From the NCBI RefSeq assembly GCF_004357995.1, contig NZ_SMTK01000002.1, positions 124,001-188,000 of the forward strand: a stretch of 64,000 nucleotides of DNA, written 5' to 3'. Made by a program: the position numbers and the translations under genes. This document shows positions 1 through 64,000 of the stretch, one piece after another (the first letter of the stretch is position 1; every line of letters starts with the position of its first letter). The notes under the pieces are model-generated. The model made no database searches. It worked only from the letters and a program-made list of their open reading frames with translations, and was not told the DNA's origin. The stretch comes from Arthrobacter crusticola (GTDB lineage Bacteria > Actinomycetota > Actinomycetes > Actinomycetales > Micrococcaceae).

Positions 1-2138
1 GTGATGCCGACGACGTGGAGCCCGGGGGTGAAGCGGTGGGTTTCGTTGATCCAGTTCGGCACCACGGAGGTCGGTGCGACGATGAGGAAGGGAGCGTGCG
101 GCCCGCCGGTCTCATGGGCGTGCTGGATCAGGGTCAGGGCCTGAAGGGTTTTACCGAGGCCCATGTCGTCCGCGAGCACACCACCGAGCCGGTGCCGCCA
201 GAGGAAGGCGAGCCAGTTGAAGCCTTCCTTCTGGTAGGGCCGCAGTTCGGCCTTGACCCCCAGGGGAACCTCGACCGGTGCCAGGTCGGGAAGCTCGAGC
301 AGCCCGGCGACGGCGTTCCGCCAGGACTCGGCCTGCTCCGTCTCGTCGGCGAGGTCTTCGAACTCGGCCCACAGCCCGGCCTGGTAGCGGCTGATCTGGA
401 ACCCGGTCTCCCACTCCGTGAGGCCGCGTGCCTCCTCGATCAGTTCGCGCAGCTGGTCGAAAACGGGCTGCTGGAGGGACAGGTAGCTGTTGTCGACGAG
501 CTTGAGCTTCGTCCGGCCCTGCGCGAGGGCGCGGAAGATGGAGTCGAAGGGGATCTTGCGACCGCTGACCGTCACCATCACGCCCAGGTCGAACCAGTCC
601 CGGTCCTCGGTCTCGACGGTGCTGATGACCAGCTGCGGAGTTTCGGTCAGGTGCTCGTAGTCGGGTTTCTCCCCGACGACGTCGACCTCGAGGCCCGGTT
701 CCGCCTCGATCCGCGGCAGCACCGACTCCGTGAACTCCACGGCCTGCATGTCCTCGAGGGTGGTCTTCCGCAGCGGCAGCGGGCTGAGCAGCGCCCGGGC
801 GGCCGCCTCCAGGGCGTCCTCGGCGTCGGGGTCCCGGTAGCCGTCAGCGGCGGCCGGGCCGCCGCCCAGCGGGTGGCGCTGCACGGCGGTGCCGAAGGTG
901 TACCGGAAGTCCCAGGAGAGGGTCACCGCACCGTCGGGCCGGTAGGCGGCGGTGAGGACGAGCGCCGGGGGCTGGACCTCGGGCAGGTCCACGCTTCCAT
1001 CGCTGCTGGCGACCTTGAGCGACCGGCTGAGGCGGGGGTAGTACTCCTCGAGGAAGATGGAGGTCTCTTCGGCCGGGATGAGGACCGGGCGGGCGCGGCG
1101 GAGCAGTTCAAGGTCCTGTCCGCTGAGCTTCTTTCCGGTCGGGGCGAGGGTGATTGTCGTATCCGGCGCCACCGTGTAGATCCCGTGGTCGCTGATGACG
1201 TGGGCGGTCTCCGGCGGGTGGATCCGCCCATCGATCTCCAGGATGGGGGAGAGCTGCACCGCGTCGTCGGCCGACGCCGTCGCGTCGAGGCGCAGGGTGG
1301 CCCGGTGGGCGAGGACGACGGTCACCGACTTCTTCGAACCGACGAACTCGATGCCGAGCCGCCCCGCTTCCTCGAGGAGGTGCCAGAGCAGGGGATTGCT
1401 GAAGTCGTCGAGATACAGCCACGAGTCATTGTTGCCGAAGTAATTGACGCCGGTGCCCCGGTGCAGGGCAGGGAACTGGGAGAACCAGCGGTGCTGATCC
1501 GGGTCCAGCCGCAACCCATAGGTCTGGTAGCTGATGCTTCCCCACGAGAGGTTGTTCTTCACCCACTTGCCCTTGGAATTCTGGCTCACGGGGCGCACCC
1601 CCAGCCGGGCATTGAGGGTGCGCAGGCCCTGCCGGTCGGCGGCCGATCCCCAGCGCTGGACCGCCACCTCGGGGGTGCGTACCTCGAACTGCAGGCCCAA
1701 CGGCGTCGTCGGCGCTGCGGGCACTTCGGCAGTGCCGGGGGCCGGGTCGAGCAGTTCACTCAGTGAGGCCTGCCAGCCCGCCGCCGGCCGCGGAGGCGGC
1801 GGTGCCGCGGTGGTCTCCTGGCGGGCCAGGAGGTGCTCGGTGTTGCTCTGGAGGGCGGTGGCGGCAACATGCTTGCAGTCCGAGCCGACGGGGCAGCTGC
1901 AGAAGTTTTCGAGGGGACGGAAGCGGCCGTCACCCTTGAGGCCGAGGCGCAGCTTGGTGCGGTATTCGGCGGGCGCGCTTCCCCGCACCCGGCCGGTGAG
2001 GATCTTCGCGCTCGCGTCCCAGGCGAGGGAACTGACGGCGCCGTCCTTGGCGTAGACCTGTCCGCGTTGGAACGACGCACCGCCCACGATGCGGATGATG
2101 TCGGTGACATCGATCAGGGGGTGGGACGAAGAGGGCAT
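1..2138 (-). CDS. SNF2-family DEAD/DEAH-box helicase with N-terminal SWIM zinc finger (3' end outside window)
   Basis: Partial gene reading leftwards out of the window. I translated it by hand from ATG at 2138 and found about 712 open codons. Residues 80-90 hold C-S-C-P-V-G-S-D-C-K-H, the CxCx5CxH SWIM finger placed at the N-terminus of many actinobacterial SNF2 proteins. A long helicase-associated middle region follows. Near residues 655-663 is D-D-M-G-L-G-K-T, the SNF2 Walker A motif, followed by motif Ia (A-P-T-S-V-V-P-N-W). The remaining helicase motifs, including DEAH, must lie beyond position 1. The family uses ATP to move on or remodel DNA-protein complexes, but the cellular role of the SWIM-SNF2 subgroup is poorly defined. 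Family assignment is firm; function beyond that is not. Confidence 0.9.
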   Translation of the reverse strand, partial: MPSSSHPLIDVTDIIRIVGGASFQRGQVYAKDGAVSSLAWDASAKILTGRVRGSAPAEYRTKLRLGLKGDGRFRPLENFCSCPVGSDCKHVAATALQSNTEHLLARQETTAAPPPPRPAAGWQASLSELLDPAPGTAEVPAAPTTPLGLQFEVRTPEVAVQRWGSAADRQGLRTLNARLGVRPVSQNSKGKWVKNNLSWGSISYQTYGLRLDPDQHRWFSQFPALHRGTGVNYFGNNDSWLYLDDFSNPLLWHLLEEAGRLGIEFVGSKKSVTVVLAHRATLRLDATASADDAVQLSPILEIDGRIHPPETAHVISDHGIYTVAPDTTITLAPTGKKLSGQDLELLRRARPVLIPAEETSIFLEEYYPRLSRSLKVASSDGSVDLPEVQPPALVLTAAYRPDGAVTLSWDFRYTFGTAVQRHPLGGGPAAADGYRDPDAEDALEAAARALLSPLPLRKTTLEDMQAVEFTESVLPRIEAEPGLEVDVVGEKPDYEHLTETPQLVISTVETEDRDWFDLGVMVTVSGRKIPFDSIFRALAQGRTKLKLVDNSYLSLQQPVFDQLRELIEEARGLTEWETGFQISRYQAGLWAEFEDLADETEQAESWRNAVAGLLELPDLAPVEVPLGVKAELRPYQKEGFNWLAFLWRHRLGGVLADDMGLGKTLQALTLIQHAHETGGPHAPFLIVAPTSVVPNWINETHRFTPGLHVVGI

Positions 2139-2336
2139 ACTTTCATGCTCTCACGCGGCGGCTGCGCACCGTGCCCGGGAGGCGGTGCTGTCCGCTGTCG
2201 GCCATACCGTCCCCCGCGCGGATCTCCATCCGGCGGGGACCGGCCGGCTTCCGGCCGGGTTTCGGTACCCGGTGCACCGATGCAGCACGTAAGGTACGAA
2301 AGGGGCTGTCCAACGTCTTCCGGAGAAAGGGTGCCG

Positions 2337-3641
2337 GTGTTCGAAGCGCCGAGTTTTATCTACGCTGCCGCCGGGCTCGCGGTTTTTGCCGCCGCCCTGC
2401 TGCCCCGCCTCCTGATGCGGGCGCCCATCTCCATGCCCATGGTGTTCCTTGGGGCCGGGGTGCTCGCCTTCTCCCTGATCGAAACGCTGCCCACCCCCGA
2501 CCCGGTGACCCACGGTGACTTCACCACCCACCTCGCCGAGGTCTGCGTCATCATCTCCCTCATGGGTGCAGGGCTCGCCCTGGACCGCAGGGTGGGCAGG
2601 AAGCGGTGGGCCACCACCTGGCGCCTGCTGGGCATCGCGATGCCCCTGTGCATCCTGGGCCTCATGCTCCTCGGCCTCTGGGTGCTGGGCTTGGGAATCG
2701 CTGCGGCGCTTCTTGTCGCCGCGGCCCTTGCACCCACCGATCCGGTGCTCGCCTCGGAGGTGCAGGTGGGCGAACCGTCCGAATCGGAGGAGGATCTCGG
2801 CGGCGAGGACGAGGTGCGCTTCGGGCTCACCTCGGAGGCCGGCCTCAACGACGGTCTTGCCTTCCCCTTCGTCTATCTCGCGATCGCCATCAGCCTCGTG
2901 GGGGCGGCCCCCGGCGCCTGGTTCCCCGAGTGGATAGCGCTGGATGTGGCGTGGCGCCTGGGCATCGGCTGCCTCTTCGGGTTCGGCATGGGCAAGCTGC
3001 TTGGCCGGTTGTTCTTCTCGGCCCGGATCGAAACCGTCCGGTTGGCGAACCACTCCGAAGGGTTCGTGGCGCTGGCAGCGACCTTCCTGACCTACGGCCT
3101 CACCGAACTCGCCGAGGGGTATGGCTTCATCGCCGTCTTCGTCTGCGCCGTCACCATCCGCGCTGCGGAGCAGACAAGCGGCTACCACGGTGTCCTACAC
3201 AGCTACATCGAGCAGCTCGAACGACTGCTCACGGTCGTGGTGCTTGTCCTGCTCGGGGGAGCCATCTCCCGCGGCCTGCTGATGGGTCTGACCTGGCAGG
3301 AGATCCTCGTCGCCGTCCTTTTCCTCCTCGTGATCCGTCCCGCTGCCGCCTGGGTCAGCCTCGCCCGGGGACGCACCGGGCTCTGGGAGCGGGGCGTGCT
3401 TTCATTCTTCGGTGTCCGCGGGATCGGCTCGATCTACTACCTGGGGTATGCGCTGTCGAAGGGAGAGTTCGACGCCGAGGAAGCCTCGCTGTGGCGGATC
3501 GTGGCGCTGGTGATCTGCATGTCCATCGTGCTTCACGGAATGACCGCCGCCCCGGTGATCAATGCGCTCGACCATGCGCGCGAACGCAAGGCGGTGCGGG
3601 TCAGCGGTGACGAGGGACAGGCGCCGAAAACGCCGATCTAG
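2337..3641 (+). CDS. CPA1-type cation:proton antiporter
   Basis: Integral membrane protein of about 434 residues with 10-12 hydrophobic segments, matching the sodium/hydrogen exchanger fold. It exchanges Na+ or K+ for H+ across the cytoplasmic membrane. The A-P-T-D-P-V-L stretch is the TDP unwound-helix motif of CPA1 proteins. The E-A-G-L-N-D-G segment holds the conserved Asn-Asp ion-binding pair. The reading frame stays open far upstream, but G-G-A-G-A-A-A-G-G at 2322-2330 sits 6 nt before the GTG at 2337, which fixes the start. The next GTG upstream (2331) is too close to this site. It stands alone, divergent from the helicase gene. The ion transported cannot be told from sequence. Confidence 0.88.
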   Translation: MFEAPSFIYAAAGLAVFAAALLPRLLMRAPISMPMVFLGAGVLAFSLIETLPTPDPVTHGDFTTHLAEVCVIISLMGAGLALDRRVGRKRWATTWRLLGIAMPLCILGLMLLGLWVLGLGIAAALLVAAALAPTDPVLASEVQVGEPSESEEDLGGEDEVRFGLTSEAGLNDGLAFPFVYLAIAISLVGAAPGAWFPEWIALDVAWRLGIGCLFGFGMGKLLGRLFFSARIETVRLANHSEGFVALAATFLTYGLTELAEGYGFIAVFVCAVTIRAAEQTSGYHGVLHSYIEQLERLLTVVVLVLLGGAISRGLLMGLTWQEILVAVLFLLVIRPAAAWVSLARGRTGLWERGVLSFFGVRGIGSIYYLGYALSKGEFDAEEASLWRIVALVICMSIVLHGMTAAPVINALDHARERKAVRVSGDEGQAPKTPI

Positions 3642-3667
3642 TCCGCAGGGCCTCCCGCGGCCAAACC

Positions 3668-3838
3668 TCAGCGGAGGTGCTCGAGCCGGCGTTGGATGGC
3701 CTCGAGTTCGGAGCTCAGCGAGGCAAGGCCCCCGGCGCTGTTCTCGGTGGCAAGGGCGCGCACCAGTTCGTCCTGCCGTGCCCGCAGTCCGGCCTCGGTG
3801 GTCGGAAGCTCGAAATCAGCCATCCCGGAATCAGCCAT
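3668..3838 (-). CDS. Small coiled-coil hypothetical protein (56 aa)
   Basis: Hand-read short gene starting ATG at 3838 and ending TGA. The 56-residue product begins M-A-D-S-G-M-A-D-F-E-L-P and ends with L-S-S-E-L-E-A-I-Q-R-R-L-E-H-L-R, a heptad-like charged amphipathic helix. A second in-frame ATG at 3823 (M-A-D-F-E-L-P) is an alternative start. No strong ribosome binding site is visible for either. It lies convergent to the antiporter gene with a 26-bp gap. I do not recognise a named family; the helix suggests a small oligomerising or adaptor protein, which is inference only. Confidence 0.5.
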   Translation of the reverse strand: MADSGMADFELPTTEAGLRARQDELVRALATENSAGGLASLSSELEAIQRRLEHLR

Positions 3839-4065
3839 GGTGCCATCCTGCCAGATGCACAGCCTGGCAGATGCCTGCCCGGCACCGGCGGGCCGGACTG
3901 CCCGAGCGGTGAATGGCCCGGACAGCGGACGCTCCGAAAGAGGACGCGCCGGAAGAGGGCGCCGAAATAAGTAACGCGTTCCTTCCGTTGCCTAATGCAT
4001 ACCCGGTCCACTGATAGCCGGGAAACGCGATAGCACAGGGCGCTCCTCCTGGGAAGGCTTTTCTC

Positions 4066-5058
4066 TTGATATCTGTTCCTTTGTCCATCCTCGACCTGGC
4101 CCACATACCGCAGGGAGGCACCGCTGCCGGAAGCCTCGCTGCGAGCGTGCGGCTGGCCCAGAGCGCGGAGAAGTGGGGGTATCGGAGGATCTGGTACGCC
4201 GAGCACCACAACATGAGCAGCATCGCCTCCTCTGCGACGAGCGTGCTGATCGCCCACGTCGCAGCGGCCACCACCAGCATCCGGCTGGGTTCCGGCGGAA
4301 TCATGCTGCCGAACCATTCACCCCTGACGATCGCCGAACAGTTCGGGACCCTCGAGACCCTCCACCCGGGCCGGATCGACCTCGGCCTGGGCCGCGCCCC
4401 GGGAAGCGACGGGAACACGATGCGGGCGCTGCGCCGCGACCCGGCCGCTGCCGACACGTTCCCGCAGGATGTCCTCGAACTCCAGGGTTACCTCTCGGGT
4501 GATACGCGCATCCCGGGAGTCCACGCCACGCCCGGACGCGGGACGAACGTTCCCCTGTACATCCTTGGCTCCTCGCTGTTCGGGGCGCGCCTGGCGGCGA
4601 CGCTCGGGCTGCCCTATGCGTTCGCCTCGCACTTCGCCCCGGGGGCGCTCCGGGAGGCCGTGGCGTTGTATCGGCGCGAGTTTAAGCCCTCCGCCCAGCT
4701 CGAGCAGCCCCACGTCATTGCGGGCCTCAATGTCATTGCGGCCGATACCGAGGATGAGGCGCGGAACCAGTTCCAGGAGGGGCAGCGGAGGATGGCCGAG
4801 CTGTTGCTCGGGCGCGGCCGCGCCTTCACCCCGGAGGAGGCCGATGCCCTCCTCGCCTCTCCGGGAGGCCAGCAGGTGGCGCAGATGTTCACCTACTCGG
4901 CCGTGGGTACCCCACCCCAGGTGCAGGACTACCTCGAGGGCTTCACCAGGCACGCAGATGCCGATGAACTGATTCTTGCCACCAGGGCCAGTTCCGAGGA
5001 GGCATGGCTGCGTTCTTTCGAGCTGGTTGCAGGCCTTGCGCGGCCGGTGGCCGCCTGA
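4066..5058 (+). CDS. LLM-class flavin-dependent oxidoreductase, MsnO8-like
   Basis: 330-residue luciferase-like TIM-barrel protein. The N-terminus [14 protein letters not shown] is the typical opening of the MsnO8/alkanal-monooxygenase-like group. Further hallmarks are [10 protein letters not shown] near residue 44 and [11 protein letters not shown] near residue 105, which contact reduced FMN in the family. Members use FMNH2 or F420 for oxygenation or reduction; the substrate here is unknown. The start codon is TTG, supported by G-G-G-A-A-G-G at 4051-4057, 8 nt upstream, and by the position of the conserved N-terminus. It is a single-gene unit followed by the cold-shock gene. Confidence 0.88.
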
Positions 5059-5272
5059 GGCCCAAATATTTAAAAGAAGGTTTGGATTCCTGCTTGCCAT
5101 CACCCATGGTGGTGCTGTTAGGTTGGTAACGGTTGTAGTGTTGCGCATTTGTATTTCACGTGGTGTAGCTCTTCGGGGCCCACGCCGCATCTCTGAAAGA
5201 GCGGACAAGCACGCCGCGACTGGGGCTTTCCGAAAGTCGGAGAGCGTCTGAATTTCAGAAGGATAAACAAAA
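5059..5272 (+). promoter_or_regulatory. Upstream and probable 5' UTR region of the cold-shock gene
   Basis: A 214-bp gene-free stretch with lower GC than its surroundings, immediately before the cold-shock gene. Long untranslated leaders are typical of csp genes, where RNA structure controls translation with temperature; that role here is inference. The ribosome binding site is A-G-A-A-G-G-A followed by an A-rich spacer before ATG 5273. I could not define a convincing -35/-10 pair. Confidence 0.4.
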
Positions 5273-5476
5273 ATGGCAACAGGTACCGTGAAGTGGTTCA
5301 ACGCTGAAAAGGGCTTCGGCTTCATCGCCCCCGACGACGGAAGCGCAGATGTGTTCGCACACTTCTCCGCCATCAATGCCAGCGGCTACCGCTCGCTTGA
5401 TGAGAACCAGAAGGTTAGCTTCGACACCGAGCAGGGCCCCAAGGGCCCCCAGGCGTCAAACATCCAGCCTCTCTAA
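5273..5476 (+). CDS. cspA: Cold-shock protein (CspA family)
   Basis: 67 residues, the usual length of a bacterial cold-shock domain protein. It contains RNP1 as K-G-F-G-F-I (residues 13-18) and RNP2 as V-F-A-H-F-S (27-32), plus the N-terminal T-V-K-W-F-N strand. These aromatic residues bind single-stranded RNA and DNA, so the protein acts as an RNA chaperone in the cytoplasm. Strong upstream AGAAGGA and a clean downstream hairpin mark a monocistronic unit. Whether it is cold-induced or constitutive cannot be read from the sequence. Confidence 0.97.
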
Positions 5477-5487
5477 GGTCCGGATCT

Positions 5488-5520
5488 AAGGCAGGGCGGG
5501 ATTTTCCCGCCCTGCCTTTG
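5488..5520 (+). terminator. Intrinsic terminator after cspA
   Basis: Perfect 14-bp stem, AAGGCAGGGCGGGA (5488-5501) pairing with 5505-5518 across a TTT loop, followed by TGTTT. It lies 12 bp after the cspA stop codon and can also serve the convergent nuclease/helicase gene ending at 5580. Confidence 0.88.
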
Positions 5521-5579
5521 TTTAACCCCGCTACGGGTCCGAGGTGCCGGGGCCTCGCGTCGACGGTGCCAGGCCCGGC

Positions 5580-8500
5580 TCAGGCCCCACCGGCGCACAG
5601 GCCAATGAAAGCGCCGAGCTCCTCGAGGGCCTGCGGCCGCGGGGGGACGTGATCGGTGAGCCCCGGCGCGCGGACGATCACGGCACGCCACTGCCCCCGT
5701 GACACTGCGACGTTGATGCGGTTGCGGCTGAGCAGGAACTCAATTCCCCGGGGCGCCTCGGCGGCGCTCGAGCAGGCCATCGAGACGATCACGACGGCCG
5801 CCTCCTGGCCCTGGAACTTATCGACTGTCCCAACCCGCACCCTCCGGTAGCCCGCGTCGTCGAGCGTGGTCCGGATCAGTTGCACCTGTGCGTTGTAGGC
5901 AGCGACGACGAGGAGGTCCCCCTCACCCAGGGGCCGCGCTCCGGTACCGTCCCCAGACGTCCAGCCCCGGCCGAGGTGCCGCTCGACCTGCGCGAGCACC
6001 TCCGCCGCCTCCTCCGGGGAGGAGGTGCTCCGCCGCTCGGTGTGCTCCACCATCACGCATTCGACGCCCGCGGCAAGCCCGTCAAGGTGCCGGAGCGCGG
6101 CGGACGGCGTGGATTCGAGCCGTCGATCGTAGGAGAGCCGGGAGACGAAGGCGCACAGCGCCGGATGCATCCGCCAGCTGTCGGCGAGGAAATACCCGAA
6201 CCATTCGGGGAGCGTCGCGTGCCCGTCGGAAAGCCAGCCAAGGGCCGATTCATGAACCGGTTCGGGATGGCTGCCCTGGGTGACCTGGGGGAGCTGCTGC
6301 GGATCACCGAGCAGCAGCAGCCGCCGCGCCGAGCGTGCCACTGCGAGGGTGTTCGCAAGGGAGAACTGGCCGGCCTCGTCGATGACCAAAAGGTCGAGCG
6401 AGCCCGCCGGGACCTTGGTGCCGGTCATCGTCCAGGCCGTGCCGCCGATCAGGCAACCGGCGTCCTCGTCAAGCAGCGCGGCGACGCCGTCGTCGGTGGT
6501 GTTCGGCCAGGGGGCGGCGGGGTCCGCTGTCTTCTTTGCAACTCTTTCCGGGGGCACCCCGGCCCGGAGCGCTGCCCCGAGCAGGTTTTCGACGACGGCA
6601 TGGGACTGGGCGACGACGCCGACCTTCCAGCCGCGGGCGACGAGCTGGGTGATCACCGCGGCGCCGACGAAGGTCTTGCCGGTTCCGGGCGGTCCCTGGA
6701 CGGCCAGATAGGACGAGTCGAGCCGTTCGACCGCCGCGGTGATGGCGTCGACATAGCCGGTGGGGCCGGGAAGGGCCGGAGGGAGGACACCGCTGGTCAG
6801 CCGCGGTGGAGTCCTGCGGAGCAGATCAAGGCCAGGCCCACGGGGGAGATCGGGAAGGGTCGAGCCGACCTCGGCGGCCACGGCGAGCAGCGCCGCCTCG
6901 ATGGAGGGGGTGCGGATGGGCTGGTCGGGGGCGAGCGCCACGGGCAGGAACGGGTGGGCGGGCGCGCCGGCCCGCAGCCGTTCCTCAAGGAGGATCACGT
7001 CCTTCCCGGCGTCGGTTCCGGCAGTGAGCACCTTCGCACCGAACCACCCGCCCCGTCCCGAGTCGCTGGAGTCGACCCCATCGGGCAGGGGCTCCTCGTA
7101 CATGCTGAACCAGGTTGAGTCCCTCCGGAAGTCCGAACCTTCGGGAAGGACCCCGGTGAGGCGGAGGGTCCGGGAGAGGGAGCGGGCACGCGGGGTGCGC
7201 AGCGCCCAGTCCGTCTCCACCTCGACGGACTCGGGAAGGAACATGTCCCGGGCCTGCGTCCAGCTCTCGGGCGGGGTGCCGAGCCGGTCGAAGTGCTCCC
7301 ACCAGAACTGCTTGCGTTCTCGCCGGTGATAGCCCACCGCCGCGGCCACCATCGCCACGGCCCGATCATCCGGACCCTGCGCGGCCGCCGGGAGGGAGCC
7401 GACGTACCTCAGCAGGTGCGCCTCCTCCGGCTGCGGCTCGGACGCGGTGCGCTCGCGTTCCGGCGGGCTTGCCGAAGCGGGCCCGATCCCACGTTCGCCG
7501 GCCCGCTCGAGGAGCCAATTGCGCAGGTGCAGGGTGGAGCGGCAATCGTACTCGTTGTAGTCGCGGATGCCGGCGATCAGCTCGGCGGCCCGGGCATCGT
7601 CACCGGCGTCGCGGGCCGCGCAGTACTCGGAGTAGGCGACGACGGACGCCCCGGCGTCGGTAATCGCTCCGGTTCGAAGGTCGGCCCCCATATAGAGGGG
7701 TTCGAGGGCCTTGATGCTGTAGGACTTCTCCGAGATGCGCAGGCTGCGCCGAACGACGTCGTAGAGGTCGATCAGCACGCCCTCGCGCAGCAGCGTGTCC
7801 ACCGCGTCCTCGCCGAGCACGTGGGTCATCGACAGCCGGCGCAGGGCGCTCTTCTCGTAGGCCGCGTAGTGGTAGATGTGGAGGGCCGGATACCGGGCGC
7901 GGCGCTCCGCGACATAGTCGAGGAAGCTGCTGAAGGCCGTCCGCTCCTCCGCCCGGGAGTGGGCCCAGAACGCCCGGAACGGCGGCTTCGATCCGGCATC
8001 CCGGGCATTCTCGACGACGCCGAAAAGGTACTCGATTCCCCAGGACCCCGTTCCGGGGTCCTGCCAGAGCGGGTCTCCCTCGAAGTCGAAGAAAATATCC
8101 CCCTGATCGGGCGGGGGCAGCAGGCCCAGGGCGTGGCCGGGCAGGACCTTGTACGCAAGGCGCCGGGACGTGCCGTCGGCACCGGTGTAGTTCACGCCGC
8201 CGTCGGGCCGCTCAAGGCCCGTCTGCATCCGGGCCTGGTCGCGCAGCCGTGCGAGGGCCGGGGAGCCTCCGGGAGCTTCGCTCGCCGCAAGCTGGTCGAT
8301 CGTGGAAATGCCTGCTTTCCGCAGATCGGCGCGCTGGGCCAGGCTCAGGTTCGCCACGAGCAGCACATCCCGCGTCGACTCCACCATCTGCTGGCAGTAG
8401 TCGCACCGGCCGCAGGCGGTATGGCCCGGGCCGTCCCATTCGACCGGGTCCGGTTGGGCGCGGTGCGCCGCCAGGAGGTCAAGGAACCGTGCCCGGCGTT

Positions 8501-9107
8501 CCCGGTAGACCGGGATGAGATCGTCGAGGCTGTGGACGCTCGAGGTGCCGTCCCCAAGGACGAGGGTCACCTGGGGTGCCGGAGTGAGCCCGGCCCGCAG
8601 GAGCTGGTCGCCGTAGGCTGCGAGTTGCAGCAGGGCCCCGACCTTCGCGTGCCGCGCGAGCTTGGTGTCCCACACCGCATAGCCGCCGTCGGTGTGTACC
8701 AGGAAGTCGGAGCGGCCGTGGAACACCCCGTCGAAGAAGGAGGCCTGGAAGACGACGCCGGCCCCGGCGCGCAGGGCCCCCAACGATTCCTCGTGCTTCG
8801 CCGTCAGGGTGGCGCGGTCCATGGTGGCTGCCGGAACCACCTCGTACACGCCGCCCGGGTTCCCGGGGGAGTACGTGCCGAGTTCGGCTGTGAACTTCTC
8901 GAGGACCCGGTGCTCGTGCACATCGCCCAGGGCCGCGGCGCGCTGTAGCATCTCATCGGCGGTGAACTTGGCCGGCGGAGTGCGGCCGAGTTTCTCATCG
9001 AGGATCCGCAGGACGCGGTACTCGCACTCGGCGGCGTTGACAAGGTCGCTCGCCGAGAACACGAGGTCGGCCCCGGCGTCCGGTGCGGCATTTTCAAGCA
9101 GGAACAC
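5580..9107 (-). CDS. TM0106-type RecB-like nuclease fused to UPF1/DNA2-like helicase
   Basis: Protein of about 1175 residues, translated from GTG at 9107. GGAGG lies 4 nt upstream of this start and the conserved V-F-L-L-E-N opening begins there; the frame is open for 36 more codons. Approximate layout: PD-(D/E)XK RecB-like nuclease around residues 100-150 (D-F-L-V-H then V-W-D-T-K); a Cys cluster C-x2-C-x2-C near 229-237, which could help hold an iron-sulfur cluster; an RNase H-like/YprB exonuclease segment starting I-F-F-D-F-E-G-D-P near 335; and a superfamily 1 helicase with Walker A G-P-P-G-T-G-K-T near 804 and Walker B V-I-D-E-A near 905. C-terminal motifs are D-K-F-Q-G-Q-E and V-A-V-S-R-G. 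Two nuclease-like domains plus a helicase suggest DNA end processing or repair. It is not in an operon. Confidence 0.9.
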   Translation of the reverse strand: MFLLENAAPDAGADLVFSASDLVNAAECEYRVLRILDEKLGRTPPAKFTADEMLQRAAALGDVHEHRVLEKFTAELGTYSPGNPGGVYEVVPAATMDRATLTAKHEESLGALRAGAGVVFQASFFDGVFHGRSDFLVHTDGGYAVWDTKLARHAKVGALLQLAAYGDQLLRAGLTPAPQVTLVLGDGTSSVHSLDDLIPVYRERRARFLDLLAAHRAQPDPVEWDGPGHTACGRCDYCQQMVESTRDVLLVANLSLAQRADLRKAGISTIDQLAASEAPGGSPALARLRDQARMQTGLERPDGGVNYTGADGTSRRLAYKVLPGHALGLLPPPDQGDIFFDFEGDPLWQDPGTGSWGIEYLFGVVENARDAGSKPPFRAFWAHSRAEERTAFSSFLDYVAERRARYPALHIYHYAAYEKSALRRLSMTHVLGEDAVDTLLREGVLIDLYDVVRRSLRISEKSYSIKALEPLYMGADLRTGAITDAGASVVAYSEYCAARDAGDDARAAELIAGIRDYNEYDCRSTLHLRNWLLERAGERGIGPASASPPERERTASEPQPEEAHLLRYVGSLPAAAQGPDDRAVAMVAAAVGYHRRERKQFWWEHFDRLGTPPESWTQARDMFLPESVEVETDWALRTPRARSLSRTLRLTGVLPEGSDFRRDSTWFSMYEEPLPDGVDSSDSGRGGWFGAKVLTAGTDAGKDVILLEERLRAGAPAHPFLPVALAPDQPIRTPSIEAALLAVAAEVGSTLPDLPRGPGLDLLRRTPPRLTSGVLPPALPGPTGYVDAITAAVERLDSSYLAVQGPPGTGKTFVGAAVITQLVARGWKVGVVAQSHAVVENLLGAALRAGVPPERVAKKTADPAAPWPNTTDDGVAALLDEDAGCLIGGTAWTMTGTKVPAGSLDLLVIDEAGQFSLANTLAVARSARRLLLLGDPQQLPQVTQGSHPEPVHESALGWLSDGHATLPEWFGYFLADSWRMHPALCAFVSRLSYDRRLESTPSAALRHLDGLAAGVECVMVEHTERRSTSSPEEAAEVLAQVERHLGRGWTSGDGTGARPLGEGDLLVVAAYNAQVQLIRTTLDDAGYRRVRVGTVDKFQGQEAAVVIVSMACSSAAEAPRGIEFLLSRNRINVAVSRGQWRAVIVRAPGLTDHVPPRPQALEELGAFIGLCAGGA

Positions 9108-9283
9108 GGGTCCTCCCGGCGGCTGGGCGATCAGCAACAATCTACCAAGGGGGATGCGGTAGCGTGGAAGGGCCTGTTTACCCTTAGGTTGGTGCCGGGA
9201 CCGAGGCGCTGCCACCAGCGGCTGCGGTGCGCCCGCCGCCTTCTACCGGCTCCGCCCGAACACCCACTGCCTTTTGGAGATCC

Positions 9284-9742
9284 ATGAATCCGCTCACCCT
9301 GTTTCGGACCGTCGCCGTGGCCGAGGCTCTCACCTGGGCGTTCCTGCTCACCGCCATGTTCTTCAAGTACGTCACCCGAAGCACCGAAGCGCTCGTACCT
9401 CCGGCCGGCGGGATCCACGGGTTCGTGTTCCTCTGCTTTGTCGCCACCACGGTGTTTGTCTGGATCAACTCGAAGTGGTCATGGCGCACCGGCCTGCTGG
9501 GACTGGTCTCCGCCGTGGTGCCTTTCGCCACGATCCCCTTCGAGCTGATGGTTCAGCGCAGGGGGTTGCTCAGCGGCCCGTGGCGCCTCCGCCCGGGTGG
9601 GGAAGCTCCTCGGAACCCCGTCGAGACGGTTCAGGCCTGGGTGCTGCGCAGCCCCGTGCTCGCGGCGGCGCTCGCCGTCGTCGGGATCGGGGTCGTCTTC
9701 ACGCTGCTGCTGATCGCCGGTCCGCCGGTCGCGGCGGGCTGA
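9284..9742 (+). CDS. DUF3817 integral membrane protein
   Basis: 152-residue protein with four hydrophobic segments (roughly residues 8-27, 43-60, 68-87 and 123-146). The opening L-F-R-T-V-A-V-A-E-A-L-T-W and the P-P-A-G-G-I-H-G-F-V-F motif are the signature of DUF3817, a small membrane family common in Actinobacteria and of unknown function. ATG 9284 is preceded by TTGGAGA at 9274-9280. The frame is open upstream, but the membrane family begins at this Met. The gene is convergent with the oxygenase gene and they share a palindromic terminator. Confidence 0.88.
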   Translation: MNPLTLFRTVAVAEALTWAFLLTAMFFKYVTRSTEALVPPAGGIHGFVFLCFVATTVFVWINSKWSWRTGLLGLVSAVVPFATIPFELMVQRRGLLSGPWRLRPGGEAPRNPVETVQAWVLRSPVLAAALAVVGIGVVFTLLLIAGPPVAAG

Positions 9743-9776
9743 GGCGCACCCCGACCGGTACCGGTCGGGGTGCGCC
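9743..9776. terminator. 34-bp perfect palindrome acting as bidirectional terminator
   Basis: Both arms (9743-9759 and 9760-9776) are exact inverted complements with no unpaired centre; the arm reads GGCGCACCCCGACCGGT. It directly abuts the stop of the DUF3817 gene and ends 10 bp before the convergent oxygenase gene's stop, so it can end both transcripts. There is no T-tract, which is common in high-GC Actinobacteria. Confidence 0.8.
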
Positions 9777-9786
9777 GCCGGCGGTC

Positions 9787-10806
9787 CTACCTGCCGACCA
9801 GCTCGGGGTGGTGCAGTTCGGCGACGTCCGGGTGGGCCCGCAGGCGCCCCTTGAGGACGTTCGCTCCGTAGGAGGAGAGCATTGGGTTGTCGGGGTCGTC
9901 GGTGATGCCGGTCGCTGCCGCCGCGAGTTCATCGGGGAGCACCACCGGCTCGATGACCGCGTCAAGCCGGGGAGACCAGAAGAACGGGACCGCGTACCGG
10001 TCCACTCCGGGCGGAGGGGAGGCCACTCGATGGATCGTGGCGGCAAGGTACCCCTGGGTGGCTACCTCGAGCATCTCCCCAAGGTTGACGACGAGCGCAC
10101 CGGGAATCGGTTCGACCGGCACCCACTCGGAACGTCCCCGGGGAAGCACCTCAAGCCCGCCCACCTCGTCCTGGAGCAGGAGGGTCACGAACCCGTAGTC
10201 GGCGTGGGAGCCGACGCCCTGGCCTTCGGCCCCGCCATCGCCGCCCACGTAGTGGACAAGCTTCGCCATCCACGCCGGCGTGCCTTCGAAGGGTTCGGCG
10301 AAGTGGTCCTCGGGCAGGCCCAGGGCCACGGAAAGGGCACCGAGCAGTTCGGCCCCCACGGTGGAGAGCAGTTCAGCCCAGGCCATTGCGGAGCGTTCAA
10401 GTTCGGGCAGGGCCTCGGAAGGCCACTGGTTGGGCCCCTGGAGGAGCCAGTACGGCTGCTCCACAGGATAGTTCTCGAGGGGTGCGCGGTCCGGGGAGAA
10501 GTCGATCTGTTCGCGGGCATCGGGCCTGCCGCGGGTGATCTCGGTTCCCAGCCGGGCGTAGCCCCGGAAGTGGGGGGACTGCCGGTTGTCGAGCCGCAGA
10601 CGCTCCTCGAGCGGCAGGTCGAAGAACCGGCGGGCCACCGACAGCAGGTCTTCCGCCTGGGTGGCGGAGGCTCCGTAGTTGGTCACCTGGAAGAAGCCCA
10701 CGGTGTGTGCGGCGTCGCGGAGCCGGTCGATGAACCGGGGATCGAAGGAACCATCGGGGCGGCGGGCCGTGCCGAGGTCGAAGACGGGGATTGTGCTTGA
10801 AACCAT
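9787..10806 (-). CDS. Isopenicillin N synthase-family 2OG-Fe(II) oxygenase
   Basis: 339 residues with the two IPNS-family regions: the N-terminal DIOX_N domain (I-P-V-F-D-L-G; G-F-F-Q-V-T-N) and the C-terminal jelly-roll. Iron ligands are H201 and D203 in S-H-A-D-Y-G and H259 in T-I-H-R-V. R270 in R-Y-A-V-P-F-F sits where the family binds 2-oxoglutarate. Plant and bacterial members hydroxylate or desaturate small molecules, including flavonoids, gibberellins and ethylene precursors. The substrate here is unknown and no biosynthetic neighbours are present. The start is ATG at 10806. It appears to be monocistronic. Confidence 0.9.
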   Translation of the reverse strand: MVSSTIPVFDLGTARRPDGSFDPRFIDRLRDAAHTVGFFQVTNYGASATQAEDLLSVARRFFDLPLEERLRLDNRQSPHFRGYARLGTEITRGRPDAREQIDFSPDRAPLENYPVEQPYWLLQGPNQWPSEALPELERSAMAWAELLSTVGAELLGALSVALGLPEDHFAEPFEGTPAWMAKLVHYVGGDGGAEGQGVGSHADYGFVTLLLQDEVGGLEVLPRGRSEWVPVEPIPGALVVNLGEMLEVATQGYLAATIHRVASPPPGVDRYAVPFFWSPRLDAVIEPVVLPDELAAAATGITDDPDNPMLSSYGANVLKGRLRAHPDVAELHHPELVGR

Positions 10807-10872
10807 GCGGGGAGACTACGCCTGGTGCGGGCCGGGCCGTGCGCTCGGGTTACGTTCTGTGTCGCCGGCCGC

Positions 10873-11277
10873 TTACAGTCCGGCCAGCCGAAGGAGGACA
10901 GCAAGTCCCTGGGGGCTTCCCGGCCAATGGCGTTCGACGGCCCCGGTGCCCGCGCGGCGGACGGTGAGGCGAAGGACGAGGGCGACCAGGAGGACGTCGT
11001 CGGCATAGCCGATGACGGGCAGGAAATCCGGAACCAGGTCGATCGGGAGCAGCAGGTACGCGAGGAGCAGCAGGAGCGCCGCGCGCACCCCGGCAGGAAC
11101 CGTCCGGTCGGCGGCGAGGCGCCGCAGCAGGCGGAGCAGGTCGGGCAGGAACCGCAGGGCATCGGTCATGGTGAGGGTCTCGGGGTGGGCCCGTGCATAG
11201 GCGGCAAGGCCAAGGAGCAGCAGCGCGTAGATCCCGAGCGCCACCGCCAACCAGCCAAGGACAACTGTTCCGTCCAC
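10873..11277 (-). CDS. DUF1232 (YkvA-like) membrane protein
   Basis: 134 residues. An N-terminal hydrophobic helix (about 7-27) is followed by the DUF1232 signature Y-L-L-L-P-I-D-L-V-P-D-F-L-P-V-I-G and then D-D. The family is small, membrane-associated and of unknown biochemical function. The GTG start at 11277 has AAGGAGG about 4-5 nt upstream, the strongest Shine-Dalgarno in this part of the window. It is close to the oxygenase start (66 bp) but separate. Confidence 0.87.
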   Translation of the reverse strand: MDGTVVLGWLAVALGIYALLLLGLAAYARAHPETLTMTDALRFLPDLLRLLRRLAADRTVPAGVRAALLLLLAYLLLPIDLVPDFLPVIGYADDVLLVALVLRLTVRRAGTGAVERHWPGSPQGLAVLLRLAGL

Positions 11278-11480
11278 GAACCTCCTTCTAGGGAATGAAT
11301 CCCTGATGCCTCAAATGCAACATGCGTATCTTCCCACTGGTGAACTGGCGGGCTATAGTTCTGATGCCGCCTTACACAGATCGCATCGATGGGGGAACCT
11401 TCCACGCGGGCTCGGGCCGGTTCGCAGTTCTATTCGTGAGGTGCAGCACCTCAACCGCTTGTCCCTGGAAGGAATCTCCA

Positions 11481-11852
11481 ATGTCCCAGTATGCGCACCC
11501 GAGCAGGCCCGCGTATCCCAGCGAGCAGCCCTTCAGCGGCGGAGGACAGTTCTACCGCGGGGCAGGTACGCCGGTGGACTCGCTGGCCGGCAAGAAGCAC
11601 ATGCAACTTTCCCTGGCCTTTGGGTTCCTGAGCTTCTGGCTTCCCATCGTCTTTGTGCCCCTTGCCCTGATTCAGGCAGGTAGGGCCGAGCGGCTGGGCG
11701 AACCCTCGACCGCGGGCAAAATCCTCGCCTGGACGGCCGTCGGCTACTGGATTCTTTCGGCGATCTGGGCGTTCATCCTCTATGCCTTCATCGCCAGCCA
11801 GCTTCCTATGCTCCTGGATTCCGTACCTCCGGTGTACAGTCCGCCCGTCTAG
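11481..11852 (+). CDS. Small two-TM hypothetical protein with DUF4190-like layout
   Basis: 123 residues. A Pro/Ser/Tyr-rich N-terminus (about 35 residues) precedes two hydrophobic segments, near residues 46-63 and 80-103, joined by Q-A-G-R-A-E-R. This layout of a disordered cytoplasmic tail, two helices and a short charged loop is like DUF4190 proteins. GGAAGGAA at 11468-11475 precedes ATG 11481. The frame is open upstream but without a better start. Function unknown. Confidence 0.65.
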   Translation: MSQYAHPSRPAYPSEQPFSGGGQFYRGAGTPVDSLAGKKHMQLSLAFGFLSFWLPIVFVPLALIQAGRAERLGEPSTAGKILAWTAVGYWILSAIWAFILYAFIASQLPMLLDSVPPVYSPPV

Positions 11853-12439
11853 CCGCCGGTGAATGAGCCGGTTAGGGATCGTTCGAGGATGTAGTCGTCT
11901 TCGAGGCGCCCTCCCAACCGGAAGGTCTTCGTTCCGGCAATGCGGAAGCCGCTGCGCGAGTAGAACCGGATGGCCCGCTCGTTCTCCTGGTTGACCCCGA
12001 GCCAGATGCCCGGCATTCCGGTGCCGGCCGCCGTCTCCAGCGAGGCCTCCATCAACGCCCGCGCGGCGCCGGCCCCGTGGTGGGCGGGGTCGATATAGAA
12101 CTTGCTGAGCTCCACTGCAGGAAGTACCGTCAAGGCCCCGCGGATCAGGGCATCGTCCGGCTGGGTTCTCACCAGCATGCTGTAGCCGCCGAGCCCACGT
12201 TTCGTCGAACCAGCGGCGTCCGAAGCATCACCGGGCGGGTGGAGTTCCACGCACAGGATCATCCGGTCGGGGTCGCCGAGGCGCTCCGCGAAGCGGCTCT
12301 CCGACAGCTCGGTCTCGAGGAAGCGCTGGATATCCCGGGGGTCCGAGCTCGGCGGGCAGGCAAGGGGGAAGGTCACGGCGGCGCAGGCAGCCAGCGCTGC
12401 GGCGTCGGCGGGAACCGCTGGGCGGACGGTGAAGCTCAT
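11849..12439 (-). CDS. GNAT-family N-acetyltransferase
   Basis: 196 residues from ATG 12439, where the family-typical F-T-V-R-P-A-V-P-A-D-A-A opening begins. The acetyl-CoA binding segment is L-S-K-F-Y-I-D-P-A-H-H-G-A-G-A-A-R-A-L-M, matching motif A of GNAT enzymes. W-L-G-V-N-Q-E-N-E-R-A-I-R-F-Y and G-F-R-I-A-G-T form motif B and the C-terminal strand. It transfers acetyl from acetyl-CoA to an amine; the substrate is unknown. The stop overlaps the stop of the convergent small membrane protein by 4 bp. Confidence 0.88.
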   Translation of the reverse strand: MSFTVRPAVPADAAALAACAAVTFPLACPPSSDPRDIQRFLETELSESRFAERLGDPDRMILCVELHPPGDASDAAGSTKRGLGGYSMLVRTQPDDALIRGALTVLPAVELSKFYIDPAHHGAGAARALMEASLETAAGTGMPGIWLGVNQENERAIRFYSRSGFRIAGTKTFRLGGRLEDDYILERSLTGSFTGG

Positions 12440-12543
12440 CCCGTCATTATTGCCGTTGCAGTGCGGTCCGGTCCGCCGGTCCGATTGGAAGAACTTTGCG
12501 GATTGGGTGAGCCCGAGTGAACCGGACAACCCGGTGAACGGGA

Positions 12544-12580
12544 CAAGCCCCGGTGGAAGGAGTCCTTCCACCGGGGCTTG
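12544..12580 (-). terminator. Terminator hairpin after the LLM oxidoreductase
   Basis: Perfect 17-bp stem (CAAGCCCCGGTGGAAGG at 12544-12560 with its complement at 12564-12580) and a 3-nt loop. It lies 58 bp past the stop of the minus-strand LLM gene and upstream of the GNAT gene, so it separates the two units. Confidence 0.82.
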
Positions 12581-12638
12581 TGTTCCATTACGGGCACATC
12601 AGCGCCCGCGGGCCCGCGGGTGCGTTCTGCGCCCCTCG

Positions 12639-13721
12639 TCAGGCAGCCGTGACGGAGCCGGGCTTGCGGGTGGTGTGGACCGGCCTGTCAGGGACGTGAG
12701 CAGGGCGGCGCTTGGCGAACTCCGCCCGCAGCTCGGGAAGGACAAGCTCGCCGAAGAGGTCGAGCTGGTTCAGCACCGTCTTCAGCGGCAGGCCCGCGTG
12801 GTCGATGAGGAACAGCTGGCGCTGGTAGTCGCCGAAGTATTCCTGGAAGGAGAGGGTCTTTTCGATGACCTCCTGCGGGCTGCCGACGGTCAGCGGAGTC
12901 TGGGCCATAAAGTCCTCCATCCGCGGGCCGTGGCCGTAGACCGGGGCGTTGTCGAAGAACGGACGGAACTCCTTGATCGCGTCCTGGGATTTCCTGGCCA
13001 TGAAGAACTGGCCACCGAGGCCCACGATCGCCTGGTCGGCGGCCCCGTGGCCGTAGTGGGCGTAGCGCTCCCGGTAGAGCCCGATGAGCTGCTGGTAGTG
13101 CTCCTTGGGCCAGAAGATGTTGTTCGCGAAGAACCCGTCGCCGAAGTAGGCGGCGATCTCGGCGACCTCGGGGGTGCGGATGGAGCCGTGCCAGACGAAG
13201 GGAGCGACGCCGTCGAGCGGGCGGGGGGTGGAGGTGAAGTTGCGCAGCGGGGTGCGGAACTTGCCCTCCCAGTTCACGACGTCGTTGTCCCACAGCTGGC
13301 GCAGCAGGTTGTAGTTCTCCACCGTCAGCTCCACGCTGTCCTGCTGGTTCTTGCCGAACCAGGGGTAGACCGGCCCGGTGTTGCCGCGCCCGAGGATCAG
13401 GTCCACGCGGCCGTCGGCCAGGTGCTGCAGGGTCGCGAAGTCCTCGGCGATCTTCACCGGGTCGTTGGTGGTGATCAGCGTGGTGGAGGTCGAGAGCTTG
13501 ATCCGCTCGGTCTGCGCGGCGATGTAGCCCAGGATCGTCGTCGGGGAGCTGGCGTAGAAGGGCGGGTTGTGGTGCTCGCCGGTGGCATAGACATCCATGC
13601 CGATCTCTTCGACCTTCTTCGCGATGGCGACGGCTGCCTTGATGCGCTCGCCCTCGGTGGGGGTCTTGCCGGTAAGCGGGTTGCGGGTGACATCACTGAC
13701 TGTGAAAACGCCGATTTCCAT
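12639..13721 (-). CDS. LLM-class FMN-dependent monooxygenase (CE1758-like)
   Basis: 360 residues with the bacterial luciferase-like fold: M-E-I-G-V-F-T-V-S-D-V, then Y-A-T-G-E-H-H-N-P-P-F-Y near residue 45, V-D-L-I-L-G-R-G-N-T near 106, and V-W-H-G-S near 177. It would oxidise an organic substrate with reduced FMN and O2. The length and E-H-H-N-P-P-F motif fit the group named CE1758-like; this subgroup call is from memory. GGAGAAAAATC upstream of ATG 13721 is a good ribosome binding site. It is the last gene of a five-gene minus-strand series with an MFS carrier, DoxX, a YcaC-like hydrolase and an amidohydrolase, which suggests degradation of one compound. Confidence 0.88.
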   Translation of the reverse strand: MEIGVFTVSDVTRNPLTGKTPTEGERIKAAVAIAKKVEEIGMDVYATGEHHNPPFYASSPTTILGYIAAQTERIKLSTSTTLITTNDPVKIAEDFATLQHLADGRVDLILGRGNTGPVYPWFGKNQQDSVELTVENYNLLRQLWDNDVVNWEGKFRTPLRNFTSTPRPLDGVAPFVWHGSIRTPEVAEIAAYFGDGFFANNIFWPKEHYQQLIGLYRERYAHYGHGAADQAIVGLGGQFFMARKSQDAIKEFRPFFDNAPVYGHGPRMEDFMAQTPLTVGSPQEVIEKTLSFQEYFGDYQRQLFLIDHAGLPLKTVLNQLDLFGELVLPELRAEFAKRRPAHVPDRPVHTTRKPGSVTAA

Positions 13722-13790
13722 GATTTTTCTCCAAAGGGTGGTGCTGGTTTCTGAGGGGGTGGCTTCTGTGCGGCGCGGGCGCCGGAAGGT

Positions 13791-14984
13791 TCAGGCGGTT
13801 ACGCGCGGTGACCGGCGGTTGACGATCCAGGCCACGGCGGCCAGGACCATCACGACGGCGATCACGAGAGTGGTTGCCGTGGTGAGCCCGAGGGGGCCGG
13901 TGAGGGCGCCGATTGAGAGGACCGGGATGGCGAGGCCGCTCTGCGCCGCGATGAAGTAGGCCGCGACACTCTTGGCGTGGCTCTCGTGCGGTACAGCGCG
14001 CGCGAGCTGTCCCAGGCCTCCCATGAAGGTGAGGCCGGCACCGATCCCGCCGATGACCGTGCCAAGCCCGAACACTCCGAGGTTTCCGGTGAGGAAGCCG
14101 GTAAGGACGAGGGCAAGGGCCGCAATCAGCAGGGGAAGCCCGCGGAGGATTGACCACCGGGGTTCCTTTCCACGGAACACGAGCTGGGCGATCACGCCGA
14201 TCTCAAAGAGGATGAAGGTCGCAAGCCCGGCGATCGCGAGGTTGTGCACGTCGAGGGTCTGGGCGATAAACCGCGGGGTAAGGCTCGAGAACAGGCCAAG
14301 CAGGGTGAAGGTAGGGACGACGGCGATGGCCGACTTCCCGTAGATGCCGAGCGCGGGGCGGGGCGCCCCGACCCTCGGCGCCCAGTTGATCTTCCTGCCG
14401 GCCGTGCGCGGGTGGGTTTCGGGAACGAAGAACGTCAGCAGGAACACCAGGGCCACAAGTGTGCCGAAGACGATGAAGACCAGGGCCGTCGGTGCCGGCA
14501 GATACTGGGCGAAGACACCCGCGACGAGCGGTCCAAGGCCCAGGCCTCCCATGTTGGCGGCGGTCGAGATCATCGAGGGAAACGCCTTATTGGAACCCCG
14601 GTACAGCTCCGCGAGGGCCGCGGTGGCTGCCGACGTCATCAGGCCGACGCCGATACCGCTGAGGAACCGCCCCGCGAGCAGCATGGGGACGTTTGCTGCG
14701 AAGAGGAAGAACAGGGTGGAGGTGATGGTCAGCGCCAGGGCGGCGAAGGCCAGCGGCCTGCGGCCCACCTGATCGGAGAGTCCCCCGAAGAAGATCAGTG
14801 CGAGGAGGGTGCCCAGGACGTAAACGGCGAACACCCAGGTTGTGGTCTCGGCGCCGAACCCGAAATATTCGCCCCAGAGAGTGTAGAGGGGGATCGGCAG
14901 GGTGCCGCCGGTGGTGAGCAGCGCGAAGGTCGTCGCGATGATCGCGAATGAGGCGGTGTAGCGGGTCTGCGGTAGCCGGGCCAT
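13791..14984 (-). CDS. MFS transporter
   Basis: 397 residues with about 12 hydrophobic helices. G-G-L-S-D-Q-V-G-R-R-P-L-A is the conserved loop 2-3 motif of major facilitator proteins, and G-R-F-L-S-G-I-G-V-G lies in helix 4. It moves a small molecule across the membrane by proton coupling; direction and substrate are unknown. ATG 14984 is one base after the DoxX stop, so the two are co-transcribed and probably translationally coupled. In the context of flanking oxidoreductase and hydrolase genes it could import the substrate or export a toxic product. Confidence 0.9.
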   Translation of the reverse strand: MARLPQTRYTASFAIIATTFALLTTGGTLPIPLYTLWGEYFGFGAETTTWVFAVYVLGTLLALIFFGGLSDQVGRRPLAFAALALTITSTLFFLFAANVPMLLAGRFLSGIGVGLMTSAATAALAELYRGSNKAFPSMISTAANMGGLGLGPLVAGVFAQYLPAPTALVFIVFGTLVALVFLLTFFVPETHPRTAGRKINWAPRVGAPRPALGIYGKSAIAVVPTFTLLGLFSSLTPRFIAQTLDVHNLAIAGLATFILFEIGVIAQLVFRGKEPRWSILRGLPLLIAALALVLTGFLTGNLGVFGLGTVIGGIGAGLTFMGGLGQLARAVPHESHAKSVAAYFIAAQSGLAIPVLSIGALTGPLGLTTATTLVIAVVMVLAAVAWIVNRRSPRVTA

Positions 14985-14985
14985 G

Positions 14986-15504
14986 TCAGAGGTGCCTTTG
15001 GTCGGGTCGATTTACTGGTGCGGTATGGAGCAGGACTCGAACGGTGAGACCGGCGGCTGCACCTACAAGCGTCGTGAGGATGCCTACCCAAAGCGGCAGG
15101 AGGTGTATTCCCAGGAGGGCATCCGCGGAGAGGGCGCCCGGACCGGTGAGGCTGAGCGCGCCGGCGATGGTGATGAGCACCAACGGGTACTCGTATCCGT
15201 CGTGTTGGGCCCAGAGACCGTTGGCCGCTTTGACCGTCAGTGCGACGGTCATCACCGCAATGGCCGCCATGCCCGCAAGCGGGGTGAGGAGACCGAAAGC
15301 GAGAAAGAGGCCGGACCCGAGCTGGCCGAGGCCCGCGGCGAGTGCCGTGCAGGCACCGCCGCGGAATCCATCGGCGCGAAACTCGCGAATGCCGCCTTGG
15401 AGCCCCGAGCCGCCGAGCCGGAAGGAAATCTTCTGCAGCCCGTGGCCGGCGATCAACAGTCCGATCACCACCCGCAGCAGCAGGATTCCAATATCGGCAT
15501 TCAT
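14986..15504 (-). CDS. DoxX family membrane protein
   Basis: 172 residues with four hydrophobic segments. It opens I-G-I-L-L-L-R-V-V-I-G-L-L-I-A-G-H-G-L-Q-K, the DoxX N-terminal helix with the conserved G-x-x-K. The family was named for a thiosulfate:quinone oxidoreductase subunit, but most bacterial members have no proven role; some link to redox stress. A strong GGAAAGGG lies before ATG 15504. It sits inside the catabolic series, and the downstream MFS gene begins one base after its stop. Confidence 0.88.
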   Translation of the reverse strand: MNADIGILLLRVVIGLLIAGHGLQKISFRLGGSGLQGGIREFRADGFRGGACTALAAGLGQLGSGLFLAFGLLTPLAGMAAIAVMTVALTVKAANGLWAQHDGYEYPLVLITIAGALSLTGPGALSADALLGIHLLPLWVGILTTLVGAAAGLTVRVLLHTAPVNRPDQRHL

Positions 15505-15546
15505 GATCCGGTCCCTTTCCTCGTTCTACTGGGTTCGTCGTTGTGC

Positions 15547-15580
15547 CCCCGCTGACCGGCCGGGCGGCCGGCCAGCGGGG
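15547..15580 (-). terminator. Intercistronic hairpin between the YcaC-like hydrolase and DoxX
   Basis: 15-bp stem with one A/C mismatch: 15547-15561 pairs with 15566-15580 around a GGGC loop. It falls in the 99-bp gap downstream of the hydrolase stop and upstream of DoxX. It may be a terminator or a partial attenuator that lowers expression of the three following genes. Confidence 0.6.
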
Positions 15581-15603
15581 TGTGCATTTCAGCCGGTGGC
15601 TGG

Positions 15604-16269
15604 TCAGCCGGCGTTTCCGCCGATGAAGTCACCTGCGTAGTGCATGCCCAGCCCGTAGGTTCCGCCGTGGGCCTTGACGACCTCGGTGACGGGCAGGTAG
15701 GTCTCGCCGCGGGCCCAGTCGCGCTGGAGTTCGAGCAGGACCTGGATCCAGGTCACGGGAACGGCGCCGGCGCGGGTCATGCGCTCCATGGCGTTGTCGT
15801 GGGCTTCCTTGGTGACTCCGCCGGAGGCATCGGAGACGACGTAGACCTCGTAGCCCTGGCCCAGCGCGGAGAGCGCGGGCAGGACCAGGCAAACCTCGGT
15901 CCACAGGCCGGACAGGACGATCTTGGTGCGGCCGGTGGCCTTGATGGCCTCGACGACGCGCTCGTCCTCCCAGGCGTTCATCGTGGTGCGGTCGATGATT
16001 TCCTGGTCCGGGAACACCGCGGCGAGGTCCGGCAGAATGTTGCCGGAGAAGGACTGCGCGGCCACGGTGGTCAGGATCGTGGGCACGTTGAAGGCCTTCG
16101 CGGACTTGGCCAGGCCGACGGTGGCGTTGATGATCGAGGTGCGGTCTCCGCTGCCGACGCCGAAGAACATCTGGGGCTGGTGGTCGACGAAGAGGAACAC
16201 GCTGTTGTCCGGCGTGAGCAGGTCGTCACTGGGGGTGGCGGTGACATTGGCGAAATCGATGGTGGTCAT
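15604..16269 (-). CDS. Isochorismatase-family (YcaC-like) cysteine hydrolase
   Basis: 221 residues from ATG 16269, preceded by an A/G-rich AAGGAAAAGAAGAA. An in-frame ATG at 16341 exists but has no ribosome binding site. The catalytic Asp is D29 in F-V-D-H-Q-P and the nucleophile is C127 in W-T-E-V-C-L-V-L-P-A. The region after it (V-V-S-D-A-S-G-G) matches YcaC-type proteins. The usual catalytic Lys segment reads R-T-T-M-N-A-W-E-D, as in YcaC, without an obvious Lys. Members hydrolyse amides or related C-N bonds. It follows the amidohydrolase by 77 bp and probably acts in the same pathway. Confidence 0.88.
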   Translation of the reverse strand: MTTIDFANVTATPSDDLLTPDNSVFLFVDHQPQMFFGVGSGDRTSIINATVGLAKSAKAFNVPTILTTVAAQSFSGNILPDLAAVFPDQEIIDRTTMNAWEDERVVEAIKATGRTKIVLSGLWTEVCLVLPALSALGQGYEVYVVSDASGGVTKEAHDNAMERMTRAGAVPVTWIQVLLELQRDWARGETYLPVTEVVKAHGGTYGLGMHYAGDFIGGNAG

Positions 16270-16346
16270 TTCTTCTTTTCCTTTGGACTGGTTCCTGCTG
16301 AATGCCGTGCGAATGATTTCGTACAGGTTCTGCTTATTCATGGGGC

Positions 16347-18239
16347 TTAGTGGGCATGCGTTTCGAACGCGTTGTCGGCAATGGCGGGGGCCGCGCCGTA
16401 ACGGGCTGCGCGCCACTGCCTCTGCTGCTCGGACTCGGCTGCAGCCTGGGCGAGCAGTTCGGCCTGACGGCCTCCGGCCATCGAGGGCTTGGGAGTCGCC
16501 TGGTATCCGCCGTAGTGGGCCACCGGGCTCCACAGCGGGGACACCCTGGGCATTTCCTCGTCCTGGCCCTCGTAGTCTCCGGCCGCGTACACGATCCGGC
16601 CGCCGACGACGGTGAACAGTGATTCGATGTGCGGGATATCCCGCTCGTCGATGCTGAAGAAGTCGTCCGAGAGGATCGAGAGGTCTCCGTAGAAGCCCTC
16701 CCGCAGCACGCCCTTCACGTTGTCCTCACCCGTGAGCTTGGCGCCGGCGATCGTGAACATCTCGAGTGCCTGCTCGCGGCTCACACGGTTCTCGGGCGGG
16801 TAGATAAGGGTGTCCCCGACCGTTCGTCCGGACACCAGCCAGTGCAGGGCCACCCAGGGGTTGTAGGAGGAAACGCGGGTGGCGTCGGTTCCTGCGCCGA
16901 CGACGAGTCCACGGTCGAGCATCTTGCGGATCGGCGGGGCTTCGGCTGCCGCACCGGCGCCGTAGCGCTGGACGAAGGCCTCGCCCTGGAAGGACATGCG
17001 GTTCTGGATGGAGAGCGCTCCGCCCAGGGCCGCGACCCGGTCGAGGCTTCGGCCGCTGATCGTCTCGGCGTGGTCGAAGATCCACCGGTTGTCGCCGGGG
17101 AACAGGCCCTCGGCGGCAAGCTTCTCGAAGACCGCGAGGTCCCGCTCGATGGTCTCGTTGTAGGTGGCGTGGAGGCGGAAGCCCCAGCCGTTCTCCATCA
17201 TGAGGCGGACGGCCTTCTCGAACTCAACCTCGTAGTCGGGGGAGAGCTCGGGACGCGGCTCGGTGAAGTTCTCGAAGTCGCCGGCGGCCCAGGTGAGGTT
17301 TTCACCGGCACCGTTGAGGCGGAGCCACTCGTCGCCGTCGCCCGGGCGGACCGTCTCGGTCCAGCGGCGGAGGTCGTCGACTTCCTGTCCGGCGACCTGC
17401 GGGAAGAGGTGGTAGGCGATGCGCAGCGACAGCTTGCCCTCGTTCGCCAGGTCCATCACCGTGCGGTAGTTGTCAGGGAAGTTCTGGAACCCGCCGGCTG
17501 CGTCGATGGCGGAGGTCAGGCCGAACCGGTTCAGTTCCCGCAGGTACTGGCGGGTCGAGTCCTTGCGTTCCTCGGCGGGCAGCAGCGGAGCCTTGGCCAG
17601 GGTCGAGTAGAGCACCAGTGCACTGGGAGCCGCCAGGAGGAGTCCGGTGGGCTCGCCGTCCCGCCCGCGGACGATCTGGCCGCCCTTGAAGTCGGGCGTC
17701 TCCCTGGAATAGCCAGCGGCCAGAACCGCGGCGCGGTTCAGCAGTGCGGAGGAGTAGAGGTTGAGGATGAACACCGGGGTGTCGGGGGCGGCCGCGTTCA
17801 GCTCGGCGAGAGTGGGAAGGCGCTTCTCGGCGAACTGCTCCTTCGTGAAGCCACCGACGACGCGGACCCACTGGCCCTTCGGGGTGCGGGCGGCCTGCTC
17901 GCGGAGCATTTGCATGGCCTGCTTCAGGGTGGGCACCCCGTCCCAGCGGAGCTCGAGGACGTAGTTGAGTCCGCCTCGGATGACATGGAGATGGGAATCG
18001 TTGAGTCCGGGAACGACCCGGCGGTTCTGCGCGTCAATGACCTTGGTCCCGGGACCGGCAACCTTGGCGATGTCGGCGTCGTCGCCGATGACCGTGACCT
18101 TCCCGTCGCGGACGGCGACGGCGGTCGCCTGCGGGCGGGCCGGATCGCCGGTGAAGATCTTGCCATTTCGAACAATCAGATCAGCGGGTTCGACCGCATC
18201 TGCTCGGGGGGTGATCCCGGCTACGGGCATTGTGGGCAT
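16347..18239 (-). CDS. YtcJ-like metal-dependent amidohydrolase
   Basis: 630 residues. The frame opens at 18266, but ATG 18239 has GGAGG 9 nt upstream and begins M-P-T-M-P-V-A-G, so I place the start there. It has the amidohydrolase_3 layout: an N-terminal strand domain (L-I-V-R-N-G-K-I-F-T-G-D), the metal-binding H-x-H in D-S-H-L-H-V, the barrel with I-F-D-H-A-E-T, and late D-A-T-R and E-N-R-V-S-R-E-Q-A-L. Homologues such as YtcJ and NfdA hydrolyse amides and formamides. It is the first gene of the minus-strand series and is divergent from the reductase gene across a 575-bp regulatory region. Confidence 0.9.
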   Translation of the reverse strand: MPTMPVAGITPRADAVEPADLIVRNGKIFTGDPARPQATAVAVRDGKVTVIGDDADIAKVAGPGTKVIDAQNRRVVPGLNDSHLHVIRGGLNYVLELRWDGVPTLKQAMQMLREQAARTPKGQWVRVVGGFTKEQFAEKRLPTLAELNAAAPDTPVFILNLYSSALLNRAAVLAAGYSRETPDFKGGQIVRGRDGEPTGLLLAAPSALVLYSTLAKAPLLPAEERKDSTRQYLRELNRFGLTSAIDAAGGFQNFPDNYRTVMDLANEGKLSLRIAYHLFPQVAGQEVDDLRRWTETVRPGDGDEWLRLNGAGENLTWAAGDFENFTEPRPELSPDYEVEFEKAVRLMMENGWGFRLHATYNETIERDLAVFEKLAAEGLFPGDNRWIFDHAETISGRSLDRVAALGGALSIQNRMSFQGEAFVQRYGAGAAAEAPPIRKMLDRGLVVGAGTDATRVSSYNPWVALHWLVSGRTVGDTLIYPPENRVSREQALEMFTIAGAKLTGEDNVKGVLREGFYGDLSILSDDFFSIDERDIPHIESLFTVVGGRIVYAAGDYEGQDEEMPRVSPLWSPVAHYGGYQATPKPSMAGGRQAELLAQAAAESEQQRQWRAARYGAAPAIADNAFETHAH

Positions 18240-18814
18240 ATCTGCCCACCTCCAATCGACTAACAAACGTGTTCGCTCGGACCGTGGCGGTCCGGGTGCG
18301 GTGTGTACAACTTCGCTTCCACGAGATTTATTTCCTTGGAAGATGTTTGCCCGGAAACGTGCGTGGCGCGGGTCAATCGGGCATGGCTTCCGGCTGGGTC
18401 CGGGCAGAAAAAAGACTCAGCCGGGGGAGTCCGACTGCGTCTTCTGGAGGAAACGGCTTTGCTTGGCCCACCGGTTTGGACCGCGGACCGAAGGACGGCT
18501 CGGGGACCTTCGGTCGTCCGCGCCGCTGTCGGATTGCCGAGGACTGCCCCAGGCCGCAAGTTCCGCGCGTCGACCCAGCCGGGGAATAATCCGCCCACCC
18601 GATCCGCTATACATGTGGCTGGCAACGTAAAAAATCACCTGCACACCCCGGCTCGAAGCCATTCCCAACCCTCCAGCCCTGGGAATATCTTCGGAGGCTT
18701 ATTCGCTATACATGTGGTCGGCAACCTAAAATAAGGCCGCTCTCGATCCACCACCCCAGCGGCCTCAGGGCCGCAAGCTCCGCAGCACCGACACCTAATG
18801 ATTGGACAAACATC
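18240..18814. promoter_or_regulatory. 575-bp divergent regulatory region between amidohydrolase and alkene reductase
   Basis: No convincing gene on either strand. The ribosome binding site of the amidohydrolase is at its left end. The right half carries a diverged direct duplication (18576-18632 and 18674-18731, annotated separately) and a second short repeat: GGCCGCAAG(T/C)TCCGC at 18552-18566 and 18769-18783. Between them is an inverted repeat ATTCCCA-N12-TGGGAAT (18661-18686). These look like regulatory elements controlling the divergent transcription units. I cannot fix -10/-35 boxes with confidence. Confidence 0.6.
18576..18731. repeat. Diverged direct duplication, ~57-bp units with core CGCTATACATGTGG
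   Basis: Unit 1 is 18576-18632 and unit 2 is 18674-18731. The last 30 bases (18603-18632 against 18702-18731) match at 26 positions, with 14 consecutive identical bases at 18605-18618 and 18704-18717. The left parts align less well (both start CAGCC and contain GGGAATA). Spacing is 99 bp. The unit closest to the reductase gene ends 83 bp before its start codon. This is likely a duplicated promoter/operator. Confidence 0.7.
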
Positions 18815-19885
18815 ATGACGAACCTCTGGGATCCCATCTCCTTCGGCAATATCTCCCTGAACCACCGCCTTGCGATGGCTCCGATGACCCGCAGCCGGGC
18901 GAACGACGACGGCACGCCCGGACCGCTGACGGCGGAGTACTACACCCAGCGGGCCTCGCTGGGCCTGCTGATCACCGAAGGTGTTCAGCCGTCGGATGAC
19001 GGCCAGGGTTACCTGAACACCCCGGGCATCTACACCGAAGCCCACGTTGAGGGCTGGCGTGAAGTGACCACCGCCGTGCACGAGGCTGGCGCCTCGATGT
19101 TTCTGCAGCTGATGCACGCCGGGCGGATGTCACACCCCGACAACACCCCCCACCACCGCACCGGGGTGGCCCCGTCGGCCATCGCTCCGGGTGTTCCGAT
19201 GTTCACCCGGACCGGAGCGCAGGACATCCCCGCGCCCCGGGAGCTGAGCGTTGAGGAAATTGCCGCCACAGTGCAGGACTTTCGCACCGCGGCCGCGGCC
19301 GCCATCAGGGCCGGAGCCGACGGCGTCGAGCTCCACGGTGCCAACGGGTACCTCCTGCAGCAGTTCTTCGCCCCCAACGCGAATGTGCGCACGGATCAGT
19401 ACGGGGGCTCGGTCGAGAACCGCGCCCGCTTTGCCCTTGAGGTCGCCCGCGGCGTTGCCGAGGAGATCGGCCCCGAGCGCACCGGCATCCGCCTCTCCCC
19501 GGGGCTGACCCTTGGTGGACTGGATGAGGGCCCCGAGTCGGCTGATCTCTACCGTTACCTCGTCGGTGAACTGGCCAAACTCGACCTGGCCTATGTGCAC
19601 GTGCTGCACATCGGTGATGAGGACCTGCTGCGCGACATCCGGGCCGCCTTCCCCAACACGCTGCTGGTGCTGCGTGCCGGACGGGCCCGTGAAGACGTGG
19701 CCGTTGACGTCGAGGCCGGGCTGGCCGACATCGCCCCGATTGCTTCCTGGGCCCTGGCCAATCCTGATGTCGTCGAGCGCCTTCGCACGGGTGCGGAGCT
19801 CAATGAGGGCAACCCGGCAACGTACTACGGTGGCGGTGCTGCCGGTTACACCGACTACCCCGTGCTGGAACCAGCCGGAAGGTAA
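18815..19885 (+). CDS. Old Yellow Enzyme-family alkene reductase
   Basis: 356 residues, the normal length of NemA/xenobiotic reductase-type OYEs. It begins L-W-D-P-I-S-F-G-N-I-S-L-N-H-R. FMN and substrate contacts are M-A-P-M-T-R-S-R, L-Q-L-M-H-A-G-R, and E-L-H-G-A-N-G-Y-L-L-Q-Q-F with the His/Asn pair and following N-x-R-x-D-x-Y-G-G-S. It reduces activated C=C bonds, nitro groups or quinones with NAD(P)H. No clear ribosome binding site precedes ATG 18815. It is divergent from the amidohydrolase series and followed by a MarR gene, which fits electrophile-responsive control. The natural substrate is unknown. Confidence 0.95.
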   Translation: MTNLWDPISFGNISLNHRLAMAPMTRSRANDDGTPGPLTAEYYTQRASLGLLITEGVQPSDDGQGYLNTPGIYTEAHVEGWREVTTAVHEAGASMFLQLMHAGRMSHPDNTPHHRTGVAPSAIAPGVPMFTRTGAQDIPAPRELSVEEIAATVQDFRTAAAAAIRAGADGVELHGANGYLLQQFFAPNANVRTDQYGGSVENRARFALEVARGVAEEIGPERTGIRLSPGLTLGGLDEGPESADLYRYLVGELAKLDLAYVHVLHIGDEDLLRDIRAAFPNTLLVLRAGRAREDVAVDVEAGLADIAPIASWALANPDVVERLRTGAELNEGNPATYYGGGAAGYTDYPVLEPAGR

Positions 19886-19933
19886 TTCCAAAGCGGACTC
19901 ACGGGCGCGGGGGTGCCGGTGGATGCGCATCGA

Positions 19934-19970
19934 TGGGTGGAGGGGCTTCGGCCCCTCCACCCAATGGTTT
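19934..19970 (+). terminator. Intrinsic terminator with TTCG tetraloop after the alkene reductase
   Basis: 13-bp stem, TGGGTGGAGGGGC (19934-19946), loop TTCG, complement 19951-19963, then a T-rich tail (ATGGTTTT). It lies 49 bp after the reductase stop. This ends the reductase transcript before the MarR gene, which therefore has its own promoter. The rest of the 293-bp gap shows nothing else clear. Confidence 0.88.
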
Positions 19971-20178
19971 TCCAGCCGTCGGTCGTCCAGCAGAGCATCG
20001 TTCCCGGGACCTCTCAGCGGCTCATGCCTTGGCCGGCCAGGTCCTGCCCTCGCTGGCCTACGCCGTCCGGGCACCCCGCCCGGGGGAATGCTAGGGTTGA
20101 CCCGCTTGGGTGCGGGTGGCCCGGCCTGCTCTGCCGCCCCAGCGCCCGCATTCGGACAACGAACCAAAGGCAGCAATC

Positions 20179-20637
20179 GTGAAATCCCCGAACGGATCTG
20201 TGGAGACCCAGTCCTCCATCGCGAGCGACTTTCCCGCCAGCTGGGCGATCTACAGCCTGGCCCGTTCGCACCGGGCACTGGCCGCGTCAATGCTCGCGGA
20301 ACTTGGGCTTTTCCCCAGCCAGGAACTGATCCTGATGCAGCTGTGGGATGAGGACGGCCAGTCACAGAAAGCCCTTGGCCAGACCCAGCGATTCGACCAT
20401 TCGACAATTGCCAAGTCGGTGCGCCGGCTTGAGGCCGCAGGCCTGGTGAGACGGGAAAAATCAACAGTCGACGGCAGGGTCACCCTTGTCTTCCTCACAG
20501 ATACGGGACAGGCGCTCAAGGACCGCACGCTCGGGATCTGGGAAGAACTCGAACGTAGGACTGTGCAGAGCCTCACGGCCCGGGAGCAGGCGCAGCTCGT
20601 CGCCCTCGCTCGCAAGATCATCCCCAACCTCGAATAG
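20179..20637 (+). CDS. MarR-family transcriptional regulator
   Basis: 152 residues from GTG 20179, preceded by AAAGG. Winged-helix features: L-A-A-S-M-L-A-E-L-G-L-F-P-S-Q-E-L-I-L-M near the N-terminus, recognition helix Q-R-F-D-H-S-T-I-A-K-S-V-R-R-L-E, and the wing R-E-K-S-T-V-D-G-R-V with the MarR D-x-R motif. Such dimers bind inverted repeats and release DNA on binding phenolic or electrophilic ligands. Position after the alkene reductase suggests control of the 12.6-19.9 kb locus, but a terminator separates the two, so this is inference. Confidence 0.9.
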   Translation: MKSPNGSVETQSSIASDFPASWAIYSLARSHRALAASMLAELGLFPSQELILMQLWDEDGQSQKALGQTQRFDHSTIAKSVRRLEAAGLVRREKSTVDGRVTLVFLTDTGQALKDRTLGIWEELERRTVQSLTAREQAQLVALARKIIPNLE

Positions 20638-20715
20638 CAGGCCAGGCGCTCCCGGCACTCGACGGCGGTCAGCCCGAGCCGGACCCCTCGACGTCGCCCG
20701 GGTGTCCCTCATGCA

Positions 20716-20758
20716 TCAGCCCCTGCAGGCGGAATCTTCCTGCGCCTGCAGGGGCTGA
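20716..20758. terminator. Bidirectional terminator between MarR and the DUF4190 gene
   Basis: Inverted repeat TCAGCCCCTGCAGGCG (20716-20731) with its complement at 20743-20758 and an 11-nt loop. It lies between two convergent genes and would stop transcription from both sides. Confidence 0.8.
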
Positions 20759-20843
20759 GGTGTGGGCGGGGTCCGCAGATTTCTGACGTGCCGATGTCCG
20801 CCTTGGGCCGGGGCCGGTTGGAGCCGACTCCGGCACCGTGCAG

Positions 20844-21212
20844 CTACGGGCACTGAACCTTTGCGCCATCGACCTCGACCGGTGCTCCCGATGCCAGGCC
20901 CTGGCACTGTTCGGTCAGCTCGACGAAGTTCGGCACGAGTGACATGACGACGAAGGCACCGACAACCAGGATCACCGTGCCGAGAAGCCCCACGATGATT
21001 CCGGCGAGGGCCAGTCCGTTGCCGGTGCCGCTCCTGCGGGCCTTCACCATTGCGATGATGCTGAGGATCAGTCCGACCGGGCTGATGAGGAACGCGAGAA
21101 CGAGGCCGGTGATGCTCAGGGCCCTGCTCCCGGGGGAGCGCTGGCCGACGCCTCCTTCACCGGGCATCCGACTGCCATTCTTTGCTTCGGTGTGAAACTG
21201 ATAATTCGACAT
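20844..21212 (-). CDS. DUF4190-type membrane protein
   Basis: 122 residues. A polar N-terminus of about 30 residues is followed by two hydrophobic helices (about 32-55 and 66-92), linked by M-V-K-A-R-R-S-G-T-G-N-G-L-A-L-A-G-I, the characteristic DUF4190 loop. The extracellular C-terminal tail has two Cys, in Q-C-Q-G and V-Q-C-P, which could pair. GGAATAT precedes ATG 21212. Function is unknown; the family is widespread in Actinobacteria. Confidence 0.8.
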   Translation of the reverse strand: MSNYQFHTEAKNGSRMPGEGGVGQRSPGSRALSITGLVLAFLISPVGLILSIIAMVKARRSGTGNGLALAGIIVGLLGTVILVVGAFVVMSLVPNFVELTEQCQGLASGAPVEVDGAKVQCP

Positions 21213-21911
21213 ATATTCCTAACGGCCGGAGGCGGCATGGTTAATTGTGCGGCGGGTATCTTCACGAACCGTGCCGCTCTTTCTTTTCCAGCCTATCCCG
21301 TCGAACATTCCGGTAATCGTCGAAAAGGTGAATCTCATCCTCTCGAAGTAGGAATGTCATCCAAAGTGCTGAGGGCCGCGCGGGCTCGCCCGTCAGATGG
21401 CAGGGCCGCTGCCGCTGTCGGAGGAGAAAGGGCGGCGCCGGCCCGTCGATCGGCGCAGGGTCGGCTGAGCGGGAGGGAGGCGATCATCGGAGCGCGGAGC
21501 TGCAGCCGGAACACAGAGCACTGCTCCGAACACCGAGAATAGGTGGGACGGAATGCGTGAGAAGTTGGAGCTGCTACTCTAGCCCGCTGATTACTCCAAA
21601 AAAAATGCATTTCCGCCGGCAAGTCGGCAATAGCGATATGTCCCACGATGATTTCGAGTGATGCGACTCCCGCGCCCAGCAGTAATTGATGAGGTGATTT
21701 CCAGCAGTTATTGCGCCTGCTGGGAATCGGCCAGCTTCTTTTCCCCGGCGCGTTCCTTCCGCCGCGCTTGCGCCCGCTGGCAACCCGCGCCCGGCATCAG
21801 ATGGTTCCGCGACGGACGCGGGGAGCCGCCCGGTCATCCGCAGTTCGCTTCCGTGGAATATGCTTGCCGGAAGAAGAATGGTCGGTGATGGCCCGGCAGG
21901 AGAGGTTCGAA
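21213..21911. other. 700-bp region without a convincing gene
   Basis: Between the divergent DUF4190 and second MarR genes. It is noticeably less GC-rich than the flanks and has an A-tract at 21598-21605. Short open frames occur on both strands, but none has a recognisable family, consistent codon bias or ribosome binding site. It contains a direct repeat, CCAGCAG(T)(A/T)ATTG, at 21676-21688 and 21711-21723 (12 of 13 identical, 35 bp apart), close enough to the MarR start to be an operator pair. An undetected small RNA or decayed gene is possible. Confidence 0.5.
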
Positions 21912-22391
21912 ATGGAATCCCGCAAAGCGAGTTCTACACCGGTGCCCAGCGACGAGGAGGTCATCGCCGAGTGGGGCCTGGTGATCCGGGGATTCTCCGT
22001 CACCAACAAGAAGCTTCACCTGGCGGTTGCTGCAGCGTTCGACCTTGACGAACCGGAGACCGAAACCATGCTCCGCCTTGGGAGCAGCCCCCTTCGTCGG
22101 GTGCCGATGACGGTGCTGGCCCGGGAAGCTGCGTTCAGCTCGGGAGGCTTCACCAAGGTTGCCGACCGGCTGGCCCGCCGCCAGCTTGTGCAGCGTTCGC
22201 CGGGTGCGGATGACCGCCGGATCACCTATCTCGAGTTGACCCCTGCGGGCGAGGAAATGGCCTCGGGTCTCCATCGTCTGGTGGCCGACGTCGTGCGCTC
22301 CATCTACGTCGATATCCTGGGCACCGAGCGGGCCGCCGTTGTGGCCTCGGCCATGCGCGACCTCCGGAAGGCCCACCGCGACGTCGCCTAA
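21912..22391 (+). CDS. MarR-family transcriptional regulator (second copy type)
   Basis: 159 residues from ATG 21912. GGAGAGG sits 7 nt upstream, which is why I prefer this start over the in-frame ATG at 21888. Winged helix: L-A-R-E-A-A-F-S-S-G-G-F-T-K-V-A-D-R-L recognition helix and S-P-G-A-D-D-R-R-I-T-Y-L-E-L-T wing with the MarR D-D-R-R. It differs clearly from the MarR at 20179, so it is not a recent duplicate. No adjacent co-directional target gene exists. Its 3' end is followed by a tandem repeat of its last bases. Confidence 0.88.
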   Translation: MESRKASSTPVPSDEEVIAEWGLVIRGFSVTNKKLHLAVAAAFDLDEPETETMLRLGSSPLRRVPMTVLAREAAFSSGGFTKVADRLARRQLVQRSPGADDRRITYLELTPAGEEMASGLHRLVADVVRSIYVDILGTERAAVVASAMRDLRKAHRDVA

Positions 22392-22441
22392 TTGACGACG
22401 TCGCCTAATTGACGTCACCCGACTCACGACATCGCCTGATT
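22380..22441 (+). repeat. Tandem repeat of the MarR gene 3' end
   Basis: The segment ACGTCGCCTAATTGACG containing the TAA stop codon occurs at 22381 and again 17 bp later at 22398. A third, degenerate copy (ACATCGCCTGATTG) begins at 22429. Only the first stop is in frame with the gene. The duplication leaves the protein unchanged. Confidence 0.75.
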
Positions 22442-22463
22442 GTCCGGACTCCAGGCGCCGGCT

Positions 22464-23018
22464 CTACCGCCTCACCTCGTAGATGAGCTGGGCAAACTGC
22501 CCCTGCTGGGTCGCTTCGCGCAGCACCAGGGCGTCCGGATTGACCCGTCGGGGAAACAGTGGGGCGCCGCCGGTCAGAGCTGCCGGGGCCACCGAAAGCT
22601 GGATCTCGTCGAGATACCCGCTGTCGAGGAACTGCCCGGCGAGGTCGCCGCCGCCGACAATCCAGATGTCCCGGTCTCCGGCTGCCTCGGTCAGGCGCTC
22701 AAACACCGTGTCGACCGCCCCGCTGACGAAGCGGACGTCCGCTCCCTCGGGAACGGGCAGGGTCCGGGAGGTGAAGACGAAGGTCGGTCGGGGTCCAAAG
22801 TAGGTCGGCCACTTCTCGGGTGTCTCCAGCAGATTCTCCTCCCGGAGGACCCATTCGTAGGTTGTCGAGCCCTGGACCAGCACGCCGATGCCGGAGAGGA
22901 ACCGTTCATGGACGGCCGGCTCGGGGGCTTCAACGGCGAAAAGCCAGTCAAGCGAGTTGGACTCATCGGCGATAAACCCATTGAACGAGGTGGCGGTGTT
23001 GTAAATGACGCGCGGCAT
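22464..23018 (-). CDS. Dihydrofolate reductase/RibD-C family protein
   Basis: 184 residues from ATG 23018 (M-P-R-V-I-Y-N-T-A-T-S-F-N-G-F-I-A-D-E), the normal start of this family. Motifs are S-L-D-W-L near residue 22, G-S-T-T-Y-E-W and the NADPH-binding I-W-I-V-G-G-G-D-L-A-G-Q-F near 118-130. Such DHFR-fold proteins reduce pteridine or riboflavin intermediates, or act on unknown small molecules. A true folate role is unlikely from the divergent sequence. Stand-alone gene. Confidence 0.88.
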   Translation of the reverse strand: MPRVIYNTATSFNGFIADESNSLDWLFAVEAPEPAVHERFLSGIGVLVQGSTTYEWVLREENLLETPEKWPTYFGPRPTFVFTSRTLPVPEGADVRFVSGAVDTVFERLTEAAGDRDIWIVGGGDLAGQFLDSGYLDEIQLSVAPAALTGGAPLFPRRVNPDALVLREATQQGQFAQLIYEVRR

Positions 23019-23142
23019 GACAGCAGGGTAGTTGCTTTGCCCGGGCAGGGCACCTTTCCCGGCACACTTCCCGGCACCCGGTCCCGGCGCTCCTGCCTGA
23101 GCGCCCGGACCTTCTTGTGGGGAGGACCTGGTGGATTCTGAT

Positions 23143-23922
23143 TCAGGGAGCCCCGGTGACGCCCTCGACCGGGTTCTCCTGCACATAGCGGTAGTACTCG
23201 CGCAGGGTCAGCTGCTGGGCTGCCTCCTCGTCAATGACCAGGGTGGCCCGCGGATGCAGCTGCAGCACCGACGCCGGGCACATGCTCGACACCGGTCCCT
23301 CGACCGCCCGGGCGATCGCCTCGGCCTTGGCCGCCCCCTGCGCCATGAGAAGCACCTCCCGTGCCTCGAGGATGGTTCCGAGCCCCTGCGTCACGCAGTG
23401 GCGCGGCACCTGGTGTTCGTCCGTGAAGAACCTCGAATTGTCGACCCGGGTGGCAGACATCAGGGTCTTCACGCGGGTCCGGGAGGCGAGGGAGGAGGTC
23501 GGCTCGTTGAAGCCGATATGCCCATTGCGTCCAATCCCAAGGATCTGCAGGTCGATCCCGCCGGCGGCGGCGATGGCTGCCTCGAATTCGGCGCATGCCG
23601 CCGCCAGGTCCGGCGCGTTGCCCTGCGGCACGTGGACCTTCGCCGGGTCGAGTCTGAGCCGGTCGGTGACCTCCCGCCGGATCACCGAGGCGTAGCTTTC
23701 GGGGTGGCCCGGGGGCAGCCCGACGTACTCATCGAGCGCGAACGCGTTCAGGGCGCCCAGCGCCGGTGTCCACCTTCGCTCGAGTTCCTTGTAGAGGGAC
23801 AGCGGGGAGGACCCCGTGGCCACCCCGAGGGTGCGGAGGGTGCCGGCGGCTAACCGCTTGAGGATGCGGTCGCTGGCGTACCCGCCGAGGTCGGCGGCAT
23901 TTTCGAGGATGACGATACGCAT
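23143..23922 (-). CDS. nagB: Glucosamine-6-phosphate deaminase (NagB/AgaI-like)
   Basis: 259 residues. It converts glucosamine-6-phosphate to fructose-6-phosphate and ammonia in the cytoplasm. The catalytic segment F-A-L-D-E-Y-V-G-L is near residues 61-69, and G-I-G-R-N-G-H-I-G-F-N-E-P near 130-142 supplies the catalytic His. V-A-T-G-S-S-P is the phosphate loop. It is the last gene of a minus-strand series with DeoR repressor, aldolase, PfkB kinase, ROK kinase and SIS protein, so it could also act on galactosamine-6-phosphate like AgaI. The ribosome binding site is weak. NagB membership is certain; the sugar epimer is not. Confidence 0.93.
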   Translation of the reverse strand: MRIVILENAADLGGYASDRILKRLAAGTLRTLGVATGSSPLSLYKELERRWTPALGALNAFALDEYVGLPPGHPESYASVIRREVTDRLRLDPAKVHVPQGNAPDLAAACAEFEAAIAAAGGIDLQILGIGRNGHIGFNEPTSSLASRTRVKTLMSATRVDNSRFFTDEHQVPRHCVTQGLGTILEAREVLLMAQGAAKAEAIARAVEGPVSSMCPASVLQLHPRATLVIDEEAAQQLTLREYYRYVQENPVEGVTGAP

Positions 23923-23957
23923 GGTGGGCCAATCGTTACGGCGGTTTCGGGTGTCGG

Positions 23958-24755
23958 TCAGAGCGGGGCGGGTGGGGCGACGAGCACCTTCGTGCCGCCG
24001 GCTTCGAACGCTTTCTTCTGGGCGGCGGTGATGCCGCTGTCGGTGATGAGGTTGTTGAAGACATAACCGGTCATTGTCGCGAAGCTCCGCATCCCGATCT
24101 TCGACGAGTCGGCGACGATGTAGGTGTCGGAGGCGCGGCGGGCCATCAGGGCGTTGACGGCCGCTTCACCCTCGTCGTTGACGGTGGGGCCGACCTCCGG
24201 ATCGAGGCCGTTCACTCCGACGAAGGCAAGGTCGAGCGCGACCCGCTGCAGGATCACGTCGGTGTACGGGCCTACGAGTTCGTAGGAGCGTGGGTTCACC
24301 ACCCCGCCGGTGACCATAATGCGGATGTTCGGCCGCACCACGAGCTGCGCCGCGATATTGATGGCGTTTGTCACCACGGTGAGGGTTGGTTTGTTCGAGG
24401 GCTCGAGCAGGTCGGGCCGCATGCCCAGGGCCTGGGCGATGGCGGTGCTCGTGGTGCCGCCGCAGAGTCCGATCACCGCGCCCTTGGGGACGAGGGAGCT
24501 GGCGGCCTGGGCGATAGCCTGCTTCTGGGCCGTGTGGTCGTCGCGGTTGTACCGGGTCGGAAGGTCGTAGGCGACCGACTCCATGGTGGCCCCACCGCGG
24601 GTCCGGGTGAGGAGGCGCTGGGCGGCCAGGCTGTCGAGGTCCCTGCGGGCGGTGGCGGGCGATACCTTCAGCTCCCGGACGATATCTTCGACCTGCACGT
24701 GGCCGTCGGCGGCGAGCAGGTCGAGGATGGCGTTGAGCCGCTCGGTCTTTTCCAT
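23958..24755 (-). CDS. DeoR/GlpR-family repressor (AgaR-like)
   Basis: 265 residues. The N-terminal helix-turn-helix is V-E-D-I-V-R-E-L-K-V-S-P-A-T-A-R-R-D-L-D-S-L with the family mark L-L-T-R-T-R-G-G-A. The C-terminal DeoRC ligand domain has the sugar-phosphate loop I-G-L-C-G-G-T-T-S-T and A-D-S-S-K-I-G. These proteins bind sugar phosphates and repress their own catabolic operon. Start codon 24755 lies 3 bases after the aldolase stop, so it is inside the operon. The inverted repeat at 28790-28813, in front of the transport genes, is a possible target. Confidence 0.93.
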   Translation of the reverse strand: MEKTERLNAILDLLAADGHVQVEDIVRELKVSPATARRDLDSLAAQRLLTRTRGGATMESVAYDLPTRYNRDDHTAQKQAIAQAASSLVPKGAVIGLCGGTTSTAIAQALGMRPDLLEPSNKPTLTVVTNAINIAAQLVVRPNIRIMVTGGVVNPRSYELVGPYTDVILQRVALDLAFVGVNGLDPEVGPTVNDEGEAAVNALMARRASDTYIVADSSKIGMRSFATMTGYVFNNLITDSGITAAQKKAFEAGGTKVLVAPPAPL

Positions 24756-24758
24756 GGC

Positions 24759-25607
24759 TCAGCTCCCGCCCTTTGAAAGGGCGAGCAGCCGCAGGAGCCG
24801 CGCCGCCTCGGGTGCCAGGGCCCGCCGTCCGGCACCGAGGTAGCGCCGCGAGTCCACAAGGTTGGGTTGCTCCTCGAGCACCCCGCGCACCGCCCGGGTG
24901 AAGAACCCGTTGAGGTGGGTCGAGACATTGATCTTCGTCATTCCGGCCCGCACTGCTTCGACGAGCGTGTCGTCGGGCACTCCCGAGGACCCGTGAAGCA
25001 CGAGCGGAACCTCAAGCGCCGCGTGGAGTTCCCGCACGAGGTCAACATCGAGTGACGCGGTCCGCTCGGTCATGGCGTGGGAAGATCCGACGGCGACCGC
25101 GAGGGCGTCGACCCCTGTCGCCTCGACGAAGCTGCGCGCCTCACCCGGGTCGGTGCGGACCCCGGGGGCGTGGGCGCCGTCCTTGCCGCCGATCCGCCCC
25201 AGTTCCGCCTCCACCAGCACGCCGGCGTCGCGGGCCCGTTGTGCCACCCGCGCGGTCGATCGAACGTTTTCGGCGTAGGGGAGGGTTGAACCGTCGTACA
25301 TCACGGACCCGAAACCGAGCTCGACGGCCTCATCGACGAGCCGTTCGTCCTCGGCGTGGTCGAGGTGAAGTGCCACCGGTACCCGGGCACCCGCCGCGAC
25401 GGCACGGCAGGCGAGGGCGAGGGGCGCGAGTGCGCCGTGGTAGGCCGAGCAGTTCTGGGAGATCTGGAGGATCACCGGGAGCCCGGCGGCTTCGGCACCT
25501 TCGACGATTGCCTCGGCCGTCTCAAGGTGCAGCACGTTGAACCCGCCGATTCCAGTTCCCGCGGTGAAGGCGGCATCAAGGATCTCGCGGGTGGGAGTCA
25601 GGCCCAT
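24759..25607 (-). CDS. Class II ketose-bisphosphate aldolase (KbaY/GatY-like)
   Basis: 282 residues, the size of tagatose/fructose-1,6-bisphosphate class II aldolases. Zinc and catalytic motifs are A-L-H-L-D-H-A-E-D, G-F-G-S-V-M-Y-D-G-S and V-E-A-E-L-G-R-I-G-G, with V-A-V-G-S-S-H and L-H-G-S-S-G-V-P-D binding phosphate and metal. It cleaves the 1,6-bisphosphate into glyceraldehyde-3-phosphate and dihydroxyacetone phosphate. Its start overlaps the stop of the upstream PfkB kinase gene by one base (TGATG). Position next to a PfkB kinase and SIS protein favours tagatose-1,6-bisphosphate over fructose-1,6-bisphosphate, but sequence alone cannot decide. Confidence 0.92.
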   Translation of the reverse strand: MGLTPTREILDAAFTAGTGIGGFNVLHLETAEAIVEGAEAAGLPVILQISQNCSAYHGALAPLALACRAVAAGARVPVALHLDHAEDERLVDEAVELGFGSVMYDGSTLPYAENVRSTARVAQRARDAGVLVEAELGRIGGKDGAHAPGVRTDPGEARSFVEATGVDALAVAVGSSHAMTERTASLDVDLVRELHAALEVPLVLHGSSGVPDDTLVEAVRAGMTKINVSTHLNGFFTRAVRGVLEEQPNLVDSRRYLGAGRRALAPEAARLLRLLALSKGGS

Positions 25608-26623
25608 CAGGATTCCTTTCCAGCGGGCTCAATGCCCGGGGTGCTCTGTCCGGCCGGCGCGCCGTCGTCGTGCCGGGTCACGGAGACCTCGGCGGCCAGA
25701 CGGACGTGGTCGGGATGGATGTCGCCGGCCGTCGGCATGAGCACCGCTGCCGCCGACCAGGCAGTGGCCCGGCGCAGCATTTCCGCAACATCCCCGGATC
25801 CAGCTGCGACCACTGCAGCCAGGGCCGCAACGGCCGCATCACCGGCTCCGGTGGCGTTGCCGTGCAGCGGCTCCGGGAGGGCGGCGCGGAGGTGGCCGTC
25901 GGGCGCGCCGGCCGTGAAGGCGAGCAGTCCGTCCTCACCGCAGCTGACGAAGACACGGCGGGCTCCGAGTCCGAGCAGGTGCCGTGCGCCGCGGACCGGA
26001 TCAGCTTCCCCCGTCGCCTCGCGGAGCTCACCGGCATTGGGTTTGAGCACGTCCGCGCCGGCTTCGGCGGCGAGGAGCAGCCCCTGGCCGGAGGTGTCGA
26101 TGATGCAGGGAACTCCGGCCTCCGCGCACCGGCGCACCAAAGCTGCGTAGAAGTCGGTAGGTGCCCCGGGAGGGAGGCTTCCCGAGCCGACGACGCAGCC
26201 CGCGCCGGGGAGGGCATCGTCGATCCGGGCCCGGAGCCGGGCCCACACCGCCGCTTCGAGCGCGCTGCCGGTCTCATTGAAAAGGCTTGTGCTGCCGGCC
26301 GTCGAATCGTGGAAGGCAAGGCTGCGGCGGGTGGGGGCGGTGGCCGGCTCGAGGACCGAGGGGATGCCGCTTGAGGTGAGCTCGGCGGTGTACTGCTCGC
26401 CTGTTGGTCCACCGACAGCCGCCAGGGCGAGCGTCGGATAGCCCTGCTGGTGCAGGACCCGGGAGACATTGACGCCCTTCCCTCCGGCCCTTACCGCCGG
26501 TGCCGCAACGCGGTGGGTGGTCCCAAGGACGATGGCCGGCACGGTGTAGGTCTCATCGAGGGCTGGGTTAGGGGTCACCGTGACGATGGTTCCCACTGGC
26601 CCCGCAGGACGCGGCCCGGTCAT
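25607..26623 (-). CDS. PfkB-family hexose-phosphate kinase (1-phosphofructokinase/tagatose-6-phosphate kinase)
   Basis: 338 residues. N-terminal T-V-T-P-N-P-A-L-D-E-T and G-G-K-G-V-N-V-S-R-V-L identify the LacC/FruK branch of PfkB kinases. The C-terminal G-N-A-T-G-A-G-D-A-A carries the catalytic Asp. It would phosphorylate tagatose-6-phosphate (or fructose-6- or fructose-1-phosphate) to the bisphosphate used by the adjoining aldolase. It starts by 4-bp overlap with the ROK gene stop and overlaps the aldolase start by one base, so translation is coupled on both sides. Confidence 0.92.
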   Translation of the reverse strand: MTGPRPAGPVGTIVTVTPNPALDETYTVPAIVLGTTHRVAAPAVRAGGKGVNVSRVLHQQGYPTLALAAVGGPTGEQYTAELTSSGIPSVLEPATAPTRRSLAFHDSTAGSTSLFNETGSALEAAVWARLRARIDDALPGAGCVVGSGSLPPGAPTDFYAALVRRCAEAGVPCIIDTSGQGLLLAAEAGADVLKPNAGELREATGEADPVRGARHLLGLGARRVFVSCGEDGLLAFTAGAPDGHLRAALPEPLHGNATGAGDAAVAALAAVVAAGSGDVAEMLRRATAWSAAAVLMPTAGDIHPDHVRLAAEVSVTRHDDGAPAGQSTPGIEPAGKES

Positions 26624-27645
26624 GGCCGGGCCACCAGGTCCCGGGCCCGTAGTCCTGCGCCGATGAGGCCAGCGTCCTGGCCAAGGACCGTGGTGAGAAT
26701 CCGGGGTGCCCGCAGGAAGGACAGCCTCGATTCGACCCGGGACTGGAGGGGCTCGACCAGGGCCGGGCCGGCCTGCGCAAGGCCCCCGCCGAGGATGACG
26801 GCTTCGGTGCCGAGGATGGCCGTGAGCTGGCAGATGCTGAAGGCAAGCGCGTTCACCGCGTCCTCCCAGACCTGCGCGGCATGCCGGTCTCCGCTCAGCG
26901 CCGCCGTCAGGACGGCCTTCGCTCCTGCCGCGGCGTTCCCTGAGAGCGCGTTGTAACGCCTAGTGATGGCCCCTGCGGAGCCAATGGTTTCCAGGCATCC
27001 GAACGCCCCGCAGGGGCACTCGGTGCCTCCGGGGACCTCGGCGTGACCGATCTCCCCGGCATATCCTCCGGCGCGCACCCGCTGACCTTCGCAGAACACG
27101 GCACCGGCGATCCCGGTGCCGATGACCATCACCACGACGTCGCGAAGGCCCCGCCCGGCACCGGCGCGCATCTCGGCCTCCCCGGCGATGCTCACGTCGT
27201 GTCCGAACGCCACAGGTAGGCCTGTGACGCGGGTGAGGTGCTCCCCGAAGGGGTAGTCCCGCCAGCCAAGATTGGCTGACATTCGACCGATGCCTGCCTC
27301 TTCATCGACGAGGCCGGGCACGACGAGACCGATTGACTCGATGGCACACCCGGGATATTCGGCACGGTAGTTCTCGGTCAGTGCGGCGACCTTCGCGACG
27401 ACAACATCCCCGGGGAACTGCCCGTCGCGGGGCGTGGGGATGCGCAGGAGGGAGTGGAGCCGGCCCGCATCGTCGACAAGGGCTGCCTTCATATCGGTCC
27501 CGCCGACGTCGAAGGCAAGGACCCCGCGGGCGGGGGGCTCCCCGCTACCTGCGCCGGGCCCGGTCACCGGATCCGCAGGCAGTCCCACCGGCGGGCCGGC
27601 CCAGGTGCCAGGATCAGTCCTGGCGCTTCTTCCCCCACCTCTCAC
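26620..27645 (-). CDS. ROK-family sugar kinase
   Basis: 341 residues. There is no N-terminal DNA-binding domain, so this is a kinase and not a repressor. ATP-binding D-V-G-G-T-D-M-K-A is near residue 46, catalytic G-H-D-V is in F-G-H-D-V-S-I-A-G-E, and the zinc motif is E-C-P-C-G-A-F-G-C-L-E. Because the locus imports sugar by an ABC system and not a PTS, a kinase is needed, and this gene fits phosphorylation of an amino sugar (like AgaK/NagK). The first 40 residues are low complexity and Gly/Pro-rich, and the GTG start at 27645 has no strong ribosome binding site, so the true start may be further in. Confidence 0.9.
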   Translation of the reverse strand: MRGGGRSARTDPGTWAGPPVGLPADPVTGPGAGSGEPPARGVLAFDVGGTDMKAALVDDAGRLHSLLRIPTPRDGQFPGDVVVAKVAALTENYRAEYPGCAIESIGLVVPGLVDEEAGIGRMSANLGWRDYPFGEHLTRVTGLPVAFGHDVSIAGEAEMRAGAGRGLRDVVVMVIGTGIAGAVFCEGQRVRAGGYAGEIGHAEVPGGTECPCGAFGCLETIGSAGAITRRYNALSGNAAAGAKAVLTAALSGDRHAAQVWEDAVNALAFSICQLTAILGTEAVILGGGLAQAGPALVEPLQSRVESRLSFLRAPRILTTVLGQDAGLIGAGLRARDLVARP

Positions 27646-27651
27646 CGAAAC

Positions 27652-28581
27652 TCAGCCTTCGAGGATGACGGAGCGGGAGAGGTTGCGCGGCACGTCGGGG
27701 TTCAGGCCGCGGGCCAGGGCGCGTTCAAGCGTCACCTTGTGCACCCGCACCAGGTCGGCGAGCGGGTGGAGCCCCGAGTCGACGAAAGACGCCCCGGTGG
27801 CGGCGACCTCGGCGTCCAGCCCAACGGGCGCGTCGCCGAATGACCAGGTGACCCGTCCGGGCGCGGCGATGGAGATGGGGCCGTGGCGGTATTCCATGGC
27901 GGGGTAGGACTCCGTCCAGCCCTGGACGCCCTCCCGCATCTTGAGTGCGGCTTCGTGCGCCAGCCCCACTGTCCAACCGGTGCCGAGGAAGCTGAACTGC
28001 TCCGCGTCGAGCAGCTCCTGGTCCGTGGCGCCCTCCAGCACGCTCCGGGCATCCGCCACAGCGCCGGTGAGGTCCTCGCCCAGCGTCGTCAGGAGATAGA
28101 CGAGGGCGGTCGTCGCGAAGCGGGTCTGGACGACCGACGACTCGTCGGCGTAGGGCAGGCCGACGACGGCGTCCGCCACCCTGGTGGCCGGCGAGCCGGT
28201 ATCGCCGAGGAGAACAACGGTCGGAGTGCTTCCCTTGACCTTGTTGAGCATGGACAGAATTTCACTCGTCGTGCCCGAGCGCGTGATGGCGACGATCGAG
28301 TCATAGGAGCGGGTGGCCAGCACCGAGGCCTCCGATGCGGCGAAGGCGTCGGTTTCCCCCCTGCCGGCAGCTTCGCGGGCTGCGGCGTAGGCCTGCGCCA
28401 TGAACCATGACGTTCCGCATCCGATTACTGCGACCCTGCGGCCGTCGGCCGGCAGCAGTTGCTCGGACCCGGCCTGGGCAATTGCCTGCTCCCAGAGATC
28501 CGGCTGGGAAGCCAATTCCGCAGCCATGTGATGGCCGGGGGCAGCCTCGACTGGCGCTGACGGTTCGGTGGACTGTGACAT
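27652..28581 (-). CDS. SIS-domain sugar isomerase/deaminase (AgaS/GlmS-C-like)
   Basis: 309 residues from ATG 28581, preceded by AAGGAG. Two SIS domains are visible: the first has V-I-G-C-G-T-S-W-F and I-T-R-S-G-T-T-S-E-I-L, the second F-L-G-T-G-W-T and A-M-E-Y-R-H-G-P-I. This resembles the isomerase half of GlmS and the AgaS amino-sugar-6-phosphate deaminases. It probably converts galactosamine-6-phosphate to tagatose-6-phosphate plus ammonia. It is first in the minus-strand operon and divergent from the ABC genes. The presence of both this and NagB in one operon is notable. Confidence 0.9.
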   Translation of the reverse strand: MSQSTEPSAPVEAAPGHHMAAELASQPDLWEQAIAQAGSEQLLPADGRRVAVIGCGTSWFMAQAYAAAREAAGRGETDAFAASEASVLATRSYDSIVAITRSGTTSEILSMLNKVKGSTPTVVLLGDTGSPATRVADAVVGLPYADESSVVQTRFATTALVYLLTTLGEDLTGAVADARSVLEGATDQELLDAEQFSFLGTGWTVGLAHEAALKMREGVQGWTESYPAMEYRHGPISIAAPGRVTWSFGDAPVGLDAEVAATGASFVDSGLHPLADLVRVHKVTLERALARGLNPDVPRNLSRSVILEG

Positions 28582-28980
28582 GGGGGGTCTCCTTCGGGCG
28601 GAGGTGCCCGGTACTGGAAAGATGAGGAATGCTGCTCCCATGATGAACGCTGATCGAACCAGATGTCCAGTGCTCAACTACGATCATGAGCTGAAACGCT
28701 CGCACCCCGCGTGGCCCGCCCCTTCGCCGGCCGTGGGTTACCGCAGGGATCAGGGGAAGGGCCAGTGCGGACCTGCAGCGCGTTCCTCTTGACGTGAGAC
28801 CTACATCACGTCATTATTTCTGCATTAGGTGATTCCTTGTGATTGGGGGACGCCTTCAAGTATCACAAAACACCATCGTGTTGCCGACTCCCGGGTCGCG
28901 CCCGCGGCCGTCCTGCCCGTCCGGACCAGAACCTCCCGCGTCGGTGCCATCACTCGGAATATCACCTGAAAGAGGAATTC
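28582..28980. promoter_or_regulatory. Divergent promoter region of the amino-sugar locus
   Basis: A 399-bp gene-free stretch between the SIS gene and the binding-protein gene. On the plus strand, TTGACG (28789-28794), a 17-bp spacer and CATTAT (28812-28817) make a plausible promoter. The perfect inverted repeat TGACGTGA-N8-TCACGTCA (28790-28813) overlaps both boxes, as expected for a repressor site. The transcript would have a leader of about 155 nt. I could not place the minus-strand promoter, although it should lie around 28640-28720. Confidence 0.6.
28790..28813. promoter_or_regulatory. Operator-like inverted repeat TGACGTGA-N8-TCACGTCA
   Basis: Eight-base perfect arms separated by 8 bp, lying across the -35 to -10 interval of the candidate plus-strand promoter. 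The repressor is most simply the DeoR protein encoded at 23958-24755, by inference. Confidence 0.6.
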
Positions 28981-30225
28981 ATGAAGAGCAGACTGCGCAA
29001 AGGTCTCGTGGCTGCCGTCGCCGCCGGGACCCTGATGGTCACCTCCTGCGGCTTTGGCGGGGGTGGCTCCGAAGCGGAAGGCGAGGGCGGAGACACAACG
29101 ATCGATATGCTCGTTCCGAGCTACTCCGATAACACCAAGGCGCTGTGGGAAGGAGTCGTCGAGGAGTTCGAAGCCGCCAATGACGGCGTCACCGTGAACC
29201 TGCAGATTGAATCCTGGGAGAACCTCGAGTCGGTGCTGCAGACCAAGATCCAGTCAGGTGAGGCCCCCGACATTTACAACGGTGGTGCCTTCTCGGCCTT
29301 TGCGGCCGAGGGACTGCTCTACCCGGCCGAGGACATCGCCTCCGAGGACATCATCGGCGACTTCCAGGAATCCTTCGTCGAGAACGAATCCTTCGAGGGA
29401 ACCCAGTACGGCCTTCCGCTGCTGGCCTCCGCCCGCGCCCTGTTCTACAACAAGGACCTGATGGAGGAGGCCGGCGTTGCCGAGCCGCCGAAGACCTGGG
29501 ACGAGCTCTACGACGCGGCCAAGAAGATCACCGACACGGGAACGCCCGGCTACGGTATGCCGCTGGGCTCAGAGGAAGCCCAGGGTGAAAGCCTGATCTG
29601 GTTCGCGGGCAACGGCGGCGGATTCGGAGACGAATCCGAAATCACCGTCAACACCCCCGAGAACGTCGAAGCTGCCGAGTTCATGAAGAAAATGATCACC
29701 GACGGCGTCACCCAGCCCGACCCCGGCGCCACCCAGCGCACTCCGATGATCAACGTCTTCGCCCAGGGCAAGATCGGAATGGTTTACGCCCTGCCCCAGA
29801 CCGTGGGCCAGATCGACAAGGAAAACCCCGACCTCAACTACGGTGTCGCAAACGTTCCTACGAACACCGGGGAGCCTGCAACCCTCGGAGTCGCAGACCG
29901 CCTGATGGCCTTCAAGAACGATGACGACAAGCAGGAAGCCATCACGCAGTTCATGGACTTCTTCTTCGAAACCGGCACCTACGTGCCGTGGGTCGAGGCC
30001 GAGGGATTCCTGCCCACCACCAAGAGCGGTGCCGAGGAAATGGCATCCAACGAGGTCCTGAAGCCGTTCCTCGAGATGCTCCCCGACGCTCAGTTCTACC
30101 CCACGTCCAACCCGGCGTGGAACGCAACGGACGGCGCCTTCAAGTCGCTCATGGGCCAGCTTGAGGACCAGGACGCCAAGACGGTACTGAACCAGATCCA
30201 GGCCAAGGCCGACGCAGCCGGCTGA
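28981..30225 (+). CDS. Sugar ABC transporter substrate-binding lipoprotein
   Basis: 414 residues from ATG 28981 with AGAGGAA upstream. The signal peptide runs to the lipobox V-T-S-C (Cys23), so the protein is anchored to the outer face of the membrane. After a Gly/Glu linker it has the type 1 extracellular solute-binding fold (T-I-D-M-L-V-P-S-Y-S; E-A-P-D-I-Y-N-G-G). This is a CUT1 family sugar binder. Two permease genes follow. Divergent orientation from the amino-sugar catabolic operon suggests it captures an amino sugar or a glycan fragment. Confidence 0.94.
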   Translation: MKSRLRKGLVAAVAAGTLMVTSCGFGGGGSEAEGEGGDTTIDMLVPSYSDNTKALWEGVVEEFEAANDGVTVNLQIESWENLESVLQTKIQSGEAPDIYNGGAFSAFAAEGLLYPAEDIASEDIIGDFQESFVENESFEGTQYGLPLLASARALFYNKDLMEEAGVAEPPKTWDELYDAAKKITDTGTPGYGMPLGSEEAQGESLIWFAGNGGGFGDESEITVNTPENVEAAEFMKKMITDGVTQPDPGATQRTPMINVFAQGKIGMVYALPQTVGQIDKENPDLNYGVANVPTNTGEPATLGVADRLMAFKNDDDKQEAITQFMDFFFETGTYVPWVEAEGFLPTTKSGAEEMASNEVLKPFLEMLPDAQFYPTSNPAWNATDGAFKSLMGQLEDQDAKTVLNQIQAKADAAG

Positions 30226-30270
30226 CCCGCGGGTCACCAGCAGCACCTTTTCGGCATAGGTATCTACCCA

Positions 30271-30306
30271 GCAGGGGAGCCGGCCCGGTCCGGGCGGCTC
30301 CCCTGC
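30271..30306 (+). terminator. Intercistronic hairpin between binding protein and permease
   Basis: 12-bp stem GCAGGGGAGCCG (30271-30282) with its complement at 30295-30306; the 12-nt loop itself can pair further (CCCGG/CCGGG). It has no T-tract. Located 46 bp after the binding-protein stop, it fits a partial terminator or mRNA 3'-stabiliser that keeps binding protein in excess over permeases. Confidence 0.7.
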
Positions 30307-30332
30307 GTTCCCTAAGGAACGGTCCGCACTCC

Positions 30333-31262
30333 ATGAGCACTTTGACACCCCCGGTCATCCGGGAACGGAAACGCGGCGGCGGTCCCCAAAACCGGGACAG
30401 CCTGTGGGCGGCCCTTCCCTGGGTCGGCCCGGTCCTGCTCCTGATCTTCGGAGTAGTCCTCTTCCCCGCCGCGTACATGATCTACTCCTCGACACGGCGG
30501 ATCAGCCAGGCCGGGACAAACGTCGAAGGCGTCGGCTTCGAAAATTTCGCCACAGTCTTCGCCGACCCGAACCTGCCCCGGGTCCTGCTCAACACCTTCG
30601 TGTGGGTGATCGTCGTCGTCTCGGTGACGGTCGTCCTCTCCCTGTTGCTCGCCAACTTCCTCAACAAGCCTTTCCCCGGCCGGACCCTGGTGAGGATGGC
30701 GGTCATCGTCCCGTGGGCGGCAAGCGTCGTCATGACGACAACGGTCTTCTACTACGGTCTGGACCGCGACTACGGCATCATGAATTCCTTCCTCGTTGAC
30801 ATCGGGCTCCTCGATTCAACCTATGGGTTCACGAAGAACGTCGCGACGGCCCTGGGGGCCGCGATCGTCGTTGGAATTTTCGTCTCAATCCCCTTCACCA
30901 CCTATACGCTGCTCGCCGGGCTGCAGGCCGTTCCGTCCGATGCCCTCGAGGCCGCGAAGATGGACGGTGCGGGCCCGGTCCGCACCTACTTCAGCGTCGT
31001 GCTGCCACAGCTGCGCGGTGCGCTCGCCGTCGCCGTGCTGATCAATGTGATCAACGTGTTCAACAACCTGCCGATCCTGCGCATCATGACCGGCTCGATC
31101 CCCGGCTACAGCGCGGACACACTCATGACCTACATCTTCAAGGTGCTTCAGTTCGATCGGCGGCTCGACATCGCCAGCGCCCTCAGCGTCGTGAATTTCG
31201 CCGTCGTCATTCTGATCGTTGCGGTGTACGTGAAGGTCGTTAAGCCCATGAAGGAGACCTGA
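30333..31262 (+). CDS. CUT1 sugar ABC permease (MalF-like)
   Basis: 309 residues with six hydrophobic helices. The EAA loop is D-A-L-E-A-A-K-M-D-G-A-G-P-V-R-T-Y-F, which docks on the transporter ATPase. It forms the membrane channel with the next gene product. It starts about 107 bp after the binding-protein gene, behind a hairpin, and stops one base before the GTG of the second permease. Confidence 0.94.
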   Translation: MSTLTPPVIRERKRGGGPQNRDSLWAALPWVGPVLLLIFGVVLFPAAYMIYSSTRRISQAGTNVEGVGFENFATVFADPNLPRVLLNTFVWVIVVVSVTVVLSLLLANFLNKPFPGRTLVRMAVIVPWAASVVMTTTVFYYGLDRDYGIMNSFLVDIGLLDSTYGFTKNVATALGAAIVVGIFVSIPFTTYTLLAGLQAVPSDALEAAKMDGAGPVRTYFSVVLPQLRGALAVAVLINVINVFNNLPILRIMTGSIPGYSADTLMTYIFKVLQFDRRLDIASALSVVNFAVVILIVAVYVKVVKPMKET

Positions 31263-31263
31263 G

Positions 31264-32172
31264 GTGTCAGTGAGCGCTCCGGCGAAAGCCGCCATCCAGC
31301 CGGTGCGGCAGAACCGCGTCCGCAAGTACGGGCCAGACGGAATCAGCGGACGCCGGCTCGGCCTGCGCATTGCAGTCGGCGTCATCATCGCGCTGGTTTT
31401 CCTGACGCCGTACCTGATCATGCTGGTCGGCTCCCTCAAGACCCGGCCGGAAATCCTGCGGGTGCCGCCGCGGTACTTCCCGCAGGACGGCCTCCAGTGG
31501 GGGAACTACGCGTCGATGTGGTCCACGCCCGAGACGCCCCTGCCGTTCAACCTCATCTCGACGCTGATCATCTCGATCTTTGCGACGCTGCTCGTGCTCC
31601 TGGTTGCCACGCCGGCGGCCTACTACACGGCGCGTTTCCGCTTCCCGGGAAAGATCGCGTTCCTGTTCCTCGTCATCGTGACGCAGATGCTGCAGCCGGC
31701 GGTCCTCACCGCGGGGCTGTTCCGCCAGATGCTCGTCCTCGACATCAACGACACGTGGCTGGCGATGATCCTGATCAACGCAGCCTTCAACCTTTCGTTC
31801 GCGCTGTGGATCATGCACAGCTTCTTCGCCGGCATCCCCAAGGAGATCGACGAGGCTGCCCAGCTGGACGGCGCCGGCCGGCTCAAGGTCCTCTTCACGG
31901 TGAATCTGCCCCTCGTCTGGCCCGGCATAGTCACGGCGATCATCTTCACCTTCGTCTCCTCCTGGAACGAGTTCGCTGCGTCCCTGGTGATCATGTCCAC
32001 TGCCGAAAACCAGCCGTTGTCGGTGGCGCTGACCAAGTTCATCGGTCAGTACGCCACGAGTTGGCAGTACGTGTTCGGCATCTCGATCGTGGCGATCATC
32101 CCCGTGATCATCCTCTTCGCCCTCATCGAGAAGCGCCTGATCGGTGGGCTGACCGCGGGAGCCGTCAAGTAA
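31264..32172 (+). CDS. CUT1 sugar ABC permease (MalG-like)
   Basis: 302 residues, GTG start at 31264 immediately after the previous stop. It has six hydrophobic helices and the EAA loop D-E-A-A-Q-L-D-G-A-G-R-L-K-V-L-F; the carboxy end G-G-L-T-A-G-A-V-K is typical of MalG-type subunits. No ATPase gene follows; energy must come from a shared subunit such as the UgpC/MsiK-like protein encoded at 51740-52822 or elsewhere. Confidence 0.94.
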   Translation: MSVSAPAKAAIQPVRQNRVRKYGPDGISGRRLGLRIAVGVIIALVFLTPYLIMLVGSLKTRPEILRVPPRYFPQDGLQWGNYASMWSTPETPLPFNLISTLIISIFATLLVLLVATPAAYYTARFRFPGKIAFLFLVIVTQMLQPAVLTAGLFRQMLVLDINDTWLAMILINAAFNLSFALWIMHSFFAGIPKEIDEAAQLDGAGRLKVLFTVNLPLVWPGIVTAIIFTFVSSWNEFAASLVIMSTAENQPLSVALTKFIGQYATSWQYVFGISIVAIIPVIILFALIEKRLIGGLTAGAVK

Positions 32173-32179
32173 CCGGGCC

Positions 32180-32206
32180 GAAGCATCGAGGATGCTTCCA
32201 GTTTTT
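32180..32206 (+). terminator. Intrinsic terminator after the permease genes
   Basis: GAAGCATC (32180-32187), loop GAG, GATGCTTC (32191-32198), followed by CAGTTTTT. It is one of the few classic hairpin-plus-T-tract terminators in the window, 8 bp past the permease stop. Confidence 0.88.
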
Positions 32207-32276
32207 CGTTGTGGAGCGCCTCGTGCGGTGCTATCCCTAGAAGATGTCCGCAGCGGAGCGTTTCGAAGGAGAAGCG

Positions 32277-32591
32277 ATGACAACGAGTCCCGACGCAGAG
32301 GAACGCGAGCTCAGCGACTGGAGCCGCACCCTGACCCAGGCGCTGCAGATCCTCGACCTCGAGGTGGACTCCGCCAAGATCCTCGAGGTGGCCGATCGGT
32401 CCTCGGCCGCGGTCTCGCCGAACGCGGGAGCCATCAGTGCCTTCCTCGTGGGTTATGCGGCGGGCACCGTCAACACCAAGGGCCGCAAGGGTGCGGACGA
32501 GGCGGTGCAGAAGGCCGCCTCCACCGTGCTCCGGGTGCTTGCCACGGGCGACGACCGCGAAGAAGAAGGCTGGACGGGGACCGCGCAGTAA
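32277..32591 (+). CDS. DUF6457 domain protein
   Basis: 104 residues from ATG 32277 with GAAGGAG upstream. The sequence has L-S-D-W-S-R-T-L-T-Q-A-L near the N-terminus and H-like segment S-P-N-A-G-A-I-S-A-F-L-V-G-Y-A-A-G, typical of the actinobacterial DUF6457 domain. The same domain is found fused to MobA-type molybdenum-cofactor proteins. A molybdopterin oxidoreductase lies 2 kb away (34699-37041), so a cofactor-related role is possible but unproven. Confidence 0.8.
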   Translation: MTTSPDAEERELSDWSRTLTQALQILDLEVDSAKILEVADRSSAAVSPNAGAISAFLVGYAAGTVNTKGRKGADEAVQKAASTVLRVLATGDDREEEGWTGTAQ

Positions 32592-32606
32592 GCACTGCTG
32601 CGAGTG

Positions 32607-32651
32607 TGCAGCTCACCACGCAAAGCCCGCCTAGAAGGGTGGTGAGCTGCA
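32607..32651. terminator. Bidirectional terminator between DUF6457 and sigma-factor genes
   Basis: Perfect 13-bp inverted repeat TGCAGCTCACCAC (32607-32619) with complement at 32639-32651 and a 19-nt loop, placed between convergent stops at 32591 and 32669. Confidence 0.78.
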
Positions 32652-32668
32652 GTTTCGGCGGGAGATAG

Positions 32669-34234
32669 CTAGTCGGTGTCGGCTGCCGGAGGCCCCGGTG
32701 CCGTGAGACGCTGCAGGGCCCCCTCGAGGAAGCCGCGCAGTGCCGGATCGGTTGTCAACGCCAGGGCCCTGCCGTACGCCCCGGCCGCTTCCGTGGTCCG
32801 GCCCGCCTGAGTCAACAGGTGGGCGCGGGTCGCCCAGGCCGGCTGGAAATCTTCGAGGGCCGGAGCGTTGGCCGCGTCGAGGAAGGACAGGGCCGCGTCC
32901 GGCCCGGATGCCTCACCTAGGGTGGAGGCGAGTGAGACGATCCCTCCGAGGGTCGGAGTGAGGGCCACCAGAGCCTCATTGAGGCGGAGCAACGCCTGCC
33001 AGTCGGTCCTCCCCGTGCGGGCCCGGGCACAGTGGACCGACTGCATCGCGGCCTCGAGCTGGAACCTCCCGATCCGCCCCAAAGGGTGGGCACGCCGCAG
33101 GTGTTCTTCTCCGCGGGCGATCAGATCACGATGCCAAAGGCTGGTGTCCTGAAGGGCGAGGGGAACGAACCCTCCGGCCGAGGCAGTACGCGCGGTTCCC
33201 CGGGCCAGCGACAGGCAGATCAGCGCGGCAAGCCCGTGAACCTCCGGCTCGTCGGGAAGCAGCTCCGTGAGGACCGTCGCAAGGTACAGCGCCTCGGCGG
33301 CGAGGCTCTCGGGAGGGTCGGCGTCCGACCCGGCTTGGGAGCGGCCCCAGGCGTCCTCATCCGCCGGGGACTGGGCCCCGCAGTCCGGCCCGGCTTGGTT
33401 GCGGGTTCCGGTGTCCGCGTCTGCCCGGAAGCGGGCCCCGGAGTCCGCGTCTGTCTGGAGTTGAGACCCGGCGCCGGCAGGTTCACCGGTCCCGGCTCCC
33501 GCCCGGACCCTTCGGGCGCCGGGCAGGCGGCTCCGCCAGTCAAGGGCATACGCGCCGTACACCGCCTCGAGCACGGCGGGAAGGCGCTCCTTCAGGACGG
33601 TCATGTCGGGCAGCACGAAAGGAATGCGGGCCTCGCGGATGCGCCGCTTGGCGCGCACGAGGCGCTGCGCCATCGCCGGTGTCGGAACGGCGAAGGCCGC
33701 GGCGATCCGGTCCGACGGAACACCGAGGACCACCTGGAGCATCAGGGGCGTGCGGACACCCGGGTCGATTGCCGGGTGGGCGCAGACGAAGAGCAGGGAA
33801 AGCCGTCGGTCCGGAATCGCCTCGACGTCGACCTCGTCCCAATGCACGGCACCCGGCAGGGCGGAGCAGGACCCGCCGGGTGAAGGGATACCCCCCAGGG
33901 AACCTGCCCCCCGGGACGTGCCACCCGGGGGATCGGCTCCTGAGGAACCGGCGTCGGGTTCCAATGGCACCGAGGTGCGGTAGGCCGCGGACCGGTAGCG
34001 GTCCCGCTGCCGGTTGCGCGACACTGCAAACAGCCAGGCTTCGGGGTTCTCAGGGATGCCGGAGACCGGCCAGGTGGTCAGGGCCCGGAGGAAGGCGTCC
34101 GCGAGGGCGTCCTCGGCGGCCTGGAGGTCACCGGTGGGCGCGGCGAGCAGGGCGAGCAGGCGGCCGTAGGAGGCGCGGGCCACGGACTCGGCCCGAGCCC
34201 GCGCCTCGGCAGTGCTCAGCGCAGTTCCCGCCAC
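32669..34234 (-). CDS. ECF-type RNA polymerase sigma factor with DUF6596 domain
   Basis: 521 residues from GTG 34234, with GAGGG upstream; other in-frame starts exist up to 34300. Sigma region 2 covers about residues 12-75 (A-E-D-A-L-A-D-A-F-L-R-A-L and N-R-Q-R-D-R-Y-R). Region 4 is around 150-200 (P-S-D-R-I-A-A-A-F and M-A-Q-R-L-V-R-A-K-R-R-I). The C-terminal DUF6596/TPR-like part carries L-A-R-G-T-A-R and L-E-A-A-M-Q-S-V-H. Its start overlaps the YCII gene stop, the standard arrangement for this sigma group. A low-complexity insert of about 70 residues interrupts the middle (see repeat). Confidence 0.9.
   Translation of the reverse strand: MAGTALSTAEARARAESVARASYGRLLALLAAPTGDLQAAEDALADAFLRALTTWPVSGIPENPEAWLFAVSRNRQRDRYRSAAYRTSVPLEPDAGSSGADPPGGTSRGAGSLGGIPSPGGSCSALPGAVHWDEVDVEAIPDRRLSLLFVCAHPAIDPGVRTPLMLQVVLGVPSDRIAAAFAVPTPAMAQRLVRAKRRIREARIPFVLPDMTVLKERLPAVLEAVYGAYALDWRSRLPGARRVRAGAGTGEPAGAGSQLQTDADSGARFRADADTGTRNQAGPDCGAQSPADEDAWGRSQAGSDADPPESLAAEALYLATVLTELLPDEPEVHGLAALICLSLARGTARTASAGGFVPLALQDTSLWHRDLIARGEEHLRRAHPLGRIGRFQLEAAMQSVHCARARTGRTDWQALLRLNEALVALTPTLGGIVSLASTLGEASGPDAALSFLDAANAPALEDFQPAWATRAHLLTQAGRTTEAAGAYGRALALTTDPALRGFLEGALQRLTAPGPPAADTD
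33310..33515 (-). repeat. Degenerate repeat insert within the sigma-factor gene
   Basis: In the protein this reads as loosely repeated blocks such as Q-T-D-A-D-S-G-A-R-F, R-A-D-A-D-T-G-T-R-N-Q and A-G-P-D-C-G-A-Q-S, rich in Ala, Asp, Gly and Gln. In DNA, units of about 30 bp share G(T/A)GTCCGCGTCTG and flanking GCGGG. The insert stays in frame and lies between region 4 and the C-terminal domain. Confidence 0.65.
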
Positions 34235-34593
34235 TGTCCCTCGCGGAAGGAGATCGCTGACGGTCGGATTTCGATTACCCCGTACTGGGCGCCCGGGCAC
34301 TTGGAGGCCCAGGCAAGCGCCTCGTCCAGGTCCGGGACATCGATGACGAAGGCGCCGGCGAGCTTTTCCTTGGTGTCGGCGAACGGGCCGTCCTGGATGG
34401 AGAGGGTGCCCGTCCGCAGTGTCACCGTCGTGGTCATGTCGGCGGGCTTGAGGATCTCCGCGGCGACGAGGATGCCCGCGGCGTCGAGCGACTTCGCGTA
34501 GGCATCGAAGGCCTCCCGGAAGGGGGCCATGTCCTCTTCGGTGATGCCGGCTTCGGCGGGCTCGGGGTTATTCAGGAGCAGGGAGTAACGCAT
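34216..34593 (-). CDS. YCII-related DGPF-domain protein
   Basis: 125 residues with the YCII fold (dimeric alpha/beta barrel). It contains the name-giving Q-D-G-P-F-A-D-T-K-E near residue 72 and E-A-L-A-W-A-S-K-C-P near 98. Members are almost always coupled with DUF6596 sigma factors, as here: its stop overlaps the sigma start by 19 bp. The protein may sense a ligand for the sigma factor or have an enzymatic role; neither is established. Confidence 0.93.
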   Translation of the reverse strand: MRYSLLLNNPEPAEAGITEEDMAPFREAFDAYAKSLDAAGILVAAEILKPADMTTTVTLRTGTLSIQDGPFADTKEKLAGAFVIDVPDLDEALAWASKCPGAQYGVIEIRPSAISFREGQWRELR

Positions 34594-34698
34594 GGTCTCG
34601 GCCTTTCACATTCGGCGGGCGCGGGGTGCGTCCCGTATCCCTATGACGGCCGGAGCAGCCCCGAATCGACATTTCCACGGGGAAATCCCGGAAAATTC

Positions 34699-37041
34699 TC
34701 AGGCCGGCGCCGCAGCGGATCCGGCCTTCGCGTCCGCCGCCTCACCTGCGGTCGGCTCGACGCGAATCAGGACCGCCTTCGACACCGGAGTGTTGCTTCC
34801 CTCGGCCACCGAGTCCAGCGGGACGAGGACGTTAGCCTCCGGGTAGTAGGCCGCGGCGCAGCCCCGGGCGGTGGGGTAGGACACCACCCGGAAGTCGCGC
34901 AGCACGCGCTGGATCCCGTCGTCGTACACGCCGTGCAGGTCGACCTGCTGGCCGTCGGACAGGCCGAGCTCGGCAATGTCCTCGGGGCTGATGAACACGA
35001 CGTGGCGGCCCTTCCGGATGCCGCGGTAGCGGTCGTTGTGCCCGTAGATGGTGGTGTTCCACTGGTCGTGGGAGCGTACGGTCTGGAGGATCAGGGTGCC
35101 CGGCGGACGCTCGAGGGGTTCCAGATCGTTCACGGTCAACACGGCTCGCCCTGTGGGGGTGCGGAAGGTCCGCGAATCCCGCGGCCCGTTGGGCAGCACG
35201 AAGCCGCCCTCCTGGCGGATCCTCTCGTTGTAGTTCTCACAGCCCTCAACGACGTGGGAGATGTGTTCGCGGATGAGGTCGTAGTTCTTCTCGAAGCCCG
35301 CCCAGTCGGCCTTCACCCGGTCGCCGAGGGTCTCCCGGGCGAGGCGGCTGATGATCGCGGGCTCGGAGAGCAGGGTGTGCGACACCGGCTCGACGCTGCC
35401 CCAGGATGGGTGGACGGCGCACACCGTGTCCTCGACCGAGACGAACTGGCGGCCGCTCTCCTGGACGTCGATCTCGGTGCGGCCCATGGTCGGCAGGATG
35501 AGGGCCTCCTCACCGGTGATCAGGTGGGAGCGGTTGAGCTTGGTGGAGATCTGCACGGTCATCTCGGTGTTGGCGAACGCCGCCTCGGCGACCTGCGTGT
35601 CGGAGATGGCCGAGACGAGGTTCCCGCCGAGGGCAATGAGCACCTTGATCTTCCCGTCGCGCATCTGGTGGATGCTTTCGACGGCGTCGACGCCGTGATC
35701 CTGGGGCGCGTCGAACGAGAACTCCTTGCCGAGCGCGTCGAGGAAGGTCGACGGCATCTGCTCCCAGATGCCCATGGTGCGGTCTCCCTGCACGTTGCTG
35801 TGCCCGCGGATGGGGGAGGCACCGGCACCGGGCTTGCCGATATTGCCGCGCAGCAGCAGCAGGTTGATGATCTCCTTGATGGTGGGGACCGCCTTCTTCT
35901 GCTGGGTGATCCCCATCGCCCACGTGATGATGACCCGCTCCGCGCGAAGGTAGCGTGCGGCGAGCTCGTCGATTTCCTCGCTGCGCAGCCCGGTGGCCTC
36001 CAGCACGGCCTGCTCATCGAGCTGGGCAAGGTGCTCCTTAAGCGACTCCAGGCCTTCGCAGTGCTTCTCGAGGAAGTCGTGGTCGAGAACCTTGCCCGGA
36101 TTCCGTTCCTCGGCCTCGAACACCCGCTTCGAAACGGCCTGGAGCAGCGCCATGTCGCCGCCGAGCCGGATCTGCAGGAACTGATCGGCGATCTCGGTGC
36201 CGCGCCCGACGATGCCGCTGACCCGCTGCGGGTTCTTGTACCTCCGCAGGCCCGCCTCGGGCAGGGGGTTCACGGCGACGATCTTCGCGCCGTACTCCTT
36301 AGCCTCTTCCAGCGCGGTGAGCATGCGCGGATGGTTGGTCCCCGGATTCTGGCCGAGGATGATGATCAGGTCCGACTTCGCGAAGTCGTCGTAGGTGATG
36401 GTGGCCTTGCCGATGCCGATCGTCTGGCCCATGCCCCAGCCCGAGGACTCATGGCACATGTTCGAGCAGTCGGGCAGGTTGTTCGTGCCGAAGCCCCGGA
36501 CGAACAGCTGGTAGAGGAACGCCGCCTCGTTTGAGGTCCGCCCGCTGGTGTAGAAGGCCGCCTCATGCGGGGAGTCCAGGGAGTTGAGTTTCCGGGCAAC
36601 GATCGAGAACGCCTCGTCCCAGCCAACTGGGCGGTAGTGGTCCTCGCCGGCGGCCTTGTAGACAGGCTCGGTGAGCCGGCCCTGCATCCCGAGCCAGTAC
36701 TCGGTGCGTGAGCGCAGGTCGGTCAGCGAGTGTTCGGCCCAGAACTCCGTGCCGATGACGACGGGGGTGGCCTCCCAGGTGACCGCCTTGGCGCCGTTCT
36801 CGCAGAACTCGAAGGCCTTGCGGTGGTTCGGGTCGGGCCAGGCGCAACTGGGGCAGTCGAAGCCGTCCTTCTGGTTGAGCGCCAGCAGGGTCTTCCGGGT
36901 CCGGTCCACCCCCATGTGCTCGATCGCCGGCTTCATCGAGTAGTAGACCCCCGGCACGCCGGCGGCCCAGTCTTTTGGTCGGTCCTTGACCTCGACGTTC
37001 TTCTCGTCGGGTTCCTCGACCGGAGGGTTGCTGCGGACCAC
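34699..37041 (-). CDS. FdhF/YdeP-family molybdopterin oxidoreductase
   Basis: About 780 residues. The frame opens with GTG at 37065, but GTG 37041 has AGAAGGGAA 7 nt upstream and is my preferred start. F-D-C-P-S-C-A-W-P-D-P near residue 65 and N-M-C-H-E-S-S-G-W-G are the conserved Cys-containing segments of the YdeP group. Molybdopterin-binding motifs include I-L-G-Q-N-P-G-T-N-H-P-R, N-L-L-L-L-R-G-N-I-G-K-P-G-A-G and R-G-H-S-N-V-Q-G-D-R. The molydopterin-dinucleotide domain is at the C-terminus (Q-T-V-R-S-H-D-Q-W-N-T). E. coli YdeP is linked to acid resistance, but the reaction is unknown. It lacks a signal peptide, so it is cytoplasmic. Confidence 0.92.
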   Translation of the reverse strand: MVRSNPPVEEPDEKNVEVKDRPKDWAAGVPGVYYSMKPAIEHMGVDRTRKTLLALNQKDGFDCPSCAWPDPNHRKAFEFCENGAKAVTWEATPVVIGTEFWAEHSLTDLRSRTEYWLGMQGRLTEPVYKAAGEDHYRPVGWDEAFSIVARKLNSLDSPHEAAFYTSGRTSNEAAFLYQLFVRGFGTNNLPDCSNMCHESSGWGMGQTIGIGKATITYDDFAKSDLIIILGQNPGTNHPRMLTALEEAKEYGAKIVAVNPLPEAGLRRYKNPQRVSGIVGRGTEIADQFLQIRLGGDMALLQAVSKRVFEAEERNPGKVLDHDFLEKHCEGLESLKEHLAQLDEQAVLEATGLRSEEIDELAARYLRAERVIITWAMGITQQKKAVPTIKEIINLLLLRGNIGKPGAGASPIRGHSNVQGDRTMGIWEQMPSTFLDALGKEFSFDAPQDHGVDAVESIHQMRDGKIKVLIALGGNLVSAISDTQVAEAAFANTEMTVQISTKLNRSHLITGEEALILPTMGRTEIDVQESGRQFVSVEDTVCAVHPSWGSVEPVSHTLLSEPAIISRLARETLGDRVKADWAGFEKNYDLIREHISHVVEGCENYNERIRQEGGFVLPNGPRDSRTFRTPTGRAVLTVNDLEPLERPPGTLILQTVRSHDQWNTTIYGHNDRYRGIRKGRHVVFISPEDIAELGLSDGQQVDLHGVYDDGIQRVLRDFRVVSYPTARGCAAAYYPEANVLVPLDSVAEGSNTPVSKAVLIRVEPTAGEAADAKAGSAAAPA

Positions 37042-37159
37042 GGTGCACTTCCCTTCTTTCGGCACCGCTCGTCCCTGAGCGCGTGCCGGTTCCTCTGCGG
37101 AACACCTTGTCCCTCAGGACTAGCAGGCCCGCGGAGCCGCCGCAACCCTTTGTTGGCCC

Positions 37160-38086
37160 CTAGAGGGTATGGATCCTCCAGCGCGCCTCGTGGGAACCGC
37201 CGGGAGCCAGCACGACGAGGTCGGTGCCCGAATTGAAGGCATCCGGCGGGCATGTCATGGGCTCGACGGCCATGCCGACGCGGGAGACCGCAGGGTCCGG
37301 CTGGTCCGCAGTGTGGACCTGCACCCAGGGGCAGTCCCGGCCGAAGGTGATGCCCGCGCCGCGGCCGTCGGCGCCGGTGACGCCCACCGTGACCTGTCCG
37401 CCGCCGTCGTAGGCGAGATCCGTGAAGGCGTGGTCGATGAAGGTCGTGCCCACGGTGCGCGGAGCACGGAAATCGAACTCCGCGTCTACCGGGTCGAGGG
37501 TCGTGGGGATCAGCCGGTCCTCGGTGACGTTCAGGACGGAGTCCGCCGGCAGGGAGAGGGTCCATTCGTCGACGCGGCCGTTCCCGCCGACGAGGTACGG
37601 GTGCGGCGCGGTGCCGTAGGGGGCGGGGGAGGGCCCGGTGTTTGTCGCCGTCACCGTGGTGTGCAGGCCGTTGTCGTCGAGCACGTAGTCGACCTGGACT
37701 CGAAGGCGGAAGGGGTATCCGTCCTGGGGGACCACCTCGGCGCGAAGCCGGACGGAGGACCCGGTGTGCTCCTCAGGAAGCCAGTCCTGCCAGGCCATCA
37801 GCCCGTGCAGGGCGTGGCCGCGGTTGGGCTCGGTCATGGCCAGGAAGTTTTCCTTCCCGCCGAAGGTGTACCGGGCGTCGACGACCCGGTTGGGCCAGGG
37901 CGCCAGGAGCGCACCGCGGAAGAAGGGACGGATTTCGGATTCCTCGTAGGGCACGACGAGGTCCCGGCCCTCGAAGCGCAGCCGGCGGACTGAGGCTCCG
38001 ACGCTGGCGATGTCGGCGGTGTAGCCGCCGGCGCGAAGCGTGTACTGGTGGCCCGAGACGGGCACTGCGGGGTCCATCGGTGTCAT
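37160..38086 (-). CDS. Aldose 1-epimerase family protein
   Basis: 308 residues with the GalM-like beta-sandwich. Catalytic candidates are the His in N-R-G-H-A-L-H-G-L and the His in T-A-P-H-P-Y-L, with the Glu in M-A-V-E-P-M-T-C-P acting as base. It interconverts alpha and beta anomers of a hexose or acts on a sugar phosphate. AGAGGAACTC precedes ATG 38086. It lies 212 bp beyond the end of the neighbouring ABC transport operon on the same strand, and a terminator is between them, so it is separately transcribed though likely related in function. Confidence 0.92.
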   Translation of the reverse strand: MTPMDPAVPVSGHQYTLRAGGYTADIASVGASVRRLRFEGRDLVVPYEESEIRPFFRGALLAPWPNRVVDARYTFGGKENFLAMTEPNRGHALHGLMAWQDWLPEEHTGSSVRLRAEVVPQDGYPFRLRVQVDYVLDDNGLHTTVTATNTGPSPAPYGTAPHPYLVGGNGRVDEWTLSLPADSVLNVTEDRLIPTTLDPVDAEFDFRAPRTVGTTFIDHAFTDLAYDGGGQVTVGVTGADGRGAGITFGRDCPWVQVHTADQPDPAVSRVGMAVEPMTCPPDAFNSGTDLVVLAPGGSHEARWRIHTL

Positions 38087-38228
38087 GAGTTCCTCTGGGG
38101 TGGGTTCTGCGTGCTGGGTACTGGGTGCTGGGTGCTTGCTTGTAAGGCGCCCTCGCGGGAGCTGCCTCCAAGAGTCTAGTGCGCAGGGATCGAGGTTCCG
38201 TCGTCCGCCGACGTGGCGCTTAACGGAC

Positions 38229-38258
38229 GATTCCCCCGGCGCGTGCGCCGGGGGAATC
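38229..38258 (-). terminator. Terminator after the GH2-locus ABC operon
   Basis: 14-bp stem GATTCCCCCGGCGC (38229-38242) with complement 38245-38258 and a minimal GT loop. It lies 41 bp past the last permease stop on the minus strand. Confidence 0.82.
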
Positions 38259-38269
38259 GGGAACCGTTG

Positions 38270-38308
38270 TCAGCCCTTCAGGAGTCAGCCCTTCGGGGTT
38301 AGCCCTTC
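38270..38308 (-). repeat. Three tandem repeats spanning the permease stop codon
   Basis: On the plus strand TCAGCCCTTC, TCAGCCCTTC and TTAGCCCTTC begin at 38270, 38285 and 38299 (periods 15 and 14). Read on the minus strand each is AAGGGCTRA, that is Lys-Gly-stop. Only the copy at 38299 is in frame with the permease; the other two lie downstream in different frames. Confidence 0.8.
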
Positions 38309-39219
38309 ACGCCGGAGCGTGAGACTCCTTCGATGATGAACCGCTGGAGGAAGACGAACAGCGCCAGGACCGGAAGGCTTGCCATCACGGCACCGGCCAT
38401 CAGCAGGTCGTACCGCACGGCGTTGGCCGACTGGAGGGTTGAAAGGCCCGCGGGCAGGGTCTGCACCTCGGGGCTGAAGAGCACGTAGATCGGCCAGAGG
38501 AAGTCGTTCCAGTTGGTGAGGAACGCCAGCAGCGCCAGCGTGGCCATTGCGGGCTTCGCGAGCGGCAGGATGATCTTCGTGAACATCTCGAACCGGTTCG
38601 CCCCGTCGAGCCTTGCGGCTTCCTCGAGGTCTTCAGGCAGCGCACCGAAGAACTGCCGCATGAAGAACACGCCGAAGGCCGACGCAGCGGTGGGGACGAT
38701 GATTGCCACGAGGGCGTTGAGCCAGCCGAGGCCGCTCACGATCAGGTAGTTCGGAATGATCAGGATGACCGGGGGCACCAGCAGCGTGGCGACGATGACG
38801 CCGAACACGATCTTCTTGCCCCGGAACTCCATGCGCGCCAGCGGGTAGGCGGCGAGGGCGGAGATGACGACGACGAGGGCCGCGTGGAGCAGGGCGGCCA
38901 CCATGCTGTTGAGGAACCAGCGCAGCACCGGGGTGCTGCTGCCGGGAGCCAGGATCGACTCGTACGCCTGCAGCGTCCACGGGTCGGGGATCCAGCTCGG
39001 CGGGATTCCGGTGGCATCCTCGCGCGTCTTGAAGGAGGTGACGAACATGAAGATGAGCGGGCTGATGAAGATCAGCGCCACGATGCTGAGGATGATCAGG
39101 CGCAGGACCATCCTGCGCCGTCCGGCTGGATCGGAGCGCTTCGTTGACGGGCGTCCGCTGTTCCCCGCCCCGGATGCGCCGGATGCTGTTGACGCACCAG
39201 TCTCGGTGAGCTGTGTCAT
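38299..39219 (-). CDS. CUT1 sugar ABC permease (MalG-like)
   Basis: 306 residues. A 30-residue polar N-terminus is followed by six hydrophobic helices. The EAA loop is L-E-E-A-A-R-L-D-G-A-N-R-F-E-M-F. It ends F-I-I-E-G-V-S-R-S-G-V-K-G. The start overlaps the preceding permease stop by 4 bp (ATGA) and has GAAGGAGGGG in front. It is third in the operon with binding protein and MalF-like permease; no ATPase gene is present in this unit. The gene's last codons are tandemly duplicated downstream. Confidence 0.94.
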   Translation of the reverse strand: MTQLTETGASTASGASGAGNSGRPSTKRSDPAGRRRMVLRLIILSIVALIFISPLIFMFVTSFKTREDATGIPPSWIPDPWTLQAYESILAPGSSTPVLRWFLNSMVAALLHAALVVVISALAAYPLARMEFRGKKIVFGVIVATLLVPPVILIIPNYLIVSGLGWLNALVAIIVPTAASAFGVFFMRQFFGALPEDLEEAARLDGANRFEMFTKIILPLAKPAMATLALLAFLTNWNDFLWPIYVLFSPEVQTLPAGLSTLQSANAVRYDLLMAGAVMASLPVLALFVFLQRFIIEGVSRSGVKG

Positions 39220-40211
39220 TTCCCCTCCTTCTTTTCACGGAAGAGCCAGAACACGATGAGGCTCAGGAGCATGAGGAACAGGGTGAGCACGTAGCTCATT
39301 GCGGCGGCGTTCCCCATCTGGAAGTTGCGCAGGCCCGTTTCGGCGATCTGGTAGATCGCGGTGCGGGTCTCACGGCCCGGGCCGCCAAGGGTGATCAGGT
39401 AGGACTGGCCGAACATGTTCACCGAGGCGATGAGCGTGACGATGGTGACGAAGGACAACACGGGGCGCAGCCCCGGGATCGTGACGTTGAGGAACTGCTG
39501 CCACTTGTTGGCGCCGTCGACCCGTGCCGCTTCATAGAGCTCTGCGGGGATGTCCTGCAGGGCCGCCAGGTAGATGACGGCGTTGAACCCGAGGGTCCAC
39601 CACACCGTCACGCCGATCAGGGCAACCCACGCCGCGGGGGTGGAAGTGGTCCAGGCGATGTTGTCCGGCAGGCCGATCACACCGAGGTAGTAGTTGACGA
39701 GGCCGATGTTGTTGTCGAGCAGGTAGCGCCAGAGCACCGAAATCACTGCGACGCCAAGGACGTACGGGGCAAAGTACACGGCGCGGAAGAAGTTCCGGCC
39801 CGGGAATTTCGAGGCCATCAGCAGCGCGACGGCCAGCGGGATGGTCAGCAGCAGCGGAACGCTGAAGACGGTGAAGATGCCCGTTGCCTGCATCGAGCTC
39901 CAGAAGCTCTCGAAGTAGGGCGAGTCGGGCTGGAACAGCGACACGTAGTTCGCCAGCCCGACGAAGGGCTGAAGCGGACGGGTGTAGTCCCAGGCGTGCA
40001 GGCTGATCCAGAGGCCGAAGACGATGGGGATGAGGACGAACCCGATGAAAAGGATCAGGTACGGAGCAAGGAACAGCCACGGAGTGCCTGCGGCCTGCTT
40101 GGCGACACCCTTATTCGTTTTCGGGGCCGCAATTCGGGTGGGCGTAGTGGTCGGCTGACGCCCGGGCGCCTCCTCCTTCGAGGAGGCGCCCACCTGGGAT
40201 GAGGATTTCAT
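39216..40211 (-). CDS. CUT1 sugar ABC permease (MalF-like)
   Basis: 331 residues. A polar N-terminus of 35 residues precedes six hydrophobic helices. The EAA loop is A-E-L-Y-E-A-A-R-V-D-G-A-N-K-W-Q-Q-F. W-L-F-L-A-P-Y-L-I-L-F starts the first helix. The gene begins 6 bp after the binding-protein stop, so the three transport genes form one tightly packed unit. Confidence 0.94.
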   Translation of the reverse strand: MKSSSQVGASSKEEAPGRQPTTTPTRIAAPKTNKGVAKQAAGTPWLFLAPYLILFIGFVLIPIVFGLWISLHAWDYTRPLQPFVGLANYVSLFQPDSPYFESFWSSMQATGIFTVFSVPLLLTIPLAVALLMASKFPGRNFFRAVYFAPYVLGVAVISVLWRYLLDNNIGLVNYYLGVIGLPDNIAWTTSTPAAWVALIGVTVWWTLGFNAVIYLAALQDIPAELYEAARVDGANKWQQFLNVTIPGLRPVLSFVTIVTLIASVNMFGQSYLITLGGPGRETRTAIYQIAETGLRNFQMGNAAAMSYVLTLFLMLLSLIVFWLFREKKEGK

Positions 40212-40217
40212 TTTCGG

Positions 40218-41537
40218 CTATTTTCCAAACGAGGCTTGGTTTTCTTCCATCAGCTGGGATGCTTTCGCAGCAACTTTTGAAAGGGCTTCCTTGGGCTCCT
40301 GCTCCCCGAGGATCGCGTTGTCGACGCCGACCTCGAGAGTCTCGGCCTGGACGGTGCCCAGACCCGGGACGGGAGGCAGGAACTTCATGGAGTCGACCTT
40401 CGCAGCGATCGGTTCCTGCGGGGCTCCATCAAGTGCTCCGCCTTCGCGGACCGACGTGCGGGCCGGGATCATGCCCGAGCCGGCCCAGGTATCGGAGTTC
40501 TCGCTCATCCAGGCGATGAAGACCTTGGCGGCGTTCAGCTTGTTCTCGTCGGGAGTGGCCTGGCGGGGGAGGAAGAAGTTGTGCGAGCTGGCCCACACGG
40601 CGTCTTCCTCGCCGATCACGGGGATCGGAGCGGCGGCGTAAGGTACGCCGGCGGCTTCGAGGTCGTTGAACTGCCAGATGCCGTCCCAGGTGATGGAGTT
40701 TTCACCGTTCTTGAAGGCGACGTACTGGGAATCGATGGCGACGTTCTTGGGGCTGTACCCATCCTCGATGATTGAGGTCTGCCATTCGAGCCCCTCGACG
40801 CCGGCCTCGGAATCGAAGGTTGCCTTGGCGCCATCGGCGTCGTAGGGCTCGCCGCCGTTCTGCCACAGGAGGGAGAGGTTCATGAGGTGGCTGGGCCACT
40901 TCGCGGGCATCCAGAACGGGTTGTCGTAGCCGGCGGCCTTGAGCTTCTTCAGCGCGTCCTCGAAGGATGCGGCGTCGGTGGGGGCCTCGGTGATGCCGGC
41001 CTTCTCGAAGTGCTCGGTGTTGTAGTACATCGCCAGGGAGTGAACATCCAGCGGGATGCCGTAGCGCTTATCCTCGTACACGCCTGCGTCCCAGACCTCT
41101 TCGGTGAAGTCATCACCGGTCAGCTCGAGTTCCTCGGCGAGGTCATCGACGGGAACGATGACGTTGCGGGCGGCGTTGGTCGACAACTGCTCAAGGTGCA
41201 TGACCCCGACGTCAGGGCCCTCGCCGGCCTGAACGGCGGCGGGAAGCTTCTGGTACATGTCGGCCCACTTGATGGTGTTGGGGACGACCTTGATGTTGTC
41301 ATGCTCGGCGTTGAATTCTTCGACCATCTGTTCCATGAACGGGCCGTCACCGCCGGTAAACCCGTTCCAGTAGTCGAGTTCGACCTTCGGGCCGGTGTAT
41401 TCACCGGTGAACTCCGTGGCCGTGCCCTGCTGGGCTCCGCCGCCTCCGCAGGCGGTGAGTGCCAGAAGGGTGGTGGCCCCAATGGCAGTGGCTGTGAATA
41501 CACGGTTACGGATGAACCGCTTCGGATAGGTCATCAT
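40218..41537 (-). CDS. Sugar ABC transporter substrate-binding lipoprotein
   Basis: 439 residues. The signal peptide ends at lipobox L-T-A-C (Cys30), followed by a Gly/Gln linker. The mature protein begins K-V-E-L-D-Y-W-N-G-F-T-G-G-D-G, typical of CUT1 sugar binders. GAGGAGGACA precedes two successive ATG codons (41537, 41534). It is first in the minus-strand transport operon and divergent from the LacI gene. With the GH2 enzyme nearby the ligand is probably a short beta-linked glycoside. Confidence 0.94.
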   Translation of the reverse strand: MMTYPKRFIRNRVFTATAIGATTLLALTACGGGGAQQGTATEFTGEYTGPKVELDYWNGFTGGDGPFMEQMVEEFNAEHDNIKVVPNTIKWADMYQKLPAAVQAGEGPDVGVMHLEQLSTNAARNVIVPVDDLAEELELTGDDFTEEVWDAGVYEDKRYGIPLDVHSLAMYYNTEHFEKAGITEAPTDAASFEDALKKLKAAGYDNPFWMPAKWPSHLMNLSLLWQNGGEPYDADGAKATFDSEAGVEGLEWQTSIIEDGYSPKNVAIDSQYVAFKNGENSITWDGIWQFNDLEAAGVPYAAAPIPVIGEEDAVWASSHNFFLPRQATPDENKLNAAKVFIAWMSENSDTWAGSGMIPARTSVREGGALDGAPQEPIAAKVDSMKFLPPVPGLGTVQAETLEVGVDNAILGEQEPKEALSKVAAKASQLMEENQASFGK

Positions 41538-41723
41538 TGTCCTCCTCGGTGAAAGTGGTGCTCAGCGCCAGGGGCGTTTCGCATCGTTGTCAGGCGGCCC
41601 ATCCGGCGAGGCGGCGTTCCGTAGACGTTGCCTCAAGATACAGCGCTGTAAACTTGTATGTCTAGTAAGCCCCAATGAGACCGAGCTGTCCACTAGTATT
41701 AATTCTCCAGGGAGGGGGTGGCA
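41538..41723. promoter_or_regulatory. Divergent promoter region between ABC operon and lacI-type gene
   Basis: 186 bp. It holds the palindrome TACAGCGCTGTA (41639-41650) and an imperfect inverted CTAGT/ACTAG pair around 41662-41696. On the minus strand TGGACA and TACTAG give a possible promoter with a long 19-bp spacer, just upstream of the palindrome. Confidence 0.5.
41639..41650. promoter_or_regulatory. LacI-type operator TACAGCGCTGTA
   Basis: Perfect 12-bp palindrome with the central CG typical of LacI-family sites. Read from the minus strand the flank extends to TTTACAGCGCTG, which recurs as TTTACAGCGTTG before the GH2 gene (42835-42846). Confidence 0.72.
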
Positions 41724-42782
41724 GTGAAGCGAGTAAGACTTGTCGACGTGGCCGAAGTCGCAGGCGTGTCGACGAAAACCGTGTCCAACGTTGTCCATGA
41801 TTACCCGCATGTGGCGCCCGAACTGAGGCGCCGGGTGCAGGCCGCCATCGACAAGCTCGGCTACCGGCCGAACCTGACCGCCCGCCGCCTCGTCACGGGC
41901 AAAACCGGAATGATCGCCCTCGCCATCCCGGAGATCGACCACCCCTACTTCTCAGAGCTCTCCCGCCAGATCGCCGAAGAGGCGGCGCGGCGGAACTACC
42001 GGGTCATCATTGAACAGACCCTGGGCAAACTCGAGGCTGAACACGCGGTGCTCGAGGACCGGGAAGCCGGCCTGGTGGACGGCATCATCTTCCACCCGGT
42101 CAGTATTGGCGCGTTGTCCATCGCGAAGCTCCACCACGACACTCCCCTGGTGCTGCTGGGGGAGGGCGCGATGCCGGCGACCAGCGACCACGTGATGATC
42201 GACAACGTTGCCGCAGCGGCCGAAGCGGTGCAGTTCCTCCTCGGGCAGGGACGGCGCCGCATCGCCTTCCTCGGCGTCGTCGAGGATGACGTCACCTTCT
42301 CGACGGACAAGCGGCTGCTGGGGTACCAGCAGGGCCTGATCGAGGCGGGACTGGATCCGGACCCCGGGCTCGTCCTGTCGGTGCAGGACTTCTCGTCCGA
42401 AGCCAGCGGTGAGGCGGTTCGGGCTGCCCTGGAGCGGGGGGTCTCCATCGACGGCATCGTCTGCCGCGATGACAAGTTCGCCGCCGGGGCGCTGCGGGCC
42501 TGCGCCGCCGCCGGCATTTCGGTGCCGGACGGAATCGCGGTGCTCGGGTGGGACGACACGGCCATCGGAAAGTACACCACGCCGAGCCTGACCTCGGTGG
42601 CTCCGGACAAGTCGGCGCTGGCATCGACGGCGCTCGAACTGCTGACCGAACGCATCGACGGCTTCCGCGGTGTCGGTCGGCACCGGATCGTTCCCCATGG
42701 ACTCACGATCCGGCAGAGCACGCCCTCCGTGCCCTCCGAGCTGCCCATGCCCCAGGGCGAGCCGGCCGTTCCGTCGGCCTGA
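41724..42782 (+). CDS. LacI-family transcriptional regulator
   Basis: 352 residues. GTG 41724 is 8 nt after GGAGG; the in-frame GTG at 41718 is too close to it. The N-terminal headpiece is V-R-L-V-D-V-A-E-V-A-G-V-S-T-K-T-V-S-N-V with hinge helix L-T-A-R-R-L. The periplasmic-binding-like core has D-H-P-Y-F-S-E-L and V-L-G-W-D-D-T-A-I-G-K-Y. It probably represses the divergent ABC operon and the downstream GH2 gene, given matching operator-like sites in both promoters. The inducer is likely the transported glycoside or a product of it. Confidence 0.94.
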   Translation: MKRVRLVDVAEVAGVSTKTVSNVVHDYPHVAPELRRRVQAAIDKLGYRPNLTARRLVTGKTGMIALAIPEIDHPYFSELSRQIAEEAARRNYRVIIEQTLGKLEAEHAVLEDREAGLVDGIIFHPVSIGALSIAKLHHDTPLVLLGEGAMPATSDHVMIDNVAAAAEAVQFLLGQGRRRIAFLGVVEDDVTFSTDKRLLGYQQGLIEAGLDPDPGLVLSVQDFSSEASGEAVRAALERGVSIDGIVCRDDKFAAGALRACAAAGISVPDGIAVLGWDDTAIGKYTTPSLTSVAPDKSALASTALELLTERIDGFRGVGRHRIVPHGLTIRQSTPSVPSELPMPQGEPAVPSA

Positions 42783-42814
42783 GAGGTCTCTTCCGCCGAA
42801 GCCGCGTCATGGTG

Positions 42815-42849
42815 AAACGTTTAGCGGAATCGACTTTACAGCGTTGAAA
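42815..42849 (+). promoter_or_regulatory. Two operator-like sites upstream of the GH2 gene
   Basis: AAACGTTT (42815-42822) is an 8-bp palindrome with the CG centre of LacI sites. TTTACAGCGTTGAAA (42835-42849) matches the divergent-region operator in its first 9 bases. Both lie within 60 bp of the GH2 start. Confidence 0.6.
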
Positions 42850-42870
42850 AATTCGGACAGGATTGACGCC

Positions 42871-44781
42871 ATGCCTAACTCTTCCTCCTTCAGCGCAAGC
42901 ACCCAAGACGGCACCTACCCGCGGCCCCAGCTCGTCCGGCGCCACTGGCACGATCTGTCGGGGGAATGGGAGTTCGAGCATGACGACTCAAATACCGGGA
43001 TTGCCAACGGGTGGGCAGCCGGGAAGAACAGCTTCAGCAAGCGGATCCTCGTCCCGTTCCCGCCCGAGTCAACCCGCTCCGGCATCGGTGACACGGGCTT
43101 CCATCCGGTGGTCTGGTACCGGCGCACCCTCACCCCGGCCGACATTGCCGCAAGCGGGTGGACCGGCGGCGACGACCGGGTGCTGATCCACTTCGGCGCG
43201 GTGGACTACCGGGCCTCGGTGTGGGCAGGCGACCGGCTGCTGGGCACCCACGAGGGCGGCCAGACACCGTTCTCCTTCGATATCACGGACCAGGCGAGGA
43301 CCGGGGAGGACTTCGTCCTCGTCGTCCGGGCCGAGGACGACCCCCACGACGTCTCCCAGCCACGCGGCAAGCAGGACTGGCTCGAAGAGCCCCACGTCAT
43401 CTGGTACCACCGCTCCACCGGGATCTGGCAGCGCGTCTGGCTCGAGGCCGTCCCCGCCACCTCCGTCCGCCGGATCGCCTGGCGATCGGATGTGCCCGGC
43501 GGGACGGTGAGCCTCGACGTCGAACTGTCCTCCCGTCCGGTCGACGAGGTAAGCGTCCGGGTCGAACTCAGCTACCGCGGCAAGCCCCTCGGCACCCACC
43601 AGGTGTTCTCCTCCCAGCCGCGGTTCACCATGACGAGCGCGCTGGCCCACCAGGCGAATGGCCAGGCCTATGAGAATCTCCTGTGGTCCCCTGCCCACCC
43701 GCGGCTTCTCGATGCGCGCGTCGTCCTGATGGACCGGGAGGGCAACGTCCTCGACGAGATCTGGTCCTACCTTGGCCTGCGCAGCGTGGGCGAAGCCGGC
43801 GGCCACTTCCTGCTCAACGACCGCCCGTTCTACGTCCGCTCGGTGCTCGAGCAGGGCTTCTGGCCAGACTCCCTGTACACCGCGCCGGACTCCCAGGCCA
43901 TCCAGGACGAGATCCAGCTGATCAAGGACCTGGGGTTCAACTCGGCCCGGCTCCATGAGAAGGTCGAGGACCCCCGCTTCCTGTACTGGGCCGACCGCCT
44001 GGGCCTGCTGATCTGGGGCGAGATCGGAAGCACCTTCGAATTCTCTCCGACCGCCGTCCAGCGGGTCACCCGTGAGTGGATGAGTGTCGTCGAACGCGAC
44101 ATCTCCCACCCCTCGATCGTCACGTGGGTTCCAGTCAACGAGAGCTGGGGCGTCCAGCACATCTCGCACGATCCCGCCCAGCAGCACTTCGTGCAGGCCC
44201 TGTACCACCTCACCAAGGCCCTCGATCCGACCCGCTCCGTCGTCTCCAATGACGGCTGGGAGCACACCGAGTCCGATCTGCTGACCATCCACGACTACAC
44301 GACGACGCACGACGGGCTGAAGGCGAACTATGCGAACGCTGAGGCGGTCGAGGGCCTCGTGGAGGGTGTGGGGCCGGCCGGCCGCAGGCTGACGACCCTT
44401 CCCACCGGTGGAAGCGGGAAGCCGGTGATGGTTTCGGAGTTCGGCGGCGTGACCTATGCGCCCAACAGCCCCATCGTCACCTGGGGCTACTCCACCGTCG
44501 ATTCCCCCGAAGACTTCGCCGACCGCGTGGGCGGCCTGTTCTCCGCCCTGCAGACGAGCCCGGTGCTCGCGGGATTCTGCTACACCCAGCTCACCGACAC
44601 GATGCAGGAGGCCAACGGGCTGACCGACGAAAACCGGAAGCCCAAGCTTCCGGTCGAGGTAATCCGTGCCATCGTCACCAACGGTGCGAAGGAAACCCAC
44701 GACAACGTCGTGGATGAGGGCGAGATGATCCTCCCGCAGTGGCAGCCGGGGCCCGCAGCCTCAGCCGCCGTCGGCTCCTAG
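42871..44781 (+). CDS. Glycoside hydrolase family 2 enzyme (beta-galactosidase/beta-glucuronidase type)
   Basis: 636 residues from ATG 42871. It has the N-terminal sugar-binding jelly-roll (R-R-H-W-H-D-L-S-G-E-W-E-F), an Ig-like middle domain and a TIM barrel starting P-F-Y-V-R-S-V-L-E-Q-G-F-W. The acid/base Glu is E424 in V-N-E-S-W-G and the nucleophile is E523 in V-S-E-F-G-G. No signal peptide is present, so it acts inside the cell on imported oligosaccharide. The sequence branch is the short GH2 type without a C-terminal BGL domain. Exact specificity (galactoside, glucuronide, mannoside, arabinoside) is not decidable here. Confidence 0.93.
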   Translation: MPNSSSFSASTQDGTYPRPQLVRRHWHDLSGEWEFEHDDSNTGIANGWAAGKNSFSKRILVPFPPESTRSGIGDTGFHPVVWYRRTLTPADIAASGWTGGDDRVLIHFGAVDYRASVWAGDRLLGTHEGGQTPFSFDITDQARTGEDFVLVVRAEDDPHDVSQPRGKQDWLEEPHVIWYHRSTGIWQRVWLEAVPATSVRRIAWRSDVPGGTVSLDVELSSRPVDEVSVRVELSYRGKPLGTHQVFSSQPRFTMTSALAHQANGQAYENLLWSPAHPRLLDARVVLMDREGNVLDEIWSYLGLRSVGEAGGHFLLNDRPFYVRSVLEQGFWPDSLYTAPDSQAIQDEIQLIKDLGFNSARLHEKVEDPRFLYWADRLGLLIWGEIGSTFEFSPTAVQRVTREWMSVVERDISHPSIVTWVPVNESWGVQHISHDPAQQHFVQALYHLTKALDPTRSVVSNDGWEHTESDLLTIHDYTTTHDGLKANYANAEAVEGLVEGVGPAGRRLTTLPTGGSGKPVMVSEFGGVTYAPNSPIVTWGYSTVDSPEDFADRVGGLFSALQTSPVLAGFCYTQLTDTMQEANGLTDENRKPKLPVEVIRAIVTNGAKETHDNVVDEGEMILPQWQPGPAASAAVGS

Positions 44782-44796
44782 TCCGGCATTCAGCTC

Positions 44797-44833
44797 CCGC
44801 CCGCCCACCTGCATTGAGCCGGTGGGCGGGCGG
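44797..44833. terminator. Bidirectional terminator between GH2 and XRE-TPR genes
   Basis: 13-bp stem CCGCCCGCCCACC (44797-44809) with complement 44821-44833 and an 11-nt loop, between convergent stops at 44781 and 44852. Confidence 0.85.
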
Positions 44834-44851
44834 TCTCCATTAAGCGGTCGG

Positions 44852-46075
44852 TCAGAGACTGGTGTCCAGCAGTTCGTTGAGGACCTCGGACGCGGTTTCC
44901 GGGTCTCCGGCGTCGGAGTAGTGCTTGGCCGCCCGGAGGTAGTGCCTGCGGGCCGGCACCGGTGCGTCCACGCTGGCGTGGTACTGGCCGAGGAGGCGCT
45001 GCATCAGGCCTGCGGATTCGAACTCAAGGTCCTCCGGGTCATTCACCTGTTTGATCAGCGCATAGGCGGCATCGAGGTCGCCGCGCAGCGAATTGAGATG
45101 AGCCCAAGCGAGCAGCAGTTCGGACCGTTCGGAATCCGTGCCGGCGATGCGGAACCCCAGATCGGCGTTGGCGAGACACTGTTCGACGGCGTCGTCGGAG
45201 ACGCCGGCAAGGAGGCGCACCGAGGCGGAGGCCCGGTTAAAGTGTGCCCAGAGTCCCACGTCGGTGTGGGGGGTGAGGTGCTGTGCCGCGATGGCGTGCT
45301 GGGCCAGGCCGGTTTCCACATCGCCGCGGCGGAAGGCGATATTGCCGACAACCCAGCCGGCCCTTCCGATCGTGGGGGAGGACATGCCGGGAATTGTTGA
45401 GAGGTCGGTGAGTGGAAGTGCTTCCTCCCAGGCCTCCTCGTAGTCCCCCCGAACCGACAGGGCAGCCACGAGAATGAATCCGCATTTGAGGCGGGTCACC
45501 GAGTGGTCGGGAAGTGAGGATGCGGCGGCGACAGCGGAGCGGGCGAGGGTGATCGCCTCGTCGAGGGCTCCGGTGGCGCGTTTCGCAACGGAGAGCGCGC
45601 TCAGCACGGTCGCCTCGAGCTCGGGCCACTCATCGGTCAGGGGGTGCGCGAGGAGTTCGGTGAGCGTCTCCTCCGCGAGATCGGGGCGCCGCAGGGCTGA
45701 GTACGCTTCGGCCTGAAGATTGGTGAAGTGCCACCAGATCGCAGAATTCGACTGCTCGCGGGCCAGGCTGGCCACATATTCGGACTCGGAGGCCGCGAGG
45801 GCATAGTCCTTGAGATCCCAAGCGTTCTGGGCGTGCTGCAGGGCGGCGGCGAGCGCACCGCCGTCGTCAGTGGGGCCGGTTCGAATCCAGCCGAGGACGG
45901 TCTGCGGGTCCAGTTGGAGCAGGTCGGCGAAATGCCAGGCCATCTCCCTGCTGGGCTGGCGCTGGCCACTTTCGAGGAGGGAAACGTAACTCGCGGAGTA
46001 CCGGCCGGCTCCGAGCTCGCTCTGGGTGAGTTTCTTCGCCGTGCGGGCGCTCCTCAGCTCGTCGCCGAATGCCAT
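44852..46075 (-). CDS. XRE-family regulator with TPR-like C-terminal domain
   Basis: 407 residues. The N-terminal helix-turn-helix occupies residues 5-60 (L-R-S-A-R-T-A-K-K-L-T-Q-S-E-L and Y-V-S-L-L-E-S-G-Q-R-Q-P-S). The remaining 340 residues are helical with repeated A-x-x-x-L/A-x-x-A patterns, as in TPR-containing regulators that sense peptides or stress. An inverted repeat TGACA-N5-TGTCA lies 75 bp upstream of its start and may be an autoregulatory site. No obvious partner gene. The ligand is unknown. Confidence 0.88.
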   Translation of the reverse strand: MAFGDELRSARTAKKLTQSELGAGRYSASYVSLLESGQRQPSREMAWHFADLLQLDPQTVLGWIRTGPTDDGGALAAALQHAQNAWDLKDYALAASESEYVASLAREQSNSAIWWHFTNLQAEAYSALRRPDLAEETLTELLAHPLTDEWPELEATVLSALSVAKRATGALDEAITLARSAVAAASSLPDHSVTRLKCGFILVAALSVRGDYEEAWEEALPLTDLSTIPGMSSPTIGRAGWVVGNIAFRRGDVETGLAQHAIAAQHLTPHTDVGLWAHFNRASASVRLLAGVSDDAVEQCLANADLGFRIAGTDSERSELLLAWAHLNSLRGDLDAAYALIKQVNDPEDLEFESAGLMQRLLGQYHASVDAPVPARRHYLRAAKHYSDAGDPETASEVLNELLDTSL

Positions 46076-46149
46076 GCCAGTTCCTCCCCAGGGGAGCCCG
46101 GTGCGCCCCCGGGGACAGCCTATGCGCCTTTACCAGCCCGTCAAATCCT

Positions 46150-46164
46150 TGACACGCCCTGTCA
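46150..46164. promoter_or_regulatory. Operator-like inverted repeat TGACA-N5-TGTCA
   Basis: A 15-bp dyad in the 114-bp gap upstream of the XRE-TPR gene. Size and position fit an XRE-family operator. The first arm forms part of TTGACA on the plus strand. Confidence 0.4.
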
Positions 46165-46189
46165 CGCCGGGCGGCTTTGGCGCCACCCG

Positions 46190-46666
46190 TTACTGCCGAA
46201 CGGGATGGCGGCTGATGATCGAGATGCGGTTGAACGCCCCGATGGTGATGGCGATCCAGTTCACCGCGGAGAACTCGGCGTCGCTCAGGACCTTCCGGGC
46301 CTTCGAGTGTTCCTCGTCGAGGACCTCCGAGGGAGGAAGCAGCGTGGCGCTCTCGGCAAGAGCGAGGCCGGCCCGCTCCTGCTCGCTGAACAGGTCGGTG
46401 TCGCGCCAGGCAGGAAGCACCGACAGCCTGCGGGCGGCGACTCCCGCCGCGAGGGCCTCCTCCGTATGGACGTCAAGGCAATAGGCACAGCCGTTGAGCT
46501 GGGAGACCCTGACCTTGATCAGTTCCGAGAGTTCCGCGCCGATTCCCGCTGCTTCGGCCGCCTCCTTGACCTTCAGGGCCAGGCCGTTCAGGGCGCGGAA
46601 GAGTGCGGGGTCTTCCTTGTCAAGGAAGACGCGGCGGGCGGTGCGGGGCTGGGAGTCGGTGGTCAC
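46190..46666 (-). CDS. Carboxymuconolactone decarboxylase/AhpD-like protein
   Basis: 158 residues from GTG 46666. This start overlaps the preceding acetyltransferase stop by 3 bp (GTGA), which supports it. The active-site motif is L-N-G-C-A-Y-C-L-D-V-H, with the C-x-x-C and following His of AhpD-type peroxidase proteins. Members reduce peroxides or act as disulfide-linked antioxidants. N-W-I-A-I-T-I-G-A-F-N-R is the conserved C-terminal helix. Translational coupling to the acetyltransferase suggests joint function. Confidence 0.92.
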   Translation of the reverse strand: MTTDSQPRTARRVFLDKEDPALFRALNGLALKVKEAAEAAGIGAELSELIKVRVSQLNGCAYCLDVHTEEALAAGVAARRLSVLPAWRDTDLFSEQERAGLALAESATLLPPSEVLDEEHSKARKVLSDAEFSAVNWIAITIGAFNRISIISRHPVRQ

Positions 46667-47025
46667 GAAGGGTCTGCTTCCGGTCGGGCGGAGGTTGCTG
46701 GCTTGTCGATGAGGTGGTCCCATTCATGGTGGGTGCGGAGGTAGGTCGCGATGTAAGGACACAGCGGAACGATCCGCAGGCCGCTTGCGCCGGCGTCGTC
46801 GAGGGCGAACCGGGCCAGCTGCGCCCCGAGTCCGCGGCCGGAGTAGGCCCGGTTGACCTCGGTGTGAAGGAGCAGGATCTGGTTGGAGGACGGGCGCAAC
46901 CGGTAGTCGGTGAATCCAATCGTGCCTGCCCCTTCTTCCACAAGTTCGTAGCGGCGGCGTTCGGGGACATTCATCACCCGCAGCGGGGCCTCCGCGCCTG
47001 CGCCGCCGTTCTGCCCTGCGTCCAT
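46663..47025 (-). CDS. Small GNAT-like acetyltransferase (YidJ/GTLP type)
   Basis: 120 residues from ATG 47025 with GGAGG 7 nt upstream. It has the compact COG2388 pattern: G-T-I-G-F-T-D-Y-R, then L-L-H-T-E-V, then the acetyl-CoA loop Y-S-G-R-G-L-G-A-Q-L-A-R-F-A-L and the C-terminal V-P-L-C-P-Y-I-A-T-Y-L with a conserved Cys. Human and bacterial homologues have weak or unknown acetyltransferase activity. It precedes and overlaps the AhpD-like gene. Confidence 0.9.
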   Translation of the reverse strand: MDAGQNGGAGAEAPLRVMNVPERRRYELVEEGAGTIGFTDYRLRPSSNQILLLHTEVNRAYSGRGLGAQLARFALDDAGASGLRIVPLCPYIATYLRTHHEWDHLIDKPATSARPEADPS

Positions 47026-47225
47026 TGCCTGTCCTCCGTCGGAAGAAGAGCCGGGCGGCAGGGTCCGCTCGCGCGGCTGCCAGCGCCTGTCGGCGGGCCC
47101 GTTGTCCTTTCGCTTTCCCTTTCAATTCTTGCACCGATCGGCCCGGACCACCCGCGGAGAGGAAGGTGGCGCGTCCGGGTGGTCGGGCCCGGCGGCCCCG
47201 TGCCGAACGCAGTAGCATTCGAGGG

Positions 47226-47960
47226 GTGAAACCGTTTCTCCTGCTGGCCACACGTGCCGACGACGCTGCCGCCGAAGGCGAATACCAGGGGTTCCTGCGG
47301 TTCGGCGGGCTTGCACCCGACGAGCTTCACCGGGTGCGGGTGGAGCAGGGTCCGCTTCCGCCGATCGACCTGGAGCGGTACTCCGGGATCTTCGTTGGCG
47401 GCAGCCCCTACAACTCCTCGGATCCAGAGGAGGAGAAATCGGCCGAGCAGCGCCGGGTCGAGCGGGAAGTCGGTGCCCTCCTCGACGACGTCGTGGCGGC
47501 GGACTTTCCCTTCCTGGGCGCGTGCTACGGCGTCGGAACGCTCGGCCGGCACCAGGGGGCGGTGATCGATCGGACTTTTGGTGAACCGGTCGGTGCCGCG
47601 ACGGTGACGCTCAGCGGAGCGGGCCTCGAGGATCCGCTGCTCGAGGGCATGCCGGAGGCCTTCACCGCCTTCGTCGGCCATAAGGAAGCCTGCGCCACCC
47701 CGCCGGCAGGGGCGGTGGTCCTCGCCTCATCACCGGCCTGCCCGATCCAGATGTTCCGGATCAAGGAGAACCTTTACGCCACCCAGTTCCACCCGGAGCT
47801 CGACGTCGAGGCCCTGGTCGAACGGATTTCCATCTACCGCAACGCCGGGTACTTCCCGCCGGAGGAGGCCGAGGACTACATGCGGCGCGCCCGCGGTCTG
47901 CGGGTGGATCACCCCGCCCGGATCCTGCGCAATTTCGTCCGCCGGTACGCAGTGAGCTGA
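47226..47960 (+). CDS. Class I glutamine amidotransferase-like protein
   Basis: 244 residues from GTG 47226. The Cys-His-Glu triad is visible: C100 in G-A-C-Y-G-V-G, and H189 with E191 in Q-F-H-P-E-L. The family releases ammonia from glutamine for a synthase partner, but stand-alone members also hydrolyse gamma-glutamyl amides. There is no adjacent synthase gene. The ribosome binding site is weak; the conserved K-P-F-L-L-L-A-T-R opening supports the start. The long upstream open frame overlaps the antisense acetyltransferase gene and is not coding. Confidence 0.88.
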   Translation: MKPFLLLATRADDAAAEGEYQGFLRFGGLAPDELHRVRVEQGPLPPIDLERYSGIFVGGSPYNSSDPEEEKSAEQRRVEREVGALLDDVVAADFPFLGACYGVGTLGRHQGAVIDRTFGEPVGAATVTLSGAGLEDPLLEGMPEAFTAFVGHKEACATPPAGAVVLASSPACPIQMFRIKENLYATQFHPELDVEALVERISIYRNAGYFPPEEAEDYMRRARGLRVDHPARILRNFVRRYAVS

Positions 47961-47994
47961 TCGGACCCGAGGCGCGCTGCGGGCACCGGAGGTG

Positions 47995-49170
47995 CTAGCT
48001 GAGCGCGTACTGCAGCAGGAACCCGTCGACGGCCTCGGGGGCGAAAACCTTCCGCATCACCAGAGTGGTGAGCCCCTCAAGGGCGGCATCGTCGCCCGCC
48101 GCCCCGCCTTCGACGGTGAGGCCCTCGGCGATCCGTCCGACGACATCGGAAAGCACCCGCTCCCGCACTTGGTCGACGAACGCAGGGAGCACCCCGATCG
48201 TGCCGCCGAGGACAAGCCGGTCGGGATTGATGGTGGTGACGGTGGTCGCCAGTGCCCGGCCCAGGACGTCGGCGGCCGCCGTCAGCGCGTCAACCACCAC
48301 CGGTTCGCCCCTTTGGGCGGCGGCGCTGATCTCCGGGAGGGTGGCGTAGCCGGCCGGACCGAGCTTGAGACCCAGGGACCGCCCGGAACTGAACGTGGCA
48401 AGGCAGCCGTGCCGGCCGCAGCTGCACACCGGGCCGTTGGGGGTGACGCGGATATGGCCGATGTCGCCCGCCGCGCCGTGGGCACCGTGAAGGATCGAGC
48501 CGTCGACGACGATCCCGCAGCCGATGCCGGTGGCGACCTTGATGTAGACGAGGGTTTCGGCGTCGGTCCTGCGTTCACCCAGAGCCGCGGTGCGTGCGTC
48601 ATTCTCGATGACGAGGGGCACCGACCAGCGCCCGGACACGGCGGCGACGACGGCGTCCGGCGGCCAGCCGGGGATCGTCGTCGAGTGGACCACGTGGCCG
48701 GTGGCCGCCTCGACCGGGGAGGGCAGGCTCACACCCACGCCGGTGAGGACCTCCGAAGGGTCCTGCTCCAGCAGCTCGACTCCGGCTGCAAGCAGCGGCC
48801 CCAGGACGGTGTTGGCCGGCTCGGAGATCCGGTGGGCCAGCGTGCGGGTGCGCAGCTGCCGGCCGTCGGTATCGGTGACACTGACCGTGGCGTGGGTCTG
48901 GCCGAGGGCGAAGGCGAGGATCACACGTCCCCGGTCATCGAACCGGATCTTCCGGGAGCGACGCCCGCCGGTGGCCTCGAGCGGTTCGGCCTCGTAGACC
49001 AGGCCGCGGCGCACCAAGGCATCGAGGCGTTCGTAGAGGGTGGCACGTGACATGCCGGTGGCGGCCAGCAGCTGCTGGCGGGACAGGCCGCCGGTGGAAC
49101 GGATCAGGTGAAGGAGGCTGCCGTGGGAGGCGGCCCCACCCAGCCCTGCGGGCACACGCTCAACAGCCAT
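47995..49170 (-). CDS. ROK-family transcriptional repressor
   Basis: 391 residues from ATG 49170 with AGGAGGGG upstream. Unlike the ROK kinase at 26620 it has an N-terminal winged helix (residues 18-60: I-R-S-T-G-G-L-S-R-Q-Q-L-L-A-A-T-G-M-S), so it is a regulator. The ROK part has the zinc motif C-S-C-G-R-H-G-C-L and G-V-G-V-S-L-P-S-P. It is the last gene of the seven-gene series running 55975 to 47995 and probably represses it, with the transported sugar or glucose as inducer. Confidence 0.92.
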   Translation of the reverse strand: MAVERVPAGLGGAASHGSLLHLIRSTGGLSRQQLLAATGMSRATLYERLDALVRRGLVYEAEPLEATGGRRSRKIRFDDRGRVILAFALGQTHATVSVTDTDGRQLRTRTLAHRISEPANTVLGPLLAAGVELLEQDPSEVLTGVGVSLPSPVEAATGHVVHSTTIPGWPPDAVVAAVSGRWSVPLVIENDARTAALGERRTDAETLVYIKVATGIGCGIVVDGSILHGAHGAAGDIGHIRVTPNGPVCSCGRHGCLATFSSGRSLGLKLGPAGYATLPEISAAAQRGEPVVVDALTAAADVLGRALATTVTTINPDRLVLGGTIGVLPAFVDQVRERVLSDVVGRIAEGLTVEGGAAGDDAALEGLTTLVMRKVFAPEAVDGFLLQYALS

Positions 49171-49236
49171 TGAGTCCCCTCCTGTTCGGTCGTTCAGCCT
49201 ACCGCAGGCCGGTCGGCCCTCCGGCACCGCACCGGG

Positions 49237-50385
49237 TCAGGCCGCCGGGAACCAGTCCTCGGCGATCCGGTGGCCGAGGGTGCCCAGCAGGGCGTCGGCG
49301 TTGCGGATGGACTTCTGCAGGTCCTGTTCCAGTTCGGTCAGTGCGTAGGCGCGGGTGATGCCAAGCCCTTCCAGTTCCCCTGCGGTGAGGGTCCGCCGGC
49401 CGCAGACCGCGGCGACGGGAAGGCCGCGGGCGAGGGCGGCGCGGGCCACGCCCGCCGGCGCCTTGCCGCTGAGGGTCTGGGCGTCGAGGGAGCCTTCACC
49501 GGTGATCACCAGGTCGCCCTCGCGCAGTCGGGCGAGGGCGTCGGCGAACCCGACGAGTTCGAGGACCACCTCCACCCCGGGCCGGGTGGTGGCCTCGAGG
49601 ACCGCCAGCGCAGCAAAGCCCAGTCCTCCGGCGGCCCCGGCCCCGGGCGCTTCGCTGACGTCGGGGGAGGACCCGCAGGCGCGGTGGACGGCGTCGGCGT
49701 AGTGCCGGAGCCCATCCTCAAGCGCTGCAACGTCGGTGGGTGACGCGCCCTTCTGCGGCCCGTACACCGCCGCCGCGCCCCGAGGCCCGAGGAGGGGGTT
49801 GTCGACGTCGGTTGCGAGGATCACCTCGCAGGTGGCGAGCCGGGCATCGAGTGTCGTGAAGTCCAGCCGGCCCAGGTCGGCCAGGGCCCCGCCGCCGCGG
49901 CCGAGGGCGCGGCCGCGCCGGTTGACGGCGAGGGCTCCGAGCGCCTCAAGGAAACCAAGGCCCCCGTCGGTCGAGGCGCTGCCGCCGACGCCGAGGATGA
50001 TCCGGCGGGCGCCGGCGTCAAGGGCGGCGCGCACCAGTTCACCGGTGCCGTAGGTGGTGGCGGCCAGCGGGGCGGGGATTCCGCCGGGCAGCTTTTCGAG
50101 GCCCGAGGCCTGGGCCATCTCGACGACGGCGGTGGCCGTTCCCGCATGCCAGGCGAAGGCAGCGGCCAGCCGTTCCCCGGTGGGACCGGTGACCACCACC
50201 TCCCGCCGGGCGTAGCCGGCGCCGACCGCCGCATCGAGGGTGCCGTCCCCGCCGTCGGCGATGGGCATGCGCACCACCCGCAGGTCCGGGCGGTGCGCCG
50301 TCAGGCCGCGGCCGACGGCGGCGCACACTCCCGGGGCGCCCAGGGAGCCCTTGAACTTGTCGCTGGCGACGAGGACGGTTCTCAT
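49237..50385 (-). CDS. glxK: Glycerate kinase
   Basis: 382 residues from ATG 50385. This start overlaps the stop of the preceding hydrolase gene by 4 bp (ATGA). Signatures of the GarK/GlxK family are V-A-S-D-K-F-K-G-S-L at the N-terminus, I-A-D-G-G-D-G-T near residue 43, G-V-G-G-S-A-S-T-D-G-G near 130 and I-T-G-E-G-S-L-D near 290. It phosphorylates D-glycerate, commonly to 2-phosphoglycerate, feeding glycolysis. Its coupling to a glucosylglycerate-type hydrolase gives a direct route from the released glycerate to central metabolism. Confidence 0.96.
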   Translation of the reverse strand: MRTVLVASDKFKGSLGAPGVCAAVGRGLTAHRPDLRVVRMPIADGGDGTLDAAVGAGYARREVVVTGPTGERLAAAFAWHAGTATAVVEMAQASGLEKLPGGIPAPLAATTYGTGELVRAALDAGARRIILGVGGSASTDGGLGFLEALGALAVNRRGRALGRGGGALADLGRLDFTTLDARLATCEVILATDVDNPLLGPRGAAAVYGPQKGASPTDVAALEDGLRHYADAVHRACGSSPDVSEAPGAGAAGGLGFAALAVLEATTRPGVEVVLELVGFADALARLREGDLVITGEGSLDAQTLSGKAPAGVARAALARGLPVAAVCGRRTLTAGELEGLGITRAYALTELEQDLQKSIRNADALLGTLGHRIAEDWFPAA

Positions 50386-51743
50386 GACGGGGTGTCCGGC
50401 GATGCTCCACCGGGCGCGCCGATCCATTCGAGGGCCGCCGCGGCAGTCCACGCCTGGGCGAAGCTGCCCAGCGGCGTCCCGCTCAACGGGTCGTAGTACT
50501 CGGCGAACTTCAGGTCCGAGAGCTGGTCCAGGGAGGCAGAGCGCAGGCTTCCATGGAGGTGTTCCTGCCCGTCGCGGGCGCTGGCCCAGCCCAGGAGCAG
50601 GTTGAGGAAGGGCCAGACCGGTCCGCGCCAGTAGGTGCGGGGGCGGAAGGCCGGGCTGGCGGGAGAAGTGGACGGCGGCAGCGGGAACCGCAGGTCCGGG
50701 TGTCCCATCCAGTGCGGCCCCTGGAGCAGGTCACGCTGGCGTTCGAGCAGGCCGGGGTCGCCGCCGGCTACCAGCGGGGCGAAGCCGGAGACCGTGTCGG
50801 TGGAGATCCACTCGCTGGCCAGCACATCGTAGTCGCGGGCCAGTCCGGTGGCAGGATCGACGGTTGACGCCACCCCGGCACGGAACCGTGCGGCCAGCTC
50901 CCGGAGCTCGGCGGCGTCTCCGGTGCGGCCGAGCTCATCCCCGAGCCCGGCAAGCACCTCGCTCGACGCGGCCATAATGCCGGAGAAGAACACGTCGCGG
51001 ACCCGGAAGTCGATGGTGTCGCGGACGGCATCGTCGTCGAACCGGACCGAGGCCATCTGCTGGACGAGCCAGAGGTACTTGGTGTACTCGGCGTCGTCGG
51101 GGCGCTCGCTGGCGTCGGCGACGTGCAGGGTGTCCCGGCGGGTGAACGGCTCGACCTCCCCGGGGACGACTCGGGAGTATGGTCCGTCCCAGCGCGGGGA
51201 ATTGTCGAAGCCCGATTCCCAGCCGTGGTGGATCTCAACGAGGCCCACGCCGTCGGGGTCCCTGACGGTGGCCAGCCAGCGGTGCCAAGCGAGCCAGCCG
51301 TCGAAGGACTCGGCGAGGAAGGACTCGGCGGCCTGCTGGTCGCTCCCACCGTTCTCCCGGGCCCGGTCGAGGATGTGGCGCAGGGCGATCGCGTGGACCG
51401 GGGGCTGGCAGATTCCGCTGCTCCGGGTCCCCGGCGGGAGCGCCGCGGCGTTGGCGGTTCCCCAGCGGTCGAACCCGGGGAAGTAGCCCGTGTCGTCGTC
51501 GGTAAAGACGATGTGGGGGATCATGCCGGTTGTCCACTGAGCGGCCAATAGGGTCCGGAGCTCGGTGATGGCGCGGGGAACGCTGACCCGGGCCAGGCCG
51601 ATGGAGATGAAGGCCGCATCCCAGCTCCACATGTGCGGGTAGAGGTTGGGAGCCGCCGTGGTCATGGTGCCCAGGTCGTTCACGCGTAGGACTTCGATGG
51701 CGGCGGCGCGCAGCTGTGCGGTGCTAAGGGTCTCGATGCTCAT
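50382..51743 (-). CDS. ggh: Glucosylglycerate/mannosylglycerate hydrolase (GH63)
   Basis: 453 residues with the (alpha/alpha)6 barrel of GH63 enzymes; no signal peptide, so cytoplasmic. From memory, Mycobacterium hassiacum glucosylglycerate hydrolase uses D182 and E419 for catalysis, with D43, W177, Y375 and Q434 also at the active site. This protein has D42 in M-W-S-W-D-A, W175 and D180 in G-W-E-S-G-F-D-N-S, Y371 in T-Y-W-R-G-P, E415 in F-A-E-Y-Y and Q430 in F-A-Q-A-W, at offsets of 1, 2 and 4. It should hydrolyse glucosylglycerate (or mannosylglycerate) to hexose and glycerate. Glycerate kinase follows by 4-bp overlap. Confidence 0.9.
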   Translation of the reverse strand: MSIETLSTAQLRAAAIEVLRVNDLGTMTTAAPNLYPHMWSWDAAFISIGLARVSVPRAITELRTLLAAQWTTGMIPHIVFTDDDTGYFPGFDRWGTANAAALPPGTRSSGICQPPVHAIALRHILDRARENGGSDQQAAESFLAESFDGWLAWHRWLATVRDPDGVGLVEIHHGWESGFDNSPRWDGPYSRVVPGEVEPFTRRDTLHVADASERPDDAEYTKYLWLVQQMASVRFDDDAVRDTIDFRVRDVFFSGIMAASSEVLAGLGDELGRTGDAAELRELAARFRAGVASTVDPATGLARDYDVLASEWISTDTVSGFAPLVAGGDPGLLERQRDLLQGPHWMGHPDLRFPLPPSTSPASPAFRPRTYWRGPVWPFLNLLLGWASARDGQEHLHGSLRSASLDQLSDLKFAEYYDPLSGTPLGSFAQAWTAAAALEWIGAPGGASPDTPS

Positions 51744-52822
51744 CGTGCCACCAGCGCCATCGCGGTTTCGCTGTCGTAGAAGCGCATGCTGTTCGGGGAG
51801 AAGGTCAGCCAGATCGTCGACCCGGGGGAGGTGCGGAAGGTCGGCGGCGCCTGGACCTTGATGGTCTGGCCCTCCACCTCCACCGTGAGCAGGATCGAGG
51901 AACCCATTGGTTCGACCACTAGGACCGTTCCCGGGACATCTCCTGAGGAGCGCTGGGTGTCCACGGCGACGTTTTCGGCGCGGACCCCCAGCAGGACGTC
52001 GGTGCTCGAGTAGGACTGCAGCAGGGACGGGGCGCGCAGGCGCTGGTCGCCCACGATCAGTGCGCCGCCGTCACCGGAGACCGCCGCCTTGATGAAGTTC
52101 ATCGGCGGCGAGCCGATGAAGCCGCCCACAAACCGGTCCGCCGGTGCGTCGTAGACATCGAGCGGATCACCCAGTTGGGCGATCTGTCCCTTCCGCATGA
52201 CGGCTACGCGGTCACCCAGGGAAAGTGCCTCGCTCTGGTCATGGGTGACGTAAACGGTCGTCGTCTTGAGATCCTTGACGATTTTCTTCAGCTCCGATCG
52301 GAAGTTGAGACGCAGCAGGGCGTCGAGGTTGGAAAGGGGTTCGTCCATGAGGAGGACGTCGGCGTCCATCACGATGGCACGGGCGACGGCGACGCGCTGG
52401 CGCTGGCCGCCGGAGAGCTGGGCGGGCAGGCGGTCCAGGTAGGGGCCGAGCTGCAGCAGGTCGGCGGCCCAGGCGACCTTTCGATCGATCTCTTCCTTTG
52501 GCTTCTTCGCCATGGAGAGACCGAAGCCAATATTGTAGCGGACCTTGCGGTGCGGGAAGACGGCGTACGACTGGAACACCATCGACATGTTGCGCTTGTT
52601 CGGCGGGAGGTAGGTGACGTCCTTGCCGCCGACGGCGATGGATCCGCTGTCGGGCAGTTCGAGGCCGGCGAGCATGCGCAGGAGAGTGGTTTTGCCGCAG
52701 CCCGACGGGCCGAGCAGGACGGTGAAGTCGCCGTCGGCGATGTCGAGCGACACGTCGTCGGTGGCCCGCTCGGTGCCGCCGGGATAGGTCTTGACGAGGT
52801 GGGAAATGGTGATGTCCGCCAT
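51740..52822 (-). CDS. Sugar ABC transporter ATPase (UgpC/MalK/MsiK type)
   Basis: 360 residues from ATG 52822 with AAGGAG upstream. Walker A is G-P-S-G-C-G-K-T-T, the Q-loop is F-Q-S-Y-A-V-F-P-H, the signature is L-S-G-G-Q-R-Q-R-V, Walker B is V-L-L-M-D-E-P-L-S-N-L-D and the switch is T-H-D-Q-S-E-A. The C-terminal TOBE regulatory domain (V-L-L-G-V-R-A-E-N-V) is present. It powers the transporter of the same operon. It is the only CUT1-type ATPase in the window and might also serve the two importers that lack one. Its stop overlaps the hydrolase start by 4 bp. Confidence 0.96.
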   Translation of the reverse strand: MADITISHLVKTYPGGTERATDDVSLDIADGDFTVLLGPSGCGKTTLLRMLAGLELPDSGSIAVGGKDVTYLPPNKRNMSMVFQSYAVFPHRKVRYNIGFGLSMAKKPKEEIDRKVAWAADLLQLGPYLDRLPAQLSGGQRQRVAVARAIVMDADVLLMDEPLSNLDALLRLNFRSELKKIVKDLKTTTVYVTHDQSEALSLGDRVAVMRKGQIAQLGDPLDVYDAPADRFVGGFIGSPPMNFIKAAVSGDGGALIVGDQRLRAPSLLQSYSSTDVLLGVRAENVAVDTQRSSGDVPGTVLVVEPMGSSILLTVEVEGQTIKVQAPPTFRTSPGSTIWLTFSPNSMRFYDSETAMALVAR

Positions 52823-52866
52823 GATCGGCTCCTTCGAAGGTTGAGGAAAGCGTTGGGGTGCGCGGG

Positions 52867-53736
52867 TCAGCGGATGGTCGAGCCCCACATATTGGTCAGG
52901 TAGCGGCGCATGAAGGCGATGAAGATGATCGAGGGGATCACCAGGGCGAAACCTCCGGCGAACCGGTAGGCGAGGGGTGAATCGGCGAGCGAGGTGAGGA
53001 CCTGCGCCGGGAGCGTCCGGTGGTCGAGGGTGAGGATCGAGGCACCGAGGACCTCGTTCCAGGACATCACGAAGGTGAAGATGGAGGCCGCGGCGAGTCC
53101 GGGCAGGGCCATCGGCATGACCACCTTGAGGAAGGCCCCGGCCGGGGTGCACCCGAACACCCGGGCTGCCTCTTCGACGTCGATGGGGACGCTGAGGAAG
53201 ACGCTTGCGGAGATGAGGATGGTGGTGGGCAGGGCCAGCGCCGTGTGGAGCAGGATCACCGCGTACGTCGTGTCGTAGAGGTCGACGGTGAGGAAGAGCC
53301 GGGCCAGCGGCACGGAGAGCACCACGATGGGCAGGGCGCGGGTGAACAACAGGAACAGCTGGTAGGGCTCCTTGGCGGGGAACGCGAAGCGGGCGAGGGC
53401 GTAGCCGGCCGGGATGCCGATCAGTGCGGAGATGAGCAGCGTGCCGATGCCGACGATCAGCGAGTTGCCGAACGCACCGAGGATGCCGGTGGAGCCGAGG
53501 AACGCTCCGAGGGTCTCGAAGGAGAGGTTTGTGGGCAGCAGGCTCAAGGGGAAGTCGTTGAGGGATTCCCGGGTGGAGAGTGCGGCGAGGGAGATCAGGT
53601 AGATCGGCACCAGCATGAACAGCGAGATGACGATGCAGGCGGCTTGGAGCAGTGCCCGGTCGCGGCGCAGGCGCTTCAGGGGAGCGGTGTCGACGTCGGG
53701 CTGGGGTGCGAGGGGTTTGGTTTGCGTCGTCGTCAT
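52867..53736 (-). CDS. CUT1 sugar ABC permease (MalG-like)
   Basis: 289 residues from ATG 53736, overlapping the MalF-like stop by 4 bp. Six hydrophobic helices. The EAA loop is V-E-E-A-A-R-V-F-G-C-T-P-A-G-A-F, slightly unusual because F-G-C replaces the common L-D-G. The C-terminus is F-M-R-R-Y-L-T-N-M-W-G. It is the second permease of the glucosylglycerate-type importer. Confidence 0.94.
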   Translation of the reverse strand: MTTTQTKPLAPQPDVDTAPLKRLRRDRALLQAACIVISLFMLVPIYLISLAALSTRESLNDFPLSLLPTNLSFETLGAFLGSTGILGAFGNSLIVGIGTLLISALIGIPAGYALARFAFPAKEPYQLFLLFTRALPIVVLSVPLARLFLTVDLYDTTYAVILLHTALALPTTILISASVFLSVPIDVEEAARVFGCTPAGAFLKVVMPMALPGLAAASIFTFVMSWNEVLGASILTLDHRTLPAQVLTSLADSPLAYRFAGGFALVIPSIIFIAFMRRYLTNMWGSTIR

Positions 53737-54626
53737 CGGGTGCCTTCCTGCCCTTTGTCGCGGAGTGCCCGCAGGTAGAAAACGGAGATCAGCATTGAGG
53801 CCACGAGGATGACCAGCGCGAGGGCTGCCGCTACGTTGGGGTTCTGCAGGGCGGTGTACCAGCGGTAGGTTTCGCCGACGACGAGCGGGAAGTTCTGGCC
53901 GGTGAGTGCCTGGGCGACGGCGAAGGTCTGGAACGCCAGGATGGTACGCAGGATCAGTGCCACTTGGAGGCTCGGTTTGAGCAGGGGAAGGGTAACGTGG
54001 CGCAGCCGCTGCCAGAAGGTTGCCCCGAAGACCTGAGCTGCTTCGTCGTAGTCCTTGGGGATGCCCTGCAGGCCGGAGACCACGATGACGAGCACCAGCG
54101 ACGTCGAACGCCACACCTCGGCGACGAGGACGCAGAGGAACAGGGTGGTGGGGTTGTCGTAGGCGAGCCAGGGGACGGAGCCGAGGCCCAGGGAGGTCAG
54201 CACCGAGTTGAGGTAACCGCGGTCGTTGAAGATCGAGAGCCAGACGAGGCCCGCGGCGAGGTCGCTGAGGGCCAGCGGAATGGCCCAGACGAAGAAGTGG
54301 ACCTTGTTCAGGCGCGGATTCGACCGCAGGAGCAGCGCCATGGTGATGGCGAAGGCGAACTGGAGCGGGATCATCACCACGATCAGCAGCAGGGTGTTGC
54401 GGACCGCGGGCCAGAAGTACGGGTCCTCGACCATGCGGGTGAGGAAGTCGAGGGTGAAGCCTTCATCGCTGCGGAAGGCCTGGAGCACGCCCTGGATGAC
54501 GGGCCAGCCGAGGAGCAGGGCCATGAAGACGATCGACGGTGCGATCAGCAGGACCGCGGGGGGAATGCGGCGGGGACGGGCGGGCGTGTCCAGTTGGACC
54601 GGGGCCGGGGGTGAATCGACTGTCAT
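53733..54626 (-). CDS. CUT1 sugar ABC permease (MalF-like)
   Basis: 297 residues from ATG 54626, overlapping the binding-protein stop (TAATG). GAGG lies in front. Six hydrophobic helices and EAA loop D-Y-D-E-A-A-Q-V-F-G-A-T-F-W-Q-R-L, again with F-G in place of D-G; both permeases share this variation, suggesting co-evolution with their ATPase. Confidence 0.94.
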   Translation of the reverse strand: MTVDSPPAPVQLDTPARPRRIPPAVLLIAPSIVFMALLLGWPVIQGVLQAFRSDEGFTLDFLTRMVEDPYFWPAVRNTLLLIVVMIPLQFAFAITMALLLRSNPRLNKVHFFVWAIPLALSDLAAGLVWLSIFNDRGYLNSVLTSLGLGSVPWLAYDNPTTLFLCVLVAEVWRSTSLVLVIVVSGLQGIPKDYDEAAQVFGATFWQRLRHVTLPLLKPSLQVALILRTILAFQTFAVAQALTGQNFPLVVGETYRWYTALQNPNVAAALALVILVASMLISVFYLRALRDKGQEGTR

Positions 54627-55975
54627 TACGCTACCTCGCACTTCTGGCCGGGTGAGACAGGGTCGGGGGCCCAGCAGGAGACGTCCAGGTCCTTGAGGAT
54701 GGTGTTGAGCTGTTTGGCCTGGTCATCCAGGGTTGACTGAACGGCCGAACCGTTGAGACAGATCTCCTGGAAGCAGTTCTTGAAGATCTGGGACACCTCG
54801 CCCTCCTTGGCGCCGAGACCCACCGGAGGAAGGGCAAGGCGTGCGTCGGCCGATTCCTGCTGGAGTTTCACCGCGGCGGCCTCGAGGGCGATCGCTCCGG
54901 CGAGGTCGGTGGGGAGTTCCGTCTGGACCACCGGGAAGAACGCGTTGCTGCGCAGGGTTTCGATCTGCGTTTTGGGTTTCGCGAGTCCGCGGATGGCCTG
55001 TTCGGCCCGGTCTCGCTCAAGCCCGTTCTTGGGAAGGGCGACGCCGGCGACGATCAGCATGTAGCCGCGGCCCTTCGGTCCCTTCGGGGAGGGAACCATG
55101 AGCCATTCATCCGGGTTGTCGGCCGGGGCATCGATGAGCCGGGCCACGTGGTCCCATGCGACGAGGACCTCGCCGCGGGCCAGTGGTTCCTGCATGGCGT
55201 CGAAGTTGGTTGAGGCGGGAGCGCTGGCATCCCAGAGGTCCCTCATGTACTCCCAGGCGGTCACTGCGTCCTCGTTGCGGAACGTGGTGATCTGCCCGCC
55301 GGTGAAGCTGGGCAGCAGGAAGCCCTGGTAGAAGCGGTGGTGGAGTCCTTTGGGACCGGCGGGCAGGCCGAATACGGGTCGGCCCTCGCCCTTCTTGGCT
55401 GCCTGTGCCCATTTCAGGAAGTCCTCGTAGGTGAGGTCGTTGACGTCGACGCCCTTGGGCAGCCACTTGAGCGCCTTCTTGTTCACTGCGACGACGTAGG
55501 TTGCCTGCATCCAGGGAACGTACTTGGAGGTGCTGCCGCCGATCTTGGTCAGTTCGAGGATTTCCCGGTTGTAACCGCTGCCGGAGAGATCGTTGAGGAG
55601 CTGATCGACGTCCTCGAGGGAGTCAGCGAGTGGGGCGAGGTCGCCGTGGAGTCCGCCCAGGAGTGCGGTGCGGACGCTGCCGGCCTGGGACTGGGTCTGC
55701 ACGGTGGAGGTGAAGACACCGGGGTCGACGGAGTTGTAGGCGACGGGAACGTTGAGGGTTTTCTTGAGGACGTCTTCGTAGCGCTGCTTTTCCTCGACTG
55801 GAGTGAACTGGGTGGAAAGGAAGCCGACGGTTCCCTTGGCGGCTGAGGCGCCGCTGGTGTCGAAGCCTGCACAGGAGGCGAGGAAGGGAACCGAAAGGGC
55901 CGCGCCGAGTCCACCAAGGAGGGCGCTGCGTCGTGAGACGGAGCGCTGCAGGAGTTGGGGAGGGGTGTTTCTCAC
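54626..55975 (-). CDS. Sugar ABC transporter substrate-binding lipoprotein with Tat-like signal
   Basis: 449 residues from GTG 55975, preceded by GGAG at a 6-nt spacing; a TTG further up (56017) is less likely. The N-terminus S-V-S-R-R-S-A-L-L matches the twin-arginine export motif, and the lipobox is L-A-S-C (Cys35). It is therefore probably exported folded and lipid-anchored. The rest is an extracellular solute-binding type 1 fold. As first gene of an operon with glucosylglycerate hydrolase and glycerate kinase, its ligand is predicted to be glucosylglycerate or a similar compatible solute. The gap before it (to 56271) holds TTGACA on the minus strand (56045-56040), a possible -35 box. Confidence 0.9.
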   Translation of the reverse strand: MRNTPPQLLQRSVSRRSALLGGLGAALSVPFLASCAGFDTSGASAAKGTVGFLSTQFTPVEEKQRYEDVLKKTLNVPVAYNSVDPGVFTSTVQTQSQAGSVRTALLGGLHGDLAPLADSLEDVDQLLNDLSGSGYNREILELTKIGGSTSKYVPWMQATYVVAVNKKALKWLPKGVDVNDLTYEDFLKWAQAAKKGEGRPVFGLPAGPKGLHHRFYQGFLLPSFTGGQITTFRNEDAVTAWEYMRDLWDASAPASTNFDAMQEPLARGEVLVAWDHVARLIDAPADNPDEWLMVPSPKGPKGRGYMLIVAGVALPKNGLERDRAEQAIRGLAKPKTQIETLRSNAFFPVVQTELPTDLAGAIALEAAAVKLQQESADARLALPPVGLGAKEGEVSQIFKNCFQEICLNGSAVQSTLDDQAKQLNTILKDLDVSCWAPDPVSPGQKCEVA

Positions 55976-56271
55976 TGGTGCTCCGATCAAGAGTGCTCCA
56001 TTGCAGCTTCCGTCCAAGACTCAGACAAAAGTTTGGAAGTGTCAAGTGCCACAGGGGAAAAGCTGGTCCACCGGACCTGGTGCCGGGCCGTCAGAGGGCA
56101 AGGGTTGGGCTCGCATCCTCGGCGGAGCAGGGGCCCATGGTGCGATCGGGGGTGGGGGACCGGCTGGGTGGCGGCGCGGTAGGAAAGTCTGCTGGTCGAG
56201 CCGCTGCTTGCGGCTTGGTTGCCGGAGCAGCCGGGCGAGATTCAACGCTGCGTGCGTCCCTGGTCAGCTGC
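55976..56271. promoter_or_regulatory. Upstream region of the glucosylglycerate-type operon
   Basis: 296 bp between the DUF222 gene end and the binding-protein start, both on the minus strand. It contains TTGACA at 56045-56040 (minus) but no good -10 box at 16-18 bp. No strong terminator for the DUF222 gene is evident. No gene recognised. Confidence 0.35.
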
Positions 56272-57969
56272 TCAGTCCAGAAGGAGTTCAGTGGTTCCTT
56301 GTGGGGGTCCTGCTGTCCAGTAGCGGTTTCGGCGGGGTTTTTGCTCGGGGTCCAGGTGGTGGGGTGGGAGGAACCAGGGGATGCCGTGCCGGGAGTGCAC
56401 GCTCCAGGGCCCGTCGTGGATGCGGTGGTGGTGGTGGGAGCACAGCAGCACCCCGTCGGCGAGTGTGGTGGTGCCGCCGGTTTCCCAGGGGGTGATGTGG
56501 TGGGCCTCGCACCAGGTGGCCGGGATGGTGCAGCCGGGGAAGGCGCAGCCCTTGTCCCGGGCGACCAGGGCCCGGCGCAGGTGCGCAGGGAACAGCCGCT
56601 GGGCGCGGCCGAGGTCCAGGACCTGGCCCTTCCCGCCCAGGACCAGGGGGATGAGGTCCGCGTCGCAGGCGAGCCGGCGGATGCTGCGGGCCGGGATCTG
56701 CCGGGCGAAGACCGCATCGCCGGCCCGGTGCAGGTCCCCCAGGAGGGTGCGGTAGTCGATGGTGACCATGACCTGGGGGCGGTGCCCGCCGGCGGCGGGC
56801 AGGCCGGTCCCGGCCAGGGCGATCCGGCAGGCGCCCACCAGGGCCTCGAGCAGCTGCTGGGCCCGGGTGGGCCGCTCGTCTCCGTCGAGCCGGGCACCGG
56901 GCGATCCACTACCTGGGTCCTCACCGGTTGTGCCGTCACCGGTTGTGCCGTCACCGGTTGTTCCGTCACCGGTTGTGCCGTCACCGGTTGTGCCGTCACC
57001 GGTTGTTCCGTCACCGGGTGTTCCACCGCCGGGCCCGTCGGCGGATCCGGTGCCCGAGGCCTCACCGGTGCCGGGCAGGCGGGGGTTGGTGGCGGTGGTC
57101 ATCACCGTGGCCAGGTGTTCGAACTGCTCGTCCGTGGCCCCGATCTCCAGGAGGTGCAGCCCGTTGCGGCGCCCGCGCAGGAACACGCCCTGGCGGGCCC
57201 GCAGCAGCTTCTCCGTCGGCTCCTGCCCGTCCTGGTCCAGGGTGTTCTCCCACCGCCGGGCCACCGCGCGCAGGATGTCCTCATCGCCCTCCACGGCCTG
57301 GTGGGTGAGGTGGCGCTCCATCGCCTCCAGGGCCGGCCGTCCGGCCACCGGCCGCACCCTGTCGACCGCATCGCGGATCAGGGACGCGGCCCGCCCGCTG
57401 ACCTGCCCGGCCCCGCAGGCCGCACCCAGGACCGCCAGCGCAGCCGGCGCCTCCAGCCCGCCGGCGGGCACCGCCGGCAGGGTGGCCGCGGCCAGGCGCA
57501 GCCGCCGGGCCGCCTCGGCCCGGCTGATCCGCAGCCGGCCCCGCAGGTACTCGGCGGTATCGCGGAACTCCGACCGGGCACCGCCGGCACGATCCGGCCC
57601 CGCCCCGGGAGCAGCCAACGGCCCGCCGCCGGGAACAGCCCACCGCCGCTCCACGGGTGAAGCCCGGTGCCCGTCAGCGGGTGAAGCCCACGGCCGGTCC
57701 CCGGGATCGGCGAGGCGGTGCTGGTCGGCGGCGTGGGCGCCCAGGACCTGCAGATGGTCCACGATCCGGGAGAGCTCCTCGATCCGGGCCACCGTGTCGG
57801 CGACCTCCCGGCGCCCCAGCAGCAGGAACCGTCCGGAGAAATCGGCGGCAAATCCCGTGAGTGCGGCATGCGCCCCGGCGAGCAACTCCCCCGTGCCCGA
57901 GAGCAACTCCCCGGTACCGGAGGGGAGATCCCCGGTGCCCGTGTGCTCCTCGACCGGTGCCGTTGCCAT
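56272..57969 (-). CDS. DUF222/HNH endonuclease (13E12-repeat type)
   Basis: 565 residues. The N-terminal two-thirds is DUF222 (A-E-Y-L-R-G-R-L-R-I-S-R-A-E-A-A-R-R; G-A-G-Q-V-S-G-R-A-A). The C-terminal HNH nuclease domain has R-D-K-G-C-A-F-P-G-C, W-C-E-A-H-H-I-T-P-W and L-C-S-H-H-H-H-R-I-H-D. This is the 13E12 repeat family of Actinobacteria, often multi-copy and SOS-induced; its DNA target is unknown. The middle carries a Gly-Asp-Gly-Thr-Thr repeat (see repeat) and Pro/Gly/Ala linkers. A perfect LexA box lies 12-29 bp upstream of ATG 57969. A TAGAAT box 6 bp before the ATG implies a leaderless mRNA. Confidence 0.95.
   Translation of the reverse strand: MATAPVEEHTGTGDLPSGTGELLSGTGELLAGAHAALTGFAADFSGRFLLLGRREVADTVARIEELSRIVDHLQVLGAHAADQHRLADPGDRPWASPADGHRASPVERRWAVPGGGPLAAPGAGPDRAGGARSEFRDTAEYLRGRLRISRAEAARRLRLAAATLPAVPAGGLEAPAALAVLGAACGAGQVSGRAASLIRDAVDRVRPVAGRPALEAMERHLTHQAVEGDEDILRAVARRWENTLDQDGQEPTEKLLRARQGVFLRGRRNGLHLLEIGATDEQFEHLATVMTTATNPRLPGTGEASGTGSADGPGGGTPGDGTTGDGTTGDGTTGDGTTGDGTTGDGTTGEDPGSGSPGARLDGDERPTRAQQLLEALVGACRIALAGTGLPAAGGHRPQVMVTIDYRTLLGDLHRAGDAVFARQIPARSIRRLACDADLIPLVLGGKGQVLDLGRAQRLFPAHLRRALVARDKGCAFPGCTIPATWCEAHHITPWETGGTTTLADGVLLCSHHHHRIHDGPWSVHSRHGIPWFLPPHHLDPEQKPRRNRYWTAGPPQGTTELLLD
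56921..57025 (-). repeat. 15-bp minisatellite encoding (Gly-Asp-Gly-Thr-Thr)n in the DUF222 gene
   Basis: Seven contiguous 15-bp units, consensus on plus strand TCACCGGTTGTGCCG. Two variants (GTGCC = A, GTTCC = B) are arranged A-A-B-A-A-B, then a diverged last unit, so a 45-bp block has itself been duplicated. The array stays in frame and lies in the linker before the C-terminal half. Confidence 0.9.
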
Positions 57970-57975
57970 ACCCCC

Positions 57976-57998
57976 ATTCTATCGAACGCGTGTTCGAT
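57976..57998 (-). promoter_or_regulatory. LexA (SOS) box with overlapping -10 box of the DUF222/HNH gene
   Basis: ATCGAACGCGTGTTCGAT (57981-57998) is a perfect 18-bp palindrome that matches the actinobacterial LexA consensus TCGAAC-N4-GTTCGA. On the minus strand TAGAAT (57981-57976) overlaps its edge by one base and lies 6 bp before the ATG. LexA bound here would block polymerase, so the gene should be induced by DNA damage. Confidence 0.9.
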
Positions 57999-58139
57999 TC
58001 CAGCCGGAAAAGGGCCGTTGTGGAGGAAGAGTGGATGAGGGATATCCACAGGCTTAAGTCGATTCTGGAGCCCCTGCGGGTCTGCACTTGGAGCTCCGTC
58101 GGGAGGCGGTGGGTCAAAGAAAATAGCAGGGAAAATCCC

Positions 58140-58192
58140 TTGACCCTGCTAGGGGAGAGGACTAAATTTCTGTTATCAACCAATTGGTTGAT
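58140..58192 (+). promoter_or_regulatory. Promoter and operator of the ArsR/AHSA1 pair
   Basis: TTGACC (58140-58145), 17-bp spacer, TAAATT (58163-58168), followed by the perfect 18-bp palindrome ATCAACCAATTGGTTGAT (58175-58192) at the expected transcription start. The ArsR protein encoded 18 bp downstream is the likely repressor. TAGGTAGATA serves as ribosome binding site. Confidence 0.78.
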
Positions 58193-58209
58193 CAACTGAT
58201 AGGTAGATA

Positions 58210-58551
58210 ATGAAGCAAGGATCCGAGGAGCAGCTCAACTCGGCATTCGCCGCCCTTGCAGACCCCGTCCGCCGGGCCCTCATCGCCCGGTTGTCCCGAG
58301 GGCCCGCGACGGTCAACGAACTGGCTGAACCGTTCCCCATCACCAAGCAGGCCGTCTCGAAGCACATCCAGGTGCTCGAGCAGTCAGGGTTGATCACCCG
58401 CACCAGGGAGGGACAACGACGTCCCTGCCACCTTGATCCGGCTGCGCTGGAGGCATTGACCAGTTGGATCGACATTCACCGGCTCACCGTCGAGCGACAG
58501 TTCCGCCGCCTCGACACAGTGCTCGACACACTCAAGGAGAAGGAATCATGA
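58210..58551 (+). CDS. ArsR-family transcriptional regulator
   Basis: 113 residues. The winged helix has A-L-A-D-P-V-R-R-A-L-I-A-R-L, T-V-N-E-L-A-E-P-F, the recognition helix I-T-K-Q-A-V-S-K-H-I-Q-V-L and wing R-E-G-Q-R-R-P. The metal-binding C-x-C of classical ArsR/SmtB is missing, as in the SdpR-like group that is coupled to AHSA1 genes. Its TGA overlaps the next ATG by 4 bp. It probably represses its own operon through the palindrome at 58175-58192. Confidence 0.93.
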   Translation: MKQGSEEQLNSAFAALADPVRRALIARLSRGPATVNELAEPFPITKQAVSKHIQVLEQSGLITRTREGQRRPCHLDPAALEALTSWIDIHRLTVERQFRRLDTVLDTLKEKES

Positions 58552-59045
58552 GCAACGCAACAGTGATCACAGCAGTTCCGAACCTGCCGTTCATCGACAT
58601 CGTCCGCGAGTATGACGCCCCGCGCGACCTCGTGTACCGCGCCTACAGCGACCCCGAACTGGTGGTGCAGTGGCTCGGCCCGGACCGGCTCACCATGGAA
58701 CTGGGGGAGTATGACGTGCGGGACGGCGGATCGTGGTCCTTCGTGCACCGCGACACCGACGGCACGGGGTATGGGTTCCGCGGCGTCTTCCATTCGGCAA
58801 CCCCGCCGGAGCGGATCATCCAGACCTTCGAGTTCCTCGGCGCCCCCGGCTATGTCAGCATCGAGAGCGTGACCTTCGAAGAGCTCGAGGGAGGTCGGAC
58901 CCGCGCCGTGGCCCATGCCGTCTACCCGACGATGGAGGCCCGCGACGCAATGATCGAAAACGGTATGGAGGGCGGCGTCGTCGAGGGCAACAACCGCCTC
59001 GACAAGATCCTTGCCCGCCTGCAGGAACACGCCGACAGCAAGTAG
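58548..59045 (+). CDS. SRPBCC/AHSA1-domain protein
   Basis: 165 residues from ATG 58548, preceded by AAGGAGAAGGA. START-like helix-grip fold marks are I-V-R-E-Y-D-A-P-R-D-L-V-Y-R-A-Y, V-V-Q-W-L-G-P and G-G-S-W-S-F-V-H-R-D near residue 62. Members bind hydrophobic ligands or act on them; the exact role of ArsR-linked AHSA1 proteins is unknown. The pair ArsR-AHSA1 is a recurrent two-gene unit. Confidence 0.92.
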   Translation: MSNATVITAVPNLPFIDIVREYDAPRDLVYRAYSDPELVVQWLGPDRLTMELGEYDVRDGGSWSFVHRDTDGTGYGFRGVFHSATPPERIIQTFEFLGAPGYVSIESVTFEELEGGRTRAVAHAVYPTMEARDAMIENGMEGGVVEGNNRLDKILARLQEHADSK

Positions 59046-59055
59046 GCGTGCGCGG

Positions 59056-59101
59056 ACCGGGGCCTGCTTTCGTCAGCTTCCGGACGGGAGGAGGCCCCGG
59101 T
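59056..59101. terminator. Possible bidirectional terminator between AHSA1 and NmrA-like genes
   Basis: ACCGGGGCCT (59056-59065) and its complement (59092-59101) with a 26-nt loop; the right arm lies inside the 3' end of the convergent gene. No T-tract. Confidence 0.45.
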
Positions 59102-60047
59102 GCGGCGTCGTGCGGTACCAGGCAAGCGTCCGCCTGATTCCCGTTCGGTAGTCGGTGACACTGCCCGGCCCGACGACGGCTCGGAACCGTGACGCGTCGG
59201 CCACGTGTGGCTGCTGGAACTGATACAGCATCTCGGCCCCCTCCCGAGCCACCGGCGAAACCGTGCCCAGGGCGCGGACGAGGCCGGGTCCAAGCCGGCG
59301 GACCGGTAGGGGGCGCTGAATCTCCGTGGAAATCATCCGGATGAACTCCCGCGCGGTCACGGCCGGCGGAGTGGGAATGTGCCACGCCTGTCCGAGCGTG
59401 CCTTCGTGCTCGGCAAGGTCGGCCAGCCCGTAGGCAAAGTCATCGATGAACGTTGGCGCCAGGGGTTCGTCAAAGTTGCCGATCCAAAGCCCCGACCCGC
59501 GTCCCACGGCGGGCCCGAAGAGGTTGCGCCCCAGCAGCGACTCGACAGCAGGTCCATACAGCTCGGTCGCTCTGCCGATCACCGTCTCGACCCGTCCCTG
59601 GGCGTGCGCGGCCAGCACCCGCTCCGCCAGCCAGGCCCGCAGGAGCCCCTTGTTGCTGACCGGGCGTGGCGGCAGGTCCTCGGTCATGGGGCCGGTCACC
59701 CTGCCGTACATCCAGGTGTCATCGACGAAGACGAGACGCGCGCCGGCGGCCTCCGCGCCGGCCAGGGTGCCGTCGATGGCGGCAGGGAAGTCATCCCGCC
59801 ACCGCGGCAGGGGCGGGTTAACCGCGTTGTACACGACGCCGGCATCCCTGCACGCGGCGACCATGCTTGCGGCATCCAGCGCATTCCCGGCCACGACTTC
59901 GACCCCGGCGGGCATGGTGGCCGTGCCGCTGCGGTTCACCGCACGAACCCGCCTGCCGCGGCGCAGGAGTTCACGTACCAGAGCGCGTCCGGTGCCGCCG
60001 GTTGCCCCGACAACGACGTGGAGCTTCTCTCCAGAATTCGGATCCAT
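59073..60047 (-). CDS. NAD(P)-dependent epimerase/NmrA-like protein
   Basis: 324 residues from ATG 60047; a GTG one codon earlier also exists. The Rossmann opening is L-H-V-V-V-G-A-T-G-G-T-G-R-A-L-V. F-V-D-D-T-W-M-Y-G follows the usual nucleotide-binding region, and E-L-Y-G-P replaces the classical YxxxK motif, so it may be a sensor or atypical reductase. The start overlaps the CPBP gene stop (TGATG). Function unknown. Confidence 0.88.
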   Translation of the reverse strand: MDPNSGEKLHVVVGATGGTGRALVRELLRRGRRVRAVNRSGTATMPAGVEVVAGNALDAASMVAACRDAGVVYNAVNPPLPRWRDDFPAAIDGTLAGAEAAGARLVFVDDTWMYGRVTGPMTEDLPPRPVSNKGLLRAWLAERVLAAHAQGRVETVIGRATELYGPAVESLLGRNLFGPAVGRGSGLWIGNFDEPLAPTFIDDFAYGLADLAEHEGTLGQAWHIPTPPAVTAREFIRMISTEIQRPLPVRRLGPGLVRALGTVSPVAREGAEMLYQFQQPHVADASRFRAVVGPGSVTDYRTGIRRTLAWYRTTPHRGLLPSGS

Positions 60048-60928
60048 CACCTAACCCTGCCCGCTGGCCCTGTCGGGTGCGAGTACGCCTGCGGCCGCTG
60101 CGCTCCCGGAACGGCGGGTTCCGTGCCCAGCCGTCCCCGGGTCGCGGTGATCACGATCACACCGACGACGGCGGACACCAGGAGATGGACCGGTCCAAAG
60201 TTCTCGCCCGGAAAGAGCAAGGGAAGCATTCCGTCTCCCGGCCACTCCCGCACCGCCACGGCGTTCCCCGCAGCATGGAAAAGCCCCACAAGGAGCAGGC
60301 TCGAGGTGCGGTTGTAGAGCCAGCCCGTCACCGCCCGAAAGGGGATGGCGAGCAGGGTGAGCACCAGCAGCAGGACGATCGTGGCCGCGAACGACCCTCC
60401 CGCCACGAGTGCGGCATGCTGCAGTGCAAAGAGGGGTGCTGTCAGGAGAACAGCACGGAGTGCGCCGTGCCGCTGCTGCAGCCGCGCCTGCACAAAGCCG
60501 GTCCACGCCACCTCCTCCCAGAGGTTGCTGATGATCAGGCCGAGCACTGTCTGCAGCACCAGGCCCAGCAGCAGGGCCATGGGAAGGGCCGGCCCGGAGG
60601 CGTCGGGCGGGCCTGCAAGGATGAGCGCGAGAAGAACAGCTCCCAGTGGCACAGCGATGACGACGAAGACGTACCACCACGGGTTTCGCCGCCAGGTGAG
60701 GATGCGGTCCCGGAGCGCTCGAAGTCCTGCGCGCCCGTCGCACAGCCAGGTGAGGACAAGCGCGGGCAGCAGGAGTCCGATGAGGTTGCTCGCCGTGACA
60801 AAGAGAGGCACGGACAGCTCGACCCCCTGCGCTTCGACGATGCGCGGAAGGAAGGCAAGCAGCTGGCCCACGGTGAAGAACCATACGAGCAGTGCGGCGA
60901 TGGGATGGCGTCGAATCTTCTCGGTCAT
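60047..60928 (-). CDS. CPBP-family intramembrane metalloprotease (CAAX protease-like)
   Basis: 293 residues from ATG 60928, with GGAG upstream. About eight hydrophobic helices. Active-site motifs are N-L-W-E-E-V-A-W-T-G-F-V-Q (paired Glu), F-A-L-Q-H-A and F-H-A-A-G-N-A (His). Such proteins cleave membrane peptides, often in peptide maturation or immunity, though targets are rarely known. Coupled to the NmrA-like gene. Confidence 0.9.
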   Translation of the reverse strand: MTEKIRRHPIAALLVWFFTVGQLLAFLPRIVEAQGVELSVPLFVTASNLIGLLLPALVLTWLCDGRAGLRALRDRILTWRRNPWWYVFVVIAVPLGAVLLALILAGPPDASGPALPMALLLGLVLQTVLGLIISNLWEEVAWTGFVQARLQQRHGALRAVLLTAPLFALQHAALVAGGSFAATIVLLLVLTLLAIPFRAVTGWLYNRTSSLLLVGLFHAAGNAVAVREWPGDGMLPLLFPGENFGPVHLLVSAVVGVIVITATRGRLGTEPAVPGAQRPQAYSHPTGPAGRVR

Positions 60929-61469
60929 AACGGCACTCCACTCAAGTGCGGTGCAGGCAGCGCCACTTTGCAGGAGGCCCCAGCCGTAGTGTGCCTGCCC
61001 ACCGGCGAACCATGGCATCAAGAGTACTTTCGCGGCCTGGGCCCGGAAAATGGTTTGCCCACCTTCTTCCCGGGCTGCTCCACCCTTGACTTCGCCGCCG
61101 GGGCGCCTCCGCCGGGCCGCAGTGACTCTTGACCGGTCCGGGTATCGGGTTTATAGTTACTGTAAGCAACGAATTGAACCCCGGGCCCGACCGAGCACGC
61201 CGGCCGCCGGTGTTCTCGAAGCGCGCGGCGGAAAGCGCCATGACAGCGTCGCGCCGGATGGGCCGGACATCGAGGTGTGCAACCCTTCCGGTTCCGTTGG
61301 CTTCATCGGGCTGCCTCATCCATCCATGACCTCGGCTACGAATCACCCCAAGCCCCGGACCTTCAGCTTCAGGAACTGACGCTGCAGGTACCCGGAGCTG
61401 CACGATCCCTCGACGGGCAACGACGACCGCCAGCCATCACCGACCCCTGTCGGCAACACCGGAAGCACA
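60929..61469 (+). promoter_or_regulatory. Divergent region and long leader of the DHA2-type exporter
   Basis: 541 bp with no recognised gene. TTGACC (61129-61134), 17-bp spacer, TATAGT (61152-61157) is the best sigma-70-like promoter in the window. The inverted repeat TTACTGTAA (61157-61165) touches its -10 box and start region. The predicted leader is about 300 nt. It contains two overlapping short frames: ATG 61240-TGA 61329 (29 codons; GGAAAG before it) and ATG 61326-TGA 61379 (17 codons), which could be a translational attenuator. Confidence 0.6.
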
Positions 61470-63110
61470 ATGGCACACTCAACGGCACGTTCAGCGACAC
61501 CTTCACAGACACATCCAACAGCCAGCACGGGAGAAGAACCTCCAACGGTCGAGCCCGCACCCGCCCAGCCGCCCTCGATGTCGCACGCGCAGATCCTGCA
61601 GGCCCTCACCGGACTGCTCGCGGCACTGTTCACGGCGATCCTCAGCAGCACCATCGTTGCCAACGCCCTGCCCACGATCATGGCCGACCTCAACGGCTCC
61701 CAGACCGACTTCGCCTGGGTCATCACCGCAGCGCTCCTGGCCAATGCCGCCACCACCCCCATCTGGGGAAAGTTCGCCGACCTGTTCGACAAGAAGTTCA
61801 TGGTGCAGCTCAGCATCGTCATCTTCGTCGCGGGCTCGGTGCTGGCGGGCCTCGCCTCCACCATTCCGGTGCTCCTGACGGCCCGCGTGATCCAGGGCAT
61901 CGCCATGGGCGGCCTTACGGCACTGGCGATGGCCGTCATCGGCACCATCATCCCGCCGCGCGACCGCGGCCGGTACTCGGGCTACCTCGGCGGTGTCATG
62001 GCCGTCGCCACGGCCGGCGGACCGCTGCTCGGCGGCTTCATCGTCGACTCGCCGCTGGGTTGGCGCTGGACCTTCTTCGTCTGCGTCCCGCTTGCCGTCG
62101 TCGCCCTGATCCTGCTGCAGTTCACCCTCAAGCTTCCCCACATCCGCCGCAAGGTCAGCATCGACTGGATCGGCTCGATCCTCCTCACCGCGGGAGTGAG
62201 CCTCGCGCTGATCTGGGTGTCCTTCGCCGGCAAGGACGGATACTACGGTTGGTTCTCCTGGGAGAGCGCCGCGATGGTCGGCGGCAGCGTCGTCCTGCTC
62301 GGGCTCCTGCTGCTCGTCGAGACCCGGGTGGTCGAGCCCATCATCCCGCTGAAAATCATCTCCGAGCGCACGACGGCGCTTGCCATTCTCGCCTCCATCG
62401 CGGTCGGAATCGCGCTCTTCGCGTCCTCCACCTACCTCGGCCAGTACTACCAGGTGGCACGCGGCGCAACGCCCACCGAAGCCGGCCTGCTCACCCTGCC
62501 CATGATCGCCGGCAACCTCATCGGCTCTGTCGGTGCGGGACAGCTCGTGTCCCGGTTCGGCAAGTGGAAGCGGTTCCTGATCCTTGGCGCCGTCTTCCTC
62601 ATCGCCGGGCTGGGCCTCTCCGGAACCATCGACCACCTCACCGACCTCCGGCTCGTTGGCGTCTACACCTTCCTTTTCGGCATGGGCCTTGGCCTGATGC
62701 TCCAGAACCTCGTCCTGGCCGTGCAGAACACCGTGGCACTGAAGAATGTCGGCTCGGCCAGCGCCTCCGTCGCTTTCTTCCGCTCCATCGGCGGCGCGGC
62801 CGGGGTCGCTGTGCTCGGCGCCATCCTGGGCACGCAGGTCACCAACCGGACCACCGAGGGCCTTGCGGCGGCGGGAGTGCCCGCCGACCCCTCCGGTGCG
62901 GCCGGCGGAAGCCTCGACCTCGTCAATCTGCCGGAGCCGGTCGCCGACATCATCCGCGCCGCCTACGGTGACAGCACCGCGCTGATCTTCCTGATCACGG
63001 CCGGCTTCGCAGTCCTCGCCCTCGTATGCGTGCTCTTCATTAAGGAACGGCCGCTGCGGCGCACCGTCGACATGGAGCCGGCCCGGGAATCGGTGGACCT
63101 GGAGGCATAG
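61470..63110 (+). CDS. DHA2-family (EmrB/QacA-type) MFS drug transporter
   Basis: 546 residues with a hydrophilic 36-residue N-terminus and about 14 hydrophobic helices. Helix 1 motif is L-S-S-T-I-V-A-N-A-L-P-T-I-M, the A-loop is G-K-F-A-D-L-F-D-K-K and motif C is G-G-P-L-L-G-G-F. It uses the proton gradient to export drugs or toxic metabolites. An alternative internal start (M-S-H-A-Q) would remove the polar tail. It stands alone, behind a near-consensus promoter and a 300-nt leader; no regulator gene is adjacent. Confidence 0.93.
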   Translation: MAHSTARSATPSQTHPTASTGEEPPTVEPAPAQPPSMSHAQILQALTGLLAALFTAILSSTIVANALPTIMADLNGSQTDFAWVITAALLANAATTPIWGKFADLFDKKFMVQLSIVIFVAGSVLAGLASTIPVLLTARVIQGIAMGGLTALAMAVIGTIIPPRDRGRYSGYLGGVMAVATAGGPLLGGFIVDSPLGWRWTFFVCVPLAVVALILLQFTLKLPHIRRKVSIDWIGSILLTAGVSLALIWVSFAGKDGYYGWFSWESAAMVGGSVVLLGLLLLVETRVVEPIIPLKIISERTTALAILASIAVGIALFASSTYLGQYYQVARGATPTEAGLLTLPMIAGNLIGSVGAGQLVSRFGKWKRFLILGAVFLIAGLGLSGTIDHLTDLRLVGVYTFLFGMGLGLMLQNLVLAVQNTVALKNVGSASASVAFFRSIGGAAGVAVLGAILGTQVTNRTTEGLAAAGVPADPSGAAGGSLDLVNLPEPVADIIRAAYGDSTALIFLITAGFAVLALVCVLFIKERPLRRTVDMEPARESVDLEA

Positions 63111-63149
63111 GACAAACCCGGGCGTCCGGGCCCGGTGTCTGGGTGCGGG

Positions 63150-63491
63150 TCAGGGGGAGAACCACAGGAGCCCCGCGTCGATTACCCGGCGCGTCAATCC
63201 GTCCGCCTCCGCCCGCTCCGCGGCCAGGCGCCCAGCCAGTTGGGCAAAGGCCGAAGCGGGACACGCGGCGGCGACGGCGGACCACAGCTCCGCGACGGTG
63301 TCGCATCGGGTGACGGCCCCGGTGGCGCCCCGGAGCTGCCAGGAGTCGCCGGCGACCTGCACTCGAGGAACCCCCGGCAGCCCGGCGCAGAGGGCGTTGA
63401 CGGCCGAGGCGACCAGGAGGTGCTGACGCAGGGTCCGCCCCGGTCCTATCGTCTCGTCGGCGGCGACGGTCCGGCCGCACGCTCCACACAT
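63150..63491 (-). CDS. Small hypothetical protein with N-terminal Cys pair
   Basis: 113 residues. It begins M-C-G-A-C-G-R-T-V, a C-x-x-C that could bind zinc, with two further Cys at about residues 35 and 63. The rest is Ala-rich and helical and ends L-L-W-F-S-P. It lies convergent to the exporter gene and 24 bp after the SDR gene on the same strand, so may be co-transcribed with it. I do not recognise a family. Confidence 0.7.
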   Translation of the reverse strand: MCGACGRTVAADETIGPGRTLRQHLLVASAVNALCAGLPGVPRVQVAGDSWQLRGATGAVTRCDTVAELWSAVAAACPASAFAQLAGRLAAERAEADGLTRRVIDAGLLWFSP

Positions 63492-63514
63492 GAATCAGCC
63501 CTCTCCAGGAAGCG

Positions 63515-64000
63515 TCACGGCATGACGTCGCCCGAGTTAGGCCCGAGGGTCTGCCCCACGAAGAGGTTCCCGCCCGGGTCGCTCGCCAGCAGCAGCGCCG
63601 TGGGCGCCACCTCCTCCGGCGTCCCGAACCGGCCCAGCGGCAGCTCTTTCCGCTTGGCGGCCTTCCACTCCTCCGAAATGCCGTCGACCAGCGGCGTCTC
63701 GATGGGACCGGGCGCGATGCAGTTCACCAGCACGTTGTCCCCGGAGACCTCAAGGGCAAGGGACTTGGTCATGCCGATTACGCCGGCCTTCGCGGCACTG
63801 TAGTGGCTAAGCCCGGTCCCTCCTTTGATGCCCAGCTGCGAGGCGATATTGATGATGCGCCCCCACTTCCGCTCCCGCATCTCCGCCACCACTTCCCGGC
63901 AGCACAGAAAGACGCCCGTCAGGTCGACGGCGAGGGTCTCGTTCCACTGGTCGAGGCCCATGTCCTGCAGCGGCGATTCGGTGAGCAGCCCGGCGCTGTT
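63515..64000 (-). CDS. SDR-family oxidoreductase (5' end outside window)
   Basis: Partial, 161 codons visible. The catalytic triad is present: Ser in I-N-I-A-S-Q-L-G, Tyr and Lys in S-H-Y-S-A-A-K-A-G. The N-S-A-G segment of the cofactor-binding region is at the edge of the window, and N-C-I-A-P-G-P-I-E-T-P follows the active site. The C-terminus G-G-N-L-F-V-G-Q-T-L-G-P-N-S-G-D-V is typical of FabG-like dehydrogenases. It reduces or oxidises an unknown alcohol/ketone with NAD(P)(H). The glycine-rich nucleotide motif lies outside. Confidence 0.93.
   Translation of the reverse strand, partial: NSAGLLTESPLQDMGLDQWNETLAVDLTGVFLCCREVVAEMRERKWGRIINIASQLGIKGGTGLSHYSAAKAGVIGMTKSLALEVSGDNVLVNCIAPGPIETPLVDGISEEWKAAKRKELPLGRFGTPEEVAPTALLLASDPGGNLFVGQTLGPNSGDVMP

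Follow-up and report, generated by a model that had tools for sequence, protein, structure and literature searches.

The window analysed here, a 64,000-nucleotide stretch of the Arthrobacter crusticola genome, holds seven consecutive genes that we interpret, from their sequences, as a unit for the uptake and catabolism of glucosylglycerate (GG), with a probability of roughly 0.8. The identity, order and conservation of the genes, the active-site and contact residues of the hydrolase and the conserved arrangement of promoter and palindrome are established directly. The import and breakdown of a glycosylglycerate, which the original prediction had proposed, is supported by the score and residues of the hydrolase, its linkage to the importer, the rarity of GpgS, the absence of MpgS and the occurrence of related clusters in other phyla.

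Operon genes, promoter and hydrolase

All seven are minus-strand genes, running from 55975 to 47995 (Table 1), and four of the six junctions are overlaps of 1-4 bp, so that the consecutive and mostly overlapping layout of the original prediction, including its coordinates, was borne out. The two other junctions are gaps, of 44 bp between permease 2 and the ATPase and of 66 bp between the kinase and the ROK gene; the latter gap follows from the ATG start at 49170, and would shrink to 9 bp with an alternative GTG at 49227 that is also open. Pfam and NCBIfam matches agree with the identity previously assigned to every gene. By Pfam, the parts of the importer are complete, with a binding lipoprotein, two permeases and an ATPase carrying the OB/TOBE regulatory domain, as in a carbohydrate ABC importer of the MalK type, and the ATPase scores 385 bits against NF008653, under the cut-off of 432. 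In an alignment of 14 binding proteins, the window's included, conservation reaches at least 90% at the twin arginines and at the lipobox cysteine, as expected of the Tat-type lipoprotein that had been predicted. The glycerate kinase lies above its family cut-offs (PF02595, 414.6 vs 23.3 bits; TIGR00045, 381.8 vs 168.45 bits) and is the sole PF02595-family match in the A. crusticola genome, while the ROK protein combines an N-terminal winged helix with a C-terminal ROK domain (Pfam). No mannose isomerase was found among the operon genes with Pfam or NCBIfam.

Table 1. Genes and putative promoter elements of the operon, in window positions
Feature	Position	Strand	Support
Putative -35 element TTGACA	56040..56045	-	TTGAC before palindrome in 11 regions
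Putative operator, imperfect palindrome, arms CTTNNGTCT and ACNRAAG, overlapping the promoter	56007..56031	-	In 11/12 upstream regions
Tat-type solute-binding lipoprotein (SBP_bac_1), proposed glucosylglycerate-binding protein	54626..55975	-	GTG start; PF01547 3e-16
ABC permease 1	53733..54626	-	PF00528 2.6e-17
ABC permease 2	52867..53736	-	PF00528 3.2e-15
MalK/UgpC-type ABC ATPase with OB/TOBE domain	51740..52822	-	PF00005, PF08402, PF17912
Glucosylglycerate hydrolase (GH63), predicted	50382..51743	-	NF047898 694.5 bits; PF22422 1.1e-90
Glycerate kinase (PF02595 type)	49237..50385	-	PF02595 4.4e-124; TIGR00045 381.8 bits
ROK-family transcription regulator, probable repressor	47995..49170	-	PF00480 3.1e-50; helix-turn-helix matches

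The palindrome pattern recurs in 11 of the 12 upstream regions compared, the window's included, and in these 11 the distance from the start of TTGAC to the palindrome is 14 bp in ten and 13 bp in one. In the A. crusticola genome the palindrome is a single site at up to one mismatch, and the reversed-pattern control gave no site. We infer that the ROK protein represses the operon through this putative operator.

The hydrolase scores 694.5 bits on NF047898, the glucosylglycerate hydrolase (GgH) equivalog model with a cut-off of 550 bits. Its best PDB match is the GgH of Mycolicibacterium hassiacum (MhGgH, 5ohc), with 236 of 436 aligned residues identical (54%), and the search scores were 506 bits for MhGgH vs 245 bits for the Thermus mannosylglycerate hydrolase (MgH). 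The six active-site residues named in the original prediction, D42, W175, D180, Y371, E415 and Q430, all occupy the positions given there and align with D43, W177, D182, Y375, E419 and Q434 of MhGgH, where D182 and E419 are catalytic. Of 22 MhGgH positions checked, 20 are identical, and the available portions of PMC6608630 name neither of the two that differ (Q433A and S435A) among the residues that touch the substrate directly. Furthermore, 19 contact or catalytic positions that do not vary within the 81-enzyme GgH set are kept in the window hydrolase. The Phe of Thermus/Rubrobacter-type MgH enzymes, a marker observed in this alignment rather than a published definition, occupies the position of MhGgH Gln434 in 8 of 8 MgH-like proteins and in the aligned Thermus enzyme 2z07, and is absent from the window enzyme, which has Gln430 instead. 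Because of this Gln, GG is the likelier substrate. Thus, of the two solutes first proposed, a glycosylglycerate in general still stands, and Gln430 together with the lack of a mannose isomerase favours GG over mannosylglycerate (MG).

In the pathway that we propose, the lipoprotein would capture GG outside the cell, the two permeases and the MalK-type ATPase would bring it in, and the GH63 hydrolase would cleave it in the cytoplasm to glucose and glycerate. The glycerate kinase would then supply phosphoglycerate for glycolysis, the glucose would be used by a presumed glucokinase encoded elsewhere in the genome, and the ROK repressor would sit on the promoter palindrome until released in the presence of GG or one of its products. 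A catabolic role is favoured since the hydrolase, the glycerate kinase and the sugar-type ROK regulator co-reside in the operon.

Conservation of the importer-hydrolase linkage

With a binding-protein profile (threshold E<=1e-60), the binding protein was found in 24 of 395 sampled Micrococcaceae genomes, a patchy distribution, and all 24 also encode a hydrolase over the cut-off. In each of them the hydrolase lies downstream, sharing contig and strand with the binding protein at a distance of 2869-2952 bp, in a comparison of this pair only. The ordered five-gene block of importer and hydrolase was found in 23 of 80 hydrolase loci and, taken with the constant co-location, this recurrence argues that the arrangement is not due to chance. 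No such importer lies upstream in 44 of the 80 loci, including the Arthrobacter loci L020 and L022, and the Paenarthrobacter locus L018 (identical in genomic location to L122 of G018) has just a short ATPase match. An ORF overlapping the hydrolase in L022 was considered as a transporter and rejected, being an acyl-CoA ligase; ORFs in the neighbour gene tables were picked by their length and their G+C content at third codon positions, and not every start or small frame there is reliable. A glycerate kinase adjoins the hydrolase in five of the 23 full blocks, three of which add a NagK-like sugar kinase, and no match at 45% identity or more follows the hydrolase in the other 18. In the GpgS-positive sister strain with locus L021, most of the importer is missing and the hydrolase, kinase and ROK genes are retained. 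The importer seems to have been lost there while the hydrolase stays; an assembly fault is possible, as the junction is ~0.5 kb from a contig end.

A related importer-hydrolase block also occurs in Deinococcota and Alphaproteobacteria, with binding protein and permeases 40-54% identical. A homologous importer adjoins a homologous hydrolase in five of the six clusters compared, those of Meiothermus, Rhizobium, Deinococcus, Fuscovulum and Paracoccus, in which permease 1 is 44-54% and permease 2 44-51% identical to its counterpart. In the sixth, that of Maritalea, the binding protein and permeases are dissimilar (25% for permease 1 and 24% for permease 2). Downstream genes vary, with glycerate kinase and a sugar kinase in some clusters and mannose isomerase in others, the latter in three Rhodobacterales clusters. 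The five clusters with a homologous importer share the annotated order SBP-permease-permease-ATPase-GH. We consider it somewhat probable that, across Actinomycetota, Deinococcota and Alphaproteobacteria, hydrolases of the GgH/MgH kind are accompanied by a dedicated cross-phylum family of ABC importers for glycosylglycerates, unassigned in the literature searched, its downstream genes varying as if fitted to the released sugar.

Source and identity of the solute

GpgS was over the cut-off in 3 of 100 sampled Micrococcaceae and in 2 of the 24 Micrococcaceae genomes carrying the importer's binding protein. It is present in 2 of 23 full-block genomes vs 17 of 27 other hydrolase genomes (Fisher p about 1e-4, a value that overstates independence because the genomes tested are related), and mannosylglycerate synthase (MpgS, PF09488) was found in none of 26 operon-bearing genomes. 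A. crusticola itself encodes GpgS (412 bits vs a cut-off of 262), beside a divergent GpgP-like histidine phosphatase that in the PDB matches two glucosyl-3-phosphoglycerate phosphatases best, and this pair is kept in L128 and L129. Given the rarity of GpgS among importer genomes, most operon-bearing relatives probably obtain the solute from other organisms; given its own GpgS and GpgP-like phosphatase, A. crusticola may also make GG itself and recapture it. The suggestion that an external compatible solute serves as carbon source is thus less certain for A. crusticola than for most relatives.

Salvage is accordingly a possible, if doubtful, alternative: GpgS and the GpgP-like phosphatase would make GG, the importer would recapture what leaks, and the hydrolase would recycle it as proposed for mycobacteria. 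The conserved pair in A. crusticola would fit this, as would the sister strain that has GpgS and the intracellular genes without most of the importer. However, that strain's junction may be an assembly fault, and 22 of the 24 importer-bearing Micrococcaceae are without GpgS, which is so seldom over the cut-off in the family sample. It is very unlikely that GG is imported chiefly as an osmoprotectant, with the hydrolase merely trimming the pool; GG is indeed a compatible solute (PMC7178133), but the placing of hydrolase, kinase and sugar-type regulator in one operon points to catabolism.

The identity of the solute can be questioned as well. MG from other organisms might be the main substrate, since MhGgH also acts on MG, binding it in the same site (PMC6608630), and the three alphaproteobacterial clusters with mannose isomerase have the same gene order; yet the window hydrolase scores as GgH, is nearer to MhGgH than to the Thermus enzyme and has Gln at residue 430, and its operon lacks that isomerase, which makes this unlikely. 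A PDB sequence search at E<=0.01 returned no solved relatives of the binding protein, its profile gave weak matches only (best E 0.073), and the AlphaFold2 model from a 14-sequence alignment reached a pLDDT of 41.6 and a pTM of 0.27, so the ligand is argued from genomic context. Hence the importer might carry a different or larger glycoside, its adjacency to the hydrolase being incidental, or serve a GG precursor, and the many hydrolase loci that manage without an importer would agree with this. We nevertheless find it quite improbable in view of the 24/24 co-location at near-constant spacing and of the homologous importers that adjoin homologous hydrolases in other phyla.

Meaning and relation to known systems

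In the literature consulted, GG figures chiefly as an osmolyte kept inside the cell and as a store for nitrogen starvation, and PMC5507952 mentions it once, as an osmolyte, in the portions available. No description of an ABC importer beside GgH was found in the literature searched, which covered available portions of PMC6608630, PMC11009771, PMC11631117, PMC7178133, PMC11768025, PMC6599011 and PMC5507952, and an earlier mention is possible. According to a review, a GG phosphorylase gene is carried by numerous organisms in which no GG accumulation is assumed, and its in vivo purpose is unsettled (PMC7178133). The operon poses a similar question in a testable form and in a simple soil bacterium. 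If our reading is correct, GG would be an environmental carbon source, as the regulated importer-hydrolase operon sits mostly in species without GpgS and MpgS, and the operon would supply candidates for an ABC importer and a binding protein specific to GG. It would also point to an annotation for clusters with a 'trehalase family glycosidase' in rhizobia, Rhodobacterales and Deinococcota. Should the cross-phylum importer family be real, the compatible solutes that microbes release on lysis or under stress would serve as a constant, publicly available nutrient; A. crusticola, probably both a maker and an importer of GG, would be on both sides of the trade. The occurrence of related clusters in distant bacteria suggests that compatible solutes may be shared nutrients in nature.

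In E. coli, mannosylglycerate is taken up and cleaved inside the cell by MngA/MngB, via phosphotransferase uptake and a different hydrolase, and ycjNOP encodes an ABC importer. Like the window, the E. coli ycjM operon places a GG-degrading enzyme in a carbohydrate operon with a repressor; unlike it, it relies on GH13 phosphorolysis by the glucosylglycerate phosphorylase YcjM, with a LacI-type regulator, YcjW, and the kojibiose-linked enzyme YcjT (PMC6599011, PMC7178133). MhGgH, also of GH63, has the same catalytic acid/base and substrate contacts at 54% identity, and its described role is the recycling of GG held inside the cell, following nitrogen starvation (PMC6608630). The main text of that paper contains none of the terms operon, transporter and glycerate kinase; among mycobacterial hydrolase loci with enough upstream sequence, none of nine has the importer, and both mycobacterial genomes checked (L064, L069) encode GpgS. 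With the MgH of Thermus thermophilus (2z07/4wva) and related enzymes, the window hydrolase has in common PF22422, the Pfam-named MgH domain, and it shares nearly all contact residues with the eight MgH-like proteins sampled; these differ in the Phe at the MhGgH Gln434 position and are 31-38% identical. Prochlorococcus, a cyanobacterium with GG as a major solute, differs in that breakdown yields glucose-1-phosphate and 3-phosphoglycerate (PMC11631117). Its glucosylglycerate operon nevertheless includes a putative transporter gene, and external GG has been proposed there, from transcripts, as an organic carbon source, as we propose here (PMC11631117).

Operon anatomy and hydrolase identity

The operon, which lies in a genome of 3.67 Mb (G000, where the window is C2:124001-188000), can be described as a sugar-type ABC uptake and breakdown unit, of a known kind and, as a well-supported prediction, for an unusual substrate. 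Its anatomy was correctly described in the original prediction: neighboring genes overlap by 1-4 bp at four of the six junctions, and Pfam and NCBIfam agree on a binding protein, two permeases, a MalK-type ATPase, a glucosylglycerate hydrolase, a glycerate kinase and a ROK regulator. Permease 2 and the ATPase are separated by 44 bp, and kinase and ROK genes by 66 bp with an ATG start in line with those of several orthologues. Of the NCBIfam matches listed, those of hydrolase and kinase alone passed a curated cut-off, the transporter parts falling into generic families. The DUF222 gene upstream is 85-88% alike to its DNA counterpart in locus L010, lower than the operon (93.5%), and a second ABC transport cluster lies elsewhere in the window.

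Features and their coordinates (window positions unless a genome or locus is named)
Feature	Position	Strand	Remark
Seven-gene operon	55975 -> 47995	minus	
DUF222 protein	56272-57969	minus	upstream of operon; tandem TGDGT repeats
Second ABC transport cluster with GH2-like enzyme	38299-44781		
Its binding protein	40218-41537	minus	
Its permeases	39216-40211, 38299-39219	minus	
GH2-like enzyme	42670-44781	plus	near second ABC transport cluster
GpgS of the window's genome	G000:C1:760283-761215 (L121:7248-8219)	minus	above cut-off
Stretch apparently missing in sister strain	~55859-51777		junction L021:542-544
Oxidoreductase-like gene, Pseudarthrobacter-type cluster	L033:11297-12610		after hydrolase, in place of glycerate kinase
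1345-residue protein, Jiangella	L026:11564-15601		downstream of hydrolase gene
Sugar phosphorylase, Meiothermus taiwanensis	L148:8331-10001		after importer-hydrolase cluster

The proposed function, import and breakdown of a glycosylglycerate, is most probably right, judging from the hydrolase score, its residues and the linkage of importer and hydrolase. With the NCBIfam glucosylglycerate hydrolase model, whose cut-off is 550 bits, the hydrolase scored 694.5, and among PDB entries it matched the glucosylglycerate (GG) hydrolase of Mycolicibacterium hassiacum (MhGgH, 505.8 bits) far better than the Thermus mannosylglycerate (MG) hydrolase (244.9 bits). Its identity is 96% to the enzyme of an uncultured Arthrobacter and 95% to the one from Arthrobacter sp. 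MSA 4-2. At 22 MhGgH positions taken from the structure paper (PMC6608630), 20 residues are identical; the two changes, Q433A and S435A, affect residues in contact with the loop residue N23 (PMC6608630).

The original prediction left GG and MG side by side as substrates, and the residues seem to favor the former. We compared three sets of enzymes: 24 of the operon type, counting the window's, another 57 that the same search had returned, and eight encoded in plasmid records. All of them keep the catalytic pair, and the 81 in the first two sets also agree with one another at 19 contact or catalytic positions. The sole clean difference between sets is at MhGgH Gln434, which hydrogen-bonds glucose (PMC6608630): it is Gln in 81/81 and Phe in 8/8 plasmid-record enzymes. 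By alignment, the Thermus MG hydrolase has an FSW motif here, like the plasmid-record enzymes and unlike the window hydrolase, so Gln would point to GG rather than MG. The eight include a Rubrobacter radiotolerans plasmid protein, which may or may not be the MG hydrolase characterised from that species (PMC6608630).

We suggest that the ROK regulator would repress the operon promoter via a palindrome. Of 12 regions searched upstream of operons of this type, the window's among them, 11 have TTGAC and then an imperfect palindrome of 25 bp, set 13-14 bp from the start of TTGAC; no exact match was obtained in L025. The two arms agree at 6-8 of their 9 positions; among 3495 control 25-mers, 1.5% reach six or more. 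As the pattern was derived from these same sites, its presence is no test, but its uniqueness is: at up to one mismatch it has a single site in the whole window genome, and the reversed pattern has none. At a comparable position, several Pseudarthrobacter-type loci carry another palindrome, TTATGATCGATCATCA.

Linkage of importer and hydrolase

Co-occurrence in related genomes, proposed as a check on the original prediction, was borne out for importer and hydrolase and only in part for the kinase. A profile built from 14 binding proteins (E<=1e-60) found the binding protein in 24 of 395 sampled Micrococcaceae genomes, each at 791 bits or more; in all 24 a hydrolase above cut-off shares contig and strand with it, at a distance of 2869-2952 bp. 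The hydrolase itself was above cut-off in 3/100 Micrococcaceae of an earlier sample (the window's genome, G037 and G018) and in 35/396 genomes of a phylum sample; the G018 gene (L122) has no importer adjoining. Second hydrolase-family matches were also seen, one of 333 bits, below cut-off, in G824 (Micrococcaceae), and up to four matches per genome, some fragments, in G293, G304, G378 and G469 elsewhere in the phylum.

From the hydrolase side, the importer genes stand in order directly upstream in 23 of the best 80 of 542 relatives, the remainder having a partial importer (3), too short an upstream sequence to tell (10) or no importer (44). These full blocks occur in Arthrobacter, Pseudarthrobacter, Sinomonas, Enemella and Pseudonocardia thermophila. 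In an 81-enzyme tree, for which the tree tool flagged long branches, 23 of 24 operon rows (window included) fall within one 28-row group (support 82/92), with Enemella apart, and the operon label changes six times, against a mean of 21 with shuffled labels.

The glycerate kinase is in place in only 5/23 full blocks (match of at least 45% identity), three of which (L013, L017, L025) have an extra sugar-kinase-like gene that separates it from ROK (NagK_SO3507 matches scoring 65-77 bits, where the cut-off is 370). No glycerate kinase match was found in 11 second-type Micrococcaceae loci (L033, L035-L040, L042-L045) or in Enemella L086; a divergent ROK gene is present in 10 of the 11 and in L086. 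The oxidoreductase-like gene of L033, which matches inositol 2-dehydrogenase best (at 61 bits, below cut-off), hints at a different fate of the hydrolysis products. The Jiangella protein matches caspase-EACC1 and anti-phage helicase families, in each case below cut-off.

Hydrolase relatives are also encoded in 35 plasmid records, of which we examined 15, picked for annotation and variety (the other 20 being mostly Rhizobium and Neorhizobium); the Nocardia farcinica record lists no gene in the stretch, which leaves 14. As annotated, binding protein, permease(s) and ATPase are contiguous with the hydrolase in 12 (Paracoccus, Ruegeria, Loktanella, Meiothermus, strain SC52, Fuscovulum, Rhizobium, Marinovum, Shinella, Deinococcus, Chelatococcus, Maritalea), with one permease listed beside an unlisted gap in Loktanella and the ATPase after the hydrolase in Maritalea. 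Emticicia has a TonB receptor and sodium transporter instead, and Rubrobacter only an MFS gene nearby. Mannose isomerase is annotated in three clusters and glycerate kinase in four; Deinococcus has a DUF4147 protein (glycerate 2-kinase match of 214 bits, below cut-off). Among six importers compared, those of Deinococcus, Meiothermus, Fuscovulum, Rhizobium and Paracoccus are 40-44% (binding protein) and 44-54% (permeases) identical to the window's, and that of Maritalea 24-25% (permeases; binding protein no match). This likeness hints more strongly than any other result that the importer family itself, beyond the hydrolase, may be specific for glycosylglycerates. The Meiothermus taiwanensis phosphorylase (sucrose-phosphorylase family, below cut-off) may place hydrolysis and phosphorolysis side by side.

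Source of the solute

The external source originally proposed fits most bearers better than the window species. Most apparently cannot make the solute by the GpgS or MpgS routes, since GpgS (mycobacterial-type GG synthesis) is above cut-off in only 2/24 importer genomes, the window's included, and MpgS (mannosylglycerate synthase) turned up in 0/26 genomes. For 50 of the 80 hydrolase loci the host genome was examined, and GpgS is present in 2/23 full-block genomes versus 17/27 others (Fisher p ~1e-4, a value to be treated with caution, the genomes being related). Recycling of self-made GG has room in the window species, because it has its own GpgS, adjoined by a divergent histidine phosphatase for which the top two PDB hits are glucosyl-3-phosphoglycerate phosphatases (all NCBIfam matches below cut-off), and because its sister strain L021 (Arthrobacter sp. 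MSA 4-2) seems to lack a stretch that starts early in the binding-protein gene and reaches almost to the end of the ATPase gene, while it keeps hydrolase, kinase and ROK. This loss is tentative, as the junction is near a contig end and may be an assembly fault. The GpgS-phosphatase pair recurs in L128 and L129, from two other GpgS-bearing Micrococcaceae of the 100-genome sample.

Relation to known systems

The structure paper (PMC6608630) presents MhGgH as a means of recovering from nitrogen starvation, and its main text lacks the terms operon, transporter and glycerate kinase. A literature search with incomplete coverage of relevant papers found no ABC importer-GG hydrolase operon, cross-phylum relatives of it, or inverse relation to GpgS. 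GG as a nutrient is already a known idea, because external GG as carbon was proposed from transcripts for Prochlorococcus (PMC11631117), the E. coli ycjM operon includes a GG phosphorylase (PMC6599011, PMC7178133), and GG phosphorylase genes often adjoin those for glycerate kinase, GpgS or the phosphatase GpgP (PMC7178133). To this our results add an importer family that is widespread and, in the sampled Micrococcaceae, found mostly in genomes without GpgS.
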